From: Burkholderiales bacterium
GTDB taxonomy: Bacteria; Pseudomonadota; Gammaproteobacteria; Burkholderiales; Burkholderiaceae_C
Direction of reading: 5' to 3'
Length of the DNA: 64,000 nt
Assembly: GCA_016191995.1 (NCBI GenBank)
Contig: JACPVA010000023.1
Location: forward strand, 1 to 64,000
The notes below the pieces were generated by a model. The model was not told the origin of the DNA and made no database searches. It saw nothing but the letters and a program-made list of their open reading frames with translations. The position numbers and the translations under genes were made by a program. Shown here piece by piece: positions 1 to 64,000 of this stretch. Each line of letters starts with the position of its first letter. The first letter of the stretch is position 1.

Positions 1-122
1 AATGCACTTGTTCGTTCATTCTAGGGCCCGAGAGACCCCAGGGCCAACCCGGCGAAGCCCGCCGACGGCGCGCACCGCGTCGCCGACCCCCTCCGACCCG
101 CACGACGACGGAAGACCCCGCG

Positions 123-530
123 ATGAAAGACAGCCTGCAGCCCGGCGTGGCCAGCACCGTGACCTTCGAGGTCGACCGCGAGCGCACGATCGACTTCATG
201 GGCGAGAGCGCGCGCGTGTACGCCACCCCGATGCTGGTGCGCGATATCGAGGTCGCATGCCGCAACCTGCTGCTCGACCATGTCGACGCCGGCGAGGACT
301 CGGTCGGCACGCGGGTCGAGATCGACCACATCGGCGCCACGCTGCTGGGCATGAAGGTGACGCTGACGGTGCGCGTGGCGAGCGTCGCCGGCCGCTCGGT
401 GGTGTTCGACATCGAGGGCAGCGACGCGGTCGAGCCGATCGTCCGCGGCCGCCATTCGCGTTTCGTCGTCGACGTCCAAAAGACCGCGCAGCGGCTGGCG
501 GCAAAGGCGCAGAAGGCGGCATCGACTTGA
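123..530 (+). CDS. Hotdog-fold acyl-CoA thioesterase (FlK-like family)
   Basis: A 135-residue single-domain protein of the size and pattern of the fluoroacetyl-CoA-thioesterase-like hotdog family: TPML near residue 36, a conserved glutamate in DIEVAC, VGTRVEIDHI around 60 and a LGMKV strand after it. Start ATG 123 has a GGAAG ribosome site about 10 bases upstream. The stop lies 37 bases before padB, so it probably leads the pad operon. PadBCD converts phenylacetyl-CoA to free phenylglyoxylate and CoA in known denitrifiers. A thioesterase here could release CoA from an acyl intermediate or salvage stalled CoA esters; that role is inference. Family assignment is good, substrate unknown. Confidence 0.75.
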   Translation: MKDSLQPGVASTVTFEVDRERTIDFMGESARVYATPMLVRDIEVACRNLLLDHVDAGEDSVGTRVEIDHIGATLLGMKVTLTVRVASVAGRSVVFDIEGSDAVEPIVRGRHSRFVVDVQKTAQRLAAKAQKAAST

Positions 531-567
531 CAGAATGGGTGGGTCGTCACTGCACTCCCTTCCCGCG

Positions 568-3342
568 ATGAACGCCACGACCGAAACGACCGCAACGACC
601 GGCCAGACCGACACGACCACGAGCCGCTCCCGCCGCGTCCCGACCTACTGCTACCAGTGCGTCGCCGGGCCTGATCTGCTGACGGTCAAGGTCGAGAACG
701 GCGTCGCCACCGAGGTCGAGCCCAACTTCTGCGCCGCCGAGGTCCACCCCGGCGGCGGCAAGGTTTGCGTCAAGGCCTTCGGGCTGATCCAGAAGACCTA
801 CAACCCGAACCGGGTGCTGGCGCCGATGAAGCGCACCAACCCGAAGAAGGGCCGCGACGAGGACCCGGGCTTCGTCGAGATCTCGTGGGACGAGGCGATG
901 TCCGCGGTCGCCGACAAGCTCAACGCGATCCGCGCCACCGGGCTGCTCGACGCGTCGGGTTATCCGCGTGTGGCGGCGAGCTTCGGCGGCGGCGGCACGC
1001 CGCAGTTCTACATGGGCACCTTCCCGGCCTTCCTCGCCGCCTGGGGGCCGGTCGACATGGGGTTCGGATCCGGCCAGGGTGTCAAGTGCTACCACTCGGA
1101 GCACCTGTACGGCGAGCTGTGGCACCGCGCCTTCATCGTCGCCGCCGACACGCCGAGCTGCAACTACCTGATCTCCTGCGGCAACAACATCGAGGCCGCC
1201 GGCGGCGTGGTCGGCGTCTGGCGGCACTCGAGGGCGCGCATCCGCGGCATGAAGCGGGTGCAGGTCGAGCCGCACCTGTCGATCACCGGCGCCTGCTCGG
1301 CGCAGTGGGTGCCGATCCGGCCCAAGACCGACGCCGCGTTCCTGTACGCGCTGATCCACGTCATGCTGCACGAGGCGGCGCGCGACAAGCTCGACCTGCC
1401 GCACCTGGCGCGGCACACCAACTCGCCCTACCTCGTCGGCCCGCACGGCTACTACCTGCGCGACCGCGCGACGCGCAAGCCGCTGGTCTGGGACGAGGCC
1501 AGCGGCCGCGCGGCGACGCACGATGCGCCCGCCATCCGCGAGGCGCTGAGCGCCAGCGTGCAGGTCGACGCGGTCGAGATCGGCGCCGACGACGAGCTGC
1601 TGGCCGACGGCATGCTGGCGGGCCAGACCGCATTCGACAAGCTGGTCGCGCACATGGCGCCGTACTCGCCCGAATGGGCCGCGGGCATCTGCGACGTGCC
1701 GGCGGCGGCGATGCGCAAGATCGCCAACGAGTACCTGGACCACGCCTGCGTCGGCCAGACGGTCGAGATCAACGGCAAGACGATGCCGTACCGGCCGGTC
1801 GCCGTGACGCTGGGCAAGACCGTCAACAACGGCTGGGGCGGCTACGAATGCTGCTGGGCGCGCACGCTGCTTGCGACGCTGGTCGGCGCGCTCGAGGTGC
1901 CCGGCGGGACGATCGGCACCACGGTGCGGCTTGTGCGGCCGATGGCCGGGCGCCACGAAAGCGTCAGGCCGGGCCCCGACGGCTTCATGGACTACCCGTT
2001 CAACCCGACGTCCAAGGAGGGCTGGTCGGCGCGGCCGAATATCCGCAACGCCTACAAGACGATGGTGCCGCTGACCGGCAACAACGCCTGGGCACAGGCG
2101 CTGGGGCCGACGCACTTCTCGTGGATGTTCCTCGACGAGACGCCCAAGGGCCTGCCCAAGGTCGAGCCGCCCGACGTCTGGTTCGTCTACCGCACCAACC
2201 CGGCGATCTCGTTCTGGGACACGCCCGGCATCGGCGACAAGATCGCGCGCTTCCCGTTCGTCGTCGCCTTCGCCTACACGCGCGACGAGAGCAACCACTA
2301 CGCCGACATCCTGCTGCCCGACGCGACCGACCTCGAGGGCCTGCAGCTGCTGCGGCTGGCGGCGACCAAGTACCAGGAGCAGTTCTGGGACCACGAGGGC
2401 TTCGCGCTGCGCCAGCCGGCGGTGGCCACGCGCGGCCAGGCGCGCGACTTCAGCGATATCTGCACCGAGCTGGCGCAGCGCTGCGGCCTGCTCGAGAAAT
2501 ACAACGCGGCGATCAACCGTGGCACCTGCGGCGTGCCGCTGAAGACCGAGTACGGCGACTTCACGCTCGACCCGGCGGTGCCGCACACGCGCGACGAGAT
2601 CTGGGACGCGGCGTGCAAGTCCGCCAGCGCCGAGCTGAGCGACGGCGCCGAGGTGCTGGGGCTGGACTGGTGGAAGGAGCACGGCTTCAAGACGCGACCC
2701 TTCCCGCGCGACCAGTGGTACCTCTACCCGACGGTGGTCGAGCGCGGGCTGCGCTTCGAGATGCCGTACCAGGAGCGCATCAAGCGCGTCGGCGAGGAGC
2801 TCGGCCGCCGGCTGCACGAGTCGGGCATGGACTGGTGGGACAAGCAGCTCGCCGAGTACCAGCCGCTGCCGCCGTACAAGGACTTCCCCGGGCTGTGGGA
2901 GCACAGCCTCGTGTCGCTCGGCGGCAGGCCGGCGGACTATCCGTTCTGGCTCGTCACCGCGCGCAGCATGCAGTATGCGTGGGGCGGCAACGTCGGCGTG
3001 CAGATGATCCACGAGGTCGCCGGCAACGTCGCCGGCCACGGCGGCATCGTGATGAACCCGGCCGCGGCCGAGCGGCTCGGCGTCGAGGAGGGCGACCTGG
3101 TCGAGATCGCGACGCCGCGGCGCAGCACGCACGGCCACGTCGTGCTGCGCCAGGGCATCCGCCCCGACACGCTGCTGCTGGTCGGCCAGTTCGACCACTG
3201 GGTGACGCCGCTGGCGAAGGACTTCGGCGTGCCGAGCCTGAACAAGCTGGCCGAGATGTCGCTGGACCTGACCGACGCCACCGGGTCGGGGTCGGACCTG
3301 GTACGTGTCAAGGTCAGCAAGGCTGCCGGGAGACTGGCATGA
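568..3342 (+). CDS. padB: Phenylacetyl-CoA:acceptor oxidoreductase, molybdopterin catalytic subunit PadB
   Basis: A 924-residue DMSO-reductase-superfamily protein. The N-terminus has the cysteine arrangement for a [4Fe-4S] cluster (YCYQC, NFC, KVCVKA), followed by molybdopterin-binding regions including FGGGGTPQ, GSGQGVKCYHSEH and the C-terminal dinucleotide-binding domain (TARSMQYAWGGN, AGHGGIVMNP). It resembles PadB, which oxidises the alpha-carbon of phenylacetyl-CoA to phenylglyoxylate in Thauera and Azoarcus. The Fe-S and membrane-anchor genes follow directly with ATGA overlaps, forming a typical catalytic/Fe-S/anchor trio. An upstream in-frame ATG at 535 would add 11 residues; neither start has a good ribosome site. 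No clear Tat signal is visible, in line with cytoplasmic action on a CoA ester. Other members of the superfamily act on different substrates, but the adjacent phenylacetate-CoA ligase supports this call. Confidence 0.85.
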   Translation: MNATTETTATTGQTDTTTSRSRRVPTYCYQCVAGPDLLTVKVENGVATEVEPNFCAAEVHPGGGKVCVKAFGLIQKTYNPNRVLAPMKRTNPKKGRDEDPGFVEISWDEAMSAVADKLNAIRATGLLDASGYPRVAASFGGGGTPQFYMGTFPAFLAAWGPVDMGFGSGQGVKCYHSEHLYGELWHRAFIVAADTPSCNYLISCGNNIEAAGGVVGVWRHSRARIRGMKRVQVEPHLSITGACSAQWVPIRPKTDAAFLYALIHVMLHEAARDKLDLPHLARHTNSPYLVGPHGYYLRDRATRKPLVWDEASGRAATHDAPAIREALSASVQVDAVEIGADDELLADGMLAGQTAFDKLVAHMAPYSPEWAAGICDVPAAAMRKIANEYLDHACVGQTVEINGKTMPYRPVAVTLGKTVNNGWGGYECCWARTLLATLVGALEVPGGTIGTTVRLVRPMAGRHESVRPGPDGFMDYPFNPTSKEGWSARPNIRNAYKTMVPLTGNNAWAQALGPTHFSWMFLDETPKGLPKVEPPDVWFVYRTNPAISFWDTPGIGDKIARFPFVVAFAYTRDESNHYADILLPDATDLEGLQLLRLAATKYQEQFWDHEGFALRQPAVATRGQARDFSDICTELAQRCGLLEKYNAAINRGTCGVPLKTEYGDFTLDPAVPHTRDEIWDAACKSASAELSDGAEVLGLDWWKEHGFKTRPFPRDQWYLYPTVVERGLRFEMPYQERIKRVGEELGRRLHESGMDWWDKQLAEYQPLPPYKDFPGLWEHSLVSLGGRPADYPFWLVTARSMQYAWGGNVGVQMIHEVAGNVAGHGGIVMNPAAAERLGVEEGDLVEIATPRRSTHGHVVLRQGIRPDTLLLVGQFDHWVTPLAKDFGVPSLNKLAEMSLDLTDATGSGSDLVRVKVSKAAGRLA

Positions 3343-4010
3343 CGCGGTGGACGATGGTCGCCGACCTGCGGCGCTGCGTCGGCTGCCAGACCTGCACCGC
3401 CGCGTGCAAGCACGCCAACGCGACGCCGCCGGGCGTGCAGTGGCGGCGCGTGCTCGACATGGAGGTCGGCAGCTTCCCCGACGTGCAGCGCGTCTTCATC
3501 CCGGTCGGCTGCCAGCACTGCGAGGACCCGCCTTGCATGCACGTGTGCCCGAGCACGGCGACCAGGAAGCGCCCCGACGGCATCGTCACGATCGACTACG
3601 ACATCTGCATCGGCTGCTCGTACTGCGCCGTCGCCTGCCCCTACCAGGCGCGCTACAAGACCGAGCGCGCCAGCTTCGCCTACGGCAGCGCGAGCGAGCA
3701 CGAGCAGGCGCGCTTCGACGAGGGGCGGCTCGGCGTGGCGACGAAGTGCACCTTCTGCGTCGACCGCATCGACGCCGGGCTCGCCAAGGGGCTGAAGCCG
3801 GGTGTCGACCCCGAGGCCACGCCGGCCTGCGTCAACGCCTGCATCGCCGAGGCACTGGCCTTCGGCGATATCGAGGATCCCGCGAGCAACGTCTCGCAGC
3901 TGGTGGCCGAGAACCGTCACTTCCGCATGCACGAGGAGCTCGGCACCGGCCCGAACTTCTACTACCTGTGGGACCGCGCCGACGGCGGCGATGGCGAGGG
4001 GGAATCATGA
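3339..4010 (+). CDS. padC: Phenylacetyl-CoA:acceptor oxidoreductase, ferredoxin-type Fe-S subunit PadC
   Basis: A 223-residue DmsB/NrfC-type electron-transfer subunit. Four cysteine clusters are visible: CVGCQTCTAAC near the N-terminus, CQHCEDPPCMHVC around residue 60, CIGCSYCAVACP around 90, and a last group made of CTFC and CVNAC, giving ligands for four [4Fe-4S] clusters. It would carry electrons from the molybdenum site of PadB to the membrane subunit. The start overlaps the padB stop (ATGA) and the end overlaps padD, so translation is coupled. Function follows from family and position. Confidence 0.85.
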   Translation: MTRWTMVADLRRCVGCQTCTAACKHANATPPGVQWRRVLDMEVGSFPDVQRVFIPVGCQHCEDPPCMHVCPSTATRKRPDGIVTIDYDICIGCSYCAVACPYQARYKTERASFAYGSASEHEQARFDEGRLGVATKCTFCVDRIDAGLAKGLKPGVDPEATPACVNACIAEALAFGDIEDPASNVSQLVAENRHFRMHEELGTGPNFYYLWDRADGGDGEGES

Positions 4011-4825
4011 GCTACGGCCCCAAGCCCTGGCACCAGACCTCGTGGGACGCGCGCGCGGCGGCCAACTTCATGGCCGGCGGCGCCGGCAGCGGGCTGATCG
4101 TCGCCACCGCGCTCGGCGGCGGGCCGCGCTGGGCCTTCCTGCTCGGCGCGGCGATCGTCGGCATCGGGCTGCTTTGCGTGTGGGCCGAGATCGGCCGCCC
4201 GTGGCGCGCGATCAATGTCTTCTTCCACCCGCAGACCTCGTGGATGACGCGCGAGGCGATCGTCGCGCCCGGCCTGATGCTGATGGCGCTGGCGGCGGCT
4301 TTCGGCATCGCGGGGGCGGACTGGCTGGCGGCGCTGGCGGCGCTCGGCTTCGTCTACTGCCAGGGCCGCATCCTGTGCGCGTCGCGCGGCATCCCGGCCT
4401 GGCGCGAGCCGACGATCGTGCCGCTGATCGTCGCCACCGGGCTGGCCGAGGGATTCGGGCTGTGGATGCTGCTGGCCGGGCGCGCGGCATCGCTCGTCGC
4501 GTGGATCGTGCTGGCCGCCGCGCTGCTGGCGCGCCAGTGGCTGTGGAGCCGCTGGCGCGCGCGCATCCAGGCCGCGCCGAAGGCGCTCGCCGCGGCCGAC
4601 GCCGCGGGGCGCTGGTTCCAGGCCGGCACGCTGCTGGCGCTGGCGCTGGCCGTGGCGGCGCTGCTGGCGCCGCTGCCGCCGGCGGCGTCATGGGGCTTGC
4701 AGATCGCCGCCGGGCTGGCGGCGCTGCTGGCCGGGCAGTGGTTCAAGTTCACGCTCGTCACGCAAGCGGCCTTCAACCAGGGATTCGCGCTGCCGCACCT
4801 GCCGGTGCGCGGCGTGCGGCGCTGA
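4007..4825 (+). CDS. padD: Phenylacetyl-CoA:acceptor oxidoreductase, membrane anchor subunit PadD (DmsC/NrfD type)
   Basis: A 272-residue, strongly hydrophobic protein with about eight predicted membrane helices, of the DmsC/NrfD quinone-interacting anchor type. The conserved N-terminal block WAEIGRPWRAINVFFHPQTS and the following SWMTRE are typical of these anchors. It should dock PadBC to the inner face of the cytoplasmic membrane and pass electrons to quinone. The ATG overlaps the padC stop. The gene is followed by a 37-base gap with GGAGACA before the ligase gene. Confidence 0.8.
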   Translation: MSYGPKPWHQTSWDARAAANFMAGGAGSGLIVATALGGGPRWAFLLGAAIVGIGLLCVWAEIGRPWRAINVFFHPQTSWMTREAIVAPGLMLMALAAAFGIAGADWLAALAALGFVYCQGRILCASRGIPAWREPTIVPLIVATGLAEGFGLWMLLAGRAASLVAWIVLAAALLARQWLWSRWRARIQAAPKALAAADAAGRWFQAGTLLALALAVAALLAPLPPAASWGLQIAAGLAALLAGQWFKFTLVTQAAFNQGFALPHLPVRGVRR

Positions 4826-4862
4826 CGCCGACGACAAGACAAGGACGACAGGAGACAAGACG

Positions 4863-6191
4863 ATGGTCGCCCCTACCGAGGCCGTGGCATCCGGCAACGC
4901 GCTGCACCCGGCGCAGGAGAAGATGTCGCGCGACGAGCTGAGCGCGCTGCAGCTCGACCGCCTGCGCACGACGCTGCGCAGCGCCTGGAACCACGTGCCA
5001 TGGCATCGCGAGCGCATGCAGGCCGCCGGGCTGCACCCGGACGACCTGCGCGAGCTCGCCGACCTGCAGCGGCTGCCGTTCACGGTCAAGACCGACCTGC
5101 GCGACCATTACCCGTTCGGCCTGTTCACGCGGCCCGTGTCGTCGCTGGCGCGCATCCACGCCTCGTCGGGGACGACCGGCAAGCCGACCGTCGTCGGCTA
5201 CACCATGGGGGACCTGGATCGCTGGGCCGACCTTATGGCGCGCTCGATGCACTGCGCCGGCGCGCGCGCCGGCGACCTGGTGCACAACGCCTACGGCTAC
5301 GGCCTCTTCACCGGCGGTCTGGGCGCGCACGATGGCGCGACGAGGCTGGGATGCGCGGTGGTGCCGGTCTCCGGCGGCGGCACCGAGCGCCAGATCGCGC
5401 TGATCATGGACTTCCACCCGCGCGTGCTGTGCGCCACCCCGTCCTACGCGCTGGCGATGGCCGAGGTCGCCGAACAGATGGGTGTCGATCTGCGCGGCAG
5501 CGGCCTGGCAGTCGGCATGTTCGGCGCCGAGCCCTGGAGCGCGGCGATGCGCGAGGAGATCGAGGCCCGCATCGGGCTGCGCGCGGTCGACGTCTACGGG
5601 CTGTCGGAGATCATGGGGCCGGGGGTGGCCTGCGAGTGCGAGTGCCGCGCCGGGCTGCACGGCTGGGAGGACCATTTCCTGTTCGAGGTCATCGACCGCG
5701 ATACCGGCAAGCCGCTGCCCGACGGCGAGGCGGGCGAGCTCGTCATCACGACGCTGACCAAGGAAGCGCTGCCGATGCTGCGCTACCGCACGCGCGATAT
5801 CACCCGCGTGACGCGCGAGCGCTGCGACTGCGGCCGCACCCATGTGCGGATCCTGCGCGTGACCGGGCGCAGCGACGACATGCTGATCATCCGCGGCGTC
5901 AACGTCTACCCGTCGCAGGTCGAGGCGGTGCTGGTCGGCCGCCCCGGGCTGGCGCCGCACTACCAGCTCGTCGTCTCGCGCCAGGGCCACCTGGACCACC
6001 TGCGCGTCGAGGTCGAGGCGCTGCCCGACATCAGCGAGGACGGCTACCCGGCGCTGGCTGCCGACGCCGTCCACCACATCAAGTCGATCATCGGCGTCAG
6101 CGCCGAGATCGCCGTCCTCGCCCCGGGCAGCGTGCCGCGCTCGCAGGGCAAGGCAGTGCGCGTTCGCGACCTGCGGCCCAAGGAAGGCTGA
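4863..6191 (+). CDS. padJ: Phenylacetate-CoA ligase (PaaK family)
   Basis: A 442-residue AMP-forming ligase of normal PaaK length. Motifs: the P-loop SSGTTGKPTVVGYT around residue 102, YGLSEIMGPGVACEC in the adenylation core, LRYRTRD, and the hinge GRSDDMLIIRGVNVYPSQVE leading to the C-terminal lid with a terminal SQGKAVRV. It activates phenylacetate to phenylacetyl-CoA using ATP and so supplies the substrate of PadBCD encoded just upstream. A PaaK role in aerobic phenylacetate degradation is possible, but no paaABCDE genes are present, and the padBCD context favours the anaerobic role. The padEFGHI genes for phenylglyoxylate dehydrogenase are not in the window. Confidence 0.87.
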   Translation: MVAPTEAVASGNALHPAQEKMSRDELSALQLDRLRTTLRSAWNHVPWHRERMQAAGLHPDDLRELADLQRLPFTVKTDLRDHYPFGLFTRPVSSLARIHASSGTTGKPTVVGYTMGDLDRWADLMARSMHCAGARAGDLVHNAYGYGLFTGGLGAHDGATRLGCAVVPVSGGGTERQIALIMDFHPRVLCATPSYALAMAEVAEQMGVDLRGSGLAVGMFGAEPWSAAMREEIEARIGLRAVDVYGLSEIMGPGVACECECRAGLHGWEDHFLFEVIDRDTGKPLPDGEAGELVITTLTKEALPMLRYRTRDITRVTRERCDCGRTHVRILRVTGRSDDMLIIRGVNVYPSQVEAVLVGRPGLAPHYQLVVSRQGHLDHLRVEVEALPDISEDGYPALAADAVHHIKSIIGVSAEIAVLAPGSVPRSQGKAVRVRDLRPKEG

Positions 6192-6261
6192 GGTGAGGTT
6201 CGAGCTGCGGATCGAGGCATCGCGGGCCGTTGCGGCCTGCGCTGCTGCCGCATGCGTCGAC

Positions 6262-6586
6262 CGCGCGAGCCGAGGGCAGCGGGGGCCCTTCCCCTCCATG
6301 CCCGGGGACAGTGCCCCGGGCGCTCGCCAGGCACAAACAGTCCGCAGGACTGTTTGTGTCCGGGCTCGCTCCCCCGCCATCGGCCTTCGGCCGCTGGCTC
6401 CTCCTTTACTTACGGGGAAGGGCACCCACCGTCCTCGGCAGGCCGCCGTGGTGGTGTTCGACCGTCGAATACCTAGGCGGCGGCAGGCCAAGGTCGGCGG
6501 GCACCCTCCCACGGAAGTAAAGGAGGAGGGCCGGGCGCAGCCCGGCCCGGGGGACATGGAGTGGGAGGGTGCCCGCCGACCTTGGC
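6262..6586. repeat. Compound palindromic intergenic repeat between the pad and hcr operons
   Basis: The 567-base gap between padJ and hcrC holds no convincing gene but is packed with inverted repeats. Seen: an 8-bp hairpin at 6300-6321; a perfect 12-bp stem with 3-base loop at 6332-6358 (CACAAACAGTCC/GGACTGTTTGTG); and a perfect 25-bp inverted pair at 6487-6511 and 6562-6586. The left end (from 6262) and right end (6550-6586) match the two arms of the palindrome at 29582-29673, so this looks like the same element with about 230 extra bases in its middle. It may terminate padJ transcription and insulate hcr. Confidence 0.7.
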
Positions 6587-6758
6587 ACGCGCGAACGTCG
6601 AACACAGCGCAGACCACCTGTCGCCCTCACCTCGCGAGTCCTTCGCAGGCCACCGTCAAGGAATGGCCCGAAACCCGAACGTCCAGGCGTGCCGGAACTT
6701 GTCGCGCGCCTCTCATGCACCGCTGGTGGTCGAAGCGTTGCGCTCAGGAGATCCATCC

Positions 6759-7229
6759 ATGACCCATCGACTGCTCCAGATCACCGTCAACGGCCGGCGC
6801 CAGAAGGTCGCCGCGCGCGACAGCGCGACGCTGCTGGAGGTGCTGCGCGACTCGCTGCAGCTCACCGGCACCAAGCAGGGCTGCGACGGCGGCGAGTGCG
6901 GGGCCTGCACCGTGCTCGTCGACGGCGAGCCGCGGCTGGCGTGCATCACGCTGGCCGCCAGCGTCGAGGCGCGCCATATCGAGACGATCGAGGCGCTCGC
7001 GCAGCAGGGCAGGCTGTCGGCGCTGCAGCGCGCGTTCCACGAGAAGCTCGGCGCGCAGTGCGGCTTCTGCACCCCGGGGATGGTGATGGCCGCCGAAGCG
7101 CTGCTCAGGCGCGAGCCGCACCCGACCGAGACGCAGATCCGCGAGGCGCTTTCGGGCAATCTTTGCCGCTGCACCGGCTACGTCAAGATCGTCGAGTCCG
7201 TGCAGACTGCCGCGGAGGCCAAGCCATGA
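6759..7229 (+). CDS. hcrC: 4-Hydroxybenzoyl-CoA reductase, gamma subunit (2x[2Fe-2S])
   Basis: A 156-residue small subunit of the xanthine-oxidase family. The plant-type [2Fe-2S] motif ([12 protein letters not shown], then a distal C near LACITL) lies around residues 43-67 and the second, helical [2Fe-2S] motif is CGFCTPGM followed by NLCRCTGY. It passes electrons between FAD and the molybdenum centre. ATG 6759 with upstream CAGGAG is preferred over the longer open frame. The stop overlaps the hcrA start. Very close in size to HcrC of Thauera aromatica (about 160 residues). Confidence 0.88.
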
Positions 7230-9652
7230 AATTCGAGCAAGTCCACCTGCCGCACGAGCCCGCGCCGCCGACGCATTCGGTCGGCCAGCGCCGGCCGCTC
7301 ATCGACGGCGTCGAGAAGGTCAGCGGGCGCGCGCGCTATACCGCCGACCTGCCCTTCCCCGGCGCGCTGGTCGGCCGCATCGGCCGCAGCGCGGTCGCGC
7401 ACGGCATCATCCGCCGCATCGACGCCACGCGCGCGCTGGCGATCCCCGGCGTGCGCGCCGTCGTCACGGGGCAGGATTTCTCGGCCCCCTACGGCGTGAT
7501 CCCGATCGCGCAGAATGAATGGCCGCTGGCGCGCGACCGCGTGCGCTACCGCGGCGAGCCGCTGTTCGCCGTCGCCGCCGACGATATCGACACCGCCGAG
7601 GCGGCGCTGGCCGCGGTCGAGGTCGAGATCGAGGCGCTGCCGGCCTACTTCGACGCCGCGTCCGCGCGCGCCGAGGATGCCGTGCGGCTGCACGACAACA
7701 AGCCGGGCAACGTCGAGCGCAGCGTCGAGCAGGATTTCGGCGATGTCGACGCTGGCTTCGCTGCGTCCGACCTCGTGATGGAGCGCGTCTTCGACTGCGC
7801 CGAGGTTTCGCACGGCCAGATCGAGCTCAACGCCACCGTCGCGCAATGGGACCCCGAGCGCCAGCATCTGACGCTGCACTCGGTGACGCAGGTGCCCTAC
7901 TACCTGCACCTGATGCTGGCGCAGACGCTGGGGCTGGACAGCGCGGCGATCCGCGTCGTCAAGCCCTTCGTCGGCGGCGGCTTCGGCCACCGGGTCGAGC
8001 CGCTCAACTTCGAGATGGTCGCCGGCTGTCTCGCGCGTGCCGCCTGCGGCACGGTCAAGCTCGAGCTGACGCGCGAGGACTCCTTCCTGACGCACCGCGC
8101 GCGCCCGGCCACGCACACGCGGCTGAAGATCGGCATGAGCAAGGACGGCCGCATCAACGCCGTCGACGCCGAGGTCGTCCAGCGCGGCGGCGCCTACGCC
8201 GGCTATGGCCTGGTGACGATCCTGTACGCGGGCGCGCTGCTGCACGCGCTGTACATGATCGGCGCGGTGCGCTACCGCGGCTGGCGCGTCTACGCCAACC
8301 TGCCGCCCTGCGGCGCGATGCGCGGCCACGGCGCGGTCAACGTCCGCATCGCCTTCGAGGCGATGCTCGACGAGATGGCCGACGCACTCGGGATCGACCC
8401 GTTCGCGCTGCGCCGCGCCAACCTGATCACGCCGCCCTACCGCACGCTGAACGACCTGCAGGTCAACTCCTACGGCCTGCCGCAATGCCTGGATGCGGTC
8501 GAGCGCGCCAGCGGCTGGAAGGAGCGCCGCGGCAAGCTCGGCGCCGACGGCCCGATCCGCCGCGGCCTCGGCATGGCCTGCTCGCACTATGTCTCGGGGT
8601 CGGCCAAACCGGTGCACTGGAGCGGCGAGCCGCACGCGGTGATCAACCTCAAGCTCGACTTCGATGGTGGCATCACGATCCTGACCGGCGCAAGCGATAT
8701 CGGCCAGGGATCGTCGACGCTGCTGACGCAGATCGTCGCCGAGGTGCTGCTGCTGCCGATGGCGCGCATCCGCGTCGTCGCCACCGACAGCGCGCTGACG
8801 CCGAAGGACAACGGCTCGTACTCGTCGCGCGTGTCGTTCATGGTCGGCAACGCCGCGCTGCGTGCGGCCGAGGCGATGAAGCGCGTGCTCGTCGAGGCCT
8901 CGGCGCGGCGGCTGAACGTCGCGCCCGAGCAGGTCGAATGGCTCGGCGAATGCTGCCGTGTCGTCGGCGGCGAGACCGACGGCGCGCAGCTCGACTTCGC
9001 GCAGGTCGTGCAGGCGGCGCTGGTCGAGTCCGGCACGCTGACCGTCAAGGGCGCCTGGTCGACGCCGCCGGAGACGCAGGGCGGCAAGTTCCGCGGCGCC
9101 GCGGTCGGCTCGACCGCCGGCTTCTCGTATGCGGCGCAGGTGGCCGAGGTCGAGGTCGACGAGGATACCGGCATCGTTCGCGTCGTCGGCATCTGGGTCG
9201 CGCACGATTGCGGGCGCGCGATCAACCCGCTCGCGGTCGAGGGGCAGGTTCAGGGCGCGATCTGGATGGGGCTCGGGCAGGCGCTGTCGGAGGAAAACCG
9301 CTACCACGAGGGGCTGCCGCTGGGGCCCAACTTCCTCGACTACCGCATGGTCAACGTGCTCGACACGCCGCCGATCGACGTCACGCTGGTCGAGAGCATC
9401 GACCCGCTGGGCCCGTTCGGCGCCAAGGAGGCGAGCGAAGGCGGTCTGCACAGCGTGCCGCCGGCGATCGCCGCCGCGGTCTACGACGCGGTCGGCGTGC
9501 GCGTGCACGAGACGCCGATCACCCAGGACCGGCTGCTGGAGGCGATCCACCAGCGCCGGCGCGACGAAAAACTGGCTGCCGCGCGCGCGGCGCGCTCCGG
9601 CACGGGCAAGGCCGTGCCGGCGAGCGCGTCCGCCGCCGAGGCGAGGAGCTGA
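7226..9652 (+). CDS. hcrA: 4-Hydroxybenzoyl-CoA reductase, alpha subunit (molybdenum-binding)
   Basis: An 808-residue large subunit of the xanthine dehydrogenase family, with the N-terminal [19 protein letters not shown] block, the [12 protein letters not shown] loop near residue 250, [19 protein letters not shown] and the C-terminal [17 protein letters not shown] that carries the conserved active-site glutamate. 4-Hydroxybenzoyl-CoA reductase removes the ring hydroxyl to give benzoyl-CoA, using electrons from reduced ferredoxin. The assignment over other xanthine-oxidase homologues rests on the HcrB partner with its extra cluster loop and on the neighbouring phenol pathway. It is somewhat longer than the Thauera protein (about 770 residues); the extra residues are at the alanine-rich C-terminus. 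Confidence 0.87.
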
Positions 9653-9656
9653 TCCG

Positions 9657-10637
9657 ATGCGTCCGATCGAGGATATCCAGCTCGTCCGTCCGGCGACGCT
9701 GACCGACGCCGCGCTGCTGCTGGCCGAGGAGGGCTCGCGGCTGGTCGCCGGCGGTACCGACTTGCTGCCCAATATGCGCCGCGGCATCGCCGACCCGGCG
9801 GTGCTGATCGATCTCACCGGCGTCGCCGGCATCGGCGCGATCGAGCCGCACCACGGCCAGTGGCGCTTCGGCGCCGGCGTCACGCTGGCGACGATCGAGC
9901 GCCACGCGCAGATCGCGCGCGAGCTGCCCGCGCTCGCGCAGGCGGCCGGCGCGGTCGCCGGGCCGGCACACCGCAGCGCCGCGACGCTGGCCGGCAACCT
10001 GTGCCAGGACACGCGCTGCGTCTACTACAACCAGAGCGAGTGGTGGCGCCGCAGCAATGGCTGGTGCCTCAAGCTGAAGGGCGACACCTGCCATGTCGCG
10101 CCGCACGGCAAGCGCTGCCACGCCGCCTACCAGGGCGATGTCGCCGCCGCGCTGCTGGCCTACGGCGCCGAGGTCGAGATCGTCGGCGTCGAGAAGGTCT
10201 TCCGCCGCCCGCTCGCCGAGCTGTACCACGACGACGGCGCGGCGCACCTGACGCTGGGCGCGAACGAGGTCGTCGCCGCGGTGCATGTTCCGGCCGGCCA
10301 GGCCGGCCGCGTCAGCGGATTCCGCAAGGCGCGCACGCGCAGCGGGATGGACTTCCCGCTCGCCAGCGTCGCGCTCGCGCTGCGCCTGGAGGGAGGTGTG
10401 CTCGCCGAGCTCTCGGTCGGCATCAGCGGCACCAACTCGCACCCGTTGAAGCTCGACGGCACCTACGCGCTGCTCGGACGCCCGGTCGACGACGCGGCGC
10501 TGGCGACGCTGGGCAAGCTGGTCGCCAAGCAGGTCACGCCGATGCGCAGCACCTTCACCGCGTCCAACCATCGCCGGCTCGTCGCGTCGGCGACCGCGCA
10601 GCGGCTGCTGCGCGAGCTCGCCGCCGGCGCGGCATGA
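9657..10637 (+). CDS. hcrB: 4-Hydroxybenzoyl-CoA reductase, beta subunit (FAD and extra [4Fe-4S])
   Basis: A 326-residue FAD subunit (CO-dehydrogenase-medium type) with the FAD motifs LVAGGTDLLPNMRRG (around residue 30) and a TLAGNLCQDTRC loop (around 110). It carries the insertion that distinguishes HcrB from other family members: a cysteine-rich stretch of about 40 residues from CQDTRC through WCLK, TCHV and RCHA, which in the Thauera enzyme binds a [4Fe-4S] cluster and lets electrons flow in the unusual direction, from ferredoxin to substrate. This insertion is the best evidence that the operon encodes 4-hydroxybenzoyl-CoA reductase. Confidence 0.88.
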   Translation: MRPIEDIQLVRPATLTDAALLLAEEGSRLVAGGTDLLPNMRRGIADPAVLIDLTGVAGIGAIEPHHGQWRFGAGVTLATIERHAQIARELPALAQAAGAVAGPAHRSAATLAGNLCQDTRCVYYNQSEWWRRSNGWCLKLKGDTCHVAPHGKRCHAAYQGDVAAALLAYGAEVEIVGVEKVFRRPLAELYHDDGAAHLTLGANEVVAAVHVPAGQAGRVSGFRKARTRSGMDFPLASVALALRLEGGVLAELSVGISGTNSHPLKLDGTYALLGRPVDDAALATLGKLVAKQVTPMRSTFTASNHRRLVASATAQRLLRELAAGAA

Positions 10638-10709
10638 ACGCAGCCAGGTCGCTGCCAGGCAAGCGGTCCGGCGCACGCCGATGACCCCATCCGCAGGGAG
10701 ACAAGCCCC

Positions 10710-13049
10710 ATGACCCGCATCCTTCGCCGCGAGCAGTTTTCCGAGCAGACCTTCCTGTGGGAGGTCGAGGCTCCCGATGTCGCCCAGGCCGCCGAGGCCG
10801 GGCACTTCGTCATGCTGCGGCTGGACGAGGCCGGCGAGCGCATCCCGCTGACGGTGGCCGACTTCGACCGCGAGCGCGGAACCGTCACCGTCGTCGTGCA
10901 GTCGCTCGGCCGCACGACGCGCGAGATGCGCGACCGCTATGCTGCAGGAGACCACTTCGCCGACTTCGTCGGCCCTCTCGGGCTGCCGCAGCATATCGAG
11001 CAGGTCGGCCATGTCGTGCTGGTCGGTGGCGGGCTGGGCGTGGCGCCCGTCTACCCGCAGCTGCGCGCCTTCAAGCAGGCCGGCAACCGCACGACCTGCA
11101 TCGTCGGCTTTCGCAACCAGGAGCTGATCTTCTGGGCCGACAAGCTGCGCGAGTGGGCCGACGAGCTGATCGTCTGCACCGACGACGGCAGCTTCGGCCG
11201 CCCGGGATTCGTCACCGCGGCACTGAAGGACCTCATCGAGCGCGACCGCCCCGACCTGGTGGTCGCGATCGGCCCGATGCCGATGATGCAGGCCTGCACC
11301 GAGACCACGCGCCCCTACGGCGTGCCGACCAAGGTCTCGCTCAACACCATCATGGTCGACGGCACCGGCATGTGTGGGTCGTGCCGCGTCACGGTCGGCG
11401 GCGAGGTCAAGTTCGCCTGCGTCGACGGGCCGGACTTCGACGCCCACCAGATCGACTTCAAGGAGCTGCTGGCGCGCCAGAAGCGCTTCAAGACGCAGGA
11501 GCAGCAGGCCAACTCCGACCTCGACCATGTCTGCAGCCTCGAGGAGCTGCTCGTCAAGCAGGGCAAGCGCACCTACAAGAAATACTCGGCGCTGGAGCGC
11601 ACCCAGGTGCCGATGCCCGAGCGCGAGCCGCACGAGCGCGCGCAGAGCTTCGACGAGGTCAACCTCGGCTACGACTGGGCCGCCGCGCTGCGCGAGAGCG
11701 AGCGCTGCATCCAGTGCCTCAAGCCCACCTGCATCGAGGGCTGCCCGGTCCGCATCGATATCCCGCGCTTCATCCGCCACCTGCTGCTGCGCGACCTGGA
11801 GTCGGCGGTCGACGCGATCTACGACTCCAGCCCCTTCCCGTCGGTGTGCGGCCGCGTCTGCCCGCAGGAGAGCCAGTGCGAGGCGCAGTGCGTGCTCGTC
11901 AAGGCCAAGATGCAGCCGGTGGCGATCGGGCGGCTGGAGCGCTTCGTCGGCGACTTCGCCGCCCAGCGCCCGGTCGAGCCGCCGAAGGTCGACCAGCCGC
12001 TGGGCCGGGTCGCGATCGTCGGCTCCGGCCCCGGCGGGCTGGCCGCCGCGGCCGACCTGATCAAGCTCGGCGCCGAGGTCACGGTCTACGAGGCGTTGCA
12101 CGTCATCGGCGGCGTGCTGCGCTACGGCATCCCGTCGTTCCGCCTGCCGCGCGACATCATCGACCGCGAGGTCAACCGGCTGCGCGACGGCGGCGTGAAG
12201 TTCGAGACCAACAAGGTCATCGGCAAGACCTTCCGCGTCGAGCAGCTGACCGGCGAGATGGGCTTCGACGCGGTCTTCGTCGCCGCCGGCGCCGGCGCGC
12301 CGTCGTTCCTCGGCATCCCGGGCGAGTCCGCCGGGCAGGTCTATTCGGCCAACGAGTTCCTCACGCGCGTCAACCTGATGGGCGGCGACCGCTTCCCGTA
12401 CCGCGACACGCCGATCGGGCTGGGGCAGCGGGTGGTCGTGATCGGCGCGGGCAATACGGCGATGGACTGCCTGCGCACCGCCAAGCGGCTCGGCGCGGCC
12501 GAGGTGCGCTGCGTCTACCGGCGCAGCGAGGCCGAGGCGCCGGCGCGCATCGAGGAGCTGCGCCACGCGAAGGAGGAAGGCATCGTCTTCAGCTTCCTGC
12601 ATGCGCCGGTGGAGATCCTGCTGGACGAGGCTGGCGACGTGCGCGGGATGAAGGCCCAGCGCATGGCGCTGGGCGAGCCGGATGCGCGCGGGCGGCGCAG
12701 CCCGGTACCGCTGGACGAGTTCGTCGAGTTCGCCTGCGACACCGTGATCTACGCGCTCGGGACCAAGGCCAACCCGATCGTCGGCCGCGCGACCAAGGGG
12801 CTGGCGCTGGACAAGCGCGGCTACATCGTCGCCGACGAGACGACGCAGGCGACCAACCTGCGCGGCGTCTTCGCCGGCGGCGACATCGTCACCGGCGGGG
12901 CGACCGTGATCCTGGCGATGGCCGCCGGGCGGCGTGCGGCGCGCGCGATCGGCAGCTGGCTGCAGCAAGGCGCAAGCGCCTGGCCGCCGGCGGCCGAGGC
13001 GCCGGACGCGCTCGCAGCCCCCGAGCCGCTGGAGCCGGCCACGCCCTGA
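10710..13049 (+). CDS. Fused NfnA-NfnB (SudB-SudA)-like FAD/Fe-S NAD(P)H:ferredoxin oxidoreductase
   Basis: A 779-residue protein joining two enzymes that are usually separate. Residues 1-280 are a ferredoxin-NADP-reductase-type module ending in the [2Fe-2S] motif MCGSCRVTVGGEVKFAC. Residues 310-760 are a GltD/SudA-type module with two [4Fe-4S] motifs (CIQCLKPTCIEGCP, then CGRVCPQESQCEAQC), an FAD Rossmann motif (VGSGPGGLAAAADL) and an NAD(P) motif (VIGAGNTAMDC). Homologous NfnAB enzymes link NADH, NADPH and ferredoxin by flavin-based bifurcation. Lying 72 bases after hcrB, it is a good candidate to supply reduced ferredoxin to HcrABC; that role is inferred. The C-terminus is alanine-rich. 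Confidence 0.82.
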   Translation: MTRILRREQFSEQTFLWEVEAPDVAQAAEAGHFVMLRLDEAGERIPLTVADFDRERGTVTVVVQSLGRTTREMRDRYAAGDHFADFVGPLGLPQHIEQVGHVVLVGGGLGVAPVYPQLRAFKQAGNRTTCIVGFRNQELIFWADKLREWADELIVCTDDGSFGRPGFVTAALKDLIERDRPDLVVAIGPMPMMQACTETTRPYGVPTKVSLNTIMVDGTGMCGSCRVTVGGEVKFACVDGPDFDAHQIDFKELLARQKRFKTQEQQANSDLDHVCSLEELLVKQGKRTYKKYSALERTQVPMPEREPHERAQSFDEVNLGYDWAAALRESERCIQCLKPTCIEGCPVRIDIPRFIRHLLLRDLESAVDAIYDSSPFPSVCGRVCPQESQCEAQCVLVKAKMQPVAIGRLERFVGDFAAQRPVEPPKVDQPLGRVAIVGSGPGGLAAAADLIKLGAEVTVYEALHVIGGVLRYGIPSFRLPRDIIDREVNRLRDGGVKFETNKVIGKTFRVEQLTGEMGFDAVFVAAGAGAPSFLGIPGESAGQVYSANEFLTRVNLMGGDRFPYRDTPIGLGQRVVVIGAGNTAMDCLRTAKRLGAAEVRCVYRRSEAEAPARIEELRHAKEEGIVFSFLHAPVEILLDEAGDVRGMKAQRMALGEPDARGRRSPVPLDEFVEFACDTVIYALGTKANPIVGRATKGLALDKRGYIVADETTQATNLRGVFAGGDIVTGGATVILAMAAGRRAARAIGSWLQQGASAWPPAAEAPDALAAPEPLEPATP

Positions 13050-13102
13050 GCGCCGGCGCGCCGCGCGCCTGCGACGCCCCACGAGTTCGAAGGAGACCGA
13101 AG

Positions 13103-15241
13103 ATGATGCTGTGCCCGAAGTGCCACCAGCCGCTGGCCGAGCAGGACGAAGGGCTGTATATCTGCTGCGCCGGCGCGCCGATGCAGTGGCAGTGCGGCGA
13201 ATGCGGCAAGATCAGCGAGGGTTTTGCGTTCCCGTACGGCGCCTGCCCGCAGTGCGGCGGCCGGCTCGCGCTGCGCGAGGATGCGGCGCAGACCGCCGAT
13301 GCGGCGGCGATGGCGGCGGTGCGCACCGCGTTCGAGATCGAGCTCGGCGGGCGTGCGTTCTACCAGCGCGCCGCGGCCGACTGCGACGACGCCGAGCTGC
13401 GCGCGCTGTTCGGCCGCTTCGCGGTGATGGAAGGCGAGCATATGGAGACGCTGTCGCGGCGCTACCACGTCGACATGCCCGCACCTTCGGCCGAGTTCAG
13501 GCTGCAGACCGCGGCCGTCTATGCCGATGCCAGGCCGCCGGCGGACGCCGCCGACCTGTTCAAGCTCGCGATCGCGCTGGAGAAGCGCGCCGTGGCCTTC
13601 TTCACCGAGCGCGCCGCGGCGATCCCCGCTGGCGCCCCCGAGCACCGGCTGTACGACGAGCTCGCCGCCGAGGAGCGCGAGCATGCGCAGATGCTGACGG
13701 CCGAGTATGCGCGCTGGCGCGACCGCTTGCCGGGCTTGTATGGCGGCACGGCACCGACGCTGGCCGCGCACCTGGCCGCGCCCGGCAGTGCGGCGGCGAT
13801 GAATGCCGCCGAGCTGCTGCTGGCCGGCCACGACGACGAATCGACCGCGCTGGAGTGCGGCGACGAGCGCATCAGCTACGGCCAGCTGCGCGACCGCGCC
13901 GCACGTGCCGCCGCGGTCTGGCACGCGCGCGGGCTGCGCCCGGGCGACCGCGTCGCGATCAAGCTGCCCGACGGCATCGACTGGGTCGTCTGCTGGCTCG
14001 GGACGATCTGGGCCGGCGGTGTGGCGGTCGGCGTCAACCCGCGCATCCCGGCGCCCGAATACCAGTACATCCTCGAGGAGGCCGGATTCAACGTCATCGT
14101 CGCCGAGTCGGCCGACGATACGCCGGCACCGTGGAACGAGCGCGTGATCACGCTCGCCGAGGGCCGCAGCGCCGTCGCGGCGGCCAAGCCGGTGCCGCCG
14201 GTGCTGCTCGCCGACGACAGCCCGATGTTCTGGGTCCACTCCTCGGGCACCTCGGGGCGGCCGAAGGCGGTCGTGCACGCGCAGCGCTGCGTGCGCGAGG
14301 TCGGCCGCATCTCGGCCGAGCGCATGGGCATGCGCGCCGGCGACCGGCTGCTCGCCAGCTCAAAGCTCTTCTTCGCCTACCCGCTGACCAACCTGCTGCT
14401 CGCCGGGCTGCGCAACGGCGCGACGCTGATCCTGGATCCGACCTGGCCGACGCCGCAGACCGTCGCGCAGGCGGTCGAGCGCACCCGGCCCGACATGCTG
14501 TTCAGCGTGCCGTCGCTGTACCGCCACCTGCTGCACGAAGGGCTGGCGCCGGCCATCGCCGCCGCCGGCGTGCGCTGCTGCGTGTCGGCCGGCGAGGCGC
14601 TGCCGGCCACGCTGCGCCAGGCCTGGCACGACGCCACCGGGCTGCCGATGATCAACGGCTACGGCGCCTCCGAGGTGCTGGTGCTGGTGATGACCGAGGT
14701 CGACGGCGACGACGGGCTGCAGGTCTCGCCCGGCACCGAGGTCGCGCCGCTCGACCCCGAGGCCGCCGACGCCGGCGGCCCGACCCGGCTGCTGATCGCC
14801 AGCCCGATGCAGGCGCTGGGCTACCTGGACCGCCCGGCGGCGCAGGCCGACAGCTTCCGTGAAGGGCGCTTCTGCCCGGCCGACCTCTTCGTCCGCACCG
14901 CCGGCGGCGGCTGGCGCTTCGGCGGGCGCGAGGATTCGCTGGTCAAGATCAGCGGGCGCTGGGTCAACCTGGTCGAGCTGGAGGAGAAGCTCGCCGCCGG
15001 CGTATCCGGGCTGCGCGAGGCCGCGGTCGTCTGCGCGCCCGACGCCGACGGCGTCGACGCGGTCGGCCTCTTCTACGCCGGCAGCGACGACGAGGAAGCG
15101 CGGCGCGAGCTCGAGGCGCGCATCGCCGCGCTGCCCAAATACCAGCGCCCGGCCTGGGTCAAGCCGATCGACGCGCTGCCGCGCACGCCGACCGGCAAGC
15201 TGCTGCGGCGAATGCTGGTGGAGCGGCTGCGCGGGGGTTGA
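13103..15241 (+). CDS. Fusion of zinc-ribbon/rubrerythrin domain with 4-hydroxybenzoate (aryl)-CoA ligase
   Basis: One uninterrupted 712-codon frame encodes two unrelated domains. Residues 1-55 contain paired cysteines (CPKC, CC, CGEC, CPQC) of a rubredoxin/zinc-ribbon type. Residues 70-215 are ferritin-like, with two E...ExxH diiron half-sites (FEIELGG with EGEH; IALEKRA with EREH). Residues 233-712 are an AMP-forming ligase: SSGTSGRPKAVVH, INGYGASEVLVLV, the hinge region KISGRWVNLVELEE and PRTPTGKLLRR. Start ATG 13103 has a strong GAAGGAGA site. No ribosome site precedes the internal ATG at 13799, so separate translation is unlikely. Next to hcrCAB the ligase should form 4-hydroxybenzoyl-CoA; benzoate or 3-hydroxybenzoate are alternatives. 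Confidence 0.85.
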   Translation: MMLCPKCHQPLAEQDEGLYICCAGAPMQWQCGECGKISEGFAFPYGACPQCGGRLALREDAAQTADAAAMAAVRTAFEIELGGRAFYQRAAADCDDAELRALFGRFAVMEGEHMETLSRRYHVDMPAPSAEFRLQTAAVYADARPPADAADLFKLAIALEKRAVAFFTERAAAIPAGAPEHRLYDELAAEEREHAQMLTAEYARWRDRLPGLYGGTAPTLAAHLAAPGSAAAMNAAELLLAGHDDESTALECGDERISYGQLRDRAARAAAVWHARGLRPGDRVAIKLPDGIDWVVCWLGTIWAGGVAVGVNPRIPAPEYQYILEEAGFNVIVAESADDTPAPWNERVITLAEGRSAVAAAKPVPPVLLADDSPMFWVHSSGTSGRPKAVVHAQRCVREVGRISAERMGMRAGDRLLASSKLFFAYPLTNLLLAGLRNGATLILDPTWPTPQTVAQAVERTRPDMLFSVPSLYRHLLHEGLAPAIAAAGVRCCVSAGEALPATLRQAWHDATGLPMINGYGASEVLVLVMTEVDGDDGLQVSPGTEVAPLDPEAADAGGPTRLLIASPMQALGYLDRPAAQADSFREGRFCPADLFVRTAGGGWRFGGREDSLVKISGRWVNLVELEEKLAAGVSGLREAAVVCAPDADGVDAVGLFYAGSDDEEARRELEARIAALPKYQRPAWVKPIDALPRTPTGKLLRRMLVERLRGG

Positions 15242-15323
15242 GCGGTCCGGTGAGGAGAACGCCCGAGGGTCCTCGGGACAGACCGGCTCGCCCGCCCCGA
15301 CGTCCAGCGCCTGGTTCCGACGA

Positions 15324-15793
15324 TCAGTTCGCGCCGCCGCAGCCGACCTCGTCGCGGTGCCCGAAGCCGAGCCGGTTGTCGATCAGATAGAGTCGCGCCG
15401 GAACGAAGCGGTACCAGGCCACGCGCGCCAGCGCCTCGGCGATACGCGCCGGCGCGCGCGCGACGAGCGGGAAGCGCTGCGCATACAGTGCGCGCGCCTG
15501 GTCGCGCGCGTCGCCTTCGAGCCGCTCGACCCGGCCCTCGGCCTGCACGCCGTGGATCTCGGGCCAGTCGTCGTAGTCGCGCTGGATCGTGATCGCGACA
15601 CGAGCGTCGCGCGCCAAGTCCGCGGCGTGGCGAGTGCGCGGCGACGACAGGAAGAACAGCTCCCAGCCCGATTCGGTGCGCGCGCTCGCGTAGAACACCG
15701 CCGCCGCCCAGGGCCCGTGCTCGCCGGCGGTGGCCAGCGTCATCACGTGGTGCGCCTGCAGGAAGGCATCGACACGCACGCGCAGCGGGTCGG

Positions 15794-15797
<4 letters not shown>
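15324..15797 (-). CDS. Flavin split-barrel protein, YhbP/pyridoxamine-phosphate-oxidase-like
   Basis: A 157-residue protein that starts with GTG inside the stop of the upstream regulator gene (GTGA overlap). The N-terminus ([21 protein letters not shown]) and the middle ([25 protein letters not shown]) match the split-barrel FMN-binding family that includes YhbP. No enzymatic role is known from the sequence. Coupling to the sigma54 activator is odd; it may bind flavin or heme. The C-terminus is cysteine-bearing (VGCGGAN). Confidence 0.7.
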
Positions 15798-17533
<1,736 letters not shown>

Positions 17534-17721
17534 GTCGTGTCCTCCACGGTTCGGGACCGCTCTTTTAGACCCGGCGCGACGACCGGGCCTTGAACGGCGT
17601 CAACCGCGGCCCGACGACGATCCCGGGAAGACCCTCGGTGCGGCGCCGGCTCGCGGCGCGGGGTCACCCGACCCTGCCCGGCCCTGCCCGGCGCTGGGCA
17701 CCGTGCGGCGGCGCGCCGACC

Positions 17722-17779
17722 GTTGATCATTTCATCGCATCGGCGCCGGCGCAAGCCCCGACTGGCGCAAATGATCGAC
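17722..17779. promoter_or_regulatory. Probable upstream activator sites for the sigma54 regulator
   Basis: Two 11-bp arms in opposite orientation, GTTGATCATTT (17722-17732) and AAATGATCGAC (17769-17779), match at 10 of 11 positions when one is reverse-complemented. The TTGATCA core resembles the known XylR/DmpR-class activator sequence. They lie about 85 and 132 bases upstream of the -24 element at 17859, the usual enhancer distance, in the gap between the regulator and ppsA. Binding is inferred. Confidence 0.6.
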
Positions 17780-17857
17780 TGCCGGCGCGGCAGCCGCCTT
17801 CGCCGGCGGCCACCGCCGCAGGGCGCTTCCTCGGCAGCCACGCAGCCGGCGCCACGC

Positions 17858-17873
17858 TGGCACGCGGCTTGCT
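17858..17873 (+). promoter_or_regulatory. Sigma54 (-24/-12) promoter of the phenol operon
   Basis: TGGCACGCGGCTTGCT matches the sigma54 consensus TGGCACG-N4-TTGCW at every specified position. The GG is at 17859-17860 and the GC at 17871-17872, putting transcription start near 17884 and leaving a leader of about 58 bases to the ppsA start, with AAGGAGA just before the ATG-equivalent GTG. It faces ppsA and is divergent from an RpoN activator gene. Confidence 0.85.
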
Positions 17874-17941
17874 GATATCCACGTCGCGGCACCACCCGCC
17901 CGACACGCGAACAGCGGCCCGACCCGACCAAGGAGACGCAA

Positions 17942-19777
17942 GTGAAATTTCCCGTTCCGCACGACCTGACTGCGCAGAAGATCCCCGGCACCGAGGGCTG
18001 GGAGCGTATGTACCCGTACCAGTACCAGTTCGTCACCGACGACCCGGTGCGCAACCAGTACGAGAAGGACACCTTCTGGTTCTACGACGGGCTGCACTAC
18101 CCCGAGCCGCTGTACCCCTTCGACACGATCTGGGACGAGGCCTGGTACCTGGCGCTGAGCCAGTACAACAACCGCATCTTCATGGTCCCGCCGGTGCGCG
18201 GCGTCGACCACCGGATGATCAACGGCTATGTCTACATCTCGCCGGTGCCGGTGAAGGACGGCAACGAGATCGGAAGTCGGGTGCCGCACTTCATGGAGCG
18301 CGCCGGCCATTACTACAAGAACTGGGACGCGCTGGAAGCCAAGTGGAAGGTCAAGATGGAGGCGACGATCCGCGATCTCGAGAAGCTCGAGATCCCGCGC
18401 CTGCCGGACATGGAGGCCATGAGCGTCGTCACCGACGCGCTCGGCGAGTCCAAGGGCTTCCACCTTCTGAAGGCCTACGACGACCTGATCAATCTCGGGA
18501 TCAAGTGCTGGCAGTACCACTTCGAGTTCCTGAACCTGGGCTACGCGGCCTACGTGTTCTTCCTCGACTTCGTGCAGAAGCAGTTCCCGAGCATCCCGCC
18601 GCAGCGCGTGACGCAGATGATCTCGGGCATCGACGTCATCATGTACCAGCCCGACGAGGAGCTGAAGAAGCTCGCGCGGCGCGCGGTCGAGCTCGGCGTC
18701 GACGGCCTCGTCAAGTCCAGCGGCGAGTGGACCGCGGTCGAGTCCGCGCTCAAGGGCGACCCGAAGGGCACCGAGTGGCTGATGTCGCTGAGCCTGGCCA
18801 AGGAGCCCTGGTTCAACGTCTCCACCGGCACCGGCTGGTTCCACCACGACCGCTCGTGGAACGACCAGATGAACGTGCCGCTGGTCGGCATCCAGACCTA
18901 TATCGACAAGATCCGCGCCGGGGTGTCGATCGAGCGCCCGACCGAGAAGGTGCGCGCCGAGCGCGACCGCATCGTCACCGAGTACCGCGACCTGATCACC
19001 GACGAGGCTGCGCGCAAGCAGTTCGACGAGCTGCTCGGCTGCGCCAAGACCGTCTTCCCGTATGTCGAGAACCACCTCTTCTACGTCGAGCACTGGTTCC
19101 ACTCGGTGTTCTGGAACAAGATGCGCGAGGTCGCCGCGCTCCTGAAGGAGCACGGCATCCTGAAGGACGCCGACGACGTCTGGCTGCTGCGGCGCGACGA
19201 GATCAAGCTCGCGCTGTGGGACGTCGTCACCGCCTGGGCCACCGGTGTCACGCCGCGCGGCACGACGACGTGGCCGCCGGAGGTCGAGTGGCGCAAGGGG
19301 GTGATGGAGAAGTTCCGCGCCTGGTCCCCGCCGCCGGCGATCGGCACCGCGCCGGAGGTGATCCAGGAGCCGTTCACGATCGTGCTGTGGGGGGTGACGA
19401 ACAAGTCGCTCGCCGACTGGGCCTCGGTGCAGGAGGTCGGCGACCCCGAGAAGGTCAACGAGCTCAAGGGTTTTGCCGGCAGCCCCGGCATCGTCGAGGG
19501 CAAGGCGCGCGTGTGCCGCACGGTGGCCGAGGTCGGCGAGCTGAAGGAAGGCGAGATCCTGGTCGCGCCGACGACCTCGCCGTCGTGGGCGCCGGCGTTT
19601 GCCAAGATCGGCGCCTGCGTGACCGACGTCGGCGGCGTGATGAGCCACGCCGCGATCGTCTGCCGCGAGTACGGCATGCCGGCGGTGGTCGGCACCGGGC
19701 ATGCGACCAAGATCATCCGCACCGGCATGATGCTGCGCGTCGACGGCTCGTCGGGCGCGGTGTCGATCGCGCGCTGA
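17942..19777 (+). CDS. ppsA: Phenylphosphate synthase subunit A (PEP-synthase C-terminal-type, catalytic histidine)
   Basis: A 611-residue protein matching the 70-kDa subunit of phenylphosphate synthase. The C-terminal swivelling phosphohistidine domain contains GGVMSHAAIVCREYG; by count the histidine is residue 569, the same number reported for the phosphorylated histidine of the Thauera enzyme. It transfers the beta-phosphate of ATP, via phosphohistidine, to phenol to make phenylphosphate. It is the first gene after the -24/-12 promoter, starts with GTG after AAGGAGACGCAA, and is four bases from ppsB. The paired homology and gene order make this a firm call. Confidence 0.93.
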   Translation: MKFPVPHDLTAQKIPGTEGWERMYPYQYQFVTDDPVRNQYEKDTFWFYDGLHYPEPLYPFDTIWDEAWYLALSQYNNRIFMVPPVRGVDHRMINGYVYISPVPVKDGNEIGSRVPHFMERAGHYYKNWDALEAKWKVKMEATIRDLEKLEIPRLPDMEAMSVVTDALGESKGFHLLKAYDDLINLGIKCWQYHFEFLNLGYAAYVFFLDFVQKQFPSIPPQRVTQMISGIDVIMYQPDEELKKLARRAVELGVDGLVKSSGEWTAVESALKGDPKGTEWLMSLSLAKEPWFNVSTGTGWFHHDRSWNDQMNVPLVGIQTYIDKIRAGVSIERPTEKVRAERDRIVTEYRDLITDEAARKQFDELLGCAKTVFPYVENHLFYVEHWFHSVFWNKMREVAALLKEHGILKDADDVWLLRRDEIKLALWDVVTAWATGVTPRGTTTWPPEVEWRKGVMEKFRAWSPPPAIGTAPEVIQEPFTIVLWGVTNKSLADWASVQEVGDPEKVNELKGFAGSPGIVEGKARVCRTVAEVGELKEGEILVAPTTSPSWAPAFAKIGACVTDVGGVMSHAAIVCREYGMPAVVGTGHATKIIRTGMMLRVDGSSGAVSIAR

Positions 19778-19781
19778 CGCG

Positions 19782-20942
<1,161 letters not shown>

Positions 20943-20943
20943 A

Positions 20944-21050
20944 GTGAGGCCCCCACGCTCACTGCGTTCGCTGCCCCCCGAGGGGGCGCTTGCTGCGGAC
21001 CGGCAAAGCCGGATCCGCGCAAGGGCTTGGCTGGGCCGGTTTCATGCGTC
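20944..21050. repeat. Interspersed repeat unit inside the pps operon
   Basis: The ppsB-ppsC gap is 141 bases and carries a GC-rich unit containing CCCCACGCTCACTGCG, the inverted CCCCCCGAGGGGGCG and CCGGCAAAGCCGGATCCGCG. From memory, units of this style are common between genes in Burkholderiales genomes of the Comamonadaceae/Rubrivivax type. Potential hairpins are CCCCCGAGGGGG and CCGGCAAAGCCGG. It could modulate the ratio of ppsAB to downstream transcripts. Confidence 0.6.
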
Positions 21051-21083
21051 GCGGGTGGCGCCTACGTGCCATGGATAACTGAC

Positions 21084-21764
21084 ATGCTAGTACGCAACTG
21101 GATGAAATCGACGCCGCAGACGGTTGGCGGCGACACCCTGGTCGCCGAGGCGAGCCGGATCTTCTCCGAGAGCAGCGTGCAGGGCCTGCCGGTGGTCGAG
21201 GGCGGCCGGCTGCGCGGGCTGCTGACGCGATCGGGCTGCCTGCGCGCGGCGCACCTCGTCGCCCGCACGCAGAGCCCGGACGAATTCGCCTTCTTCTCGA
21301 ACCGGCTGCGCGTGCGCGACCTGATGGTGCGCAACCCGGCGACGGTCGAGGCCGGCGAGACGATGGAGGCCTGCCTGCAGAAGGGCCAGGAGCTGCGCAT
21401 CGGCCAGTTTCCGGTCATGGACCGCGGCGAGGTCGTCGGGCTGATCTCGGCCAACGAGATCTTCGCCCTGGCGGCGCACTTCCTCGGCGCCTTCGAGCGC
21501 CGCAGCGGCGTCACGCTGGCGCCGATGGAGCATGCCGCCGGGACGATGGGGCGCATCGCGGACCTCGTCGAGGCCACCGGCGCCGAGGTGATCGCGATGT
21601 ACCCGATCGGCGTCGGCAGGCCGCCGTCGGCGCTGAAGAAGCTGATCGTGCGCTTCCACGGCCGGCCGGTGGCCGAGGTCGTCGCCGCGCTGGAAGCCGC
21701 CGGCTACCCCGTCATCGAGTCGGTCGAGAACGCGCACGCGGTCGACGCCGCCGCGCCGGCCTGA
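21084..21764 (+). CDS. ppsC: Phenylphosphate synthase subunit C (tandem CBS domains)
   Basis: A 226-residue protein with two CBS domains (MLVRNWMKSTPQTV at the start; LRVRDLMVRNPATVEAGETM near residue 72) and a C-terminal ACT-like tail (VIAMYPIGVGRPPS). In Thauera the 24-kDa PpsC stimulates PpsAB several-fold and is probably allosteric. ATG 21084 (MLVRNWM) is chosen because CBS proteins begin there. Upstream in-frame codons back to 21027 would encode part of the repeat unit and are rejected. Confidence 0.88.
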   Translation: MLVRNWMKSTPQTVGGDTLVAEASRIFSESSVQGLPVVEGGRLRGLLTRSGCLRAAHLVARTQSPDEFAFFSNRLRVRDLMVRNPATVEAGETMEACLQKGQELRIGQFPVMDRGEVVGLISANEIFALAAHFLGAFERRSGVTLAPMEHAAGTMGRIADLVEATGAEVIAMYPIGVGRPPSALKKLIVRFHGRPVAEVVAALEAAGYPVIESVENAHAVDAAAPA

Positions 21765-21774
21765 ACCCTTCCCA

Positions 21775-21828
21775 CCCCCTTCGCCCCCTTCGCCCCCTTC
21801 GCCCCCTTAGCCCCTTTCGCCCCTTTCC
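21775..21828. repeat. 9-bp tandem repeat between ppsC and ppcB
   Basis: Six consecutive 9-base units, the first three exactly CCCCCTTCG, then CCCCCTTAG, CCCCTTTCG and CCCCTTTCC. The array occupies most of the 83-base gap and leaves only CGAGGACATCCCCATC before the ppcB start. A pyrimidine-rich array on the coding strand can vary by slippage and may affect folding or Rho access upstream of the carboxylase genes. Confidence 0.85.
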
Positions 21829-21847
21829 ACCCGAGGACATCCCCATC

Positions 21848-23044
21848 ATGGACTTGCGCAGCTATATCGATCAATGTGCCGCCGCGGGCGAGCTCAAGCG
21901 CGTCGGCGCGCCGGTCGACTGGAATCTGGAAATCTCGCATATCTCCAAGCTCGTCGAGGAGCGCAAGGGCCCGGCGCTGCTGTTCGAGAACGTGCGCGGC
22001 TACGACACCCCGGTCTTCACCGGCGCCTTCGCCACCACCAAGCGGCTGGCGATCATGCTCGGGCTGCCGCACGGCAATACGCTGTGCGAATCGGCACAGG
22101 CCTGGATGAAGAAGAGCATCTCGGCCGAGGGCCTGATCAAGGCCAGGGAGGTCAAGGACGGGCCGGTGCTGGCCAACGTCGTCGAGGGCGACAAGGTCGA
22201 CCTCAACATGTTCCCGGTGCCGCGCTTCTTCCCGCTCGACGGCGGGCGCTATATCGGCACCACGGTCTTCGTCGTGCTGCGCGACCCGGAGACCGGCGAG
22301 ACCAACCTCGGCACCTACCGCATGCAGATGCTCGATGGCAAGACCTGCGGCGTGCAGATCCTGCCCGGCAAGCGCGGCGAGCGCATCATGAAGAAGTACG
22401 CCAAGATGGGCAAGAAGATGCCCGCCGCGGCGGTGATCGGCTGCGACCCGCTGCTGTTCATGGCCGGCACGCTGATGCACAAGGGTGCGAACGACTTCGA
22501 CATCACCGGCACCGTGCGCGGCCAGCAAGCCGAGTACCTGATGGCGCCGCTGACCGGGCTGCCGGTTCCCGCCGGTGCCGAGATCGTCCTCGAGGGCGAG
22601 ATCGACCCGACGAACTTCCGCCCCGAGGGCCCGTTCGCCGAGTACACCGGCTACTACACCGACGAGCTGCACCACCCGATCCCGAAGCCGGCGTTGGAGG
22701 TCAAGCAGATCCTGCACCGCGACAAGCCGATCCTGTGGGCCACCGGCCAGGGCCGGCCGGTGACCGACGTCCACATGCTGCTGTCGTTCACCCGCACCGC
22801 GACGCTGTGGACCGAGCTCGAGAAGATGAAGATCCCGGGCATCCAGAATGTCTGCGTGCTGGCCGAGTCGGCCGGCCGCTTCTGGGCCGTGGTCTCGGTC
22901 AAGCAGGCCTACCCCGGACATTCGCGCCAGGTCGCCGACGCCGTGATCGCGAGCAATACCGGCAGCTACGGCATCAAGGGCGTGATCACGGTCGACGAGG
23001 ACATCGCCGCCGACGACCTGCAGCGTGTCGTCTGGGCGCTGTAG
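21848..23044 (+). CDS. ppcB: Phenylphosphate carboxylase beta-type subunit (UbiD family), cut short by an in-frame TAG
   Basis: 398 residues of a UbiD-type prenyl-FMN decarboxylase/carboxylase. Active-site regions are present: NLGTYRMQMLDGKTCG (prenyl-FMN/substrate arginine area) and PEGPFAEYTGYY with the conserved acidic residues. The frame ends at TAG 23042-23044 just after WAL, inside the conserved WA-x-x-x-R-x-DP segment; the same frame then continues without a shift to 23266 with normal UbiD C-terminal sequence. Full length would be 472 residues (about 53 kDa), matching the known beta subunit. So the protein is truncated by 74 codons, read through, or the base is a sequencing error. Position between ppsC and the HAD gene fits ppcB. 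Confidence 0.85.
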   Translation: MDLRSYIDQCAAAGELKRVGAPVDWNLEISHISKLVEERKGPALLFENVRGYDTPVFTGAFATTKRLAIMLGLPHGNTLCESAQAWMKKSISAEGLIKAREVKDGPVLANVVEGDKVDLNMFPVPRFFPLDGGRYIGTTVFVVLRDPETGETNLGTYRMQMLDGKTCGVQILPGKRGERIMKKYAKMGKKMPAAAVIGCDPLLFMAGTLMHKGANDFDITGTVRGQQAEYLMAPLTGLPVPAGAEIVLEGEIDPTNFRPEGPFAEYTGYYTDELHHPIPKPALEVKQILHRDKPILWATGQGRPVTDVHMLLSFTRTATLWTELEKMKIPGIQNVCVLAESAGRFWAVVSVKQAYPGHSRQVADAVIASNTGSYGIKGVITVDEDIAADDLQRVVWAL

Positions 23045-23266
23045 TGCCGCTACGACCCGATGCGCGGCACCGAGCTGATCAAGCGCGGCCGCTCGACCCC
23101 GCTCGACCCGGCGCTGGACCCGAACGGCGACAAGCTGACGACCTCGCGCATCCTGATGGATGCCTGCATCCCCTACGAGTGGAAGCAGAAGCCCGTCGAG
23201 GCGCGGCTGGACGAGGCGACGCTGGCATCGCTGCGCGCGCGCTGGTCCGAACTCGGCATCGACTGA
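23045..23266 (+). other. Read-through C-terminal extension of ppcB after the amber codon
   Basis: In the frame of the preceding UbiD gene, these 73 codons encode CRYDPMRGTELIKRG..., ending SELGID before a TGA, and carry the family's STPLDPALDP motif. Nothing else in the frame is damaged. An internal ATG at 23060 could start a 68-residue peptide but has no ribosome-binding site. The flavin-reductase-like gene begins 11 bases after this true end, with GAAGGAGC inside the gap, the spacing expected for an intact operon. Confidence 0.8.
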
Positions 23267-23277
23267 AGGAGCACGCC

Positions 23278-23826
23278 ATGGCCCGCAAGAAGCCGGATCC
23301 CGCCGCCGCCGAGGCGCCGTCGCCTCTGGCACGGCTGCTGGGCAGCCTGCCCTGCCCCGAGGGGCTGCTGGCGGTGCGCGTCGGCGAGCAGACCGACCTC
23401 GTCGCCGCGACCGCGATGTGGGTGTCGTACGACCCGGTCATCCTCGCCGTCTACCTGCGCCCCGGCAGCACCGCGCACCGCCTCGTCGTCGAGGCGCGCC
23501 ACTTCACTTTCAATGTCGCCGACGAGTCGCAGAACGAAGCGGCACTGAAGGCCGGGTCGATCCGCGGCGCCGACGACAAGAAGCTCGCCAAGGTGGGGCT
23601 GGCGTTCGAGCCCGGCAGCGTCCCGAGCCCGCGTGTAGCGGGCGCGGCGGCGAGCTACGACTGCCGCGTGCTGAAGATCGCCGCCTGCGGCGACCACGAC
23701 CTCTTCCTCGGCCTGGTGCGCGAATCGAGCGTGCGCGACGGCGGCCGCCCGGTCGTGCGCTTCGGCGGCGCGAGCCACCGCATCGGTGACGCGCTGCCCG
23801 GCCCGGCGGTGCGCTACCCGCATTGA
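23278..23826 (+). CDS. Flavin-reductase-like FMN-binding protein (DIM6/NTAB family)
   Basis: A 182-residue split-barrel protein with the flavin-reductase pattern: TDLVAATAMWVSYDPVILAVYLRPGSTAHRLV near residues 40-75, FTFNVADES and a late DHDLFLGLV. Such proteins bind FMN or reduce it with NAD(P)H. Sitting between two carboxylase subunit genes and upstream of ubiX, it may provide FMNH2 for prenyl-FMN synthesis or help reactivate oxidised cofactor; this is inference. The ATG is preceded by AAGGAG. I do not recall an orthologue in the classical Thauera gene set. Confidence 0.72.
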   Translation: MARKKPDPAAAEAPSPLARLLGSLPCPEGLLAVRVGEQTDLVAATAMWVSYDPVILAVYLRPGSTAHRLVVEARHFTFNVADESQNEAALKAGSIRGADDKKLAKVGLAFEPGSVPSPRVAGAAASYDCRVLKIAACGDHDLFLGLVRESSVRDGGRPVVRFGGASHRIGDALPGPAVRYPH

Positions 23827-23881
23827 CTTCGTCCTCGAACGAACCGAATCCCCATCCGCAGCAATCCGCAGGAGTCCCCGC

Positions 23882-24391
23882 ATGGACAAGGCCAAGGACG
23901 TGAAGCTCGTCATCCTCGACGTCGACGGCGTCATGACCGACGGGCGCATCGTCATCGACGACAACGGGCTCGAGCAGCGCAACTTCGACATCAAGGACGG
24001 TTTCGGCGTCGTCGCGCTGCAGATGACCGGCGTCGAGGTCGCGATCATCACGTCGAAGAAGTCGGGCTCGGTGCGCCACCGCGCCGAGGAGCTCAAGATC
24101 AAGCGCTTCCACGAGGGCATCCGCAAGAAGACCGAGCCCTACGAGCAGATCCTCGCCGAGATGGGCATCGGCGACGCCCAGGTCGCCTATGTCGGCGACG
24201 ACCTCGTCGACCTGGCGATGATGAAGCGCGTCGGGCTGCCGATCGCGGTCGCCGACGCGGTCGACGAGGTGCGCGAGGCCGCCGCCTTCGTCACCCGCGC
24301 ACGCGGTGGCCACGGCGCCGTGCGCGAGGCGGCCGAGATGATCCTCAAGGCGCAGGGCAAGTGGGAGGCGATCCTGGCCAAGATCGCCTGA
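23882..24391 (+). CDS. ppcC: Phenylphosphate carboxylase gamma subunit (HAD phosphatase, KdsC-like)
   Basis: A 169-residue HAD-superfamily protein of 18 kDa: motif I LVILDVDGVMTDG (nucleophile Asp), motif II IITSKKSG, and motif IV VAYVGDDLVDLAMM. It resembles KDO-8-phosphate phosphatase and matches the 18-kDa subunit of phenylphosphate carboxylase, which is thought to handle the phosphate group while the UbiD subunits carboxylate at C4. Start ATG 23882 follows GCAGGAGTC. Naming of gamma and delta follows subunit sizes in the literature as I remember them. Confidence 0.85.
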   Translation: MDKAKDVKLVILDVDGVMTDGRIVIDDNGLEQRNFDIKDGFGVVALQMTGVEVAIITSKKSGSVRHRAEELKIKRFHEGIRKKTEPYEQILAEMGIGDAQVAYVGDDLVDLAMMKRVGLPIAVADAVDEVREAAAFVTRARGGHGAVREAAEMILKAQGKWEAILAKIA

Positions 24392-24542
24392 CCCTCCCCA
24401 CCGCCCGATATCCCGGGCCGGCCCTCGCCGCCGGCGCACCCGATCCAGCCGCACGCCCGGCGCGCGGCGATCGGCCACGCACGCCAACGCGCGTGCGCCC
24501 CTTGCCCTCTTTCGTCGTTCGAACGTACAGGAGCACCCCGAA

Positions 24543-25994
24543 GTGGCAGCCCCCCGAAGCAACCGTGAATTCGTCGAAGCCTGCATCGCCTCCGGCGACG
24601 CCGTGCGCATCGCGCAGGAGGTCGACTGGGAGAACGAGGCCGGCGCGATCGTGCGCCGCGCCTGCGAGCTCTCAGCCCCCGCGCCCTTCATCGAGAAGAT
24701 CAAGGACTACCCCGGCTTCCGCTATTTCGGCGCGCCGCTGTCGACCTACCGCCGGATGGCGATCTCGATGGGGCTGGACCCGGACACCCCGCTGCCCGAG
24801 CTCGGCCGCGTCTACGTCGAGCGCACCAACGGCGCGCCGGTGGCGCCGGTGATCGTCGGCCGCGACCAGGCACCGTGCAAGGAGAATATCCTGCGCGGCT
24901 CGGAAGTCGACCTGTGCCGGCTGCCGGTGCCGCTGGTGCACGACGGCGACGGCGGCCGCTATGTCGGCACCTGGCACGCCGTCGTCACCAAGCACCCGGT
25001 GCGCGGCGACGTCAACTGGGGCATGTACCGGCAGATGATGTTCGACAGCCGCACGATGTCGGGCGCGGTATTCCCGTTCTCCGACCTCGGCAAGGCGCTG
25101 AACGACTACTACCTGCCGCGCGGCGAGACCTGCCCGTTCGCCACCGCGATCGGTCTGTCGCCGCTGGCGGCGATGGCCGCCTGCGCGCCGTCGCCGATCC
25201 CCGAGCCCGAGCTGGTCGGCATGCTCGCCGGCGAGCCGGCGCGGCTGGTCAAGTGCGAGACCAACGACCTGGAAGTGCCGGCCGACGCCGAGATCATCAT
25301 CGAAGGCGAGATCTGCCCCGACTACAAGGTCGAGGAAGGCCCGTTCGGCGAGTACACCGGCTACCGCACCAGCCCGCGCGATTTCCGCGTCACCTTCCGC
25401 GTCAACTGCATCACCTACCGCAACAACGCGACGATGACCATCTCCAACATGGGCGTGCCGCAGGACGAGGGGCAGCTGCTGCGCTCGTTCTCGCTCGGCC
25501 TGGAGCTGGAGAAGCTGCTCAAGAGCCAGGGCATCCCGGTCACCGGCGTCTACATGCATCCGCGGTCGACGCACCACATGATGATCGTCGGCGTCAAGCC
25601 GACCTACGCCGGCGTCGCGCAGCAGATCGGCCAGCTCGCGTTCGGCTCCAAGCTCGGCCCCTGGTTCCACATGGTGATGGTCGTCGACGACCAGATCGAC
25701 ATCTACAACTGGGACGAGGTCTACCACGCCTTCTGCACCCGCTGCCACCCCGACCGCGGCATCCACATCTACCGCAATTCGCCCGGCACGCCGCTGTACC
25801 CGTTCGCGACCCCGCACGAGCGGCGCTGGTCGATCGGCTCCAAGGTCGTGTTCGACTGCCTGTGGCCGGTCGACTGGGACAAGATCAACGATGTGCCGAC
25901 GGTGGTCTCGTTCCGCAACGTCTACCCGAAGGAGGTGCAGGAAAAGGTCTTGTCCAACTGGACCAACTACGGCTACCCGCCGGCTGCGCGCTGA
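24543..25994 (+). CDS. ppcA: Phenylphosphate carboxylase alpha-type subunit (UbiD family)
   Basis: A 483-residue (54-kDa) intact UbiD homologue beginning with GTG after ACAGGAGCACCCC. Conserved: GGRYVGTWHAVVTKHP, NWGMYRQMMFD, and EGPFGEYTGYRTS with the catalytic acidic residues. Two UbiD-type subunits (alpha and beta), the HAD subunit and the 10-kDa subunit make up phenylphosphate carboxylase, which forms 4-hydroxybenzoate from phenylphosphate and CO2. Its size and gene order fit PpcA. The 151-base gap upstream is larger than elsewhere in the operon and holds no obvious gene. Confidence 0.87.
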   Translation: MAAPRSNREFVEACIASGDAVRIAQEVDWENEAGAIVRRACELSAPAPFIEKIKDYPGFRYFGAPLSTYRRMAISMGLDPDTPLPELGRVYVERTNGAPVAPVIVGRDQAPCKENILRGSEVDLCRLPVPLVHDGDGGRYVGTWHAVVTKHPVRGDVNWGMYRQMMFDSRTMSGAVFPFSDLGKALNDYYLPRGETCPFATAIGLSPLAAMAACAPSPIPEPELVGMLAGEPARLVKCETNDLEVPADAEIIIEGEICPDYKVEEGPFGEYTGYRTSPRDFRVTFRVNCITYRNNATMTISNMGVPQDEGQLLRSFSLGLELEKLLKSQGIPVTGVYMHPRSTHHMMIVGVKPTYAGVAQQIGQLAFGSKLGPWFHMVMVVDDQIDIYNWDEVYHAFCTRCHPDRGIHIYRNSPGTPLYPFATPHERRWSIGSKVVFDCLWPVDWDKINDVPTVVSFRNVYPKEVQEKVLSNWTNYGYPPAAR

Positions 25995-26034
25995 ACCCGC
26001 AGCACCCCGAGCAGGAATACGAAGGAGATCGACG

Positions 26035-26289
26035 ATGAGCCAATGGGAAGTCTATGTTGCCGACCTGTCCGAGCTGCCCGAGGGCCGCGACCTGGAGCTG
26101 ACGATCCGCACGCTGGAGCCCGGCATCCACAAGTACACCTACAAGCGCGCCAAGGTGCGGTTGTCGAAGACGCTGGACGAGTTGCCCGACCAGCTCCAGG
26201 TGCGCTTCGGCCGCGGGCAGCTGGCGCCGCAGCGCTACTCGATCCGCGTGATCGAGGAGGTGCAGCGCCTGCCGGCCAAGTACCAGTAG
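26035..26289 (+). CDS. ppcD: Phenylphosphate carboxylase delta subunit (10 kDa)
   Basis: An 84-residue protein with no known catalytic motif. Its size, charge and position right after ppcA match the 10-kDa delta subunit of the Thauera carboxylase, which is required for carboxylating phenylphosphate but not for the CO2-exchange reaction. It has a strong ribosome site, GAAGGAGAT, eight bases before the ATG. Residues such as SELPEGRDLELTIRTL and LRTLEPGIHKYTY-like alternation suggest a small beta-rich fold. The call depends on context rather than motif. Confidence 0.75.
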   Translation: MSQWEVYVADLSELPEGRDLELTIRTLEPGIHKYTYKRAKVRLSKTLDELPDQLQVRFGRGQLAPQRYSIRVIEEVQRLPAKYQ

Positions 26290-26305
26290 GCGCTGCGCCG
26301 ACGCG

Positions 26306-27655
26306 ATGCCGTACCGCGACCTGCGCGACTTCCTCGACGCGCTCGGCGGCGACCTGCGTCGCGTCGCCGAGCCGATGTCGCCACGTTTCGAAATCGCCGC
26401 CGCGCTGCGCCAGGCGCGTCCCGACGCACCGGCACTGCTGTTCGACCACATCGCCGGTCATCCCGGCTGGCGGGTCGCCGGCAACCTGATCGCGCACCGG
26501 CGGCGGCTGGCGCGCGCCTTCGACGCCGCGCCCGAGGCGCTGGCCGAGGCCTACCTCGAGCGCAAGCAGCGCGGCATCGATCCGGTCACGACCCGCGACG
26601 CGCCGGTCAAGGAAGTCGTCGCGACGCAGGGCGACGACCTGCTCGGCGCGCTGCCGATCCTGACCCACCACGAGCGCGACGCCGGCCCCTACATCACGAC
26701 CGGCGTCGTGCTGTGCCACGACCCGGCGACCGGGCGCCGCGGCATGGGCATCCACCGCATGATGGTCAAGGGCGGGCGGCGGATGGGCATCCTGCTGGCG
26801 AACCCGCCGTTGGCGCTGTTCCACGCCGCCGCCGAGGCGCGCGGCGAGCCGCTCGAGATCGCGGTCGCGCTCGGGCTGGAGCCGGCGATCGTCGTCGCCT
26901 CGGTCGTCAAGGTCGGGCCGCTGGTGCCCGACAAGATGGCGGTCGCCGGCGCGCTGCGCGGCGCGCCGGTCGAGATGGTCGATGCCGAGACGGTGAAGCT
27001 GCAGGTGCCGGCGCGCGCCGAGATCGTCATCGAGGGCCGCGTGCTGCCCGGCGTGCGCGAGACCGAGGGGCCGTTCGGCGAGAACACCGGCGCCTACTTC
27101 AGCAACGCGAGCCCGGTGATCGAGGTCAGCGCCGTCACCCACCGCCGCAACCCGATCTACCCCGGGTTGACGCCGTGGGGCACCGACGTCGACATGCTGC
27201 TGTGGCTGGCCGCCGGCACCGAGATGCTGGGCCAGTTGCGCGCGCAGGTCGGCGGCGTGGTCGACCTCGAGATCGCCGGCGGCACGGCGGGCTTCTCGAT
27301 GATCGTCGCCGTCCACGGCACGTCGCGCCCGGAGGTGCGGCGGCTGATCCACCTCGCGCTGGCGCTGGACAAGCGACTGAAGACGGTGACGGTGGTCGAC
27401 GACGACGTCGACATCCGCGACCCGCGCGAGGTCGCGTGGGCGATGGCCACGAGGATGCGCCCGGCGCGCGATACGATCCTGGTCGAGGGCACCGAGGTCT
27501 ACGTCATCGACCCCAGCGGCAGCGGCGCGGCCGAGGGGTCCAAGATCGGCTTCGATGCCACCCGCGGCAGCGCCGACCCGTCGTTCGACAAGGCGCGGCT
27601 GGACCCGGCCGCGCTGGCGCGCGTGCGCGCCGTGCTGGGCGACCTGATGCAGTGA
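26306..27655 (+). CDS. Third UbiD-family decarboxylase/carboxylase of the phenol operon
   Basis: A 449-residue UbiD protein distinct from the other two: MGIHRMMVKGGRRMGIL in place of the usual loop, and ETEGPFGENTGAYFSN near residue 255 keeps the catalytic acidic residues. It follows ppcD by 16 bases. The Thauera phenol cluster also contains a UbiD-like gene beyond the carboxylase subunits, with no assigned role. It could carboxylate another phenol or help prenyl-FMN handling; the function is not known. Confidence 0.82.
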   Translation: MPYRDLRDFLDALGGDLRRVAEPMSPRFEIAAALRQARPDAPALLFDHIAGHPGWRVAGNLIAHRRRLARAFDAAPEALAEAYLERKQRGIDPVTTRDAPVKEVVATQGDDLLGALPILTHHERDAGPYITTGVVLCHDPATGRRGMGIHRMMVKGGRRMGILLANPPLALFHAAAEARGEPLEIAVALGLEPAIVVASVVKVGPLVPDKMAVAGALRGAPVEMVDAETVKLQVPARAEIVIEGRVLPGVRETEGPFGENTGAYFSNASPVIEVSAVTHRRNPIYPGLTPWGTDVDMLLWLAAGTEMLGQLRAQVGGVVDLEIAGGTAGFSMIVAVHGTSRPEVRRLIHLALALDKRLKTVTVVDDDVDIRDPREVAWAMATRMRPARDTILVEGTEVYVIDPSGSGAAEGSKIGFDATRGSADPSFDKARLDPAALARVRAVLGDLMQ

Positions 27656-27695
27656 CGATGCCGCGAGCGGCGACGACGACGAAGAGGCGAGTGCG

Positions 27696-28283
27696 ATGAA
27701 ACTGGTGGTGGGGATGTCGGGCGCGAGCGGCGCGATCTACGGGCTGCGCATCCTCGAGGTGCTGCGCGATCTCGGCATCGAGACGCACCTCGTGATGTCG
27801 GACTCGGCCAAGCGCACGATCGTCTACGAGACCGACCGCAGGATCGACGAGGTCAAGCAGCTCGCGACGCACGTGCACGAGCTGAACGATGTCGGTGCCT
27901 GCATCTCGAGCGGCTCGTTCAAGCACGACGGCATGGTGATCGCGCCGTGCTCGATCAAGACGCTGTCGGCGCTGGCGCAGTCGTTCAACACCAACCTCCT
28001 GATCCGCGCCGCCGACGTCACGCTCAAGGAGCGGCGCAAGCTGGTGCTGATGGTGCGCGAGACCCCGCTGCACCTGGGGCACCTGCGGCTGATGACGCAT
28101 GTCACCGAGACCGGCGCCGTCGTGCTGCCGCCGCTGCCGGCCTTCTACCACCGGCCGAAGACGCTGGAGGAAGTGATCGACCAGTCGGTCAACAAGGCGC
28201 TCGACCAGCTCGGAGTCGAGGCCGAGCTGTTCCACCGCTGGACCGGCAACGAGGAGCGCGAGCATGCGCGCTCGCGAGGCTGA
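27696..28283 (+). CDS. ubiX: UbiX-type flavin prenyltransferase
   Basis: A 195-residue protein with the UbiX signature: VVGMSGASGAIYGLRIL (FMN-binding), a SSGSFKHDGMVIAPCSIKTL segment, and LVLMVRETPLHLGHLRLM. UbiX joins dimethylallyl (mono)phosphate to FMNH2, producing the prenyl-FMN cofactor that UbiD-type enzymes need. Being in the same operon as three UbiD genes, it is the dedicated cofactor maker. Its 3' end overlaps the next gene by 20 bases, so expression is coupled. Confidence 0.92.
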   Translation: MKLVVGMSGASGAIYGLRILEVLRDLGIETHLVMSDSAKRTIVYETDRRIDEVKQLATHVHELNDVGACISSGSFKHDGMVIAPCSIKTLSALAQSFNTNLLIRAADVTLKERRKLVLMVRETPLHLGHLRLMTHVTETGAVVLPPLPAFYHRPKTLEEVIDQSVNKALDQLGVEAELFHRWTGNEEREHARSRG

Positions 28284-28725
28284 GGCGGCGGGGTCGGAAG
28301 GCGCCGCTTCGGCGATCGAATTCGAAGGCGTCGTCGGCGCCGGGCTCGGCGAAGGTGCGCGCTTCACCGCCATCGACTGGGTCGGCGCGGCGCTGCGGCG
28401 CGCGACCGGTTTCGATCCGTGGCCCGGGACGCTGAACCTGCGGCTCGACGAGGCGGCGCAGCGCGCGTGGCAGCGCGCACAGCGCATCCACGCCGGCATC
28501 GCGATCGACCCGGCGCCGGGTTTCTGCCCGGCGCGCTGCCACCTGCTGTGGCTCGCCGGCCGCGTGCGCGCGGCGGCGGTCGTGCCGGAGGTCGACGGCT
28601 ACCCGGCCGACAAGCTGGAAATCGTCGCGCCGGTCGCGCTGCGCGAGGCGCTCGGTTTGCAGGACGGTGACCGGTTGCGGGTACGGGTGGATAGGTCGTC
28701 GCCGCCACCTGCGACGACGGCTTGA
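28264..28725 (+). CDS. CTP-dependent riboflavin kinase-like protein (archaeal RibK/DUF120 fold)
   Basis: A 153-residue protein carrying the signature of archaeal RibK: FEGVVGAGLGEGARF near residue 20, GFDPWPGTLNLRL near 48, AAVVPEVDG and the closing KLEIVAPVALREALGL with DGDRLRV. Archaeal homologues phosphorylate riboflavin to FMN using CTP, whereas bacteria normally use RibF. No other domain is present. The start overlaps ubiX by 20 bases, so FMN produced here could feed UbiX directly. Activity is inferred from the motif. The frame ends five bases from the convergent vapC stop. Confidence 0.8.
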   Translation: MRAREAEAAGSEGAASAIEFEGVVGAGLGEGARFTAIDWVGAALRRATGFDPWPGTLNLRLDEAAQRAWQRAQRIHAGIAIDPAPGFCPARCHLLWLAGRVRAAAVVPEVDGYPADKLEIVAPVALREALGLQDGDRLRVRVDRSSPPPATTA

Positions 28726-28729
28726 AGGC

Positions 28730-29128
28730 TCACCCAGCCCAGTTCTCGACCCGTAACCCGGGCACGCGCATGAACTCGCGCGTGGTGTTCGTCACCAACG
28801 TCACGTCGAGGGACTGGGCATGCGCTGCGATCAGGCTGTCGTAGGGACCGATCGGGGTCCCGCGGCCGGCCAGCCACGCACGCAAACGCCCCGCGACCTC
28901 GCCGGCAGCGGCGTCGAAGTCCGCCACCTCGAGGCTCGCCAGGAAGCGGCGCAGCGCCTGCAGGTTGCGCGCCGACCGCGTGCGCGCCACCCCAAAGTGC
29001 AATTCGGATGCGGTGATGGCCGAGATGCCCAGCCCCTCGGCATGGTGCTCGCGCAGCGCGCGAAGCACCTCGGGCGGCCGCTCGTTGATCGCATGGATGC
29101 AGATGTCGGTGTCGAGCATGTAGCGCAT
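28730..29128 (-). CDS. vapC: VapC-type PIN-domain ribonuclease toxin
   Basis: A 132-residue PIN protein with the expected acidic residues: MLDTDICIHAIN (Asp6/Asp8), SAITASELHFG (Glu near 43), and IGPYDSLIAAHA (Asp near 98). Start ATG 29128 (MRYMLDTD) is 22 bases downstream of the antitoxin stop. Homologues are toxins cleaving tRNA or rRNA, held in check by the VapB partner. It is convergent with the riboflavin-kinase-like gene, five bases apart. Confidence 0.87.
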   Translation of the reverse strand: MRYMLDTDICIHAINERPPEVLRALREHHAEGLGISAITASELHFGVARTRSARNLQALRRFLASLEVADFDAAAGEVAGRLRAWLAGRGTPIGPYDSLIAAHAQSLDVTLVTNTTREFMRVPGLRVENWAG

Positions 29129-29150
29129 GGCCGGCCTTCGCGAGCCCGGA

Positions 29151-29396
29151 TCAACGTCGACGTCGCAGGGGTTCGCGGCGCTGCGGTTCGAGAGGTTGAT
29201 CGCGCACGATCGCGGTTCCAGGATCGAAGGACGCCAGCGCATCGAGCAAGGCCTCGGCGCCAGGGGGCGGCACCGCGCTCAGCACCACCTCGCTGCCGAC
29301 GCGTCGCACGTAGACCTCGCTGCCCTCGAAGCGGAACTCCTTGGGCAGCCGGACAGCCTGGCTGCCACCATGGGTGAAGAGCTTGGCGGTCCGCAT
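29151..29396 (-). CDS. vapB: VapB-type antitoxin (AbrB/SpoVT-like)
   Basis: An 81-residue protein beginning [18 protein letters not shown], the typical swapped-hairpin AbrB-type DNA-binding start of VapB proteins, with a C-terminal tail that would wrap the toxin. The gene is upstream of vapC and probably autoregulates from the AT-rich stretch near 29420-29450 (TTAATATATATGG), the only AT-rich promoter-like patch nearby. An in-frame upstream ATG at 29495 is rejected because the conserved family start is at 29396. Confidence 0.85.
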
Positions 29397-29581
29397 GGCG
29401 AGACTCCGTCGCTTCGGTTCGATGCACTTAATATATATGGCGTATCTACTCTGCGTCGATACCGGACCTGATACGCGTTTGCGTTCGATCGACAAGAGCT
29501 TGGTTGGCGACGATTGACCGCCCTCGGCACGTAGCTGCCACTCGCACAGTCGCCCTCACAGGTCTGACGCGCCACGACCGC

Positions 29582-29673
29582 GCGAGCCGAGGACGGCGGG
29601 TACCCTTGCCCTCCATGCCCGGGGACAGTGCCCCGGGCATGGAGTGGGAGGGTGCCCGCCGGCCTTGGCTCGC
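29582..29673. repeat. 92-bp near-perfect palindrome (dispersed repeat)
   Basis: Two 43-base arms separated by ACAGTG: the left arm runs GCGAGCCGAGG to ATGCCCGGGG (29582-29624) and the right arm 29631-29673 is its reverse complement with only a few mismatches (about five to seven). The innermost 14 bp pair perfectly (CTCCATGCCCGGGG). Both arms recur at 6262-6321 and 6550-6586. No open reading frame or transposase is linked. A hairpin of this size is a strong candidate for a REP-like or non-autonomous mobile sequence. Confidence 0.85.
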
Positions 29674-30082
29674 TGGCACATCGAACGCCAGGTGAATCGA
29701 CGGACTGACTTCGACGACTGTCGGCAACGGGCCGTTCGCGGCCGTTCGAGCGCGGGCGCAAGTTGAAGGCTTGAACGCGATCCCGTATGACTCCATGTCG
29801 GTCCCGCCACGCCGACCTGTCCGGCGCACCGCGGCGGTACGCCGATCGCCCCTCGTCCGCCCCCGAACCCGCCTCGGCGTCGTATGCTCGGTCCGACCAG
29901 GCGCGGCTGCGGATCGCCGTCCGCCTCGCTGCGAAAGCGCGATCATGAACATCCTCGACCGCGATGACCCCGAGCAGCCGCCGGACCCCGAGGCTTGGCT
30001 CGGCCTCGGCGGCGGGGCGACCGCCTGAGCGCCAAGCGCTGGCGCCTCCGTGACGTCCCGCGTTGAACCCGGCGCGATCCGC
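29674..30082. other. Gap with no supported gene
   Basis: About 400 bases between the palindrome and a flavin-barrel protein gene. An open frame at 29771-30028 encodes arginine/proline-rich sequence without a ribosome site or family features and is not believed. I see no RNA structure or promoter that I can support. Confidence 0.5.
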
Positions 30083-30544
30083 ATGAGCCCTGCCCCGGCA
30101 CGCCACCTCGACGATCGCGCGCTCGCGGTGCTCGGCGCCGGCGGGCCGGCGCTGGTGCTCAGCAGCGATGCGCGCGGCGAGCCGCACGTGACCTATTCGT
30201 GGGGCGTCGCGATCGACGCGCGCAGCATCCGCATCGCAGTCGATCGCGGCGGGCGCAGCAGCGCCAACCTGCGCCGCCGCGGTCGTGGCGCGATCGTCGT
30301 CGTCGGCAACGGCGGGCTCAATTTGCTGGTGTCCGGGCGCGTCCGGCAGCTGCCGGGGCTGCTGCAGCCCGAGGGCTCGGCGCCGCTGGAAGTCTGGGCG
30401 CTCGCCGTCGATCGCGTGCGCGACCAGGCCTGGCCCGGCGTCGCGACGAGCACGCTCGCCTACCGCTGGCCGGCGGCGCAGCGCACGTCGATGCGGCGCA
30501 TGGAGCGCGCGGTGCTGGCCAGCCTGCGTGTGGCCGAGGACTGA
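30083..30544 (+). CDS. Pyridoxamine 5'-phosphate oxidase-like flavin split-barrel protein
   Basis: A 153-residue protein with the split-barrel pattern LVLSSDARGEPHVTYSWGVAID at the start and later AAQRTSMRRMERAVLAS. Family members bind FMN, heme or F420. Function is unknown. The start could be ATG 30083 or GTG 30050; neither has a good ribosome site. It is a single gene, followed about 80 bases later by an FNR-like box. Confidence 0.6.
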   Translation: MSPAPARHLDDRALAVLGAGGPALVLSSDARGEPHVTYSWGVAIDARSIRIAVDRGGRSSANLRRRGRGAIVVVGNGGLNLLVSGRVRQLPGLLQPEGSAPLEVWALAVDRVRDQAWPGVATSTLAYRWPAAQRTSMRRMERAVLASLRVAED

Positions 30545-30625
30545 TCCGCCACGAGGGCAACCGCAAGCGCGAAGGCGACCGCGATGGGGGCCGCGAAGCC
30601 ACCGGCACCGACAACGGCACCGATC

Positions 30626-30639
30626 TTGATTTGCTTCAA
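30626..30639 (+). promoter_or_regulatory. FNR/ANR/DNR-like box upstream of the beta-oxidation cluster
   Basis: TTGATTTGCTTCAA matches the FNR consensus TTGAT-N4-ATCAA at 9 of 10 positions. It lies 103 bases before the ATG at 30742, with a local AT-rich patch (TCTAAAGTAATTCC) just downstream. It would place the downstream genes under anaerobic or nitric-oxide control. Unproven, but short matches of this quality are rare at this G+C content. Confidence 0.5.
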
Positions 30640-30741
30640 GTCTAAAGTAATTCCGATCGACTAAATTGGTATCACGATGCCAGTTTGGCGCCGGGCGACG
30701 CGGTCGTCGGGCGGCGCCGGACCCTGCGAGGACGATCGACG

Positions 30742-31584
30742 ATGAGCCCCCCCGAGCCCGCGCCGGCCCCCGGCACGGCGCCCTCTTCCGCAGCCCCCTC
30801 GGCGCGCCCGACGGGCGCCGCCCCGCTGCGCACCGAGCGCGCCGGCGCCGTGCTCGTCGCCACGCTCGCACGCGCCCCGGTGAATGCGATCGACGAGGCG
30901 CTGCTGGCGGCGATCGACGCCGCGCTCGATGCCGCCGAGGCGGACGAAGGCATCGCCGTGCTGCACCTGCGCAGCGAGCTCAAGGTCTTCGCCGCCGGCG
31001 CGGACCTGGCCTTCATGCGCCAGTGCTTCGCGGCCCCCGAGGGGCCCGAGGCGATGGTCGAGCTGGTGCGCCGCATGCAGGCGGTCTTCGCGCGCCTGGA
31101 GTCGTCGCCGGTGCTGACGCTGGCGGAGATCGGCGGCGCCGCGCTCGGCGGCGGGCTGGAGCTGGCGCTTGCCTGCGACCTGCGCATCGCAGCCAGCGAG
31201 GCGCGCCTGGGCCTGCCGGAGGCCGGCTTGGGCCTGCTGCCGGGTGCCGGCGGCACGCAGCGGCTGACGCGGCTGGCCGGTGCCGGCGTCGCGCGGCGGC
31301 TGATCCTCGGCGCCGAGACGGTCGACGGCGCCGAGGCGCTGCGGCTCGGCATCGTCCAATGGGCCGCGCCGCGCGCCGAGCTGCCGGCGCAGGCGCAGGC
31401 GCTGGCGGCGCGGCTGGCCGCGCTGCCGCGCCACGCGCTGGCGGAGAACAAGCGCTGCATCGCGCTGGCCGGGCAGCCGGGCGACGCCGGCTACGCGGCC
31501 GAGATCGACGGCACGCGCCGTCTGTACCAGCACCCCGACACGCGACGCCGCGTGGCGGATTTTCTCGACAAGTCGCGCGGCTGA
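30742..31584 (+). CDS. Enoyl-CoA hydratase/isomerase family protein
   Basis: A 280-residue crotonase-fold protein. Oxyanion-hole elements are LKVFAAGADLAFM (near residue 82) and AEIGGAALGGGLELALACDLRI (near 130), followed by EARLGLPEAGLGLLPGAGGTQRL with the catalytic glutamate region GLPEAGLGLLPGAGG. An alanine/proline-rich 30-residue head precedes the domain. It begins the group of CoA-thioester genes 30742-35143. Hydration of an enoyl-CoA is likely; the exact substrate is unknown. Confidence 0.82.
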   Translation: MSPPEPAPAPGTAPSSAAPSARPTGAAPLRTERAGAVLVATLARAPVNAIDEALLAAIDAALDAAEADEGIAVLHLRSELKVFAAGADLAFMRQCFAAPEGPEAMVELVRRMQAVFARLESSPVLTLAEIGGAALGGGLELALACDLRIAASEARLGLPEAGLGLLPGAGGTQRLTRLAGAGVARRLILGAETVDGAEALRLGIVQWAAPRAELPAQAQALAARLAALPRHALAENKRCIALAGQPGDAGYAAEIDGTRRLYQHPDTRRRVADFLDKSRG

Positions 31585-31627
31585 GCCCCCCTCGCGCCCG
31601 CGGCACGAACCCTAGGAGAATGCAAGC

Positions 31628-32377
31628 ATGAGCCTGAAGGACAAAGTCGCCGTCGTCACCGGCGCCGCATCGGGCATCGGCTCGGCGATCGCCGGCAAGC
31701 TGGCCGACGCCGGCGCCATCGTCATCGTCGCCGACCTGCAGGCCGACAAGGGCCGCGCGCGCGCCGACGAGCTCGTCGCCGCCGGCGGCCGGGCGCACTT
31801 CGTCGAGGTCGACCTGACCGCGCCGGCGTCGATCGCCGCCTTCGCCGACACCGTGCACCAGCGCTTCAAGGCCGTCGACGTGATCGTCAACGGCGCCGGC
31901 TGGGGCCGCACCGCGCCGTTCTGGGACGGCACGCCGGACTTCTGGGACAAGCTGATCGCGCTCAACCTGATGGGGCCGATCCACCTGACCAAGGCGCTTC
32001 TGCCGCCGATGATGGAGCGCGGCGGCGGCGGCCGCATCGTCAATATCGCCAGCGACGCCGGCCGCGTCGGCAGCCTCGGCGAGACGGTCTACTCGGCGGC
32101 CAAGGGCGGGCTGATCGCGTTCACCAAGTCGCTCGCGCGCGAGACCGCACGCCACGGCATCGTCGTCAACTGCGTCTGCCCAGGCCCGACCGATACGCCG
32201 CTGATGGCCGCCGTGCCCGACAAGGTCAAGGACGCGCTGACGAAGGCGATCCCGCTGCGCCGCCTCGGCAAGCCCGAGGAGGTCGCCGATGCGGTGCTGT
32301 TCTTCGCCGGCGACGGCGCCGCCTACGTCACCGGCCAGGTCCTCAGCGTCAGCGGCGGGCTGACGATGGTCGGCTGA
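31628..32377 (+). CDS. Short-chain dehydrogenase, 2-hydroxycyclohexanecarboxyl-CoA dehydrogenase-like
   Basis: A 249-residue classical SDR: cofactor motif TGAASGIGSAIA, the structural NGAG loop, catalytic Ser region NIASDAG and YSAAKGG with Tyr and Lys. The C-terminus SGGLTMVG is typical. Between an enoyl-CoA hydratase and an acyl-CoA dehydrogenase it most likely oxidises a 3-hydroxyacyl-CoA with NAD, as BadH does in cyclohexanecarboxylate degradation. SDRs are versatile, so the substrate is uncertain. A good site (TAGGAGA) precedes the ATG. Confidence 0.78.
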   Translation: MSLKDKVAVVTGAASGIGSAIAGKLADAGAIVIVADLQADKGRARADELVAAGGRAHFVEVDLTAPASIAAFADTVHQRFKAVDVIVNGAGWGRTAPFWDGTPDFWDKLIALNLMGPIHLTKALLPPMMERGGGGRIVNIASDAGRVGSLGETVYSAAKGGLIAFTKSLARETARHGIVVNCVCPGPTDTPLMAAVPDKVKDALTKAIPLRRLGKPEEVADAVLFFAGDGAAYVTGQVLSVSGGLTMVG

Positions 32378-32416
32378 CCCCCTCCCACCCCACCCCGCCG
32401 CTGCAGGAGACCGACG

Positions 32417-32878
32417 ATGTCGCTGGACATGAAGCTGCCCGAATTTCTCGCGCACGCGATCGCGCTCGAGCACGAGGCCGCCGAGCGCTACCTCGAGCTC
32501 GCCGACATGATGGAGTCCTACCGCAACGACGAGGTGGCCTCGACCTTCCGCGACATGGTGCGCTACTCGCGGCTGCACCACGACTCGATCGTCGAGCGCG
32601 CCAAGGGCATCGCGCTGCCGACGATCCGCTCGTGGCAGTACCGCTGGCGCAACCCGCCCGAGGTCGGCGGCGAGGAGGCCTTCGACCCCAAGCTCGATAC
32701 CTACGAGGCGCTGCGCTATGCGCGCGAGAACGAGCTGCGCGCCAAGGAGTTCTACGCCCAGGTCGGCGCCGAGGCGGGCGACGCCGAGGTGCGCAGCCTG
32801 GCCGAGGAATTCGCCGCCGAGGAGGCCGAGCACGTGCAGGCGCTGGACGACTGGCTGGCGCGCACGCCGCGGCCCTAG
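32417..32878 (+). CDS. Ferritin-like (rubrerythrin-type) diiron protein
   Basis: A 153-residue all-helical protein with two E...ExxH half-sites: [17 protein letters not shown] near residue 18 and, after a linker, [12 protein letters not shown] and [16 protein letters not shown]. It has no zinc-ribbon tail. The fold suits peroxide or oxygen detoxification or diiron chemistry. It lies within the CoA-thioester gene group, as does the rubrerythrin domain fused to the ligase at 13103. That suggests diiron domains are systematically attached to these pathways. Confidence 0.8.
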
Positions 32879-32900
32879 CGCTACGCGCGCGGCGGCACCC

Positions 32901-32969
32901 GCGCGACGCGCGCCACAGCACCAGCGCGACGCGCGCCGCGGCCTTCGCGCGACGCGCGCCACGGCTCCG
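32901..32969. repeat. Three 23-bp tandem repeats
   Basis: GCGCGACGCGCGCC begins at 32901, 32924 and 32947, an exact 23-base period, with differing 9-base tails in each unit. The array fills the gap between the ferritin-like and second enoyl-CoA hydratase genes. Each unit is partly self-complementary (GCGCG/CGCGC), so hairpins are possible. Confidence 0.85.
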
Positions 32970-33035
32970 GACGGCAGCGCACGCGCCGGCCCGGCGCCCC
33001 CCAGGATCGATACGCAACACGAAAGGAACCCCACG

Positions 33036-33854
33036 ATGAAACGCATCCAGCTGGCCGGCTACCAGGCCAAGCATTTCGGCTGGTCGGTCGACGGCCGTGT
33101 CGCCACCATCACCCTCAACCGCCCGGATCGCAAGAACCCGCTGACCTTCGACTCCTACGGCGAGCTGCGCGACCTGTTCCGCGAGCTGGTCTACGCGACC
33201 GACATCAAGGCGGTCGTCTTCACCGGCGCCGGCGGCAACTTCTGCAGCGGCGGCGACGTGCACGAGATCATCGGCCCGCTGGTCGCGATGGACATGCCCG
33301 AACTGCTCGAGTTCACTCGCATGACCGGCGACCTCGTCAAGGCGATGCGCGCCTGCCCGCAGCCGGTCATCGCCGCGATCGACGGCGTGTGCACCGGCGC
33401 CGGGGCGATGATCGCCTGCGGCTCCGACATGCGGGTCGCGACCGCGCGCAGCAAGCTCGCGTTCCTGTTCGTTCGCGTCGGGCTGGCCGGCGCCGACATG
33501 GGTGCGTGCACGCTGCTGCCGCGGCTGATCGGGCTGTCGCGCGCGGCCGACCTGCTCTACACCGGGCGCGTCGTCGGCGGCGAGGAAGCTGCAGCGTTCG
33601 GCTTCTACAACCGGCTGGTCGATCCCGAGAAGGTGCTCGCCGAGGCGCAGGCGCTGGCGCGCGAGCTCGCCGACGGCCCGACCTTCGGCCACGCGATGAC
33701 CAAGACCATGCTGTGGCAGGAGTGGAACTCGGGCCTCGGCGAGTGCATCGAGGCCGAGGCGCAGGCGCAGGCGATCTGCATGCAGACCAAGGACTTCGAG
33801 CGCGCCTACCACGCCTTCGCGGCCAAGCAGAAGCCGGTCTTCGAGGGCAACTGA
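33036..33854 (+). CDS. Enoyl-CoA hydratase/isomerase family protein (second)
   Basis: A 272-residue crotonase-fold protein, with [36 protein letters not shown] (oxyanion hole) and [19 protein letters not shown]. It preserves [20 protein letters not shown] where catalytic residues occur. The head [15 protein letters not shown] is unusual for general hydratases, and homologues in aromatic or alicyclic CoA pathways share such starts. The start ATG follows AAAGGAACC. Substrate unknown. Confidence 0.82.
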
Positions 33855-33937
33855 GCCCCCGGCGGCGCCGGCCGCGCCACGACGGCCGGGCGCGCGCAGC
33901 GCCCGGCCCGCCCGCCATCCTTCACGGAAGCCCCGCC

Positions 33938-35143
33938 ATGGCCGACCGCAGCTTTCTCGACTGGCCCTTCCTCGACGACGGCCACCGAGCCTGGGCGCGC
34001 GAGCTCGCCGACTGGGTCGAGCGCGGCCTGCCTGCGCTGCCCACGCCCGACGAGCACGACCTGGACGCGGTCTACGCCGCCTGCGGCGCGCTGGTGCGCG
34101 CGCTCGGCAAGGCCGGGCTGCTGCGCGCCTGCGTGCCGGCGGCCTACGGCGGGCTGCGCGAGCAGGTCGACGTGCGCAGCCTGGCGCTCGGCCGCGAGAC
34201 GCTGGCGCGCGCCGGCGCGCTGGCGGACTTCGCGTTCGCGATGCAGGGCCTGGGCAGCGTGCCGGTGAGCCTGTTCGGCAACGAGGCGCAGAAGGCCGCG
34301 CTGCTGCCGGGCGTGTGCCGCGGCGAGCTGATCGCGGCCTTCGCGCTGTCCGAGCCCGATGCCGGCAGCGATGTCGCGGCGATGCAGGCCACGGCACGGC
34401 GCGACGGTGACGGCTGGGTGCTCGACGGCACCAAGACCTGGATCTCGAATGCCGGCGGGCTCGCCGACCGCTACGTGATCTTCGCGCGCAGCGAGGGCCT
34501 GGACCGCGGGCCGGGCAACCGCGACCCCAAGGGCATCTCGGCCTTTCTGGTCGACGCCGGCACGCCGGGGCTGGACGCCAGCGAGCGCATCCCGGTCATC
34601 TCGCCGCACCCGCTGGGCGTGCTGAAGATGAGCGGCTGCCGCATCGGCGCCGACCGCCTGGTCGGACAGCCCGGGCAGGGATTCGCGATCGCGATGGGGA
34701 CGCTGGACCTGTTCCGCACCACGGTCGGCGCGGCGGCGCTGGGATTCGCGCGCCGCGCGCTCGACGAGGCGACAGCGCGCGCGCGCAATCGCCAGATGTT
34801 CGGCCAGCGGCTGGCGGACTTCCAGCTGACGCAGGTGCAGCTCGGCCGCATGTGCACCGAGATCGACGCCGCGGCGCTGATGGTCTACCGCAGCGCCTGG
34901 ACACGCGACGTGCTGCAGCGCCGCGTCACGCGCGAGGCCTCGATGGCCAAGATGTATGCGACCGAGGCGGCGCAGCAGGTGATCGACGCCGCGGTGCAGC
35001 TGCACGGCGGGCTGGGGGTCGTCAGCGGGCAGCCGGTCGAGCGGCTGTACCGCGACGTGCGCGCGCTGCGCATCTACGAGGGTGCGACCGAGGTGCTGCA
35101 GCTCGTCGTCGGCGCGCAGCACCTGCGCGAGGCGGCGGCGTGA
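33938..35143 (+). CDS. Acyl-CoA dehydrogenase
   Basis: A 401-residue FAD acyl-CoA dehydrogenase with [16 protein letters not shown] near residue 135, [27 protein letters not shown] near 290, [21 protein letters not shown] and the end signature [13 protein letters not shown]. The catalytic base is probably the glutamate in YEGATEV. It oxidises an acyl-CoA to the enoyl-CoA processed by the hydratases and the SDR upstream. A 401-residue length is normal. Confidence 0.85.
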
Positions 35144-35270
35144 CACCGGCGCGGCGCGCGCGCGGGCCCGTGCTCGCGCGCCACGCCGCGTCTCGCGGAC
35201 GTCGTGGCGCACGCGGGCCCGGGCGGGCTTTCGCGAGCAGGCCCGCCGAGCCGGGGCAGAATCGGCTGCG

Positions 35271-35537
35271 ATGAACAAGCCGCCCACCGCACGCACCTGG
35301 GACGAGGCCGACGACACGCATATCGACGTGCGCGGCCTGCCGGCCCCGCAGCCGATGGTGCAGATCCTCACGCTGCTGCAACGCCTGCCGCGCAGCGCGG
35401 TCGTGATCGTCCACCACGAGCGCGACCCGGTCTGGCTCTACCCCGAGCTGGCGCAGATCGGCTGGCTGGCCGAGGTCGTCCCCGGCGACGAGGGCGAAGT
35501 CCGGCTGCGGCTGACCGCGACCGACGACGCGCCGTGA
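35271..35537 (+). CDS. DUF2249 domain protein
   Basis: An 88-residue protein with the DUF2249 pattern: DDTHIDVRGLPAPQPMVQIL, then VVIVHHERDPVWLYPEL, ending EVRLRLTA. Proteins of this group often occur beside hemerythrin, NnrS and denitrification genes. Its stop overlaps the next start (GTGA). The exact role is unknown; a redox or metal-sensing part is suspected from context. Confidence 0.75.
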   Translation: MNKPPTARTWDEADDTHIDVRGLPAPQPMVQILTLLQRLPRSAVVIVHHERDPVWLYPELAQIGWLAEVVPGDEGEVRLRLTATDDAP

Positions 35538-36937
35538 GCCCGACGCCGCGCGACGACGCCGCGCCGGCCGCAGGCGACGGCGCCGCGCCTCGCGCCAGGC
35601 CGCCCGCCGGCACCGCCAGGCCGGCCGCCGCGCGGCCCAAGCTCGGCGGCACCTTCCTGTCCGGCGCGAAGAGCCGGCTGCTGCCGGCCTCGGTGCCGTT
35701 TCGCTTCTTCGGCGCCGCGATCGCCTTCCACGTGCTCGCCTGGGCCGCGCTGCTCGGCGGCGCCGCCGGCTGGCCGGGCTGGCGGCACGGCCCCGGCTGG
35801 CCGCTGGCGGCGCTGCACCTGGCGACACTCGGGACGCTGCTGTGCAGCGCGATCGGTGCCAGCCTGCAGCTGCTGCCGGTGGCGACGCGCCAGCCGGTGC
35901 GGTCGCACCGCCTCGCCGGCGCGTTGTGGTGGTTCTACGTTCCCGGGGTCGCGCTGCTGGCGCTGGGCATGGGGCTGGTCGAGCCGGGCTGGATGGCCGC
36001 CGGCGCGGCGGTCGTGATCGCGGCGCTGGCGGCGTGGGCGGTGCTGCTGGCGCTCAACCTGGCCGGCGCGCGCGGCATGCCCGGCATCGTGCTGCACGGC
36101 TGGGGGGCGCTCGCGGCGCTGGTCGCGGCCGGCGTCAGCGCCGCGGCGCTGGTGTCGACCTGGGTCGGCCTGCCGTGGCTCGACCACGAGGCTGCGCGCG
36201 GCCTGCACCTGGCCGCCACCGCCTTCGGCACGATGGGGCTGCTCGCCTTCGGCCTGGCCTACATCCTGGTGCCGATGTTCGCCCTGGCCGGCGTGCCCGA
36301 CGAGCGGCAGCAGCTCGCCAGCGGCGCGGCGGCGATCGCGGCGGTCGCCTGTGCCGGATTCGCCGCCGTCGTGCCCGAGGACGGCATCGCCCCGATGGCA
36401 CTCAGGCTGGCGGCGCTGGCCGCCGGCGCGGGCGCGCTGGCGCTGCACCTGAAGCTGATGCTGCGCGCGCTGGCCAGCGGCATGCGCAAGGACCTCGGCC
36501 GCGCGCAGCGGCTGATGCAGATCGGCTGGGGCGGGCTGACGCTGGCGCTGGCGATCGCGCTGGCGATCGTGCTGGGGGCGCCGGCGGATCGATTCGGGCG
36601 GCTGTTCGGCGTCGCGGTGATCGGCGTGTGGCTGCTGAGCTTTCTGTTCGGCATCCTGCAGCGCATCCTGCCGTTCCTGGCATCGATGCACGCGGCGCAG
36701 GGGCAGAAGCGGCCGCCGACGCCGTCGGCGCTGACGCTGGAGCGGCCGCTGGCGTGGCACTTCCATGCGCACCTCGCGGCGCTCGCGCTGCTGGCCGCCG
36801 CCGCGCTTGCCGACAGCGCGTGGCTGGCCGCCGCCGCGGGTGCGGCCGGGCTGGCCGGGGCGCTGGCCTTCGGCTGGTTCTTTGTCGTGCTGATGCAGCG
36901 GCTGCGCCAGGCCGCACGCGGCGCGGGCAAGGCGTGA
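35534..36937 (+). CDS. Multi-pass membrane protein, NnrS/heme-copper-oxidase-subunit-I-like
   Basis: A 467-residue protein with about twelve predicted membrane helices. Histidines at helix starts (LHLATLGTLLCSAIGASLQLLP; RSHRLAGALWWFYVPGVALL; LHLAATAFGTMGLLAFGLAYILVPM) resemble the heme-ligand spacing of NnrS and of oxidase subunit I, but the copper-site tyrosine cannot be verified by eye. A 50-residue proline/alanine-rich head precedes the first helix. GTG 35534 overlaps the DUF2249 stop. In denitrifiers NnrS-type proteins protect against nitric oxide. Confidence 0.65.
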   Translation: MSPTPRDDAAPAAGDGAAPRARPPAGTARPAAARPKLGGTFLSGAKSRLLPASVPFRFFGAAIAFHVLAWAALLGGAAGWPGWRHGPGWPLAALHLATLGTLLCSAIGASLQLLPVATRQPVRSHRLAGALWWFYVPGVALLALGMGLVEPGWMAAGAAVVIAALAAWAVLLALNLAGARGMPGIVLHGWGALAALVAAGVSAAALVSTWVGLPWLDHEAARGLHLAATAFGTMGLLAFGLAYILVPMFALAGVPDERQQLASGAAAIAAVACAGFAAVVPEDGIAPMALRLAALAAGAGALALHLKLMLRALASGMRKDLGRAQRLMQIGWGGLTLALAIALAIVLGAPADRFGRLFGVAVIGVWLLSFLFGILQRILPFLASMHAAQGQKRPPTPSALTLERPLAWHFHAHLAALALLAAAALADSAWLAAAAGAAGLAGALAFGWFFVVLMQRLRQAARGAGKA

Positions 36938-36965
36938 AACCGCGGATCGGCCTGTGGCCTTGCCA

Positions 36966-36989
36966 ATATTCAAATGATCATTAGAATAT
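36966..36989. promoter_or_regulatory. 24-bp operator-like palindrome before the DsrE-like gene
   Basis: ATATTC-A-AATGATCATT-A-GAATAT, symmetric except for one central base pair position in each arm. It lies 36 bases upstream of the ATG at 37026 in the only AT-rich patch of the area, so it likely overlaps a promoter. The ATTC/GAAT halves recall ArsR-family sulfide or redox sensors, but I cannot name the regulator. Confidence 0.6.
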
Positions 36990-37025
36990 GCGCGCAACGC
37001 GGTGCGGCACGGTGCGGAGAAGACG

Positions 37026-37376
37026 ATGACCCAGACCCTGTTCGTCCTCAACGATGCCCCGTATGGCAACGAGCGTGCGTACAACGCGCTGCGGCTGGCC
37101 GCCGCGCTCGCGGCACGCGAAGGCCAGCGGGTCCGGATGTTCCTGATGGCCGACGCCGTGACCTGCGCCAAGTCGGGGCAGAAGGTTCCCGAGGGTTACT
37201 ACAACGTGCAACTCATGCTCGGCAAGGTCGTGCGCAAGGGCGAGGTCGCGCTGTGCGGGACCTGCATGGACGCGCGCGGGCTGCGCGACGACGAGACGAT
37301 CGACGGCGCCACGCGCGGCACGCTGGCACAGCTGGCGGACTGGACCGCCGAGGCCGACAAGCTGCTGGTGTTCTGA
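37026..37376 (+). CDS. DsrE/DsrF-like sulfurtransferase-fold protein
   Basis: A 116-residue DsrE-fold protein: TLFVLNDAPYGNERAYNALRLAAAL at the start, MFLMADAVTCAKSG in the middle and VALCGTCMDARGL with two cysteines at about residues 78 and 81, where related proteins carry a persulfide. The last residues LADWTAEADKLLVF are typical. Probably a small cytoplasmic sulfur-relay or sensing protein. It is monocistronic under the palindrome at 36966. Confidence 0.75.
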   Translation: MTQTLFVLNDAPYGNERAYNALRLAAALAAREGQRVRMFLMADAVTCAKSGQKVPEGYYNVQLMLGKVVRKGEVALCGTCMDARGLRDDETIDGATRGTLAQLADWTAEADKLLVF

Positions 37377-37479
37377 CACGGCCGCGGCGCCGCCGGTCCT
37401 GGCGCGGCGGCGGCGCCGCAGCCCTGGCCAGCGGGTCGGGCGACGCTGCGGCCGGCGATGACGCGGCCGTCGTGCGCCT

Positions 37480-38175
37480 TCAGCCGCGTCCGGTCAGCCG
37501 ACGCACCCAGGACTCGATGCGGCCGCTCGCCAGCCGCTGCTCGAACAGCTTGCGCCATGCTGCCGGCAGCGGCAGCTCGAGGATCGCGCGCAGCGTGGCC
37601 GGGTCGCGCTCGCCGCGGTCGATCGCCTGCATCAGCCGCGCCAGTGGCCAGTCCGGATGCGGCCGCGCCTCGAGGACGATCGCGTCGCCGGCGGCCACGG
37701 GGCCCGGCGCCAGCACGCGCAGGTACCAGCCGGTGCGGCCGCTGGCCTGCACGCGACGCGCCATGCCGTCGACGCCGAAGCGGTCGTCGAGCTTCCAGCA
37801 GGGCTGGCGCCCCTGGCTGACCTCGAATCGCGCACCGCCGATGCGCCAGCGGTCGGCGAGGCAGACCTCGGCCTCGGTCGGCCCGTCGATGGCGAGGTTC
37901 TCGCCGAAGGCGCCCTCGGCCTGCAGCCGCTGCGCCGCCTGCGGCAGCTCGCGCCGCCACGCGGCCAGGTGCGTGAACGCATAGACATGAACCGCCTTGT
38001 CGGGCCCGCCGTGCACGCGCCGGTCGCCCTGCTCGTCGCCGTCCAGCCCCGCGGGGCCAGCCCGCACCGCGCCGCTGCGCGGCTGCTTGTCGATCGCGCT
38101 GACGCTGCCGGGGCGCGTATAAGGTCGCGCGCGGCCGGTCAGCACCGCGCGCACGCGGCCGACCACGGCCGACAT
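37480..38175 (-). CDS. MOSC-domain protein (YiiM family)
   Basis: A 231-residue protein with the MOSC pattern: GDRRVHGGPDKAVHVYAFTH near residue 48 and GAFGENLAIDGPTEAEV, then the conserved cysteine in RQPCWKLDDRFG. YiiM-type proteins act in molybdenum-cofactor-linked reduction of N-hydroxylated compounds. The frame extends upstream to 38286, with other ATG codons at 38220 and 38286; ATG 38175 (MSAVVGRV) best matches the family start, but the start is uncertain. Confidence 0.75.
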   Translation of the reverse strand: MSAVVGRVRAVLTGRARPYTRPGSVSAIDKQPRSGAVRAGPAGLDGDEQGDRRVHGGPDKAVHVYAFTHLAAWRRELPQAAQRLQAEGAFGENLAIDGPTEAEVCLADRWRIGGARFEVSQGRQPCWKLDDRFGVDGMARRVQASGRTGWYLRVLAPGPVAAGDAIVLEARPHPDWPLARLMQAIDRGERDPATLRAILELPLPAAWRKLFEQRLASGRIESWVRRLTGRG

Positions 38176-38272
38176 CGACGGCGCGGACGCATGCTGCGAG
38201 GGCGCTTGCGGGTGCATCATCGGGCGGTCCGGCGTGCGAAGCGGGGGCCGGCGCCGGTGCGTCCCGGCAGGC

Positions 38273-38325
38273 TTGATCTGCTGCAAGGATTCGCCAGCGA
38301 TCTCAGGCTATTCTGGTATTTGAAT
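38273..38325 (+). promoter_or_regulatory. FNR-like half-box and ATTC-N8-GAAT dyad before the hemerythrin gene
   Basis: TTGATCTGCTGCAA at 38273-38286 resembles an FNR/DNR box with two mismatches in the right half. ATTCTGGTATTTGAAT at 38310-38325 has the ATTC-N8-GAAT form described for ArsR-type sulfide sensors such as SqrR. Both are in an AT-rich leader 60-110 bases ahead of the ATG at 38383. Regulators are guessed by resemblance only. Confidence 0.4.
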
Positions 38326-38382
38326 GCTGATTTTAGCCCCGGCTGTGCATCTCAGGCACGGCCGGGCGCGACAGGAGCGACG

Positions 38383-38859
38383 ATGAGTTTCATGCGCCAG
38401 GTCTCGCAGGCCCTCGACGACGAGCACCGTGCCAACCTCGAGCTGCTCGGCCGCGCCGAGCGCGTCTTCGCGCGCGCCGACGACCCCGAGGCGCAGGCGC
38501 TGGCCGGCCAGCTCGTGCGCCACCTCGAGCACGAGATCGGGCGCCACTTCGGCTTCGAGGAGGACCAGCTCTTCCCGCTGATGGCCGACGCCGGCGACGG
38601 CGACCTGGCCGAGATGCTGGGCGAGGAGCACGACACCATCCGATCGGTCGCCGAGGATCTGCTGCCGCTGGCGCGCGCCGCCGCCGCGGGCAAGCTCGAC
38701 CCGGCCGACGCCGGCACGCTCAAGCGCCTGGTGCTGGAGATCGTCGAGCGCCAGGTCGCGCATATCCAGAAGGAGACGATGGCGCTGTTGCCGTTGCTCG
38801 ACGATCTGCTGGACGAAGAGACCGACCGCGAGCTAGCCTTCGCCTACGCCTGCGACTGA
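38383..38859 (+). CDS. Hemerythrin-domain (HHE) protein
   Basis: A 158-residue helical protein with diiron ligands of the HHE family: DDEHRANLELL (first His/Glu), HLEHEIGRHFGFEEDQLFP, EEHDTIRSV and a late RQVAHIQKETMALLPLLDD. It should bind oxygen or nitric oxide, or repair iron-sulfur clusters like YtfE. A good ribosome site, CAGGAGCG, precedes ATG 38383. Its neighbours DUF2249 and NnrS-like genes support a nitrosative-stress role. Confidence 0.82.
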   Translation: MSFMRQVSQALDDEHRANLELLGRAERVFARADDPEAQALAGQLVRHLEHEIGRHFGFEEDQLFPLMADAGDGDLAEMLGEEHDTIRSVAEDLLPLARAAAAGKLDPADAGTLKRLVLEIVERQVAHIQKETMALLPLLDDLLDEETDRELAFAYACD

Positions 38860-38977
38860 AGCGCGCACCGCCGCCCGCCCGGCGCGCGGCCGCGCCCGAC
38901 CGCCCCGAGAACCGATCCCCGATCGACACCCCACCCCGGCGCGCACCCCGACGCGCCCCAGACTGAGGAGCCCGACC

Positions 38978-40000
38978 ATGTCCGCCCATCCGAACCCGGC
39001 ACCGGTGGCCGTCCGCGCGCTCATGCCCGCGGACCTGGAGGAGGTGGTCGCGATCGACGCCGCCATCGAAGGCCGCAAGCGTCGCGACTACATCGAGCGC
39101 CGGCTGCACGCTGCGCGCCGCGAACCCGCGCTGCACGCGCAGTTCGCCGCCGTCGACTCGCAGGGCCTGGCCGGCTTCCTGCTGGCGCGCATGCTGCACG
39201 GCGAGTTCGGCCGCTCTCAGCCGGCGTTGCGCATCGAGCATGTCGGCGTGCGCCAGGCGCTGCGCGGGCGCGGTGTCGGCGGCCAGCTGTTCGGCGCCCT
39301 CACCGCCTGGGGCGCGCGCCACGGCGCGCGCGAGCTGCACACCGCGGCCGACTGGCGGCGCGCCGACATCCTGCACTGGTTCGACCGCATGGGCTTCGGG
39401 CTCGCGCCGCATCACGTCGTCGAGTCGGCGGTCGAAGGCGGCGCGATCAACCCCGATCGCGACGGCCCAGTGGCGCTGGAGGCCGGCGCGGGCCCGGCGC
39501 ACGAGATCGACTATGGCCGCAAGGAATCGAACGACCACGAGCGGCTGGCGCGCGACCGCGTCGACGTGCGCTCGATGAACGTGGCGGACCTGGACGCGAT
39601 CGTCCGCATCGACCGCGACATCACCGGCCACGACCGGCGCGACTACATCGCCGGCCGGCTCGCCGAGGCGATGGACGACGCGTCGATCCGGGTCTCGCTG
39701 ACCGCGCGCCACGAGGACGCGGTAGTCGGCTACATGATGGCGCGCGCCGACCTCGGCGACTTCGGCCGCACCGAGCCGGTGGCGGTGATCGACACGCTGG
39801 GCGTCGACCCCGCGTACACGCACCGCGGCATCGGCCAGGGGCTGCTGTCACAGCTGTTCGCCAACCTGGGGGCGCTGGGGGTCGAGCGCGTCGAGACCGT
39901 GGTGCCGCAGCGCGACCTGGATCTGCTAGGCTTCCTCTACTCGACCGGCTTCGGCGCGTCACCCCGGCTGGTCTTCACGAGGACGCTGGAACCGGCATGA
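38978..40000 (+). CDS. Tandem GNAT N-acetyltransferase (two fused domains)
   Basis: A 340-residue protein made of two similar GNAT domains in a row. Domain 1 (residues 10-150) has RRDYIERRL, IEHVGVRQALRGRGVGGQL (acetyl-CoA loop) and FDRMGFGL. Domain 2 (190-335) has RRDYIAGRL, IDTLGVDPAYTHRGIGQGL and LYSTGFGA. The matching RRDYI segments show an internal duplication. The substrate is unknown. The stop overlaps the next start by ATGA, so it is coupled to a Fe-S-assembly-type gene. Confidence 0.82.
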   Translation: MSAHPNPAPVAVRALMPADLEEVVAIDAAIEGRKRRDYIERRLHAARREPALHAQFAAVDSQGLAGFLLARMLHGEFGRSQPALRIEHVGVRQALRGRGVGGQLFGALTAWGARHGARELHTAADWRRADILHWFDRMGFGLAPHHVVESAVEGGAINPDRDGPVALEAGAGPAHEIDYGRKESNDHERLARDRVDVRSMNVADLDAIVRIDRDITGHDRRDYIAGRLAEAMDDASIRVSLTARHEDAVVGYMMARADLGDFGRTEPVAVIDTLGVDPAYTHRGIGQGLLSQLFANLGALGVERVETVVPQRDLDLLGFLYSTGFGASPRLVFTRTLEPA

Positions 40001-40311
40001 CGACCGTCAACGAGGACCTGGTGCGCGATGCGCTGAGCCAGGTCCTGGACCCCGAGGCGGGGATGAATATCGTCGACCTGGGGCTGATCTACGGCATCGA
40101 CGTCAGCGACGAGGGCGTGCACATCCAGATGACGATGACCAGCGCCGCCTGCCCGATGGCGGACATGATCGTCGACGATGCCTACGCGGCGCTCGAAAGC
40201 GCGTTGCCGCGCAACACCATGGTCGAGATCGAGATGGTCTGGGATCCGCCCTGGACCCCGGACCGCATGAGCGGGCTGGCGCGCGACCATTTCGGCTGGG
40301 CGCCGCGTTGA
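39997..40311 (+). CDS. MIP18/DUF59-type metal-sulfur cluster assembly protein
   Basis: A 104-residue protein with ALSQVLDPEAGMNIVDLGLIYGI, the typical DUF59 start, and TSAACPMADMI containing the conserved cysteine. SufT and PaaD belong to this family and help iron-sulfur cluster insertion. Coupled to the double GNAT gene (ATGA) and followed by a NnrS-like gene. In a window rich in Fe-S enzymes the role may be cluster repair; no specific client is evident. Confidence 0.8.
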   Translation: MTTVNEDLVRDALSQVLDPEAGMNIVDLGLIYGIDVSDEGVHIQMTMTSAACPMADMIVDDAYAALESALPRNTMVEIEMVWDPPWTPDRMSGLARDHFGWAPR

Positions 40312-40363
40312 GCTTGGCGCCGTGCATCGGCGCGCCGGGGCGCGGCGCCTGCGAGGAACGCCC

Positions 40364-41476
40364 GTGAACGGCCCCGGGCCGCGCCGCCCGGCCTGGGAGC
40401 GGCTGCCGCTGCTGATCCTCGGCTTCGTCGCGCTGTTCGTCGGCCTGGGCGCCGGGCTGGCGCGGCTGGGCTGGTCGATGCCCGAGGCCGCCTCCGGTGC
40501 CGCCGCACTGCATGGGCCGCTGATGGTGTGCGGCTTCTTCGGCGTCGTCATCTCGCTCGAGCGCGCGGTCGCGATCGGCCGCGCCTGGGCCTATGCGGCG
40601 CCGCTGCTGGCCGGCATCGGCACGGCGGCGGCAATGCACGGCGAGGTGAGCGCGACGCCCTGGCTCTATGTCGCCGCCAGCGCCGTGCTGCTGGCCGCGT
40701 CGCTGCACGTGCTGAACCGCCAGCGCGAGCTGTTCATGGCCGTCATCGCCGCCGCCGCCGGCTGCTGGACCGTGGGCGCCTGGCTGTGGGCCGCCGGCTG
40801 GGCGGTGCACGAGCTGGTCGGCTGGTGGCTCGCGTTCCTGGTGCTGACGATCGCCGGCGAGCGGCTCGAGCTGTCGCGCTTCATGCAGCCCTCGCCCGCC
40901 GCGCGGCGGATGTTCGTCGCCATCGTCGGCGCGATGCTCGCCGGGCTGCTGGCCTGGGGCACGCGCTGGGGCGTGGCGCTGTATGGCGCCGCGCTCGTCG
41001 CGCTGACCGGCTGGCTGCTGCGCAACGACATCGCGCGGCGCACCGTGCTGCACAAGGGGCTGACGCGGTTCATCGCGGTGTGCCTGCTGTCGGGGTATTT
41101 CTGGCTCGCCGTCGGCGGCGCGGTGATGATCGGCTTCGAGCTGGTTCCCGGCAGCGCCGCCTACGACGCCGCGCTGCACGCGCTGCTGCTGGGCTTCGTC
41201 TTCGCGATGGTCTTCGGCCATGCGCCGATCATCTTCCCGGCCGTGCTGCGCGTCGCCGTGCCCTACCACCCGGTCTTCTACGCGCCGCTCGCGCTGCTGC
41301 ACGCGTCGGTCGCGCTGCGGCTGGCCGGCGACGCCAGCGGCAACTTCGACTGGAAGCGCTGGGGTGCGATGCTGTCGGCAATCGCGCTCGTCGGGTTCAT
41401 CGCCAATACCGCCAGCGCCGTCGTGCGCGGCCGCCGCGGCGGCGCACGTGGCGCCGCGGCAAGGGCCTCGAGATGA
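40364..41476 (+). CDS. NnrS-like multi-pass membrane protein
   Basis: A 370-residue protein with about twelve hydrophobic helices. Histidines sit at positions like LHGPLMVCGFFGVVISLERA (near residue 42), LHALLLGFVFAMVFGHAPIIFPA and VLHKGLTRFI, in the manner of NnrS heme proteins linked to nitric oxide handling. GTG 40364 is preferred because GAGGAACG precedes it; an upstream GTG (40322) adds 14 residues. The stop overlaps the next gene's ATG. Confidence 0.65.
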   Translation: MNGPGPRRPAWERLPLLILGFVALFVGLGAGLARLGWSMPEAASGAAALHGPLMVCGFFGVVISLERAVAIGRAWAYAAPLLAGIGTAAAMHGEVSATPWLYVAASAVLLAASLHVLNRQRELFMAVIAAAAGCWTVGAWLWAAGWAVHELVGWWLAFLVLTIAGERLELSRFMQPSPAARRMFVAIVGAMLAGLLAWGTRWGVALYGAALVALTGWLLRNDIARRTVLHKGLTRFIAVCLLSGYFWLAVGGAVMIGFELVPGSAAYDAALHALLLGFVFAMVFGHAPIIFPAVLRVAVPYHPVFYAPLALLHASVALRLAGDASGNFDWKRWGAMLSAIALVGFIANTASAVVRGRRGGARGAAARASR

Positions 41477-41922
41477 ACGCGCCGCGCATCCCGCGAATCC
41501 CGCCGTCGCAGCAGAGCCGCGCAGGCACGTCGCCGCCGTCGCCGTCGCGCGCGCTTCGCGTGCTCGCGGGCGTCGCCGTCGTCTTCGGGCTGATGACGAT
41601 CGTCAGCGGCGGGCGTGCGCTGTTCGGCGGCGCCGAGGCGCGCGCCGCGGTCGGCGCGGCGGTCGGCTTCGTGCTTTGGTTCAACTTCGTCGCCGGCTTC
41701 GCCTATGTCGCCGCCGGCATCGGCTTGTGGCGTCGGCAGCGCTGGGCGGCCTGGCTCGCGCTGGCGATCGCCGCCGGCACCGCGATCGTCGCCGCCGCCT
41801 TCGCCTGGCATGTCGCCGGCGGCGGCGCCTACGAGATGCGTACCGTCGGCGCGCTCGCGCTGCGGCTGTCGTTCTGGGTGCTCGCGGGCTGGGTCGGCTG
41901 GCGCGCGCTCGCGCGAGGCTGA
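41473..41922 (+). CDS. Small four-helix membrane protein
   Basis: A 149-residue protein with a charged proline-rich head and four hydrophobic segments (RVLAGVAVVFGLMTIVSG; AAVGAAVGFVLWFNFVAGFAYV; WAAWLALAIAAGTAIVAAAFAW; LALRLSFWVLAGWVGW). It overlaps the NnrS-like gene by ATGA and probably works with it. I do not recognise the family. Confidence 0.65.
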   Translation: MNAPRIPRIPPSQQSRAGTSPPSPSRALRVLAGVAVVFGLMTIVSGGRALFGGAEARAAVGAAVGFVLWFNFVAGFAYVAAGIGLWRRQRWAAWLALAIAAGTAIVAAAFAWHVAGGGAYEMRTVGALALRLSFWVLAGWVGWRALARG

Positions 41923-42148
41923 CGCCAACGACCCGGGACGTCGGCCCGGATCGTCGAGGGTCTCCACACCATTGCGGCGCAGCCTGCCCTGCCGCGCACC
42001 CCCGGATCGCGGGATGGCGCCCGGCGGCGCGGTGCGCTACAGCGCTCCTCGCGGGCAGGCCACGCCCGCGCCGACGCGCCCGATGTCGGCACAGCCTGAG
42101 CCATGCGGGTGCGCGGCCCGATCCACCGGACCGACGGAGGACGTCGCC

Positions 42149-42691
42149 ATGTCACCCATCACCGCCATCCCGAGGCCGGCGCGCCGCGGCGCGCACCTGG
42201 CCACCTCGATCGCCGTCGGCGCCTTGCTCGCCGCCATGCCGCCCGCGGCCTCGGCGGCCGCGCAGACGCTGCCCTTCGAGGCCACGACCAGCGGCGAGTT
42301 CTGGGTCGCCGGCGATGTCGGCAGCTCGCCGCTGTTCGTCGTCCAGGAAACCGGCGACGGCAGCGCGGGCGATCTCGGTGCGATGCACTACCAGCTGTCG
42401 GTGGTGCAGAACCTGGCACGGCCGCCGGCCGGCTGCGGGCCGTCGAGCTCGACCGGGACCGGCGGCGTGGCCTTGCTGACGCTGGCCGACGGCGCGCTTT
42501 CGCTGCAACGCAGCACGGGGAGCTCGTGCTTCAGCTTCCCGCTTGTCCAGCTCGACGAGACCTGGGTCGTCGGCGGCGGCAGCGGGCGTTACCAGGGCGC
42601 GAGCGGCAAGCTCGTGCGCCGCGTGACCGGCGACGTGCGCGACGGCAGCGCGACGGGCAGCCTCAGCGGCAGCCTGAAGCTGCCGCATTGA
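42149..42691 (+). CDS. Secreted protein of unknown function
   Basis: A 180-residue protein with an N-terminal signal peptide (cleavage probable after ASAAA at about residue 38). The mature part has beta-barrel-like alternation, a central Cys pair (PAGCGPSSS, GSSCFSFPL) and repeated Gly/Ser ends such as GGGSGRYQGASGKLVRR, reminiscent of allene-oxide-cyclase or dirigent-like barrels. The ribosome site is GACGGAGGACG. No functional assignment. The 226 bases upstream carry nothing I can name. Confidence 0.55.
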   Translation: MSPITAIPRPARRGAHLATSIAVGALLAAMPPAASAAAQTLPFEATTSGEFWVAGDVGSSPLFVVQETGDGSAGDLGAMHYQLSVVQNLARPPAGCGPSSSTGTGGVALLTLADGALSLQRSTGSSCFSFPLVQLDETWVVGGGSGRYQGASGKLVRRVTGDVRDGSATGSLSGSLKLPH

Positions 42692-42719
42692 TCCCGCGGC
42701 GCTCCGCGCGCGCGGGCGC

Positions 42720-43127
42720 TCAGGCGCGTGGGGGCGTGCCGGCTGGCGGCGCGAGGATCGCGTAGTTGCCGTTCGCCCGAGCCAGCAGCACGCCGTCGCA
42801 GCGCAGCTCGGACTCGAGGTTGGCCAGCCGCCGTCCGCGGTGCACGATGCGCGTCTCGCACACCAGCGTGCCGGCGGCGACGGGCTTGAAGTAGTTGATC
42901 TTGACCTCGATCGTCGCGCACTGCTCGCCGGGTGCGAGCGTCGTGTACAGCGCCGCCCCCATGCCGGTGTCGGCCAGCGCGAACAGCACCGCCCCGTGCA
43001 CCACCCCGTGCGGATTGAGGTGGCGCGGCGCCAGCCGCAGCTCGCAGCGGCTGAAGCCGGCCTCGCTGTCGGGCTGCAGCCTCAGGCCGATCAGCTCGGC
43101 GAAGGGGTGGGGCGCGGGGATCGGCAT
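42720..43127 (-). CDS. PaaI/YbgC-like hotdog thioesterase
   Basis: A 135-residue hotdog protein with HLNPHGVVHGAVLFALADTGMGAAL near residue 45, the hallmark of PaaI-type thioesterases (conserved Asn, His, Gly-Gly and Asp), and CATIEVKINYFKPVAAG later. Start ATG 43127 matches the family; a longer frame exists upstream. It probably hydrolyses CoA esters, perhaps aryl-CoA, but it is isolated from the catabolic clusters. Confidence 0.8.
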   Translation of the reverse strand: MPIPAPHPFAELIGLRLQPDSEAGFSRCELRLAPRHLNPHGVVHGAVLFALADTGMGAALYTTLAPGEQCATIEVKINYFKPVAAGTLVCETRIVHRGRRLANLESELRCDGVLLARANGNYAILAPPAGTPPRA

Positions 43128-43391
43128 GGTGTGGGGGATACTCGTTTCGCAAAACGGAACGAGGGATCCCAAGCGCGCTCAACTGTAGGGAGCGAGCAAA
43201 GGTCGCCCGGCTTCTTTGTTTGATCCGCTCAGCCGCATCCGGCGGCATATCACAAGACCGGCACGAGAGCCCTGAAGTCAAACGTCTCTGGAACACGCAT
43301 GCGCAATCCAACTACCTCGCGCCCAAGGCACGCCGCTTCGAGCCATTCACACGATGACCCCCCGGCTTTGCCGGGGAGTCCCAGGATCCAC

Positions 43392-43703
43392 CTAGGAACA
43401 ATTATTTCTCTTTGCCAGTTCAGCAAGAACAGTCAAGCGCTCGTTTGCTGCCTTCCGGGCGTCACCAGCGTTCATTTGGTTCACAATGATCCCTGGCCAG
43501 AAGAAAACTCCCATTGCTACGTTTCGGCCAGAGAAGCCAGTCTTGTCGTCTATATCTCTGAGAATGCCCTTAATGTCCGCAGTCTGCGTCGCAATCTCTG
43601 TGCAACTTAATCTCTCGTCACCCGGATCTTTCACGATTACCTGGGTATGGGTACAACCAGCAGCAAAGAATACCAGTCCAAAAATGGCAAATACATTCTT
43701 CAT
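43392..43703 (-). CDS. Small lipoprotein in a low-G+C island
   Basis: A 103-residue protein beginning MKNVFAIFGLVFFAAGC, with a lipobox ending at the cysteine at 17, so likely lipid-anchored. The remainder has a Cys pair (LSCTEI, KRNNCS) and FFWPGIIVNQMNAG. Codon use and G+C (about half) differ from all neighbours, and AAA/AAT/TTT codons are frequent, a sign of foreign origin. I do not recognise the family. There are no other genes in 43128-43391 or 43704-43977. Confidence 0.6.
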   Translation of the reverse strand: MKNVFAIFGLVFFAAGCTHTQVIVKDPGDERLSCTEIATQTADIKGILRDIDDKTGFSGRNVAMGVFFWPGIIVNQMNAGDARKAANERLTVLAELAKRNNCS

Positions 43704-43977
43704 GAGTAGCCCTCCGCTAGCAAAAAGCTTCACGGGCTGACCGCGTCGCCTAGCGCCGCTGCGACAACCCCCCTCGCGCCGTTTCCTCCACTGGCGCCAG
43801 CATAGGATAGCTGCAAAGCACGCCAAATCCAATGCAGAGAAGCACTCCAGCAACACCGATCAGGACGGGCGCGATAGGGCTGCAGTCCAAGGAAAACTTC
43901 CGCCGCACGGACATGCGGGATCCCCGGGGGTCACTCTTTCAGCATCGCCAGACCCCTGACAGCACTATAGTTTGCCG

Positions 43978-45369
<1,392 letters not shown>

Positions 45370-45396
45370 GGCCGGGCTCGCACGGCGCGGCGCCGC

Positions 45397-45481
45397 TGTC
45401 GGCCCGCGCCGACAGGCGCGGGCCGAGGCGCGACAAGCACTTGACGCCGATCGGCGGATACCTTGTCGGCATCGGCCGACA
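45397..45481. promoter_or_regulatory. Two TGTC-N10-GACA boxes (GlrR-type activator sites)
   Basis: TGTCGGCCCGCGCCGACA at 45397-45414 and TGTCGGCATCGGCCGACA at 45464-45481 both fit TGTC-N10-GACA, with the inner bases also palindromic. Centres are 67 bases apart, and the second is about 77 bases upstream of the -24 element. They could also act as a transcription terminator for the regulator gene, but their identical form and spacing argue for enhancers. Confidence 0.65.
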
Positions 45482-45547
45482 ACCGGGACCTCGTCGCCAT
45501 CGGGTGGCCAGGGTGCCGCACGAGGGCGACGAGGATGCGCGCGGACC

Positions 45548-45563
45548 TGGCACGGCGCATGCA
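45548..45563 (+). promoter_or_regulatory. Probable sigma54 promoter of the repeat-protein gene
   Basis: TGGCACGGCGCATGCA fits TGGCACG-N4-TTGCW except for the first T of TTGC (here A). The GG and GC are at the correct spacing. Transcription would start near 45575, about 43 bases before the start codon at 45618. It sits downstream of the two GlrR-type boxes. Confidence 0.65.
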
Positions 45564-45617
45564 TTGGAGTTGGCACCGGCCCTGAGCCGCCTGCCACCGC
45601 AAAACCCGGAGACCGTC

Positions 45618-46097
45618 ATGAAGACCCGCCAACTCGTCGCGCTGATCGCCCTGTCCTTCGCCGCCGCCGCCCACGCCGACCCGGTGATGGACAGCTTCGA
45701 CCGCATGCTGACCCACGCCGCGGCGACGATGGCGACCGCCCGCCCGGCCGAGTCCGCCGATCCACTCGTCGCCACGATGGTCGAGCCGCTGCGCGAAGCA
45801 CACCGCGCCGGCGCGGTCCATGTCGCCGCGACCGGCGACGACGCGGTCCGCGCCAGCTTCGACCGCATGCTGCAGCACGAGCCGACGCCGCTGGCCGCGC
45901 GCGTGCCGGCGGGTAGCGACCCGCTGGTCGCGGCGCTCATCGAGCCGCTGCGCGACGATGACCGGGCTGGCGCCGTCCATGTCGCGGCGGTCAGCGACGA
46001 CCGGATCGCGGCCAGCCTCGACCGCATGCTGCAGCATGAATCCACGCCGCACGCTGCGCAGCGCCGGCCGCTGCCGCCCCACGGTTCGCGCCACTGA
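45618..46097 (+). CDS. Secreted, internally repeated small protein under sigma54/GlrR-type control
   Basis: A 159-residue protein with a signal peptide (cleavage after AAAAHA near residue 20). The rest consists of near-repeats of about 58 residues: SFDRML...ADPLVATMVEPLREAHRAGAVHVAATGDD and SFDRML...SDPLVAALIEPLRDDDRAGAVHVAAVSDD, then a half unit SLDRMLQHESTP. It is probably periplasmic. The function is not recognised. The gene follows a -24/-12 promoter and GlrR-like boxes, so the upstream regulator should control it. GAGA lies upstream of the ATG. Confidence 0.75.
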   Translation: MKTRQLVALIALSFAAAAHADPVMDSFDRMLTHAAATMATARPAESADPLVATMVEPLREAHRAGAVHVAATGDDAVRASFDRMLQHEPTPLAARVPAGSDPLVAALIEPLRDDDRAGAVHVAAVSDDRIAASLDRMLQHESTPHAAQRRPLPPHGSRH

Positions 46098-46269
46098 TCG
46101 GTCCGCACCGCGGCAGCGTCCGCTGCCGCGGCGCGCATACTTCGCCGCGATGGCACCGCGCAACGCCGCGCGCCGCCGGGATGGCAGGCCCATCCTCGGC
46201 GGCACGCGCTCGCGCCGTGCCAGCGCGGGCCGCTTCGGCCCGGCCGCGCAGCGGGAGGGCAGCCCGGGC

Positions 46270-48465
46270 ATGACGAGCAGCGCGCAGGCAGCAGCGACGC
46301 AGTCGGCGACGGCGGACGGCGGCACGCTCGACGCGGCCGAATTCCAGCGCCAGAAGCATGCGGACTTCCACCGCACCTCGGCGCTGGCCGGCGTCGCCGG
46401 CGCGGTGCTGGTGTCGACGTTGTGGGTCTGGGACTGGGCGGTCGACGCGGCGCACGCGCCGCAGACTTTCGGGCTGCGGCTGCTGCTGGCGGTGTCGATC
46501 CTGATCTACCCGGCGGCGCTGCTGCTCGGCATACGGCGCGGCCTGTCGCTGGTCTTCTACGCCACGCTGCTGTGGCTGCAGTGGGTCTTCCACGCGATCC
46601 TGGCGCGGCTGGACGGCGGCGCGGTGCACGGGCTGGCGGGCTACATGTACTGGTTTATCGTGCCGCCGCTGATGAGCTTCGTGCTGCCGCTGGCGCACAA
46701 CATCGCCGGCAACCTGGCGGTGGTCGCATTTCCGGTCGTGATGGTCGCGCTGGGCACGCCGCCGGCGCTGGACCTGCCGCGTTACCTCGCGCTGATCGTC
46801 CCGGCGGGCGCGATCACGATCGCCGGCCACGTGATGATCGACCGCCTGATGCGCCGAATCTACGAGGCCAAGTGGCAGTTGCAGCGGCGCGCGCGAACGA
46901 TCGAGGCGCTGGGGCAGGACGCGCAGCGTGCCGCCGACGCGCTGCGCGAGTCCGAGGAGCAGTACCGTCTGCTCGTCGAGCACGCGAGCGAGGGCATCCT
47001 GATCTCCGAGCGCGGCGTGCTGCGATTCGTCAACCCGCGCATCGTCGCGCTCGCCGGCCGGCCGGCACCCGAGCTGCTGGGGCGCAATCTGCTGGACTTC
47101 GTGCACACCGACGACCAGGCCGCGCTGGCCGAGCGCTACCGCAGGAGGCTGGCCGGCGAGACCCTGCCGGCGCACGCCGAATTTCGCGTCGTCCGCCCCG
47201 ACGGCAGCGTGGTGTGGGTCGAGACCAGCGGTGTCGAGGTCGAGTGGGAGGGCGCGCCGGCGGTGCTGTCGTTCCTGATCGACATCACGCAGCGCCATCA
47301 GCTGCAGGAGAGCCTGCAGCGCACGCTCGACGAGCGCGAGACCGTGCTCGACCGCGCAATGGTCGGCATCGCCTTCCTCGACCCGCGCGGGCGGCTGCGC
47401 TGGGCGAATGCCGCGATGGGGCGAATCTTCGGCGTCGACGCGCACCGCCTCGTCGGCGGCTCGCTGGAACCCTTCTACACCTCGCGCGAGGCCTACCTCG
47501 CCACCGGCAGCGCGGTCTCGGCCGCGGTGCACGAGGGGCGCGACTACGAAGTCGAGCTGCCGATGCGGCGCCGCGACGGGCGCATCTTCTGGGTCCACCT
47601 GTCGGGCAAGGCGGTCGATGCGCGCGACCTGTCGCGCGGCACCGTGTGGGCGGCGATGGACATCGACACCCGCAAGCGCGCCGAGGAGGAGATCCGCAGC
47701 GCGTTCGAGAAGCAGAAGGAGCTCGGCGAGCTCAAGTCGCGCTTCGTCTCGATGACCTCGCACGAGTTCCGCACCCCGCTGGCGACGATCCTGTCGTCGG
47801 CCGAGCTGCTGGAGCATTATGCCGAGCGGCTGCCGGCGCAGGAGCGCAGCGAGCTGCTGGCGGCGATCAAGCAGGCGGTACAGCGCATGAAGCGCATGCT
47901 CGACGACGTGCTGCTGATCGGCAGGGCCGAGGCCGGGCGGATGTCCTTCGACCCGGAGGAGGTCGAGCTGCGCGCGCTGTGCCGGTCGGCGATCGACGAG
48001 ACCGTGCGCGCGACGGCGGCGCTGGTCGCCGCCGGCAGCGGCAGCGCGCGCTCGGCGGCGGACACCGCGTCGCGCGTCGTGCTCGACATGCCCGACGGCG
48101 AGCTGCACGCGCGCGTCGACGGCCGGCTGCTGCGCTTCATCCTCGGCAACCTGCTGTCCAACGCACTGAAGTATTCGCCGGCGGGAGGCCCGGTGACGCT
48201 GGCGCTGCGCGCCGCGGCGGGCGAGCTGGTCCTCAGCGTCAGCGACCAGGGCATCGGCATCCCGCCCGAGGACCTGCCGCGGCTGTTCGAGCCCTTCCAT
48301 CGCGCGCGCAACGTCGGCACACTCCCGGGCACGGGTCTGGGCCTGGCGATCGTGCGCAAGGCGGTCGACCTGCACGGCGGGCGGATCGAGCTGCACAGCA
48401 CGCCGGGCACCGGCACCCGCGTCGTCGTCAGCCTGCCCGGGGGGCCCGCATGGCCAGGATCCTGA
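46270..48465 (+). CDS. PAS-domain sensor histidine kinase
   Basis: A 731-residue kinase: about six N-terminal membrane helices (residues 35-190), two PAS domains (around 220-345 and 350-475), HisKA with FVSMTSHEFRTPLATIL (phospho-His near 500), and an HATPase domain (NLLSNALKYSP, SDQGIGIPPEDLPRLF, GTGLGLAIVRKAV). ATG 46270 is preferred because GGAGGG precedes it; an upstream ATG at 46150 is possible. The next gene, a stand-alone receiver, overlaps it by 16 bases and is the likely partner, although the GlrR-like regulator could be a further target. Confidence 0.87.
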   Translation: MTSSAQAAATQSATADGGTLDAAEFQRQKHADFHRTSALAGVAGAVLVSTLWVWDWAVDAAHAPQTFGLRLLLAVSILIYPAALLLGIRRGLSLVFYATLLWLQWVFHAILARLDGGAVHGLAGYMYWFIVPPLMSFVLPLAHNIAGNLAVVAFPVVMVALGTPPALDLPRYLALIVPAGAITIAGHVMIDRLMRRIYEAKWQLQRRARTIEALGQDAQRAADALRESEEQYRLLVEHASEGILISERGVLRFVNPRIVALAGRPAPELLGRNLLDFVHTDDQAALAERYRRRLAGETLPAHAEFRVVRPDGSVVWVETSGVEVEWEGAPAVLSFLIDITQRHQLQESLQRTLDERETVLDRAMVGIAFLDPRGRLRWANAAMGRIFGVDAHRLVGGSLEPFYTSREAYLATGSAVSAAVHEGRDYEVELPMRRRDGRIFWVHLSGKAVDARDLSRGTVWAAMDIDTRKRAEEEIRSAFEKQKELGELKSRFVSMTSHEFRTPLATILSSAELLEHYAERLPAQERSELLAAIKQAVQRMKRMLDDVLLIGRAEAGRMSFDPEEVELRALCRSAIDETVRATAALVAAGSGSARSAADTASRVVLDMPDGELHARVDGRLLRFILGNLLSNALKYSPAGGPVTLALRAAAGELVLSVSDQGIGIPPEDLPRLFEPFHRARNVGTLPGTGLGLAIVRKAVDLHGGRIELHSTPGTGTRVVVSLPGGPAWPGS

Positions 48466-48821
48466 TCATCGAGGACGAGCCCGGAATCCGGAACAACCTG
48501 AAGCGCATGCTGCGGCTCGAGGGGCACGAGGTCTTCGAGGCCGAGGACGGGCGCCGCGGCGTCGAGCTGGCGCTGGCCTGCGCGCCGCAGCTCGTCATCT
48601 GCGACCTGATGATGCCCGAGCTGGACGGCTTCGCGGTGCTGCGCGAGCTGCGCGCGCAGCCGGCGACCGCCGGCGTCGCGTTCTGCTTCCTGACCGCCAG
48701 CGCCGAGAAGGACACGCGCCACAAGGGCCTGGCCGCCGGCGCCGACGACTACATCACCAAGCCGTTCGAGCTCGCGGAGCTGCTGGACCTGCTGCACCGC
48801 AGGTTGCCGGCACAGGGCTGA
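48450..48821 (+). CDS. Single-domain response regulator (CheY-like receiver)
   Basis: A 123-residue receiver: IIEDEPGIRNNLKRML, phospho-acceptor Asp in VICDLMMPELDG (about residue 53), TAS at the conserved Thr position and YITKPFEL with Lys. No output domain, so it likely acts by protein contact or as a phosphorelay step. It overlaps the upstream kinase, which is its probable partner. Confidence 0.9.
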   Translation: MARILIIEDEPGIRNNLKRMLRLEGHEVFEAEDGRRGVELALACAPQLVICDLMMPELDGFAVLRELRAQPATAGVAFCFLTASAEKDTRHKGLAAGADDYITKPFELAELLDLLHRRLPAQG

Positions 48822-49042
48822 GCGCCGGCGCGCAAACGGACGGTACGGGATCCGCCTGCCGCTGCGGCGCCGGCCCGCGGAGGCCCGCGCCCGGGCCGCG
48901 CGCGGATGGGCGCCTGCTACGCATCCCGACCGCAATCGGCTTGAACCGATTCACCCGCCACCGCAACCCATGTTCGAAGGTCGGGTGAAGTCGACCCGGA
49001 CTTCGAGACAGCGAACCGCAAACCCTTCCTCGGAGCAACATC

Positions 49043-49252
49043 ATGGCACTCTCGATCCGCAAGACCTCCTGCATGCTGATTTCCGCGCTGCTGCTGGCCG
49101 TCGGCATGGCCGGCGCCCAGGCCTACCAGCCCAAGGTCACGAAGGCCGACATCAAGGCCGGCGGCGGCAGCTGCGCCGGCAGCGTCTGCACGATCAACGG
49201 GACGATGTGGTACTGCGGCGGCACCGGTTACTGCTATCGCGTCTACGCCTGA
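49043..49252 (+). CDS. Small secreted cysteine-containing protein
   Basis: A 69-residue protein with a signal peptide (cleavage after AGAQA near residue 27) and a mature part of about 42 residues with four cysteines in GGSCAGSVCTING and WYCGGTGYCYRVYA, likely forming two disulfides. It may be a secreted peptide or envelope component. I see no homologue. The ribosome site CGGAGC precedes the ATG. Confidence 0.55.
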   Translation: MALSIRKTSCMLISALLLAVGMAGAQAYQPKVTKADIKAGGGSCAGSVCTINGTMWYCGGTGYCYRVYA

Positions 49253-49349
49253 GCAAGGCAGTCCGTCGCGACGACAGGCGTCGCGGGGTCGGACCCCGGG
49301 CCCCCCAGATCGGGCCGAGGCACCGACCGCGCGACGCCTTCTCCCTCGA

Positions 49350-49380
49350 GCGCGCAGCTCCGACAAGCGGAGCTGCGCGC
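49350..49380 (+). terminator. Strong hairpin after the small secreted protein gene
   Basis: A perfect 13-bp stem (49350-49362 with 49368-49380, core GCGCAGCTCCG/CGGAGCTGCGC) with the five-base loop ACAAG. There is no T-tract, so it may be an intrinsic terminator with weak tail or an mRNA stabiliser. It lies in the 405-base gap that otherwise contains no supported gene. Confidence 0.55.
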
Positions 49381-49555
49381 ATTCGCATTGGGGACGCCTT
49401 CGAGCAGGCACACGCCGACGCAAACCCCGGCCCCCAGTAACGCGCCCCGGCGCGCATCGCGTTCGATCGGGCCAGACCGGCGCAGCCCCTGCCTGCCGGG
49501 GCATGCCGTGCGTGCGGCGATCGGCTGCGGGCAGCCGGGCCGACCCGCAACGCAA

Positions 49556-49582
49556 GGGCCCCGAGGCGTTGCCCCGGGGCCC
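49556..49582 (-). terminator. Hairpin downstream of the OmpA-like operon
   Basis: GGGCCCCG and CGGGGCCC pair around an 11-base centre that can itself pair partly (AGGC/GCCC). It lies 75 bases after the 3' end of the leftward OmpA-like gene. No T-tract is visible, so its role as terminator is a guess. Confidence 0.4.
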
Positions 49583-49657
49583 GTCGTACGGTCGGATATC
49601 CAGCCCGCTCGTGCCCGCCCGCCCTGTCCGGCCGGAGCCGGGCGGCGGCACCCGGCC

Positions 49658-50272
49658 CTACAGGCCGCGGAACTGCACGCGGCGGTTCTCGGCTGCGGCC
49701 GGGTCGATGCCGGCGATCGTGCGGCCCTCGCCGAAGCCCGCGGTGTGCAGCCGGTCGGGGTCGATGCCGTGCGCGACGCTGAGGTAGCGCTTGACCGCCT
49801 GGGCGCGGCGATGCGAGAGCTCGCGGTTGTACGCGTCGCCGCCGACGGCGTCGGTGTGGCCCTCGACGAGAACGGCGCGGTCGGCGGGCAGCATCCGGAT
49901 GCCGGCCGCCAGCGCGTCGAGCTGCGGGCGCGCGACCTCGGCGATCTCGGCCGAACCGAAGCTGAACCGCACCTGCAGCGAGAGTGCCTGCGCCGGCGCC
50001 GCGGCCGGCATCGTCTGGGCCGCCTGCACCGTCTGCGCCGCCTGCGCCGCCGGCAGCGCCGGCTCGGCGGGCATCGCCGCCACGGCCGGGGCGTCGCCGA
50101 GCAGGTGGATCGAGCGCATCTTGACCCGCGCCGGCGCCTTGCCGCCGAGGATCGTCGCGACGTCGACCGGGTTCAGCGCCTGCCCCTCGCGGTAGTAGGC
50201 GACCTCGTCGGCCAGCGCGGGGGCGGACAGCAGGGCGGTCGCGAGGGTCAGGGCGGACAGCTTGCGGAACAT
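49658..50272 (-). CDS. OmpA-family outer-membrane/peptidoglycan-associated protein
   Basis: A 204-residue protein with a signal peptide (APALADEVAYYREGQ, cleavage near residue 21), an alanine/proline linker around 70-95 and a C-terminal OmpA domain: FSFGSAEIAEVARPQLDAL, VLVEGHTDAVGGDAYN and LSHRRAQAVKRYL. It should bind peptidoglycan. Leftmost gene of the cluster 49658-53480; probably helps anchor the CsgG-like pore. Confidence 0.85.
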   Translation of the reverse strand: MFRKLSALTLATALLSAPALADEVAYYREGQALNPVDVATILGGKAPARVKMRSIHLLGDAPAVAAMPAEPALPAAQAAQTVQAAQTMPAAAPAQALSLQVRFSFGSAEIAEVARPQLDALAAGIRMLPADRAVLVEGHTDAVGGDAYNRELSHRRAQAVKRYLSVAHGIDPDRLHTAGFGEGRTIAGIDPAAAENRRVQFRGL

Positions 50273-50372
50273 GGGATTCTCCTGGTGGCGGGGGGACTCG
50301 CAGATGGGTTGCAGCCTCCGCCCAGGAGGTTCAATCGATTTCCGGAAGGCCTCGCGCGCGCCGGCACCGCGC

Positions 50373-50735
50373 TCAGCGGCCAGGCGGGGCGTCGGGTGGG
50401 GACGACGGCGATACCTCGCCCGCGGCGCGGATCAGGCAGGTGGCGTTGTCCGTCCCGGCGATGTAGATCGGCCTTCCGTCGCGGTCGGTGGCGCTGATCT
50501 TCAGCGCCTGGCGCGTGCCCTCGGCCGGCAGCGAGACCCGGTTCTCCTCGAACAGCAGCCGGCCATGCTGCCAGCAGCGGATCTGGTAGCCGCCGTCGGG
50601 CCTGGCGCCGGCCGCAGTGTCGCGCACCGGGTCGGTCGACACGGTGGCCAGCGTCAGCGCCGGGGCGAGCACCGCCGCGACGGCGAGGCAGGCGGCTGCG
50701 ACCAGGCGCCGGGCGGGATCACTTGGCTCGAACAT
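50373..50735 (-). CDS. Secreted protein of the CsgG-like cluster
   Basis: A 120-residue protein with an N-terminal hydrophobic segment (VAAACLAVAAVLAPALTLA) that is probably a signal peptide, and a mature part with RCWQHGRLLFEENRVSLPA, a Cys pair (IRCWQ, NATCLI) and a proline-rich tail. Its start overlaps the upstream CsgG-like gene by 17 bases, so it belongs to the same operon. The family is not recognised. It could be an accessory like CsgE or CsgF, but nothing proves that. Confidence 0.6.
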   Translation of the reverse strand: MFEPSDPARRLVAAACLAVAAVLAPALTLATVSTDPVRDTAAGARPDGGYQIRCWQHGRLLFEENRVSLPAEGTRQALKISATDRDGRPIYIAGTDNATCLIRAAGEVSPSSPPDAPPGR

Positions 50736-52326
50736 GGACGGTCTCCTCGGCCAGCTTGCCGCGGCTGGCGGCGACGAAAGCCTCGCGCAGCTGCGACAGC
50801 GACGCGACGGCGAGCGGCTCGAAATCGGTGCCGACGACGCTGGCCGGCAGGTCGGCGATGACGTCGCGCTCGGTGGCGAAGCAGGCGAAGGTCTCCTGCG
50901 CGCCGGCCTTGGTCAGCGCGAGCTGGAAGCGCATCGCACCGGGCAGCGCCAGCGGGCGCGCTGCGGCGACGCGCGCATCCTTGGCGAAGCGGTTGGGGAA
51001 GAAGCGGACGAGCCTGGCATGTTCGTCCTGCAGGTAGCAGTAGACGTAGGCGTCGCGGCTGGCCCGCAGCTGCAGCCCGATCGGCTCGCCGAGCGCGAAG
51101 CTGCTGCGCGGCGGCGTCGTCGACAGCTCGAGCGCCAGCGCGCCGGCCGCCGGGGCCGCGCGGACTGCCGGCGCCGCCTTCGGCGCCGCGGCGACCGCCG
51201 GCGCGGCGGCCGCCGGCGCGGCAGCCAGACGCGCCGGTGCCGCCGGGCGGGCGATCTTCGAATGGTCGGCGCCGAGAAAGGCGACGAAGAAGGCCTCGTC
51301 GAGCACCGCCTCGCGGCTCAGCCCGAGCGCGGCCCGGTAGCCGGCGATCGCCTCGTCGATCGCCGGGTTGAACTGGCCGTCGACCGGGCCGTCGTAGAAG
51401 CCGCGCCGGCGCAGCTGGTTCTGGAAGTAGGCGATCAGCTCGACCCGGCTCGTGGCCATCGCGTAGTACCAGTCGGAGACCTCGAGCCTGATCTCCTCGT
51501 TGCGGCTCGCATCCGCTTCCAGGCAGCGCCAGTAAGGCGTCTTCGTCAGCTTGCCCGCGAGCTCGATCACCGCCAGCTCGATCAGCCCGCGCAGCGCCTG
51601 CGCCCGCCCCTCCGAGCGGCTGAGGTTCATGCTGTAGCTGATGCCGAACTTGTGGTACGCGGCGTCGCCGTCGAAGCCCTGGCCCTGCTTGAGGATGACG
51701 ACCGAGTTGCGCGAGGTGACGCCGGGCAGGACCGACATGTCGTCGGTCGTCAGCACGCTCAGGTCGATGCCGAGGACGGCCGACGCCGCATCGCGCGCGA
51801 TGCCCAGGTTGACGAAGGGCTGCAGGCCGATGCCGAGGTCCTTCTGGTTGCGGATCAGGTCCTCGTCGAGCTGCGAGATCGAGCCCTTGATGTCGTACTG
51901 CGGGATCACCGCGTAGGCACCCTGGCGCTGCGCCGAGGCGAGGAAGCCGATCACGTTGCTCGCATCCTTGCCGAACGCGACGAGGCGGATCGCGCGGCTG
52001 CGCCGCGTCATGTCCGACACCGCCGAGATCAGCATGTCGCGCGCCCCGACGTTGAGCTTCTGCGTCTGGTCCGCCAGGTCCTCGACGAGCATCGACACGT
52101 CGCGCACGCCGTAGTCGGCGAGCATGCCGTCCATGCAGCGCAGCGCCGGCGCGAAGCTGGTGATCGTGCGCTGCGGCGCCTGCTGCGGCCCCTGGCGAGC
52201 GGCCTCGGTCTGCTCGACGGTGCGCTGCTCGACGTCGAGCGTCGAGCAGCCGGCGAGCGCCGCGGCCGCGGCGACCAGGGTCGCGATCCAGCGCGTCGGG
52301 CGGTCGGGGCGGCGGTTCTTCTGCAT
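50719..52326 (-). CDS. CsgG/HfaB-like outer-membrane secretion lipoprotein with peptidoglycan-binding and DUF4384 domains
   Basis: A 535-residue lipoprotein: lipobox AALAGC (residues 23-28); a CsgG-like domain (about 50-230) with VRDVSMLVEDLADQT, RAIRLVAFGKDASNVI and SVVILKQGQGFDGDAA; a peptidoglycan-binding segment (about 260-285, RRRGFYDGPVDGQFNPAID); an alanine/proline linker; and a DUF4384-type beta domain (about 375-500, with RASRDAYVYCYLQDE). CsgG forms the outer-membrane pore for curli. Adjacency to a secreted repeat protein supports an equivalent role here. The fused peptidoglycan-binding part is unlike classical CsgG. Confidence 0.75.
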   Translation of the reverse strand: MQKNRRPDRPTRWIATLVAAAAALAGCSTLDVEQRTVEQTEAARQGPQQAPQRTITSFAPALRCMDGMLADYGVRDVSMLVEDLADQTQKLNVGARDMLISAVSDMTRRSRAIRLVAFGKDASNVIGFLASAQRQGAYAVIPQYDIKGSISQLDEDLIRNQKDLGIGLQPFVNLGIARDAASAVLGIDLSVLTTDDMSVLPGVTSRNSVVILKQGQGFDGDAAYHKFGISYSMNLSRSEGRAQALRGLIELAVIELAGKLTKTPYWRCLEADASRNEEIRLEVSDWYYAMATSRVELIAYFQNQLRRRGFYDGPVDGQFNPAIDEAIAGYRAALGLSREAVLDEAFFVAFLGADHSKIARPAAPARLAAAPAAAAPAVAAAPKAAPAVRAAPAAGALALELSTTPPRSSFALGEPIGLQLRASRDAYVYCYLQDEHARLVRFFPNRFAKDARVAAARPLALPGAMRFQLALTKAGAQETFACFATERDVIADLPASVVGTDFEPLAVASLSQLREAFVAASRGKLAEETVHVRAK

Positions 52327-52403
52327 GGCGGTGGCGCTCCCAGGTCGCTGCGGTCGAGGTGACGATCTTGCCTGATCCCGGGCGACGCCCCGGATCACGG
52401 AAG

Positions 52404-52712
52404 TCAGCGGCAGCCGCGGCCGGACACGATGTTGATCGCGTTCGGCGCGAAGACGAAGACCTCGCGCGGTGTGGCGGCGGGGTTGCCGCCGGTATCGATG
52501 TTGCCGATGTTCTGGCTGCCGCAGCTGGCGCTGTCGAGCTCCTCGTCGAGGGTCGGCTGCAGGCGCTCGAGCGCCGCCACGCGCACCTTCACCTTGATGA
52601 GCTTGGCCCTGAAGCGGGCGTCGATCGCGAACTCGTCCTCGGAGGCGATCGCCGCCGGGGCCTGCAGCGCGACCATCGCCAGGACGAGGCCGCGCAGAAG
52701 GATCCTGTTCAT
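52404..52712 (-). CDS. Small secreted protein of the curli-like operon
   Basis: A 102-residue protein with a signal peptide (AIASEDEF, cleavage near residue 21) and a mature part containing SASCGSQNIGNIDTGGNP and FAPNAINIVSGRGC, one Cys near each end. The SQNIG motif echoes the TQNIG of the neighbouring repeat protein. It has a very strong GAGGAGAAG ribosome site before the ATG at 52712. Probably a fibre or chaperone component. Confidence 0.65.
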   Translation of the reverse strand: MNRILLRGLVLAMVALQAPAAIASEDEFAIDARFRAKLIKVKVRVAALERLQPTLDEELDSASCGSQNIGNIDTGGNPAATPREVFVFAPNAINIVSGRGCR

Positions 52713-52799
52713 CGCGCTTCTCCTCAGCGCCGGCGGCACGCCGACGCAGTGGCGGGGCCCGCGGCACCGATGGCGCGGACCCCGCCGGTGTCGAGAGGG

Positions 52800-53480
52800 T
52801 CAGTTCGCCACGCCGATGCGCTGCGTCGCGTTCGCATGCTGGCCGCTGGCCGAGTTGTAGGCTCCGTCGGCGACGATGACGGCGTTCTGCAGCCGCCCAT
52901 GGCCGCTGGCCATGCCGATCTGCTGCGACGCATGCGCGTCGGTGGCGTTGTTCGCCGAGTTGGTCACCCCGTTCGCGATGACGAAGCTGGCGCTGATGCT
53001 GCCGTCGCCGGCGGCGCCGCCGATCACCTGGGTGGCCGACGCGCCCTGCCCTCCGCGGGCGGAGTTGCTCGCACCCGTGGCCTGGACGTACAGGCTGTCG
53101 ACGCGCCCCCGGTCGGTCGCGAACCCGATCTGCTGGAAGGCCTCGGTGGAGCTGCTCGACGACTGGTTGTTCAGGTCCGAGGCGACGATCGTGCTGCGCT
53201 CGATCTGGCCGGCACCACTGACGAAGCCGACATTCTGCGTCGCGCGTCCGCCGTTACCCTGCGCGCTGTTCGTCGCGGAGCTGACGAAGATCGTCGAGGC
53301 GACGATGCGGCCGTCGCCTTCGGCCACGCCGATATTCTGCGTCGCGCGCGAATTCGTCCCGCTGGCGCTGCTCTGGACGTCCGAGGCGTCGACGGAGGTG
53401 TCGCGGATCTCGCCGGCGAACGCGCCGCTGGCGAGGAGGCCGAGGGCGATCACGAGGGCGGTCTTGCGGAAGGCTTGCAT
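52800..53480 (-). CDS. Secreted repeat protein, candidate curli-like amyloid fibre subunit
   Basis: A 226-residue secreted protein with a signal peptide (LLASGAFAGEI, cleavage near residue 23). After it come five units of 34-35 residues plus a partial sixth, each beginning (A)TQ-x-IG or a variant (ATQNIG, ATQNVG, AFQQIG, ATQVIG, ASQQIG, ATQRIG) and carrying G-x-G-x-I/V and NSA..G at fixed places. Regular Q/N/G/S-rich repeats are the hallmark of curlin-type amyloids. It has CAGGAGATCC before the ATG. It leads the operon that ends with CsgG-like and OmpA-like genes. Fibre formation is inferred. Confidence 0.75.
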   Translation of the reverse strand: MQAFRKTALVIALGLLASGAFAGEIRDTSVDASDVQSSASGTNSRATQNIGVAEGDGRIVASTIFVSSATNSAQGNGGRATQNVGFVSGAGQIERSTIVASDLNNQSSSSSTEAFQQIGFATDRGRVDSLYVQATGASNSARGGQGASATQVIGGAAGDGSISASFVIANGVTNSANNATDAHASQQIGMASGHGRLQNAVIVADGAYNSASGQHANATQRIGVAN

Positions 53481-53689
53481 GATGGATCTCCTGGGGATGA
53501 GGGGTTGAGGTCTCGGGTCTGGTGGCATGGCCGCTTCGCCTGCCATCCGCTCCATGGGTTGCGGCTGCCGCGCAGACGGTTCAAGCTTTCTGGTCGCAGC
53601 GCCGCGGCGCCTGCGGGACGGCGCGCCGGTCGCACGCCGGTCAGGCTAGGATCGACCGCGATGCAGCCGCAGCCGACCTCGCGCCGCCC

Positions 53690-54649
53690 ATGACCCGCAG
53701 CGAGCCGCCCGGGCGAGCCCACGCCGGCCGCCGGCTGACCGGGCTGGCCGGCCTGCTCGGGGCGCTGCACAACCTCGGCTGGCTGGGTACCACGCCGGCG
53801 CGCGCCGGCGAGCTCACCGCCTTCGCCGCCTGCGACGGGCAGCCGATCCCGGTGCGCGTGCTGGGGCGCGGCAGCCCGGTCGTGCTGCTGCACGGGCTGG
53901 GCTGCTCGCACCGCCAGTGGATGCCGGTGGCGCGCCGCCTGGCGCGCCGGCACCGAACCTACGCCTGGGACTGCCGCGGGCATGGCCGCTGCCGGCCCGT
54001 GGCGGGCGTGATCACGCTGGCACGCCTGGGCCGCGACCTGGGCGAACTGCTCGACCACTTCGAGCTGCCGCGGGCCGTGCTGGTCGGCCATTCGATGGGG
54101 GCGCTGGCGGTGATGCAGTATCTGCACGACCATGGCACGGCGCGCGTGGCGGCCGTCGTGCTGGTCGACCAGTCGCCGCGCGTCGTCACCGACGGGCAGT
54201 GGCCGCTGGGGTTGTTCGGCGGCTGCAGCGCCGCGATGCTGCAAGGCCTGATCGCCGGTGCGCGCGTCGACCTGGCCGGGACGCTGGCGGCCGAGGTCGA
54301 GGCGGTGGCCGGCGCGCGCCTGGCGCCCTACCTGCGCGCCGACGCGACGCTCGGGCGCTGGTTGCGGCGCTGGCTCGGGCGCGTCGAGGCCGCGCCACTG
54401 CTGGACCTCGCCGAGTCGCTCGTGGCGGCGGACTTCCGGCAGTCGCTGCCGCGGCTGGACGCGCCGCTGATGGTCGTGCTGGGCGCGCGCAGCCCGCATT
54501 ACGCCGGCCTGCCGCTGGACGCCTGGTACCGCCAGGCCGTGCCGCACGCCCGCGTGCGGACCTACCCGCGGGCCGGGCATTCGCCGCACTTCAGCGAGCC
54601 CTGGCGCTTCGCCGACGAGCTGGCGCAGTTCATCGCCGAGCACGCCTGA
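53690..54649 (+). CDS. Alpha/beta-hydrolase, probably exported
   Basis: A 319-residue protein. The N-terminus (HAGRRLTGLAGLLGALHN up to ARA near residue 38) resembles a signal peptide with basic residues. The hydrolase core has VVLLHGLGCSHRQW (oxyanion hole), WDCRGHGR, VGHSMGALA (nucleophile Ser near 127), and RAGHSPHFSEP (catalytic His). It may be a lipase or esterase; chloroperoxidase-type is also possible. The genes on both sides run leftward. Confidence 0.78.
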   Translation: MTRSEPPGRAHAGRRLTGLAGLLGALHNLGWLGTTPARAGELTAFAACDGQPIPVRVLGRGSPVVLLHGLGCSHRQWMPVARRLARRHRTYAWDCRGHGRCRPVAGVITLARLGRDLGELLDHFELPRAVLVGHSMGALAVMQYLHDHGTARVAAVVLVDQSPRVVTDGQWPLGLFGGCSAAMLQGLIAGARVDLAGTLAAEVEAVAGARLAPYLRADATLGRWLRRWLGRVEAAPLLDLAESLVAADFRQSLPRLDAPLMVVLGARSPHYAGLPLDAWYRQAVPHARVRTYPRAGHSPHFSEPWRFADELAQFIAEHA

Positions 54650-54776
54650 GCGCGCCGGGGCGTCCCCGAGCGCTGATCCCGCAGCGCGCAGCGCGCAGCG
54701 CGTCAGGGGGGTCCGGTGAGCGCTCATGGGCCGTGAGCTTGCCTCATGAGCGCACCCCGGGTGCCGGCCGAAGCGC

Positions 54777-55637
54777 TCAGCGGCAATCGCCCTGCGCCGA
54801 CGGCCGGAAGCAGAAATCGGCTGTCAGGCTCGACGACTCCCAGGGCACCTGCACGCGCGCGGTGGCCGCGGCGACGCCGACGCGAACGCGCTTGAACAGC
54901 TGCTCGATCGGCAGCCCGGGCGTGTCGAGATGATCGAGCAGGTGCTTGGTGTAGACGCTGTGTGCGCCGGCGGGGTTGTCCAGCGCGACGCCGTTCGGCG
55001 AGGTGGAGAACGCGATCATCGTCCCCATCGGCGCGTCCAGCGGCGCCAGGCCGGGAGGCGTCGAGCCACGGAACTTGAGCCGGCGCCCGTCCGGCCCGAC
55101 GATCACGCCGCCGGCGAAGGGGTTGACGCGGCAGGCGTCGAGCACGACGACGTTGATCCCGTGCGGGATCGCGCCGAGCCGCTCGACGAAGGCGCCGACA
55201 TCGGCCCCCTGGCGTGCGATGTCGTCCTCGGTCTGCGGGTCGGCGTCGACCGGCAGCAGGTAATTGCGGCCGCGCAGCTGCACGCCGTGCCCGGCGTAGA
55301 ACAGCAGCCGCACCTGCGCGCGCGCCGCCCGCAGCGAGAACTCGCGCAGGCTCTCGATCAGCTCGCGCAGCGAGGTGTCCTCGTGCAGGCCGACGGCGTA
55401 ACCCAGGCCGCGAAGTCGCGCCGCGACGGCCCTGGCGTCGTTGACGGGGTTCTTCAGCGGCGCGGCCCTGTACGCCGCGTTGCCGATCACGAGCGCGATG
55501 CGCTCGGGCTCGCTGGACGCGACCGCGGCCCGCGGCAGCGCGCCCGTCGCGGCGCCCGCGACGGCGGCGGCGATCGCGCCGAGCAGGCGGCGCCGGCCGC
55601 GGCGGTCACCTGGCGGGGCAGCTCGCATCGGATCCAT
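54777..55637 (-). CDS. Metacaspase (caspase-family cysteine protease), Tat-like signal
   Basis: A 286-residue protein with a leader RRGRRRLLGAIAAAVAG resembling a Tat signal and a caspase p20 domain: ALVIGNAAYRAAPLKNPVND, the catalytic His117 in YAGHG and the catalytic Cys169 in LDACR. Substrates of bacterial metacaspases are mostly unknown, with Lys/Arg specificity expected. It follows the anti-sigma gene by 19 bases, so it is co-transcribed with the ECF sigma factor and may be a target or effector of it. Exported location is an inference. Confidence 0.82.
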   Translation of the reverse strand: MDPMRAAPPGDRRGRRRLLGAIAAAVAGAATGALPRAAVASSEPERIALVIGNAAYRAAPLKNPVNDARAVAARLRGLGYAVGLHEDTSLRELIESLREFSLRAARAQVRLLFYAGHGVQLRGRNYLLPVDADPQTEDDIARQGADVGAFVERLGAIPHGINVVVLDACRVNPFAGGVIVGPDGRRLKFRGSTPPGLAPLDAPMGTMIAFSTSPNGVALDNPAGAHSVYTKHLLDHLDTPGLPIEQLFKRVRVGVAAATARVQVPWESSSLTADFCFRPSAQGDCR

Positions 55638-55656
55638 CGCCTTGCCTTCCCGGGCC

Positions 55657-56274
55657 TCACTCACGCGGCGGCAGGCCTGGGGCGAGCGATGCCGCCTGCA
55701 GGATCGGCCGCCCCCGGACGTGCTCGAGCGCCTGCGCCTCGCTGCCGGGTGCGACGCGCACGTAGTAGTCGCCGAGCTGCCCCGGCCCGCCGACGAGCTG
55801 CCCGCCGATCTCGACCAGCAGCATGCGGATATCGGCCTCTGGCGTGTCGGGGGCGAAGGCGAGCTTGAGCAGCGGGCCCTCGTCGGCCTGGACCGCGCGC
55901 AGCGCGCGGATCTCCTGCGCGTCGTCGCGCGCATCGCCGAGCAGGCCGACGATGACGCCGCCCTGGACGGCGACGATCGCGAAGGCGGCCAGCGCGGTGG
56001 CCGGCCGCATGCCGAAACCGGCGAAGAAGGCGCTGAGACGCTCGGACCAGGTCGGCCGGTCGCCGCGGATCAGCTTCATCGCCTTCGCCAGCCCGATCGT
56101 CTCGGGGACGCGCGGCGCGCCCTCCAGCATGCGCGAGCGCAGCGACTGCTGCCATTCGAGCTCGGCACGCGCCTGCGGGTCGCGCGCCAGGTAGTCCTCG
56201 ACCCAGGCGCGGTCCTCGTCGCCGAGCGTGCCGTTGACATACCACGGCAGCAGTTCCTCGAAGCGCTCGTTCAT
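55657..56274 (-). CDS. Anti-sigma factor, membrane anchored
   Basis: A 205-residue protein with an anti-sigma-type start (LLPWYVNGTLGDEDRAWVEDYLARDP), a membrane helix near residue 100 (ATALAAFAIVAVQGGVIVGLL) and a C-terminal periplasmic part. The cysteine/histidine zinc motif is absent. The start overlaps the ECF sigma gene by ATGA, giving coupled expression with the sigma factor it should hold inactive. Confidence 0.82.
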   Translation of the reverse strand: MNERFEELLPWYVNGTLGDEDRAWVEDYLARDPQARAELEWQQSLRSRMLEGAPRVPETIGLAKAMKLIRGDRPTWSERLSAFFAGFGMRPATALAAFAIVAVQGGVIVGLLGDARDDAQEIRALRAVQADEGPLLKLAFAPDTPEADIRMLLVEIGGQLVGGPGQLGDYYVRVAPGSEAQALEHVRGRPILQAASLAPGLPPRE

Positions 56275-56855
56275 GCCGCCACCCCGGCGATCTCGCCCTC
56301 GCTGCCAAGCAGCCGCTGCAGGCAGCCCTTGATCTTCTGCCGGGCGTGGAACAGGCGCGTCTTGACCGTGCCCTCGGGGCAGCGCTGGACCTGCGCGACC
56401 TCGGCGAGCGACAGCCCCTCGAAGAACACCAGGTGCATGCACTCGCGATGCTCGTCGGACAGGCGGCCCATGCAGCGCTGCACGCCCTCGCTGCGCTGCC
56501 TGGCCGCCAGTTGCGCGAAGCCGTCCGGCGTGTCGGAAGCGACCGTGTCGGCGACATCGTCGAGGTCGTCGTGCGCCTCGTCGGGGCGCCTCGCCCGGTA
56601 GACCATCAGCGCCTTGTTGCGCGCGATGCCGATCAGCCAGGTGCTGAACTTCGAGTCCCCGCGAAAGCGCGCGGGGTTCCGCCAGACTTCATACATCGCA
56701 TCCACCACCACTTCCTCGGCGCGCGCGTGATCGTTCAGCATGTTCAGCACGTAGGCATAGACCTTGCGGCTGAACGCCTTGTACAGATCGCGAAACGCTG
56801 CCTGGTCTTCCTTCCCGATCCGTGCCAGAAGGTCCATGACGCGGGCGTTGTCCAT
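56271..56855 (-). CDS. ECF RNA polymerase sigma factor
   Basis: A 194-residue protein with sigma regions 2 (ARAEEVVVDAMYEVWRNP, FSTWLIGIARNKALMVYR) and 4 (HRECMHLVFFEGLSLAEVAQV, GTVKTRLFHARQKIKGCL) in normal order. No extended C-terminus. Its gene starts an operon with the anti-sigma factor and the metacaspase. The promoter it recognises cannot be read from the sequence. Confidence 0.87.
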   Translation of the reverse strand: MDNARVMDLLARIGKEDQAAFRDLYKAFSRKVYAYVLNMLNDHARAEEVVVDAMYEVWRNPARFRGDSKFSTWLIGIARNKALMVYRARRPDEAHDDLDDVADTVASDTPDGFAQLAARQRSEGVQRCMGRLSDEHRECMHLVFFEGLSLAEVAQVQRCPEGTVKTRLFHARQKIKGCLQRLLGSEGEIAGVAA

Positions 56856-57078
56856 GACGGCGGCGGTGGTGGCGTCGCGGCGTAGTATCGCGCGCCCTCC
56901 GTCGCCGCCGTCCCGGGCAAAGCCCGAACCGATGCACGGCGGCGGCGCCCTGCGCGCCGGCCCGGCCGTGTCGATGCTGGGTTGCGCCGCACGGCGCGCC
57001 GGTTCAGTCTTTCGTCGCGTCGGCGTCGGGCGACGCCGACGTGACTCGAGGCGTGCCTCGCGGCCCGGCGCGGCGCGC

Positions 57079-58434
57079 CTACTTGCGGCGCACGAAGAGG
57101 AAGTCGCCGCCCTCGTGCCCGGCCAGGCGGATGTCGGCGAACTGCGGCAGCTGCTCCGAGTTCAGCGCGACCGGCCGGCGCAGTTCGGCGAACAGCGAGG
57201 TCGCGTCGAGGATGCCGCGGTTCGACCCGAGCGCGCGCAGCAGCGCGGCGGCGAACGGCGAGTGGCCGCTGCCGCTCGAATCGGCCACCGGCTCGAGCCC
57301 GCCCGAGCTCAGCGCCTGCCGGGACTTGAGCCGCGCCATGCGCTCCAGGTGCTCCTGGCCGCGACCGAGCTTGAGCTCCGCGCCGCGCGTCAGCGTGCCC
57401 GAGAAGCAGCTGTCGGCGACGACCAGCACGTGCCTGGCCTTCAGCGCGCGCAGCGTATCGCGCACCGTGTCGTTCGACACCCACTGCGTACGCCGGTGCG
57501 GCTGGGCGTCGACCGGCAGCCAGTAGCCCTTGTCGGCCTCGGCGTCGAGCGAGCCATGCCCGGCGTAGTAGATCAGCAGGTTGTCGCTGGCACGCAGCCG
57601 GTTGCGGTACTCGTCGAGCACGTCGACGATCTGCGCCCGCGTGGCGTTGATCAAGGGCGTGACCTCGAACCCGTACTGGGTCGCGAGCAGCTCGCCGACC
57701 GCCCGCGCATCGTTGGCCGCGGTGTCGAGCCGCTCGAGGTACTCGTAGGCATCGTTGCCGATCACCAGCGCGTGGTAGCGCCCGAGCGAGGAGACGTCGA
57801 CCGCCGGCAGCGCGTCGTCCGCGGCGGGCGGCGCCGCCAGCGGCCGGCCGGCGCCAGCGGCCAGCGCGATCTTCTTGTCCAGCGCCGGGCTCGGACCGCG
57901 CGCGGCCGCGGCCCGGTACGAGGCCTCGGCCTCGGCGGTGCGGCCCAGCGTCAGCAGCAGGTCGCCGCGCGCGACCAGGAGCCGCGGCTCGTCCGGCCGC
58001 CCCTGCAAGGCCTTGTCGCACGCCGCCAGCGCGGCCTCGCCCGTCAGCCCCAGGCATCGGGTCTGCGCCAGCGCGAACTCGTCGTCGGGCCGCAACGCCT
58101 CCGCCTTGCGGCTGCGCTCGACCCAGGCCGCCTCGTCGGCCAGGCTCTGCACCTCGTGCTCGCGCAGCTGCAGCAGCGTGTTCGACGGATGGTGGCGGCG
58201 CGCATCCTGCAGCACGCGCAGCGCCCCGGCGTAGTTCCTGGCCGTGACCCAAGGATCGACCAGCGCGACGACCTCGCTCGGTCCGGCGCCGGCGATCGCC
58301 TCGCGGCAGGCGGGGGTCAGCTCCTCCTCGGCGTCGGCGCGACACGCGGCGAGGCTGGCGCCATGCGCCGGCGCCCAGCAGGCCGCGACCGCCAGCAGGG
58401 CCGACGCGCCGATCGATCGCCACCCGCTGCTCAT
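57079..58434 (-). CDS. Caspase-family protease with N-terminal TPR-like repeats
   Basis: A 451-residue protein: a signal peptide (cleavage near residue 25), TPR-like helices (about 60-180, with RLLVARGDLLLTLGRTAEAEASYRAAA) and a caspase p20 domain with ALVIGNDAYEYLERL, catalytic His293 in YYAGHG and Cys343 in DSCFSG. The family usually cleaves after basic residues. It lies on the same strand as the sigma operon, which begins 224 bases downstream, but is probably a separate unit. A second caspase so close is notable. Confidence 0.85.
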   Translation of the reverse strand: MSSGWRSIGASALLAVAACWAPAHGASLAACRADAEEELTPACREAIAGAGPSEVVALVDPWVTARNYAGALRVLQDARRHHPSNTLLQLREHEVQSLADEAAWVERSRKAEALRPDDEFALAQTRCLGLTGEAALAACDKALQGRPDEPRLLVARGDLLLTLGRTAEAEASYRAAAARGPSPALDKKIALAAGAGRPLAAPPAADDALPAVDVSSLGRYHALVIGNDAYEYLERLDTAANDARAVGELLATQYGFEVTPLINATRAQIVDVLDEYRNRLRASDNLLIYYAGHGSLDAEADKGYWLPVDAQPHRRTQWVSNDTVRDTLRALKARHVLVVADSCFSGTLTRGAELKLGRGQEHLERMARLKSRQALSSGGLEPVADSSGSGHSPFAAALLRALGSNRGILDATSLFAELRRPVALNSEQLPQFADIRLAGHEGGDFLFVRRK

Positions 58435-58454
58435 CGTCCGGCCCTTCGCATGGG

Positions 58455-59261
58455 CTAGTACGAGCTGTGCGACCCGGGCTGCCGCTTGTGCAGCTCGGGG
58501 TCGAAGGCCCAGTCACCCGAGGGCAGGCGGATGACGCCGAACAGGTAGCGGCGGGCGATCGGCCGGTACGGCGGCTGCTCGGCAGCCAGCAGCGCATCGA
58601 GCCGCTGCTGCGTCTGCTCCAGCCCGGCGGCCAGCCGGCTGCAGCGCTGGGCGAGGTCCTGCGCATAGGTCACGACGTGCGCGTCGTCGGCCGACTGGCG
58701 GGCATCGCGCGCGAGCACGGCCATCAGCTGCGACTCGCGCCGCAAGGCCTCGAGCTCGGCGATCAGCGGCGGCAGGCCGGCGCGCAGGTTGGCGCTGGCG
58801 TCGCGCACCTCGCGCGCGTAGCCGAGGTGCTCGCTGCCGCCCTGCAGGGCCCGGGTCAGCCCGTAGCCGGTGCCGGGGCCGTCGGCCAGCAGCTTCGGGT
58901 CGACCGCGTGCAGGACATGGCCGACGTGCAGCTTGACGCTGGCGATATTGCGTGCGCCCTCGACGGCATAGGCGGCGTGCTCGGCAGCGACGCGCGCCTC
59001 GATCCGTGCCACCTCGAGCAGGCCCTTCTGCCCCGGCGTATCCGTCCAGGCCGTCAGCGCGTGCCCGACATGGCTGTGCGCGATCGTCGGCAGCTGGATG
59101 CTGACGCACGCGGGCAGGACCAGCGCCAGCGCCAGCACGGCGACCAGAGCCTGCCAGGGCCGTGACCGACGGCCGCCCGGCGCCGGCCCGCAGGCCCGGC
59201 CCGATGCCTGCGCACTCGCAACTTCCGGCGGCGGCGACCCGCGCCGCGCATCACGACCCAT
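58455..59261 (-). CDS. Putative lipoprotein of unknown function upstream of the TPR-caspase
   Basis: A 268-residue protein. A hydrophobic segment near residue 40-53 ends in LVLPAC, a lipobox, so it is probably a lipoprotein with a long, basic head. The rest is helical with many Ala/Leu/Glu (ALLAAEQPPYRPIARRYLF). Not recognised. ATG 59261 is preferred because GGGGGGG precedes it; ATG 59285 is possible. It ends 20 bases before the TPR-caspase start, suggesting an operon with it. Confidence 0.6.
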   Translation of the reverse strand: MGRDARRGSPPPEVASAQASGRACGPAPGGRRSRPWQALVAVLALALVLPACVSIQLPTIAHSHVGHALTAWTDTPGQKGLLEVARIEARVAAEHAAYAVEGARNIASVKLHVGHVLHAVDPKLLADGPGTGYGLTRALQGGSEHLGYAREVRDASANLRAGLPPLIAELEALRRESQLMAVLARDARQSADDAHVVTYAQDLAQRCSRLAAGLEQTQQRLDALLAAEQPPYRPIARRYLFGVIRLPSGDWAFDPELHKRQPGSHSSY

Positions 59262-59285
59262 GGCGTACCCCCCCACGTTGTCCAT

Positions 59286-59852
59286 AGCCTTGGCAGGATA
59301 GGGCACCCGGGCGACCCGACGCAACACGGCGCGACCCCCGAATTGCGCAGCTCGACGCGCTCGACACTCGCCAGTTGCACGTCTCTTGAGCCGGCTCAAG
59401 GACTCCCGGGCCACCTGCTTGTCAGCGGCGCAAGCCGGGGACTCCTGCCGAGGCGGCTGGAGCCACTCCAGACCCCTCGCGCGATGCCAATGCGGCGGCC
59501 GTGCTGCAGCGCTTGCCGAGCGCCACATGACCACTTCGGGTCGAGGCGACTCGGATGTTCGCGTTCCGGGCATGGCCCGGCCCGGGTCTGGCAAAGCGAC
59601 GAGGATGTCTCGGCCTGAAGGGATTGTCCGGGGCCGGTCGAACGGCCTCGTCAGCCTGTCGAACGAACGCTTCGAACGGGCCCGCCCGGGCGGTCCAGCG
59701 AGCGCAGGCGCGACCCTCGAGCGACGCTGCAGCGGACAACAGCCGAACCGGCGCCACGCGGACGCGGCTGCTCGGGCAGCGTCGGCCCTCGCGTTTCGCA
59801 ATGGCTGGATAGACTTCGTCGGCCCCACGCGCACCCTTTCGACGGATCGGCG
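59286..59852. other. Gap of about 567 bases with no supported gene
   Basis: Open frames here (for example 59386-59856) are arginine/alanine-rich with no family pattern. I see no reliable promoter, RNA or repeat. The gap separates the leftward caspase group from the rightward hemerythrin gene and so must contain divergent promoters. Confidence 0.5.
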
Positions 59853-60515
59853 ATGAAGCTGCTCGACACACTCCAGGACGAACATGGGCTGATCGATCGG
59901 GTGCTCGGATCGCTTCGCGCCTATGTCGACGGACTCCTCGACGGGACTGCGGACCCGGACGACGGCAGGCGCTTCGCCGCGTTCTTCGACGAGTTCGCCG
60001 GCCGCTTCCACCACGATCGCGAGGAGCGCGTGCTGTTCCGCGCGCTGGTCGACGACGCGGAGCTGCCGGCCGACCGCGGACCCGTCTACGCCCTCGGGCG
60101 CGAGCACACCGAGATGGAGGCGTGGCTGCGCGAGATGACGCCGCTTCTCGAGCGGCGGCCGCAGTCAGCGGACGACGCGGCCCGGCTTCGGTCCCTGGCC
60201 GTCCGTTACTCGCGCGCGCTGTGGCGCCATATCGACGCCGAGAACTCCGTCCTGTTCCCGCAGTCCGAGCAGCGGCTTCGCCGCAGCGGGGTTCGCGAGC
60301 TCGCGGATCGGCCGCCGAGCGAGCCGGAGGCGGCGGCGCGCGACGGCGCCGCGGCCCTGCTCGTCCGCTACCCGCCGGTCGAGGACGACGTGCTCACGCG
60401 CGGCGACGGCTGCTTCCTGTGCCGGGCCCACGGCCAGACCTGCGACGGCCTGGAGGCCGAGTGGTGGACCGAGCTCGAGTGGGACGAGTTCTACGGCAGC
60501 GACGCGAGCGACTGA
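59853..60515 (+). CDS. Hemerythrin-domain protein with cysteine-bearing C-terminal tail
   Basis: A 220-residue protein. The HHE domain (residues 1-150) shows LQDEHGLIDRVLG, FHHDREERVLFRAL, REHTEMEAWL and WRHIDAENSVLFPQSE, the diiron ligand set. Residues 170-220 form an added tail with GCFLCRAHGQTCDG, a possible Cys metal site. It is probably a cytosolic iron or oxygen/nitric oxide protein. A second hemerythrin is at 38383. Confidence 0.8.
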   Translation: MKLLDTLQDEHGLIDRVLGSLRAYVDGLLDGTADPDDGRRFAAFFDEFAGRFHHDREERVLFRALVDDAELPADRGPVYALGREHTEMEAWLREMTPLLERRPQSADDAARLRSLAVRYSRALWRHIDAENSVLFPQSEQRLRRSGVRELADRPPSEPEAAARDGAAALLVRYPPVEDDVLTRGDGCFLCRAHGQTCDGLEAEWWTELEWDEFYGSDASD

Positions 60516-60550
60516 ACGGCCCGGCGACGGCTCGGCCGCCACGGTGCGGC

Positions 60551-61195
60551 TCAAGCCCCTGCGGCGGGCGACAGCGCGGCCAGGAAGTGGCAGGTGCTGC
60601 CGCCGAGCACGAACAGGTGCCAGACGAAGTGCGCGTAGCGCACGCGGTGGTCGAGCAGGAAGAACAGCGCGCCGGCCGTGTACGCGGCGCCGCCGGCCAC
60701 GATCAGCGCCAGCGCGCCCGTCGACAGGCGATCGAGCATCGGGTCGATCGCCACCAGCGCCATCCAGCCGAGCGCCACGTACAGCCCGGTCGACCACAGC
60801 GGGTGCTTCAGCCGATCGAGCACCTTGGCCGCCATGCCGACCGCGGCCAGCGTCCACACCGCCGCGAACAGCGACCAGCCCCAGGCCCCGCGCAGCGGCC
60901 CGAGCACGAACGGCGTGTAGCTGCCGGCGATGAACAGGAAGATCGCCGCGTGGTCGAGGCGGTTCAGGCGCCGCTTCCAGCGCCCCTGCGGCAGCGCGTG
61001 GTACAGGGTGGAGACGAGGTACAGCAGCATCATCGTCACCGCGAAGACCACCGCCCCGGTGACCGACGCCGCCGCGCCCTGGCGCGAGGCGAACAGCACC
61101 AGCACCGGCAGCGACGCCACGGACAGCGCAAAGCCCAGCCCGTGGCTCAGCGCGTTGGCCACTTCCTCGCCCAGGGTCTGCTCGCGTGCATGCAT
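60551..61195 (-). CDS. Hemolysin III/TrhA-family membrane protein
   Basis: A 214-residue, seven-helix membrane protein with EEVANALSHGLGFALSV at the start, LVSTLYHALP and RRLNRLDHAAIFLFIAGSYTPF as the family hallmarks, and VWHLFVLGGSTCHFLA at the end. Family members affect membrane energetics or lipid homeostasis. The His residues around DHAAIF are typical. ATG 61195 gives a normal length. Confidence 0.85.
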   Translation of the reverse strand: MHAREQTLGEEVANALSHGLGFALSVASLPVLVLFASRQGAAASVTGAVVFAVTMMLLYLVSTLYHALPQGRWKRRLNRLDHAAIFLFIAGSYTPFVLGPLRGAWGWSLFAAVWTLAAVGMAAKVLDRLKHPLWSTGLYVALGWMALVAIDPMLDRLSTGALALIVAGGAAYTAGALFFLLDHRVRYAHFVWHLFVLGGSTCHFLAALSPAAGA

Positions 61196-61564
61196 CGGCC
61201 GCATTGTCGGGCATCGGGACTTCGTGCCATCGTTCGGCCCCGTTCCGGTCCAGCAACGCGATGACCCTGTCACCCGCAGCCAGCCCCGCGTCGTCCGGCA
61301 ACCGGCTCGGCGGCTCGACGCGCGGATCGAACCAAGGCGCGGCTCGCAGGACGGCCGCGCGTCGCCGGGGCCCGGCTCGTTCATCTCGCGCGGCGCGAGA
61401 TGGCGGTCGAGCTTCGGCCCCCCGTACGGGGTCGACGGCGCGGCCATGGCCTCCTCCCGGTGGCGGCCGATCAGGAATCGGACGCCCCATGGCACGACGC
61501 GCTCGTCGCGTCCGAGCCCGATCGAGGCGACACCGGCGTGACGCCCGCGGGCGGCCCGGCGAGG

Positions 61565-61660
61565 TTCGACAAGTTCCTCGCCTTGCTGGATCGGCCCGCG
61601 AAACCGAACCCACGCCTGCGCCGCACGATGAAGAGCGCGCCGCCCTGGGAAGCGGGTTGA
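61565..61660 (+). pseudogene. Remnant of a TacA-like (DUF1778) antitoxin
   Basis: In frame 61400-61660 the last 31 codons encode FDKFLALLDRP followed by PNPRLRR and APPWE, which is the C-terminal toxin-neutralising tail of DUF1778 antitoxins. Upstream residues lack the ribbon-helix-helix DNA-binding half in any frame. A GTG at 61538 could start a 40-residue peptide. So the antitoxin is either truncated or reduced to its neutralising tail. The toxin gene follows by 10 bases. Confidence 0.65.
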
Positions 61661-61670
61661 CGGCGCCGCG

Positions 61671-62183
61671 ATGCGGCTCGCCCCCGAACCGCTGGGCGCG
61701 CAGAATGCACTCGACGGCTTCGACAGCGGCGTGCGTTCGCTCGACGACTTGCTGCGCCGCCGCGCGATGCGCAACCAGGCCAGCGGTGCGTCGCGCACCT
61801 TCGTCGCCCGCGACGACGCGCGCGTGGTCGGCTACTACGCCCTGGCCGCGAGCGCGGTGGCCCCCGATGCCGCCACGGGCCGATTCCGCCGCAACATGCC
61901 CGATCCCGTGCCCGTGGCGGTGCTCGGCCGGCTGGCGATCGACAAGCGCTTCCAAGGCAGGGGGCCGGGCCGCGCCCTGTTCCGCGACGCCGCGCTACGC
62001 GTACTCGCCGCCGGCGGCAGCATCGGCCTCCGCGGCATGCTGGTGCATGCGATCCCGGACGAGGCGAAGGCGTTCTACGTCGGCCTCGGCCTGGATGTTT
62101 CGCCGCTCGAGCCGATGACCTCGATGGCGACCGTCGCGGACCTGAAGGCCTCGCTGGGCAGCGGCAGCGTGAATGGCGCCTAG
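61671..62183 (+). CDS. TacT-like GNAT acetyltransferase toxin
   Basis: A 170-residue protein with the TacT pattern: GVRSLDDLLRRRAMRNQASGASRTFV, VGYYALAASAV, RRNMPDPVPVAVLGRLAID, the acetyl-CoA loop FQGRGPGRALF (proline in place of the usual leucine) and VHAIPDEAKAFYVGLGLD. TacT acetylates charged tRNAs. Its partner antitoxin is only a stub, so either the toxin is inactive, the stub suffices, or it is controlled from elsewhere. Confidence 0.8.
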   Translation: MRLAPEPLGAQNALDGFDSGVRSLDDLLRRRAMRNQASGASRTFVARDDARVVGYYALAASAVAPDAATGRFRRNMPDPVPVAVLGRLAIDKRFQGRGPGRALFRDAALRVLAAGGSIGLRGMLVHAIPDEAKAFYVGLGLDVSPLEPMTSMATVADLKASLGSGSVNGA

Positions 62184-62300
62184 GAACGCCGTCCAACGCC
62201 TGTGAATGCCGGCAACGACCGCCTTCACGACCCCGCGCGCCACCGGCCCGCGATCGCGGTCGAAGGAACCGCTCGTGCGCCCCTGCGCCGCCCCGCGCGA

Positions 62301-62525
62301 TCAGCGCCGGCCGTGCATCCTGCGCAGCGGCTCGAGCAGCCCGCGCAGGCCGTTGTGGTCGATCTCGTGCATCAGCGCCAGCAGGCGGCCGAGCTCGCCG
62401 CGGGGGAAGCCCTTGCGCGCGAACCAGCTCAGGTAATACCCCGGCAGGTCGGCGATCGGCGTGCCCTCGTGCTTGCCGAACGGCATCTCGGTGCTGATCA
62501 GGCGTTCCAGATCTTCGGGCTTCAT
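62301..62525 (-). CDS. DUF3820-family small protein
   Basis: A 74-residue protein with the pattern MPFGKHEGTPIADLPGYYLSWFARKGFP of the DUF3820 family, followed by GELGRLLALMHEIDHNGL. No enzymatic role is known. Its ATG overlaps the stop of the preceding hydrolase gene, so both are translated from one message. Confidence 0.8.
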   Translation of the reverse strand: MKPEDLERLISTEMPFGKHEGTPIADLPGYYLSWFARKGFPRGELGRLLALMHEIDHNGLRGLLEPLRRMHGRR

Positions 62526-63382
62526 CGCGCGGCCGCGGTCGATTCGTCCAGCCAGCCACGCACCGCGGCGTGGTACTCGGCCGGCTTCTGCAGCATCAGC
62601 CAGTGGCCGGCGTCGAAGCCCTGGACGCGGCAGCCCGGCGTGGCGGCCAGCGCCGCCAGCCAGCGCGCCGAATGGAACATGAAGGGCTTGCGCGTGCCGA
62701 AGCAGAACAGGGTCGGGATCCGCGGGCCGAACACCTTGTCCACCCGCGCCACGCCGCGCAGCCCGCCGCAGGCGCCGAACCACTGCATGGCGTAGGGGTA
62801 GTTCATCTGCCAGCCGATGCGCGCGGACGGCGCGCGGCAGCCGACCCGGCGTGCCATGAAGCGCGTCATGCGGTCGGCCAGCCCGGGCAGCCAGCGGCCG
62901 AGCGTCCACGCGACGGCGAGCCAGATCTGGTAGCCGGCGATCAGCCCCTTGTGCCTGACCGTCAGCGCGCGGAGGTAGGCGCCCGAGCTAGTGTCGCCGA
63001 TGTCGGTGGCCACCACCCGCGCCACGCGCCCGGGATGCCGCGCCGCATACTCGTAGCCGAAGAAGCAGCCCCAGTCATGCAGGACCAGGCTCACCGGCTC
63101 GCCGGGGCTGACCGCGTCCACCACCGCGGCGACGAGCGCGCACATCTCGTCCACCGACACCGGCCGTGGCGACCGCGACAGGTCGTAGCCCGGCAGCGCG
63201 AAGCGCACGCAGCGGTAGCCGTCGCGCAGCGCCGCGACCGTGCCGTCCCACAGCGCCGGGGTGTCCGGCCAGCCGTGCAACATCACCACCGTCGGGCCGC
63301 TGCCCTCGATGGTCACGGTCAGGCCCTGCACGTCGAGGGTGTGGACGATGGCCGGATCTCCGTCACGCCAAGCGGCGGCCAT
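62522..63382 (-). CDS. Alpha/beta-hydrolase of the haloalkane dehalogenase/epoxide hydrolase type
   Basis: A 286-residue protein: VVMLHGWPDTPALW (oxyanion hole), VRFALPGYDLS, and the nucleophile motif LHDWGCFFGYEYA with Asp in the nucleophile place, as in dehalogenases and epoxide hydrolases; catalytic His in FDAGHWLMLQKP. The substrate is unknown. Start ATG 63382 is chosen over a longer frame by family length. Confidence 0.8.
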   Translation of the reverse strand: MAAAWRDGDPAIVHTLDVQGLTVTIEGSGPTVVMLHGWPDTPALWDGTVAALRDGYRCVRFALPGYDLSRSPRPVSVDEMCALVAAVVDAVSPGEPVSLVLHDWGCFFGYEYAARHPGRVARVVATDIGDTSSGAYLRALTVRHKGLIAGYQIWLAVAWTLGRWLPGLADRMTRFMARRVGCRAPSARIGWQMNYPYAMQWFGACGGLRGVARVDKVFGPRIPTLFCFGTRKPFMFHSARWLAALAATPGCRVQGFDAGHWLMLQKPAEYHAAVRGWLDESTAAAR

Positions 63383-63431
63383 CGTAGCGCGCAACCGGGG
63401 TGCCGGCTGGCGTCCCCGTCGATCGTCCCCG

Positions 63432-64000
63432 TCACCTCGCCGGGCTGGACAGCAGACGCTGCACCCCCCGTCGCAGGGCATCGGGGCCCAGCGACTCCAG
63501 CCCGAGCGTCAAGGCCCCCGCCCTCTCCCCATAGTTGCGCCGCGTGGACCGCGTGTAGCAAGGATCGTAGTGCCTGACCATCACGCTCTCGAACAGCTCG
63601 TCGACCCGCCCGGCGCGCGCCAGCTCGTGCCAGTGCGCCAGCGTCTCCGCGCCGACCAGCGGCTTCAGCGGCTCCAGCTTCGCCACCATCGCCTCGGGGT
63701 CCTGCGCGAAGTGCGGATAGTCCTCGCGCCACAGCCGCACGCGCTCGGCCATCGGCGCCTCGATGGGGATCACCGGCGACTCGTGCATCTTCTCGAACAG
63801 CCGCTGCGGCAGCTGCAGGTTGCCGATCTTCTTGCTCTCCGCCTCCAGCCACACGACGCGCGCCGGGTCGAGCCCGCGCATGGCCTGCAGCAGCAGGCTG
63901 TCGAACAACTTCTGCGTCGGCTGCCGCTGGCCGGGCAAGGCGCCCAGAAGCGATCCGCGGTGGTTCGCCAGCTCCTCCAGCTCCAGCACCTGCTCGCCCT
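63432..64000 (-). CDS. mnmH: tRNA 2-selenouridine synthase MnmH (SelU), C-terminal part, cut by the window edge
   Basis: The frame is open to the end of the window and encodes about 189 residues ending at 63432. It matches the C-terminal P-loop half of MnmH: VLELEELANHRGSLLGALPGQ, PARVVWLEAESKKIGNLQLP, LFEKMHESPVIPIEAPMAERV and HYDPCYTRSTRRNYG. MnmH replaces sulfur by selenium in tRNA wobble uridine. The N-terminal rhodanese half with its active cysteine lies beyond the window. Confidence 0.88.
   Translation of the reverse strand, partial: GEQVLELEELANHRGSLLGALPGQRQPTQKLFDSLLLQAMRGLDPARVVWLEAESKKIGNLQLPQRLFEKMHESPVIPIEAPMAERVRLWREDYPHFAQDPEAMVAKLEPLKPLVGAETLAHWHELARAGRVDELFESVMVRHYDPCYTRSTRRNYGERAGALTLGLESLGPDALRRGVQRLLSSPAR

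Follow-up and report, generated by a model that had tools for sequence, protein, structure and literature searches.

Why should an aryl-CoA ligase, an enzyme that is not a redox catalyst, carry a rubrerythrin-type module at its N-terminus? This question is raised by a gene located downstream of the genes for 4-hydroxybenzoyl-CoA reductase in a Burkholderiales bacterium (GenBank assembly GCA_016191995.1, contig JACPVA010000023.1). The window analyzed here is the stretch of 64,000 nucleotides that comprises positions 1 to 64,000 of this contig. Rubrerythrin-like iron modules often handle oxygen or peroxide. A guard or sensor within the entry enzyme of the pathway, if this is what the module is, would bear on a practical question in the breakdown of phenol and lignin monomers, namely how the oxygen-sensitive ring reductases of facultative bacteria survive oxic pulses.

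One reading frame encodes the module and the ligase

The fusion gene is a single frame of 712 codons that runs from ATG to stop without interruption and encodes a protein with a calculated mass of 76.3 kDa (Table 1). A first-pass annotation had described a continuous frame joining a rubrerythrin-like module to a full ligase, and indeed the protein matches the Pfam families Rubrerythrin (PF02915, 7.3e-07, 30.1 bits versus a cut-off of 22.8; 8e-08 for the module by itself) and AMP-binding (PF00501, 1.9e-57).

Such fusions are not confined to the window. A GTDB scan yielded 214 module loci, and classification by frame of the best 80 of these 214 resulted in 36 ligase-fused, 24 Nfn-fused (i.e., joined to an Nfn-like flavoprotein) and 20 free modules. 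The names of 31 of the 36 ligase fusions among the best 80 are at the level of Burkholderiales, while the other five labels are vague (L052, L068, L071), Gammaproteobacteria (L059) or Anaerolineales (L066). After removal of nine duplicates and of the half genes L048 and L049, which lie at contig ends and are probably one fusion of genome G021, the best 80 of the 214 named loci and those from further genomes amount to 97 distinct modules, of which 44 are fused to a ligase and 25 to an Nfn-like protein, while 28 are free. Two of the 44, L061 and L069, are broken at contig ends, leaving 42 complete fusions, which are in frame by class definition. The sample of the family comprised 399 genomes, 18 of which contain the module and 13 the ligase fusion (the window's genome included). 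In a sample of the phylum (398 genomes) the module was found in one genome only beyond that of the window, in frame with an Nfn-like protein. Spread by plasmids was considered and rejected: 2048 plasmid records match, none of them over 80% of the protein.

A frameshift or missing stop codon at about position 13795, or a separate ligase start at ATG 13799, had been named as events that might simulate a fusion. Neither survives closer inspection, as a frameshift, a missing stop and an internal start are excluded by the open frame, by linkers without start codons and by start scoring. Two of the 42 complete distinct in-frame fusions are encoded in single-contig genomes (G329, 100% complete; G077, 94%). 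The internal methionine that corresponds to ATG 13799 is present in 7 of the 42, and 12 lack any ATG, GTG or TTG between residues 207 and 239. Shine-Dalgarno sequences of at least four nucleotides precede the N-terminal start in 39 of 42 cases and linker starts in five of 42; the match before ATG 13799 is just three nucleotides long. No separate relative of the ligase (>33% identity, >100 amino acids) was found in the 44 loci with a module that is not fused to a ligase, at least one of which (L114) is cut by a contig end.

The host assembly is a draft of 199 contigs, and the fusion might be regarded as an assembly artefact or else as a neutral leftover. The first of these is refuted by the 42 complete distinct copies including those in single-contig genomes. 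Furthermore, both halves are under like purifying selection: in 12 chosen close pairs, some of which share a member, the module yields dN/dS values of 0.09-0.31 and the ligase values of 0.08-0.26. Among the 42 fusions, mean entropy is 2.12 bits for the linker, 0.98 for the diiron part, 0.90 for the N-terminal part of the ligase and 1.09 for its other part, and invariant sites amount to 35 of 138 in the diiron part and to 85 of 374 and 20 of 95 in the ligase. An artefact or a neutral relic is thus a most improbable explanation: the fusion in Burkholderiales is real and conserved.

Table 1. Positions of the fusion gene, its parts and the genes discussed in the text (numbering of the window).
Feature	Position	Strand	Evidence or remark
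hcrC-like [2Fe-2S] subunit gene	6759..7229	+	Pfam Fer2_2, Fer2; precedes hcrA
hcrA, 4-hydroxybenzoyl-CoA reductase alpha	7226..9652	+	TIGR03194, 1157 bits, above cut-off (994.55)
hcrB, 4-hydroxybenzoyl-CoA reductase beta	9657..10637	+	TIGR03195, 393 bits (9711-10634), slightly below cut-off (404.55)
Nfn-like flavoprotein, corresponding to positions 1-775 of PRK12775	10710..13049	+	NF009413 and NF009414 scores
Shine-Dalgarno AAGGAG, 7 nt before ATG 13103	13090..13095	+	Sequence
Fusion gene, 712 aa (Cys4 knuckle, ferritin-like diiron module, AMP-forming aryl-CoA ligase)	13103..15241	+	
Cys4 knuckle, residues 29-55 (C31, C34, C48, C51), rubredoxin-like or zinc ribbon	13187..13267	+	
Ferritin-like diiron module, residues 69-206 (expected ligands E80, E110, H113, E160, E191, H194)	13307..13720	+	
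Linker, residues 207-236	13721..13810	+	Variable, low-confidence in model
Aryl-CoA ligase part, residues ~237-712	13811..15238	+	
MobR-type sigma54 regulator	15794..17512	-	NF041906, 592.8 bits, cut-off 999 (scored as 15794-17530)
Two phenylphosphate-synthase-like subunit genes	17942-19777; 19782-20942	+	PEP-utilising, PEP-synthase-like models
Phenylphosphate carboxylase beta, interrupted	21848-23044	+	TIGR02724, 830.8 bits, over cut-off
Phenylphosphate carboxylase delta	23882-24391	+	TIGR02726, 300.0 bits, over cut-off
Phenylphosphate carboxylase alpha	24603-25994	+	TIGR02723, 968.3 bits, over cut-off
Free ferritin-like protein, second CoA cluster	32417..32878	+	Pfam Rubrerythrin PF02915, 2.7e-09

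Genetic environment and likely substrate of the ligase

The position of the fusion after hcrCAB, already recognized in the first-pass annotation, is confirmed by hcrC-like, hcrA and hcrB genes upstream, and the free ferritin-like gene that it had placed in a second CoA cluster is likewise present (Table 1). Further downstream of the fusion, the window contains genes for phenylphosphate carboxylase and two phenylphosphate-synthase-like genes, which we take to be those for PpsA and PpsB; no model so named matched. The ligase part itself scores below the cut-offs of two models: its best NCBIfam model is that of the 3-hydroxybenzoate-CoA ligase HbdA (NF053567, 305 bits versus a cut-off of 1000), and the benzoate-CoA ligase family TIGR02262 gives 242 bits (cut-off 375). 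In addition, the benzoate-CoA ligase structure 4eat is matched at 1.4e-48. In Aromatoleum, phenol is converted via phenylphosphate to 4-hydroxybenzoate, which is activated to 4-hydroxybenzoyl-CoA by Hcl2 and then reduced to benzoyl-CoA by HcrABC (PMC10715001). Because hcrCAB, phenylphosphate carboxylase and a MobR-type regulator are encoded nearby and this route is known from Aromatoleum, the fused enzyme is likely the 4-hydroxybenzoate-CoA ligase of anaerobic phenol and 4-hydroxybenzoate breakdown; the step assigned to it at first pass is retained, with gene context as its basis. Ligase pieces from the window's own genome (C47:33402-34949), about 3.5 kb from boxB, match the ligase part only.

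Among the fetched stretches of the 43 other distinct fusion loci, several of which lie on contigs that stop short, hcrA and/or hcrB are present in 25 and a relative of the free ferritin-like gene in 14. Close relatives of MobR are encoded in six of the 43 (L050, L052, L054, L070, L074, L081), with or without phenylphosphate genes; this count excludes matches of 40-48% in L084, which a model match suggests to be general sigma54 regulators. Clustering of neighboring genes suffered from shadow-frame noise that is too great for the method to be used alone. Loci such as L110 and L150 display one full order, i.e., molybdoenzyme subunits, a PaaK-like ligase, hcrCAB, the fusion, ECH, SDR, a free ferritin-like protein and ECH, and the cluster at 30742-35143 of the window looks like the second half of such an order, separated from the first by the phenol genes. 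L150 contains an acyl-CoA dehydrogenase gene in addition, and in other loci an Nfn-like gene lies ahead of the fusion.

The Cys4 knuckle and the diiron bundle

Both ExxH half-sites reported at first pass were found (E110-x-x-H113 and E191-x-x-H194), together with the helix glutamates E80 and E160. These six expected metal ligands and the four cysteines C31, C34, C48 and C51, which lie N-terminal to helix 1 of the bundle, are invariant in all 97 distinct module rows. For E110, H113 and C48 this invariance is partly by construction in the named loci, because they sit within the patterns used for retrieval; the remaining seven positions lie outside the patterns.

The bundle is the better defined of the two parts. 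PF02915 matches all 13 of the A1 module members (E up to 1), and a profile built from 13 modules retrieves solved structures of the COG1633 and similar types (2fzf at 1.5e-07, 2oh3 at 7.8e-07 and 1vjx at 6.8e-04). The AlphaFold2 model places helices at residues 65-93, 97-121, 149-173 and 179-206; its mean pLDDT is 75 for the module, with the knuckle poorly predicted, and 71 for the whole protein, and values fall below 50 at linker residues 211-231. The 50 Foldseek matches listed for the module model are mostly ferritin-like, all with E >0.001, so that none among them reaches E <=0.001. As for the knuckle, the window module matches Zn_ribbon_8 (0.012) and RUBY_RBDX (0.057) below the Pfam cut-offs, and the 13-row profile pairs it weakly with the rubredoxin domain of Desulfovibrio vulgaris rubrerythrin (E 0.051) and equally weakly with zinc proteins such as HypA (E 0.057). 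With matches as weak as these, "rubredoxin-like" is a reading rather than a result.

A knuckle that precedes the bundle is the arrangement of reverse rubrerythrin. Rubrerythrins carry a fifth glutamate (Glu97 of D. vulgaris). The presumed position of this residue is 163, where all 97 rows contain alanine and the glutamate seems to be absent; the register relative to true rubrerythrin was set by hand. Sites with four glutamates and two histidines are also found in oxygenases and bacterioferritins. It is thus conceivable that the Nfn-like reductase feeds the module as a diiron oxygenase, which would oxygenate an aromatic compound or an aryl-CoA by a logic similar to that of BoxB. The ligand set, the adjoining reductase gene and the aryl-CoA product of the very same protein would fit such a function. 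Nevertheless, the nearest sequences and folds among the matches listed are of the COG1633, ferritin and bacterioferritin types, and the neighboring genes belong to an anaerobic route, such that we consider an oxygenase very unlikely.

The module's other home is an Nfn-like flavoprotein

Sequence comparison identifies the gene directly before the fusion as Nfn-like. Its product matches NF009413 (PRK12775) with 1426 bits over positions 1-775 of 1006 and NF009414 with 1000 bits (cut-off 1103), while residues 3-212 of the fusion protein match positions 798-1005 of NF009413 with 272 bits. The cut-off of NF009413 (1895 bits for one protein) is not reached here, as the match is divided over two genes. 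Judged from these sequences, the module was not invented at this locus but corresponds to the C-terminus of a "putative trifunctional" flavoprotein of the Nfn-like kind in other bacteria. The fusion is therefore best described as a re-partnering within one operon, in which a domain that elsewhere belongs to the neighboring protein has become attached to the ligase. While the first-pass interpretation stands with respect to the fusion, its position behind hcr and the step of the ligase, it had missed this neighbor and the module's kinship with it. A review of Nfn proteins distinguishes four patterns and its main text does not contain the words ferritin or rubrerythrin; the longer "pattern C" described there bears NfnA-type domains at the opposite end (PMC6405883). 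The PRK12775 Nfn-ferritin family, for which the models give no established function, gains a testable setting.

The module thus occurs in three states, joined to an Nfn-like protein, joined to a ligase, or free and then mostly adjoining an Nfn gene. Nfn-fused modules (24 named loci among the best 80 of 214) are 53-61% identical to that of the window and stem from Anaeromyxobacter and other Myxococcota, Telmatospirillum, Siculibacillus and Thiocystis. An Nfn-like gene is located within 500 bases of 25 of the 28 free modules and immediately upstream of 22 of the 44 fusions, the window counted; in L057 it lies farther upstream, and L120 is left unassigned in this count.

This association suggests another role, in which the module would chiefly bind the Nfn-like flavoprotein or Hcr and so keep the ligase in a metabolon. 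Consistent with a docking function, 24 of the best 80 of 214 loci encode the module as C-terminal domain of an Nfn-like protein, and most of its free copies adjoin an Nfn-like gene. However, a full-length Nfn-like protein (E 1e-100 or better) was not found in eight of 18 fusion genomes, seven of them without any match and one, G077, with a partial one; some of these eight genomes are incomplete, and G329 is rated 100% complete. All ten metal positions are kept in the seven scored fusions from these genomes (L047, L149, L151, L152, L153 and L120, checked row by row, and L150, which is among the 97 invariant rows; the two halves of the G021 fusion are outside the ligand scoring). That the module is kept where the full-length partner was not found speaks against Nfn docking as its sole role, an objection that concerns Nfn and not Hcr. 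Docking as the main function, to the Nfn-like protein or to Hcr, is distinctly unlikely.

Origin of the joining

A phylogenetic tree calculated for the ligases separates the 42 fused ones from five unfused homologues (80/93; 80% of 200 bootstrap trees). Long unfused branches triggered a warning, and L003 and L170-L173 were left out. With the fused ligases together, one joining is the simplest reading, although the long branches advise caution. The unfused homologues (39-52% identical) were found in eight genomes of other families in the order sample. Six of these eight were searched for the module, which is present elsewhere in two and was not found in four; the five unfused proteins of the tree come from four of the six searched genomes.

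The module tree is less simple. It requires four changes in the fused state as built and three without the contig-cut row L114, and a single clade of fused modules is weakly rejected in an AU test (fused rows plus L114, p 0.0238). Part of the free modules are thus nested within the fused set, due either to later losses of the ligase or to more than one joining. Ramlibacter monticola provides an example: its free module L077 nests among the fused ones, and the same species has a fusion at L084. Ramlibacter lithotrophicus RBP-1 likewise has a fusion. The fusion point directly follows the conserved RW..G..G with which the free module ends; this position fits loss of the stop codon of a module gene ahead of a downstream ligase gene, and the joining probably arose in this way.

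Oxygen and possible functions of the module

Of the 18 fusion genomes, 13 were tested for BcrB and the aerobic BoxB: BcrB scores over its cut-off in 11 of them and BoxB in 12, and both do so in the genome of the window. Since aerobic BoxB is also encoded, the host is probably facultative. BcrB is no marker of the fusion, because it is also over cut-off in all four tested genomes that lack the fusion; BoxB is over cut-off in one of these four.

For bacteria of this kind, we tentatively favor the module as a tethered guard on the aryl-CoA ligase that reduces oxygen and/or peroxide, a function that we infer from the sequences and regard as quite possible, a little short of probable. The module would bind two irons, the knuckle would serve as an Fe(Cys)4 electron relay, and O2 and/or H2O2 would be reduced at the diiron site. 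As it catalyzes no redox reaction, the ligase cannot feed this site, and the Nfn-like neighbor or a ferredoxin would have to; electrons may be delivered from NAD(P)H via the Nfn-like protein where it is present, and by ferredoxin or another carrier elsewhere. The flexible linker would hold the guard to the ligase, so that bacteria alternating between oxic and anoxic life make it in a 1:1 ratio with the entry step and close to the pathway's oxygen-sensitive reductases. There is precedent for such a guard in a hydrogenase-rubrerythrin chimera that reduces H2O2 (PMC11926857). Unfused ligases occur in genomes where the module was not found (four of six), which indicates that a guard would be dispensable.

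Alternatively, the module may gate the ligase, sensing oxygen or peroxide and shutting off this ATP-consuming enzyme when the downstream reductase fails, so that 4-hydroxybenzoate is left to the aerobic route. The enzyme that carries the module likely catalyzes the first step of the branch, the module's ligands are kept where a full-length Nfn-like donor was not found, as would suit sensing, and the frequent presence of both BcrB and BoxB in the fusion genomes tested is in line with a choice between two routes. On the other hand, the linker varies in sequence and in length (17-38 residues in the 42 complete fusions, counted as window residues 206..234) and is modeled with low confidence, which speaks somewhat against tight gating and fits a tether better than a joint that passes on a signal. 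To our knowledge, no ligase gated by a diiron site has been described. Gating by oxygen or redox state is rather unlikely, and the more far-reaching version, in which a borrowed diiron/Cys4 module switches the ligase such that a single protein would pick anaerobic or aerobic aromatic catabolism, is unlikely.

Comparison with known systems

Among the papers listed in literature searches aimed at such a fusion, none was recognizable from its title or the opening of its abstract as an account of it, most subscription journals and all architecture databases lying outside the scope of these searches. PRK12775/NF009413 shares the knuckle-plus-diiron module, which forms the C-terminus of a flavoprotein in that family and the N-terminus of a ligase in the window protein. 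Rubrerythrin and reverse rubrerythrin have the ferritin-like ExxH diiron bundle and the Cys4 knuckle in common with the window module; nevertheless, its similarity to D. vulgaris rubrerythrin is weak and its partner is a non-redox enzyme. The [FeFe] hydrogenase-rubrerythrin chimera CperHydR is also a natural fusion of a rubrerythrin with a metabolic enzyme, for which a role in oxygen stress has been proposed; its partner is a redox enzyme that gives electrons, in contrast to the AMP-forming ligase found here (PMC11926857). With regard to the ligase, Hcl2 of Aromatoleum catalyzes the same step of the route and is likened to the fused enzyme by this step, not by sequence (PMC10715001), and HbdA belongs to the same ligase family, although the window protein stays far below the cut-off of the HbdA model. 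The parts of the protein are of known kinds; the novelty lies in their joining, with a module of rubrerythrin type carried by an AMP-forming ligase outside redox catalysis and retained in many Burkholderiales.

Variation among the fusion loci

At six loci that carry the fusion of the diiron module to the aryl-CoA ligase (L050, L056, L058, L063, L064 and L078), the relatives of the 4-hydroxybenzoyl-CoA reductase subunits HcrA and HcrB are just 54-58% and 46-51% identical, respectively, to those of the window; at the remaining fusion loci, identities are mostly 64-83% (HcrA) and 55-75% (HcrB). HcrA of L091 is partial, with 56% identity. Perhaps a second reductase type adjoins the same fusion at the six loci.

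L066, labeled Anaerolineales, is almost identical to L063 of Aquabacterium, and L098, labeled Chitinophaga pinensis, is placed among betaproteobacterial rows. Both are probably mis-binned contigs. One isolate, Ramlibacter monticola, has a free module adjoining an Nfn-like gene (L077) and, on a different contig, the fusion (L084), with neither hcr nor Nfn genes within the fetched stretch and a nearby gene that matches Cu-nitrite reductase with a score below the cut-off.

Further genes in the window

Relatives of a second, free ferritin-like protein lie within the fetched stretch in 14 of the 43 other distinct fusion loci, and therefore two ferritin-like proteins seem to be part of one gene cluster.

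Features of the window
Feature	Position	Strand
DMSO-reductase-family molybdoenzyme, 4Fe-4S and third genes, before PaaK-like ligase	568-4825	
Phenylphosphate carboxylase beta gene	21848-23044	+
In-frame TAG	23042-23044	
Free ferritin-like protein	32417-32878	

The phenylphosphate carboxylase beta gene is broken by an in-frame TAG after 398 codons (model length 472), beyond which the reading frame continues. A 91% identical relative (L182, genome G005) has no interruption at the matching site; the TAG is either a nonsense change or an assembly error.

The third gene of the molybdoenzyme set has no match in Pfam; the set may resemble phenylacetyl-CoA oxidoreductase PadBCD.
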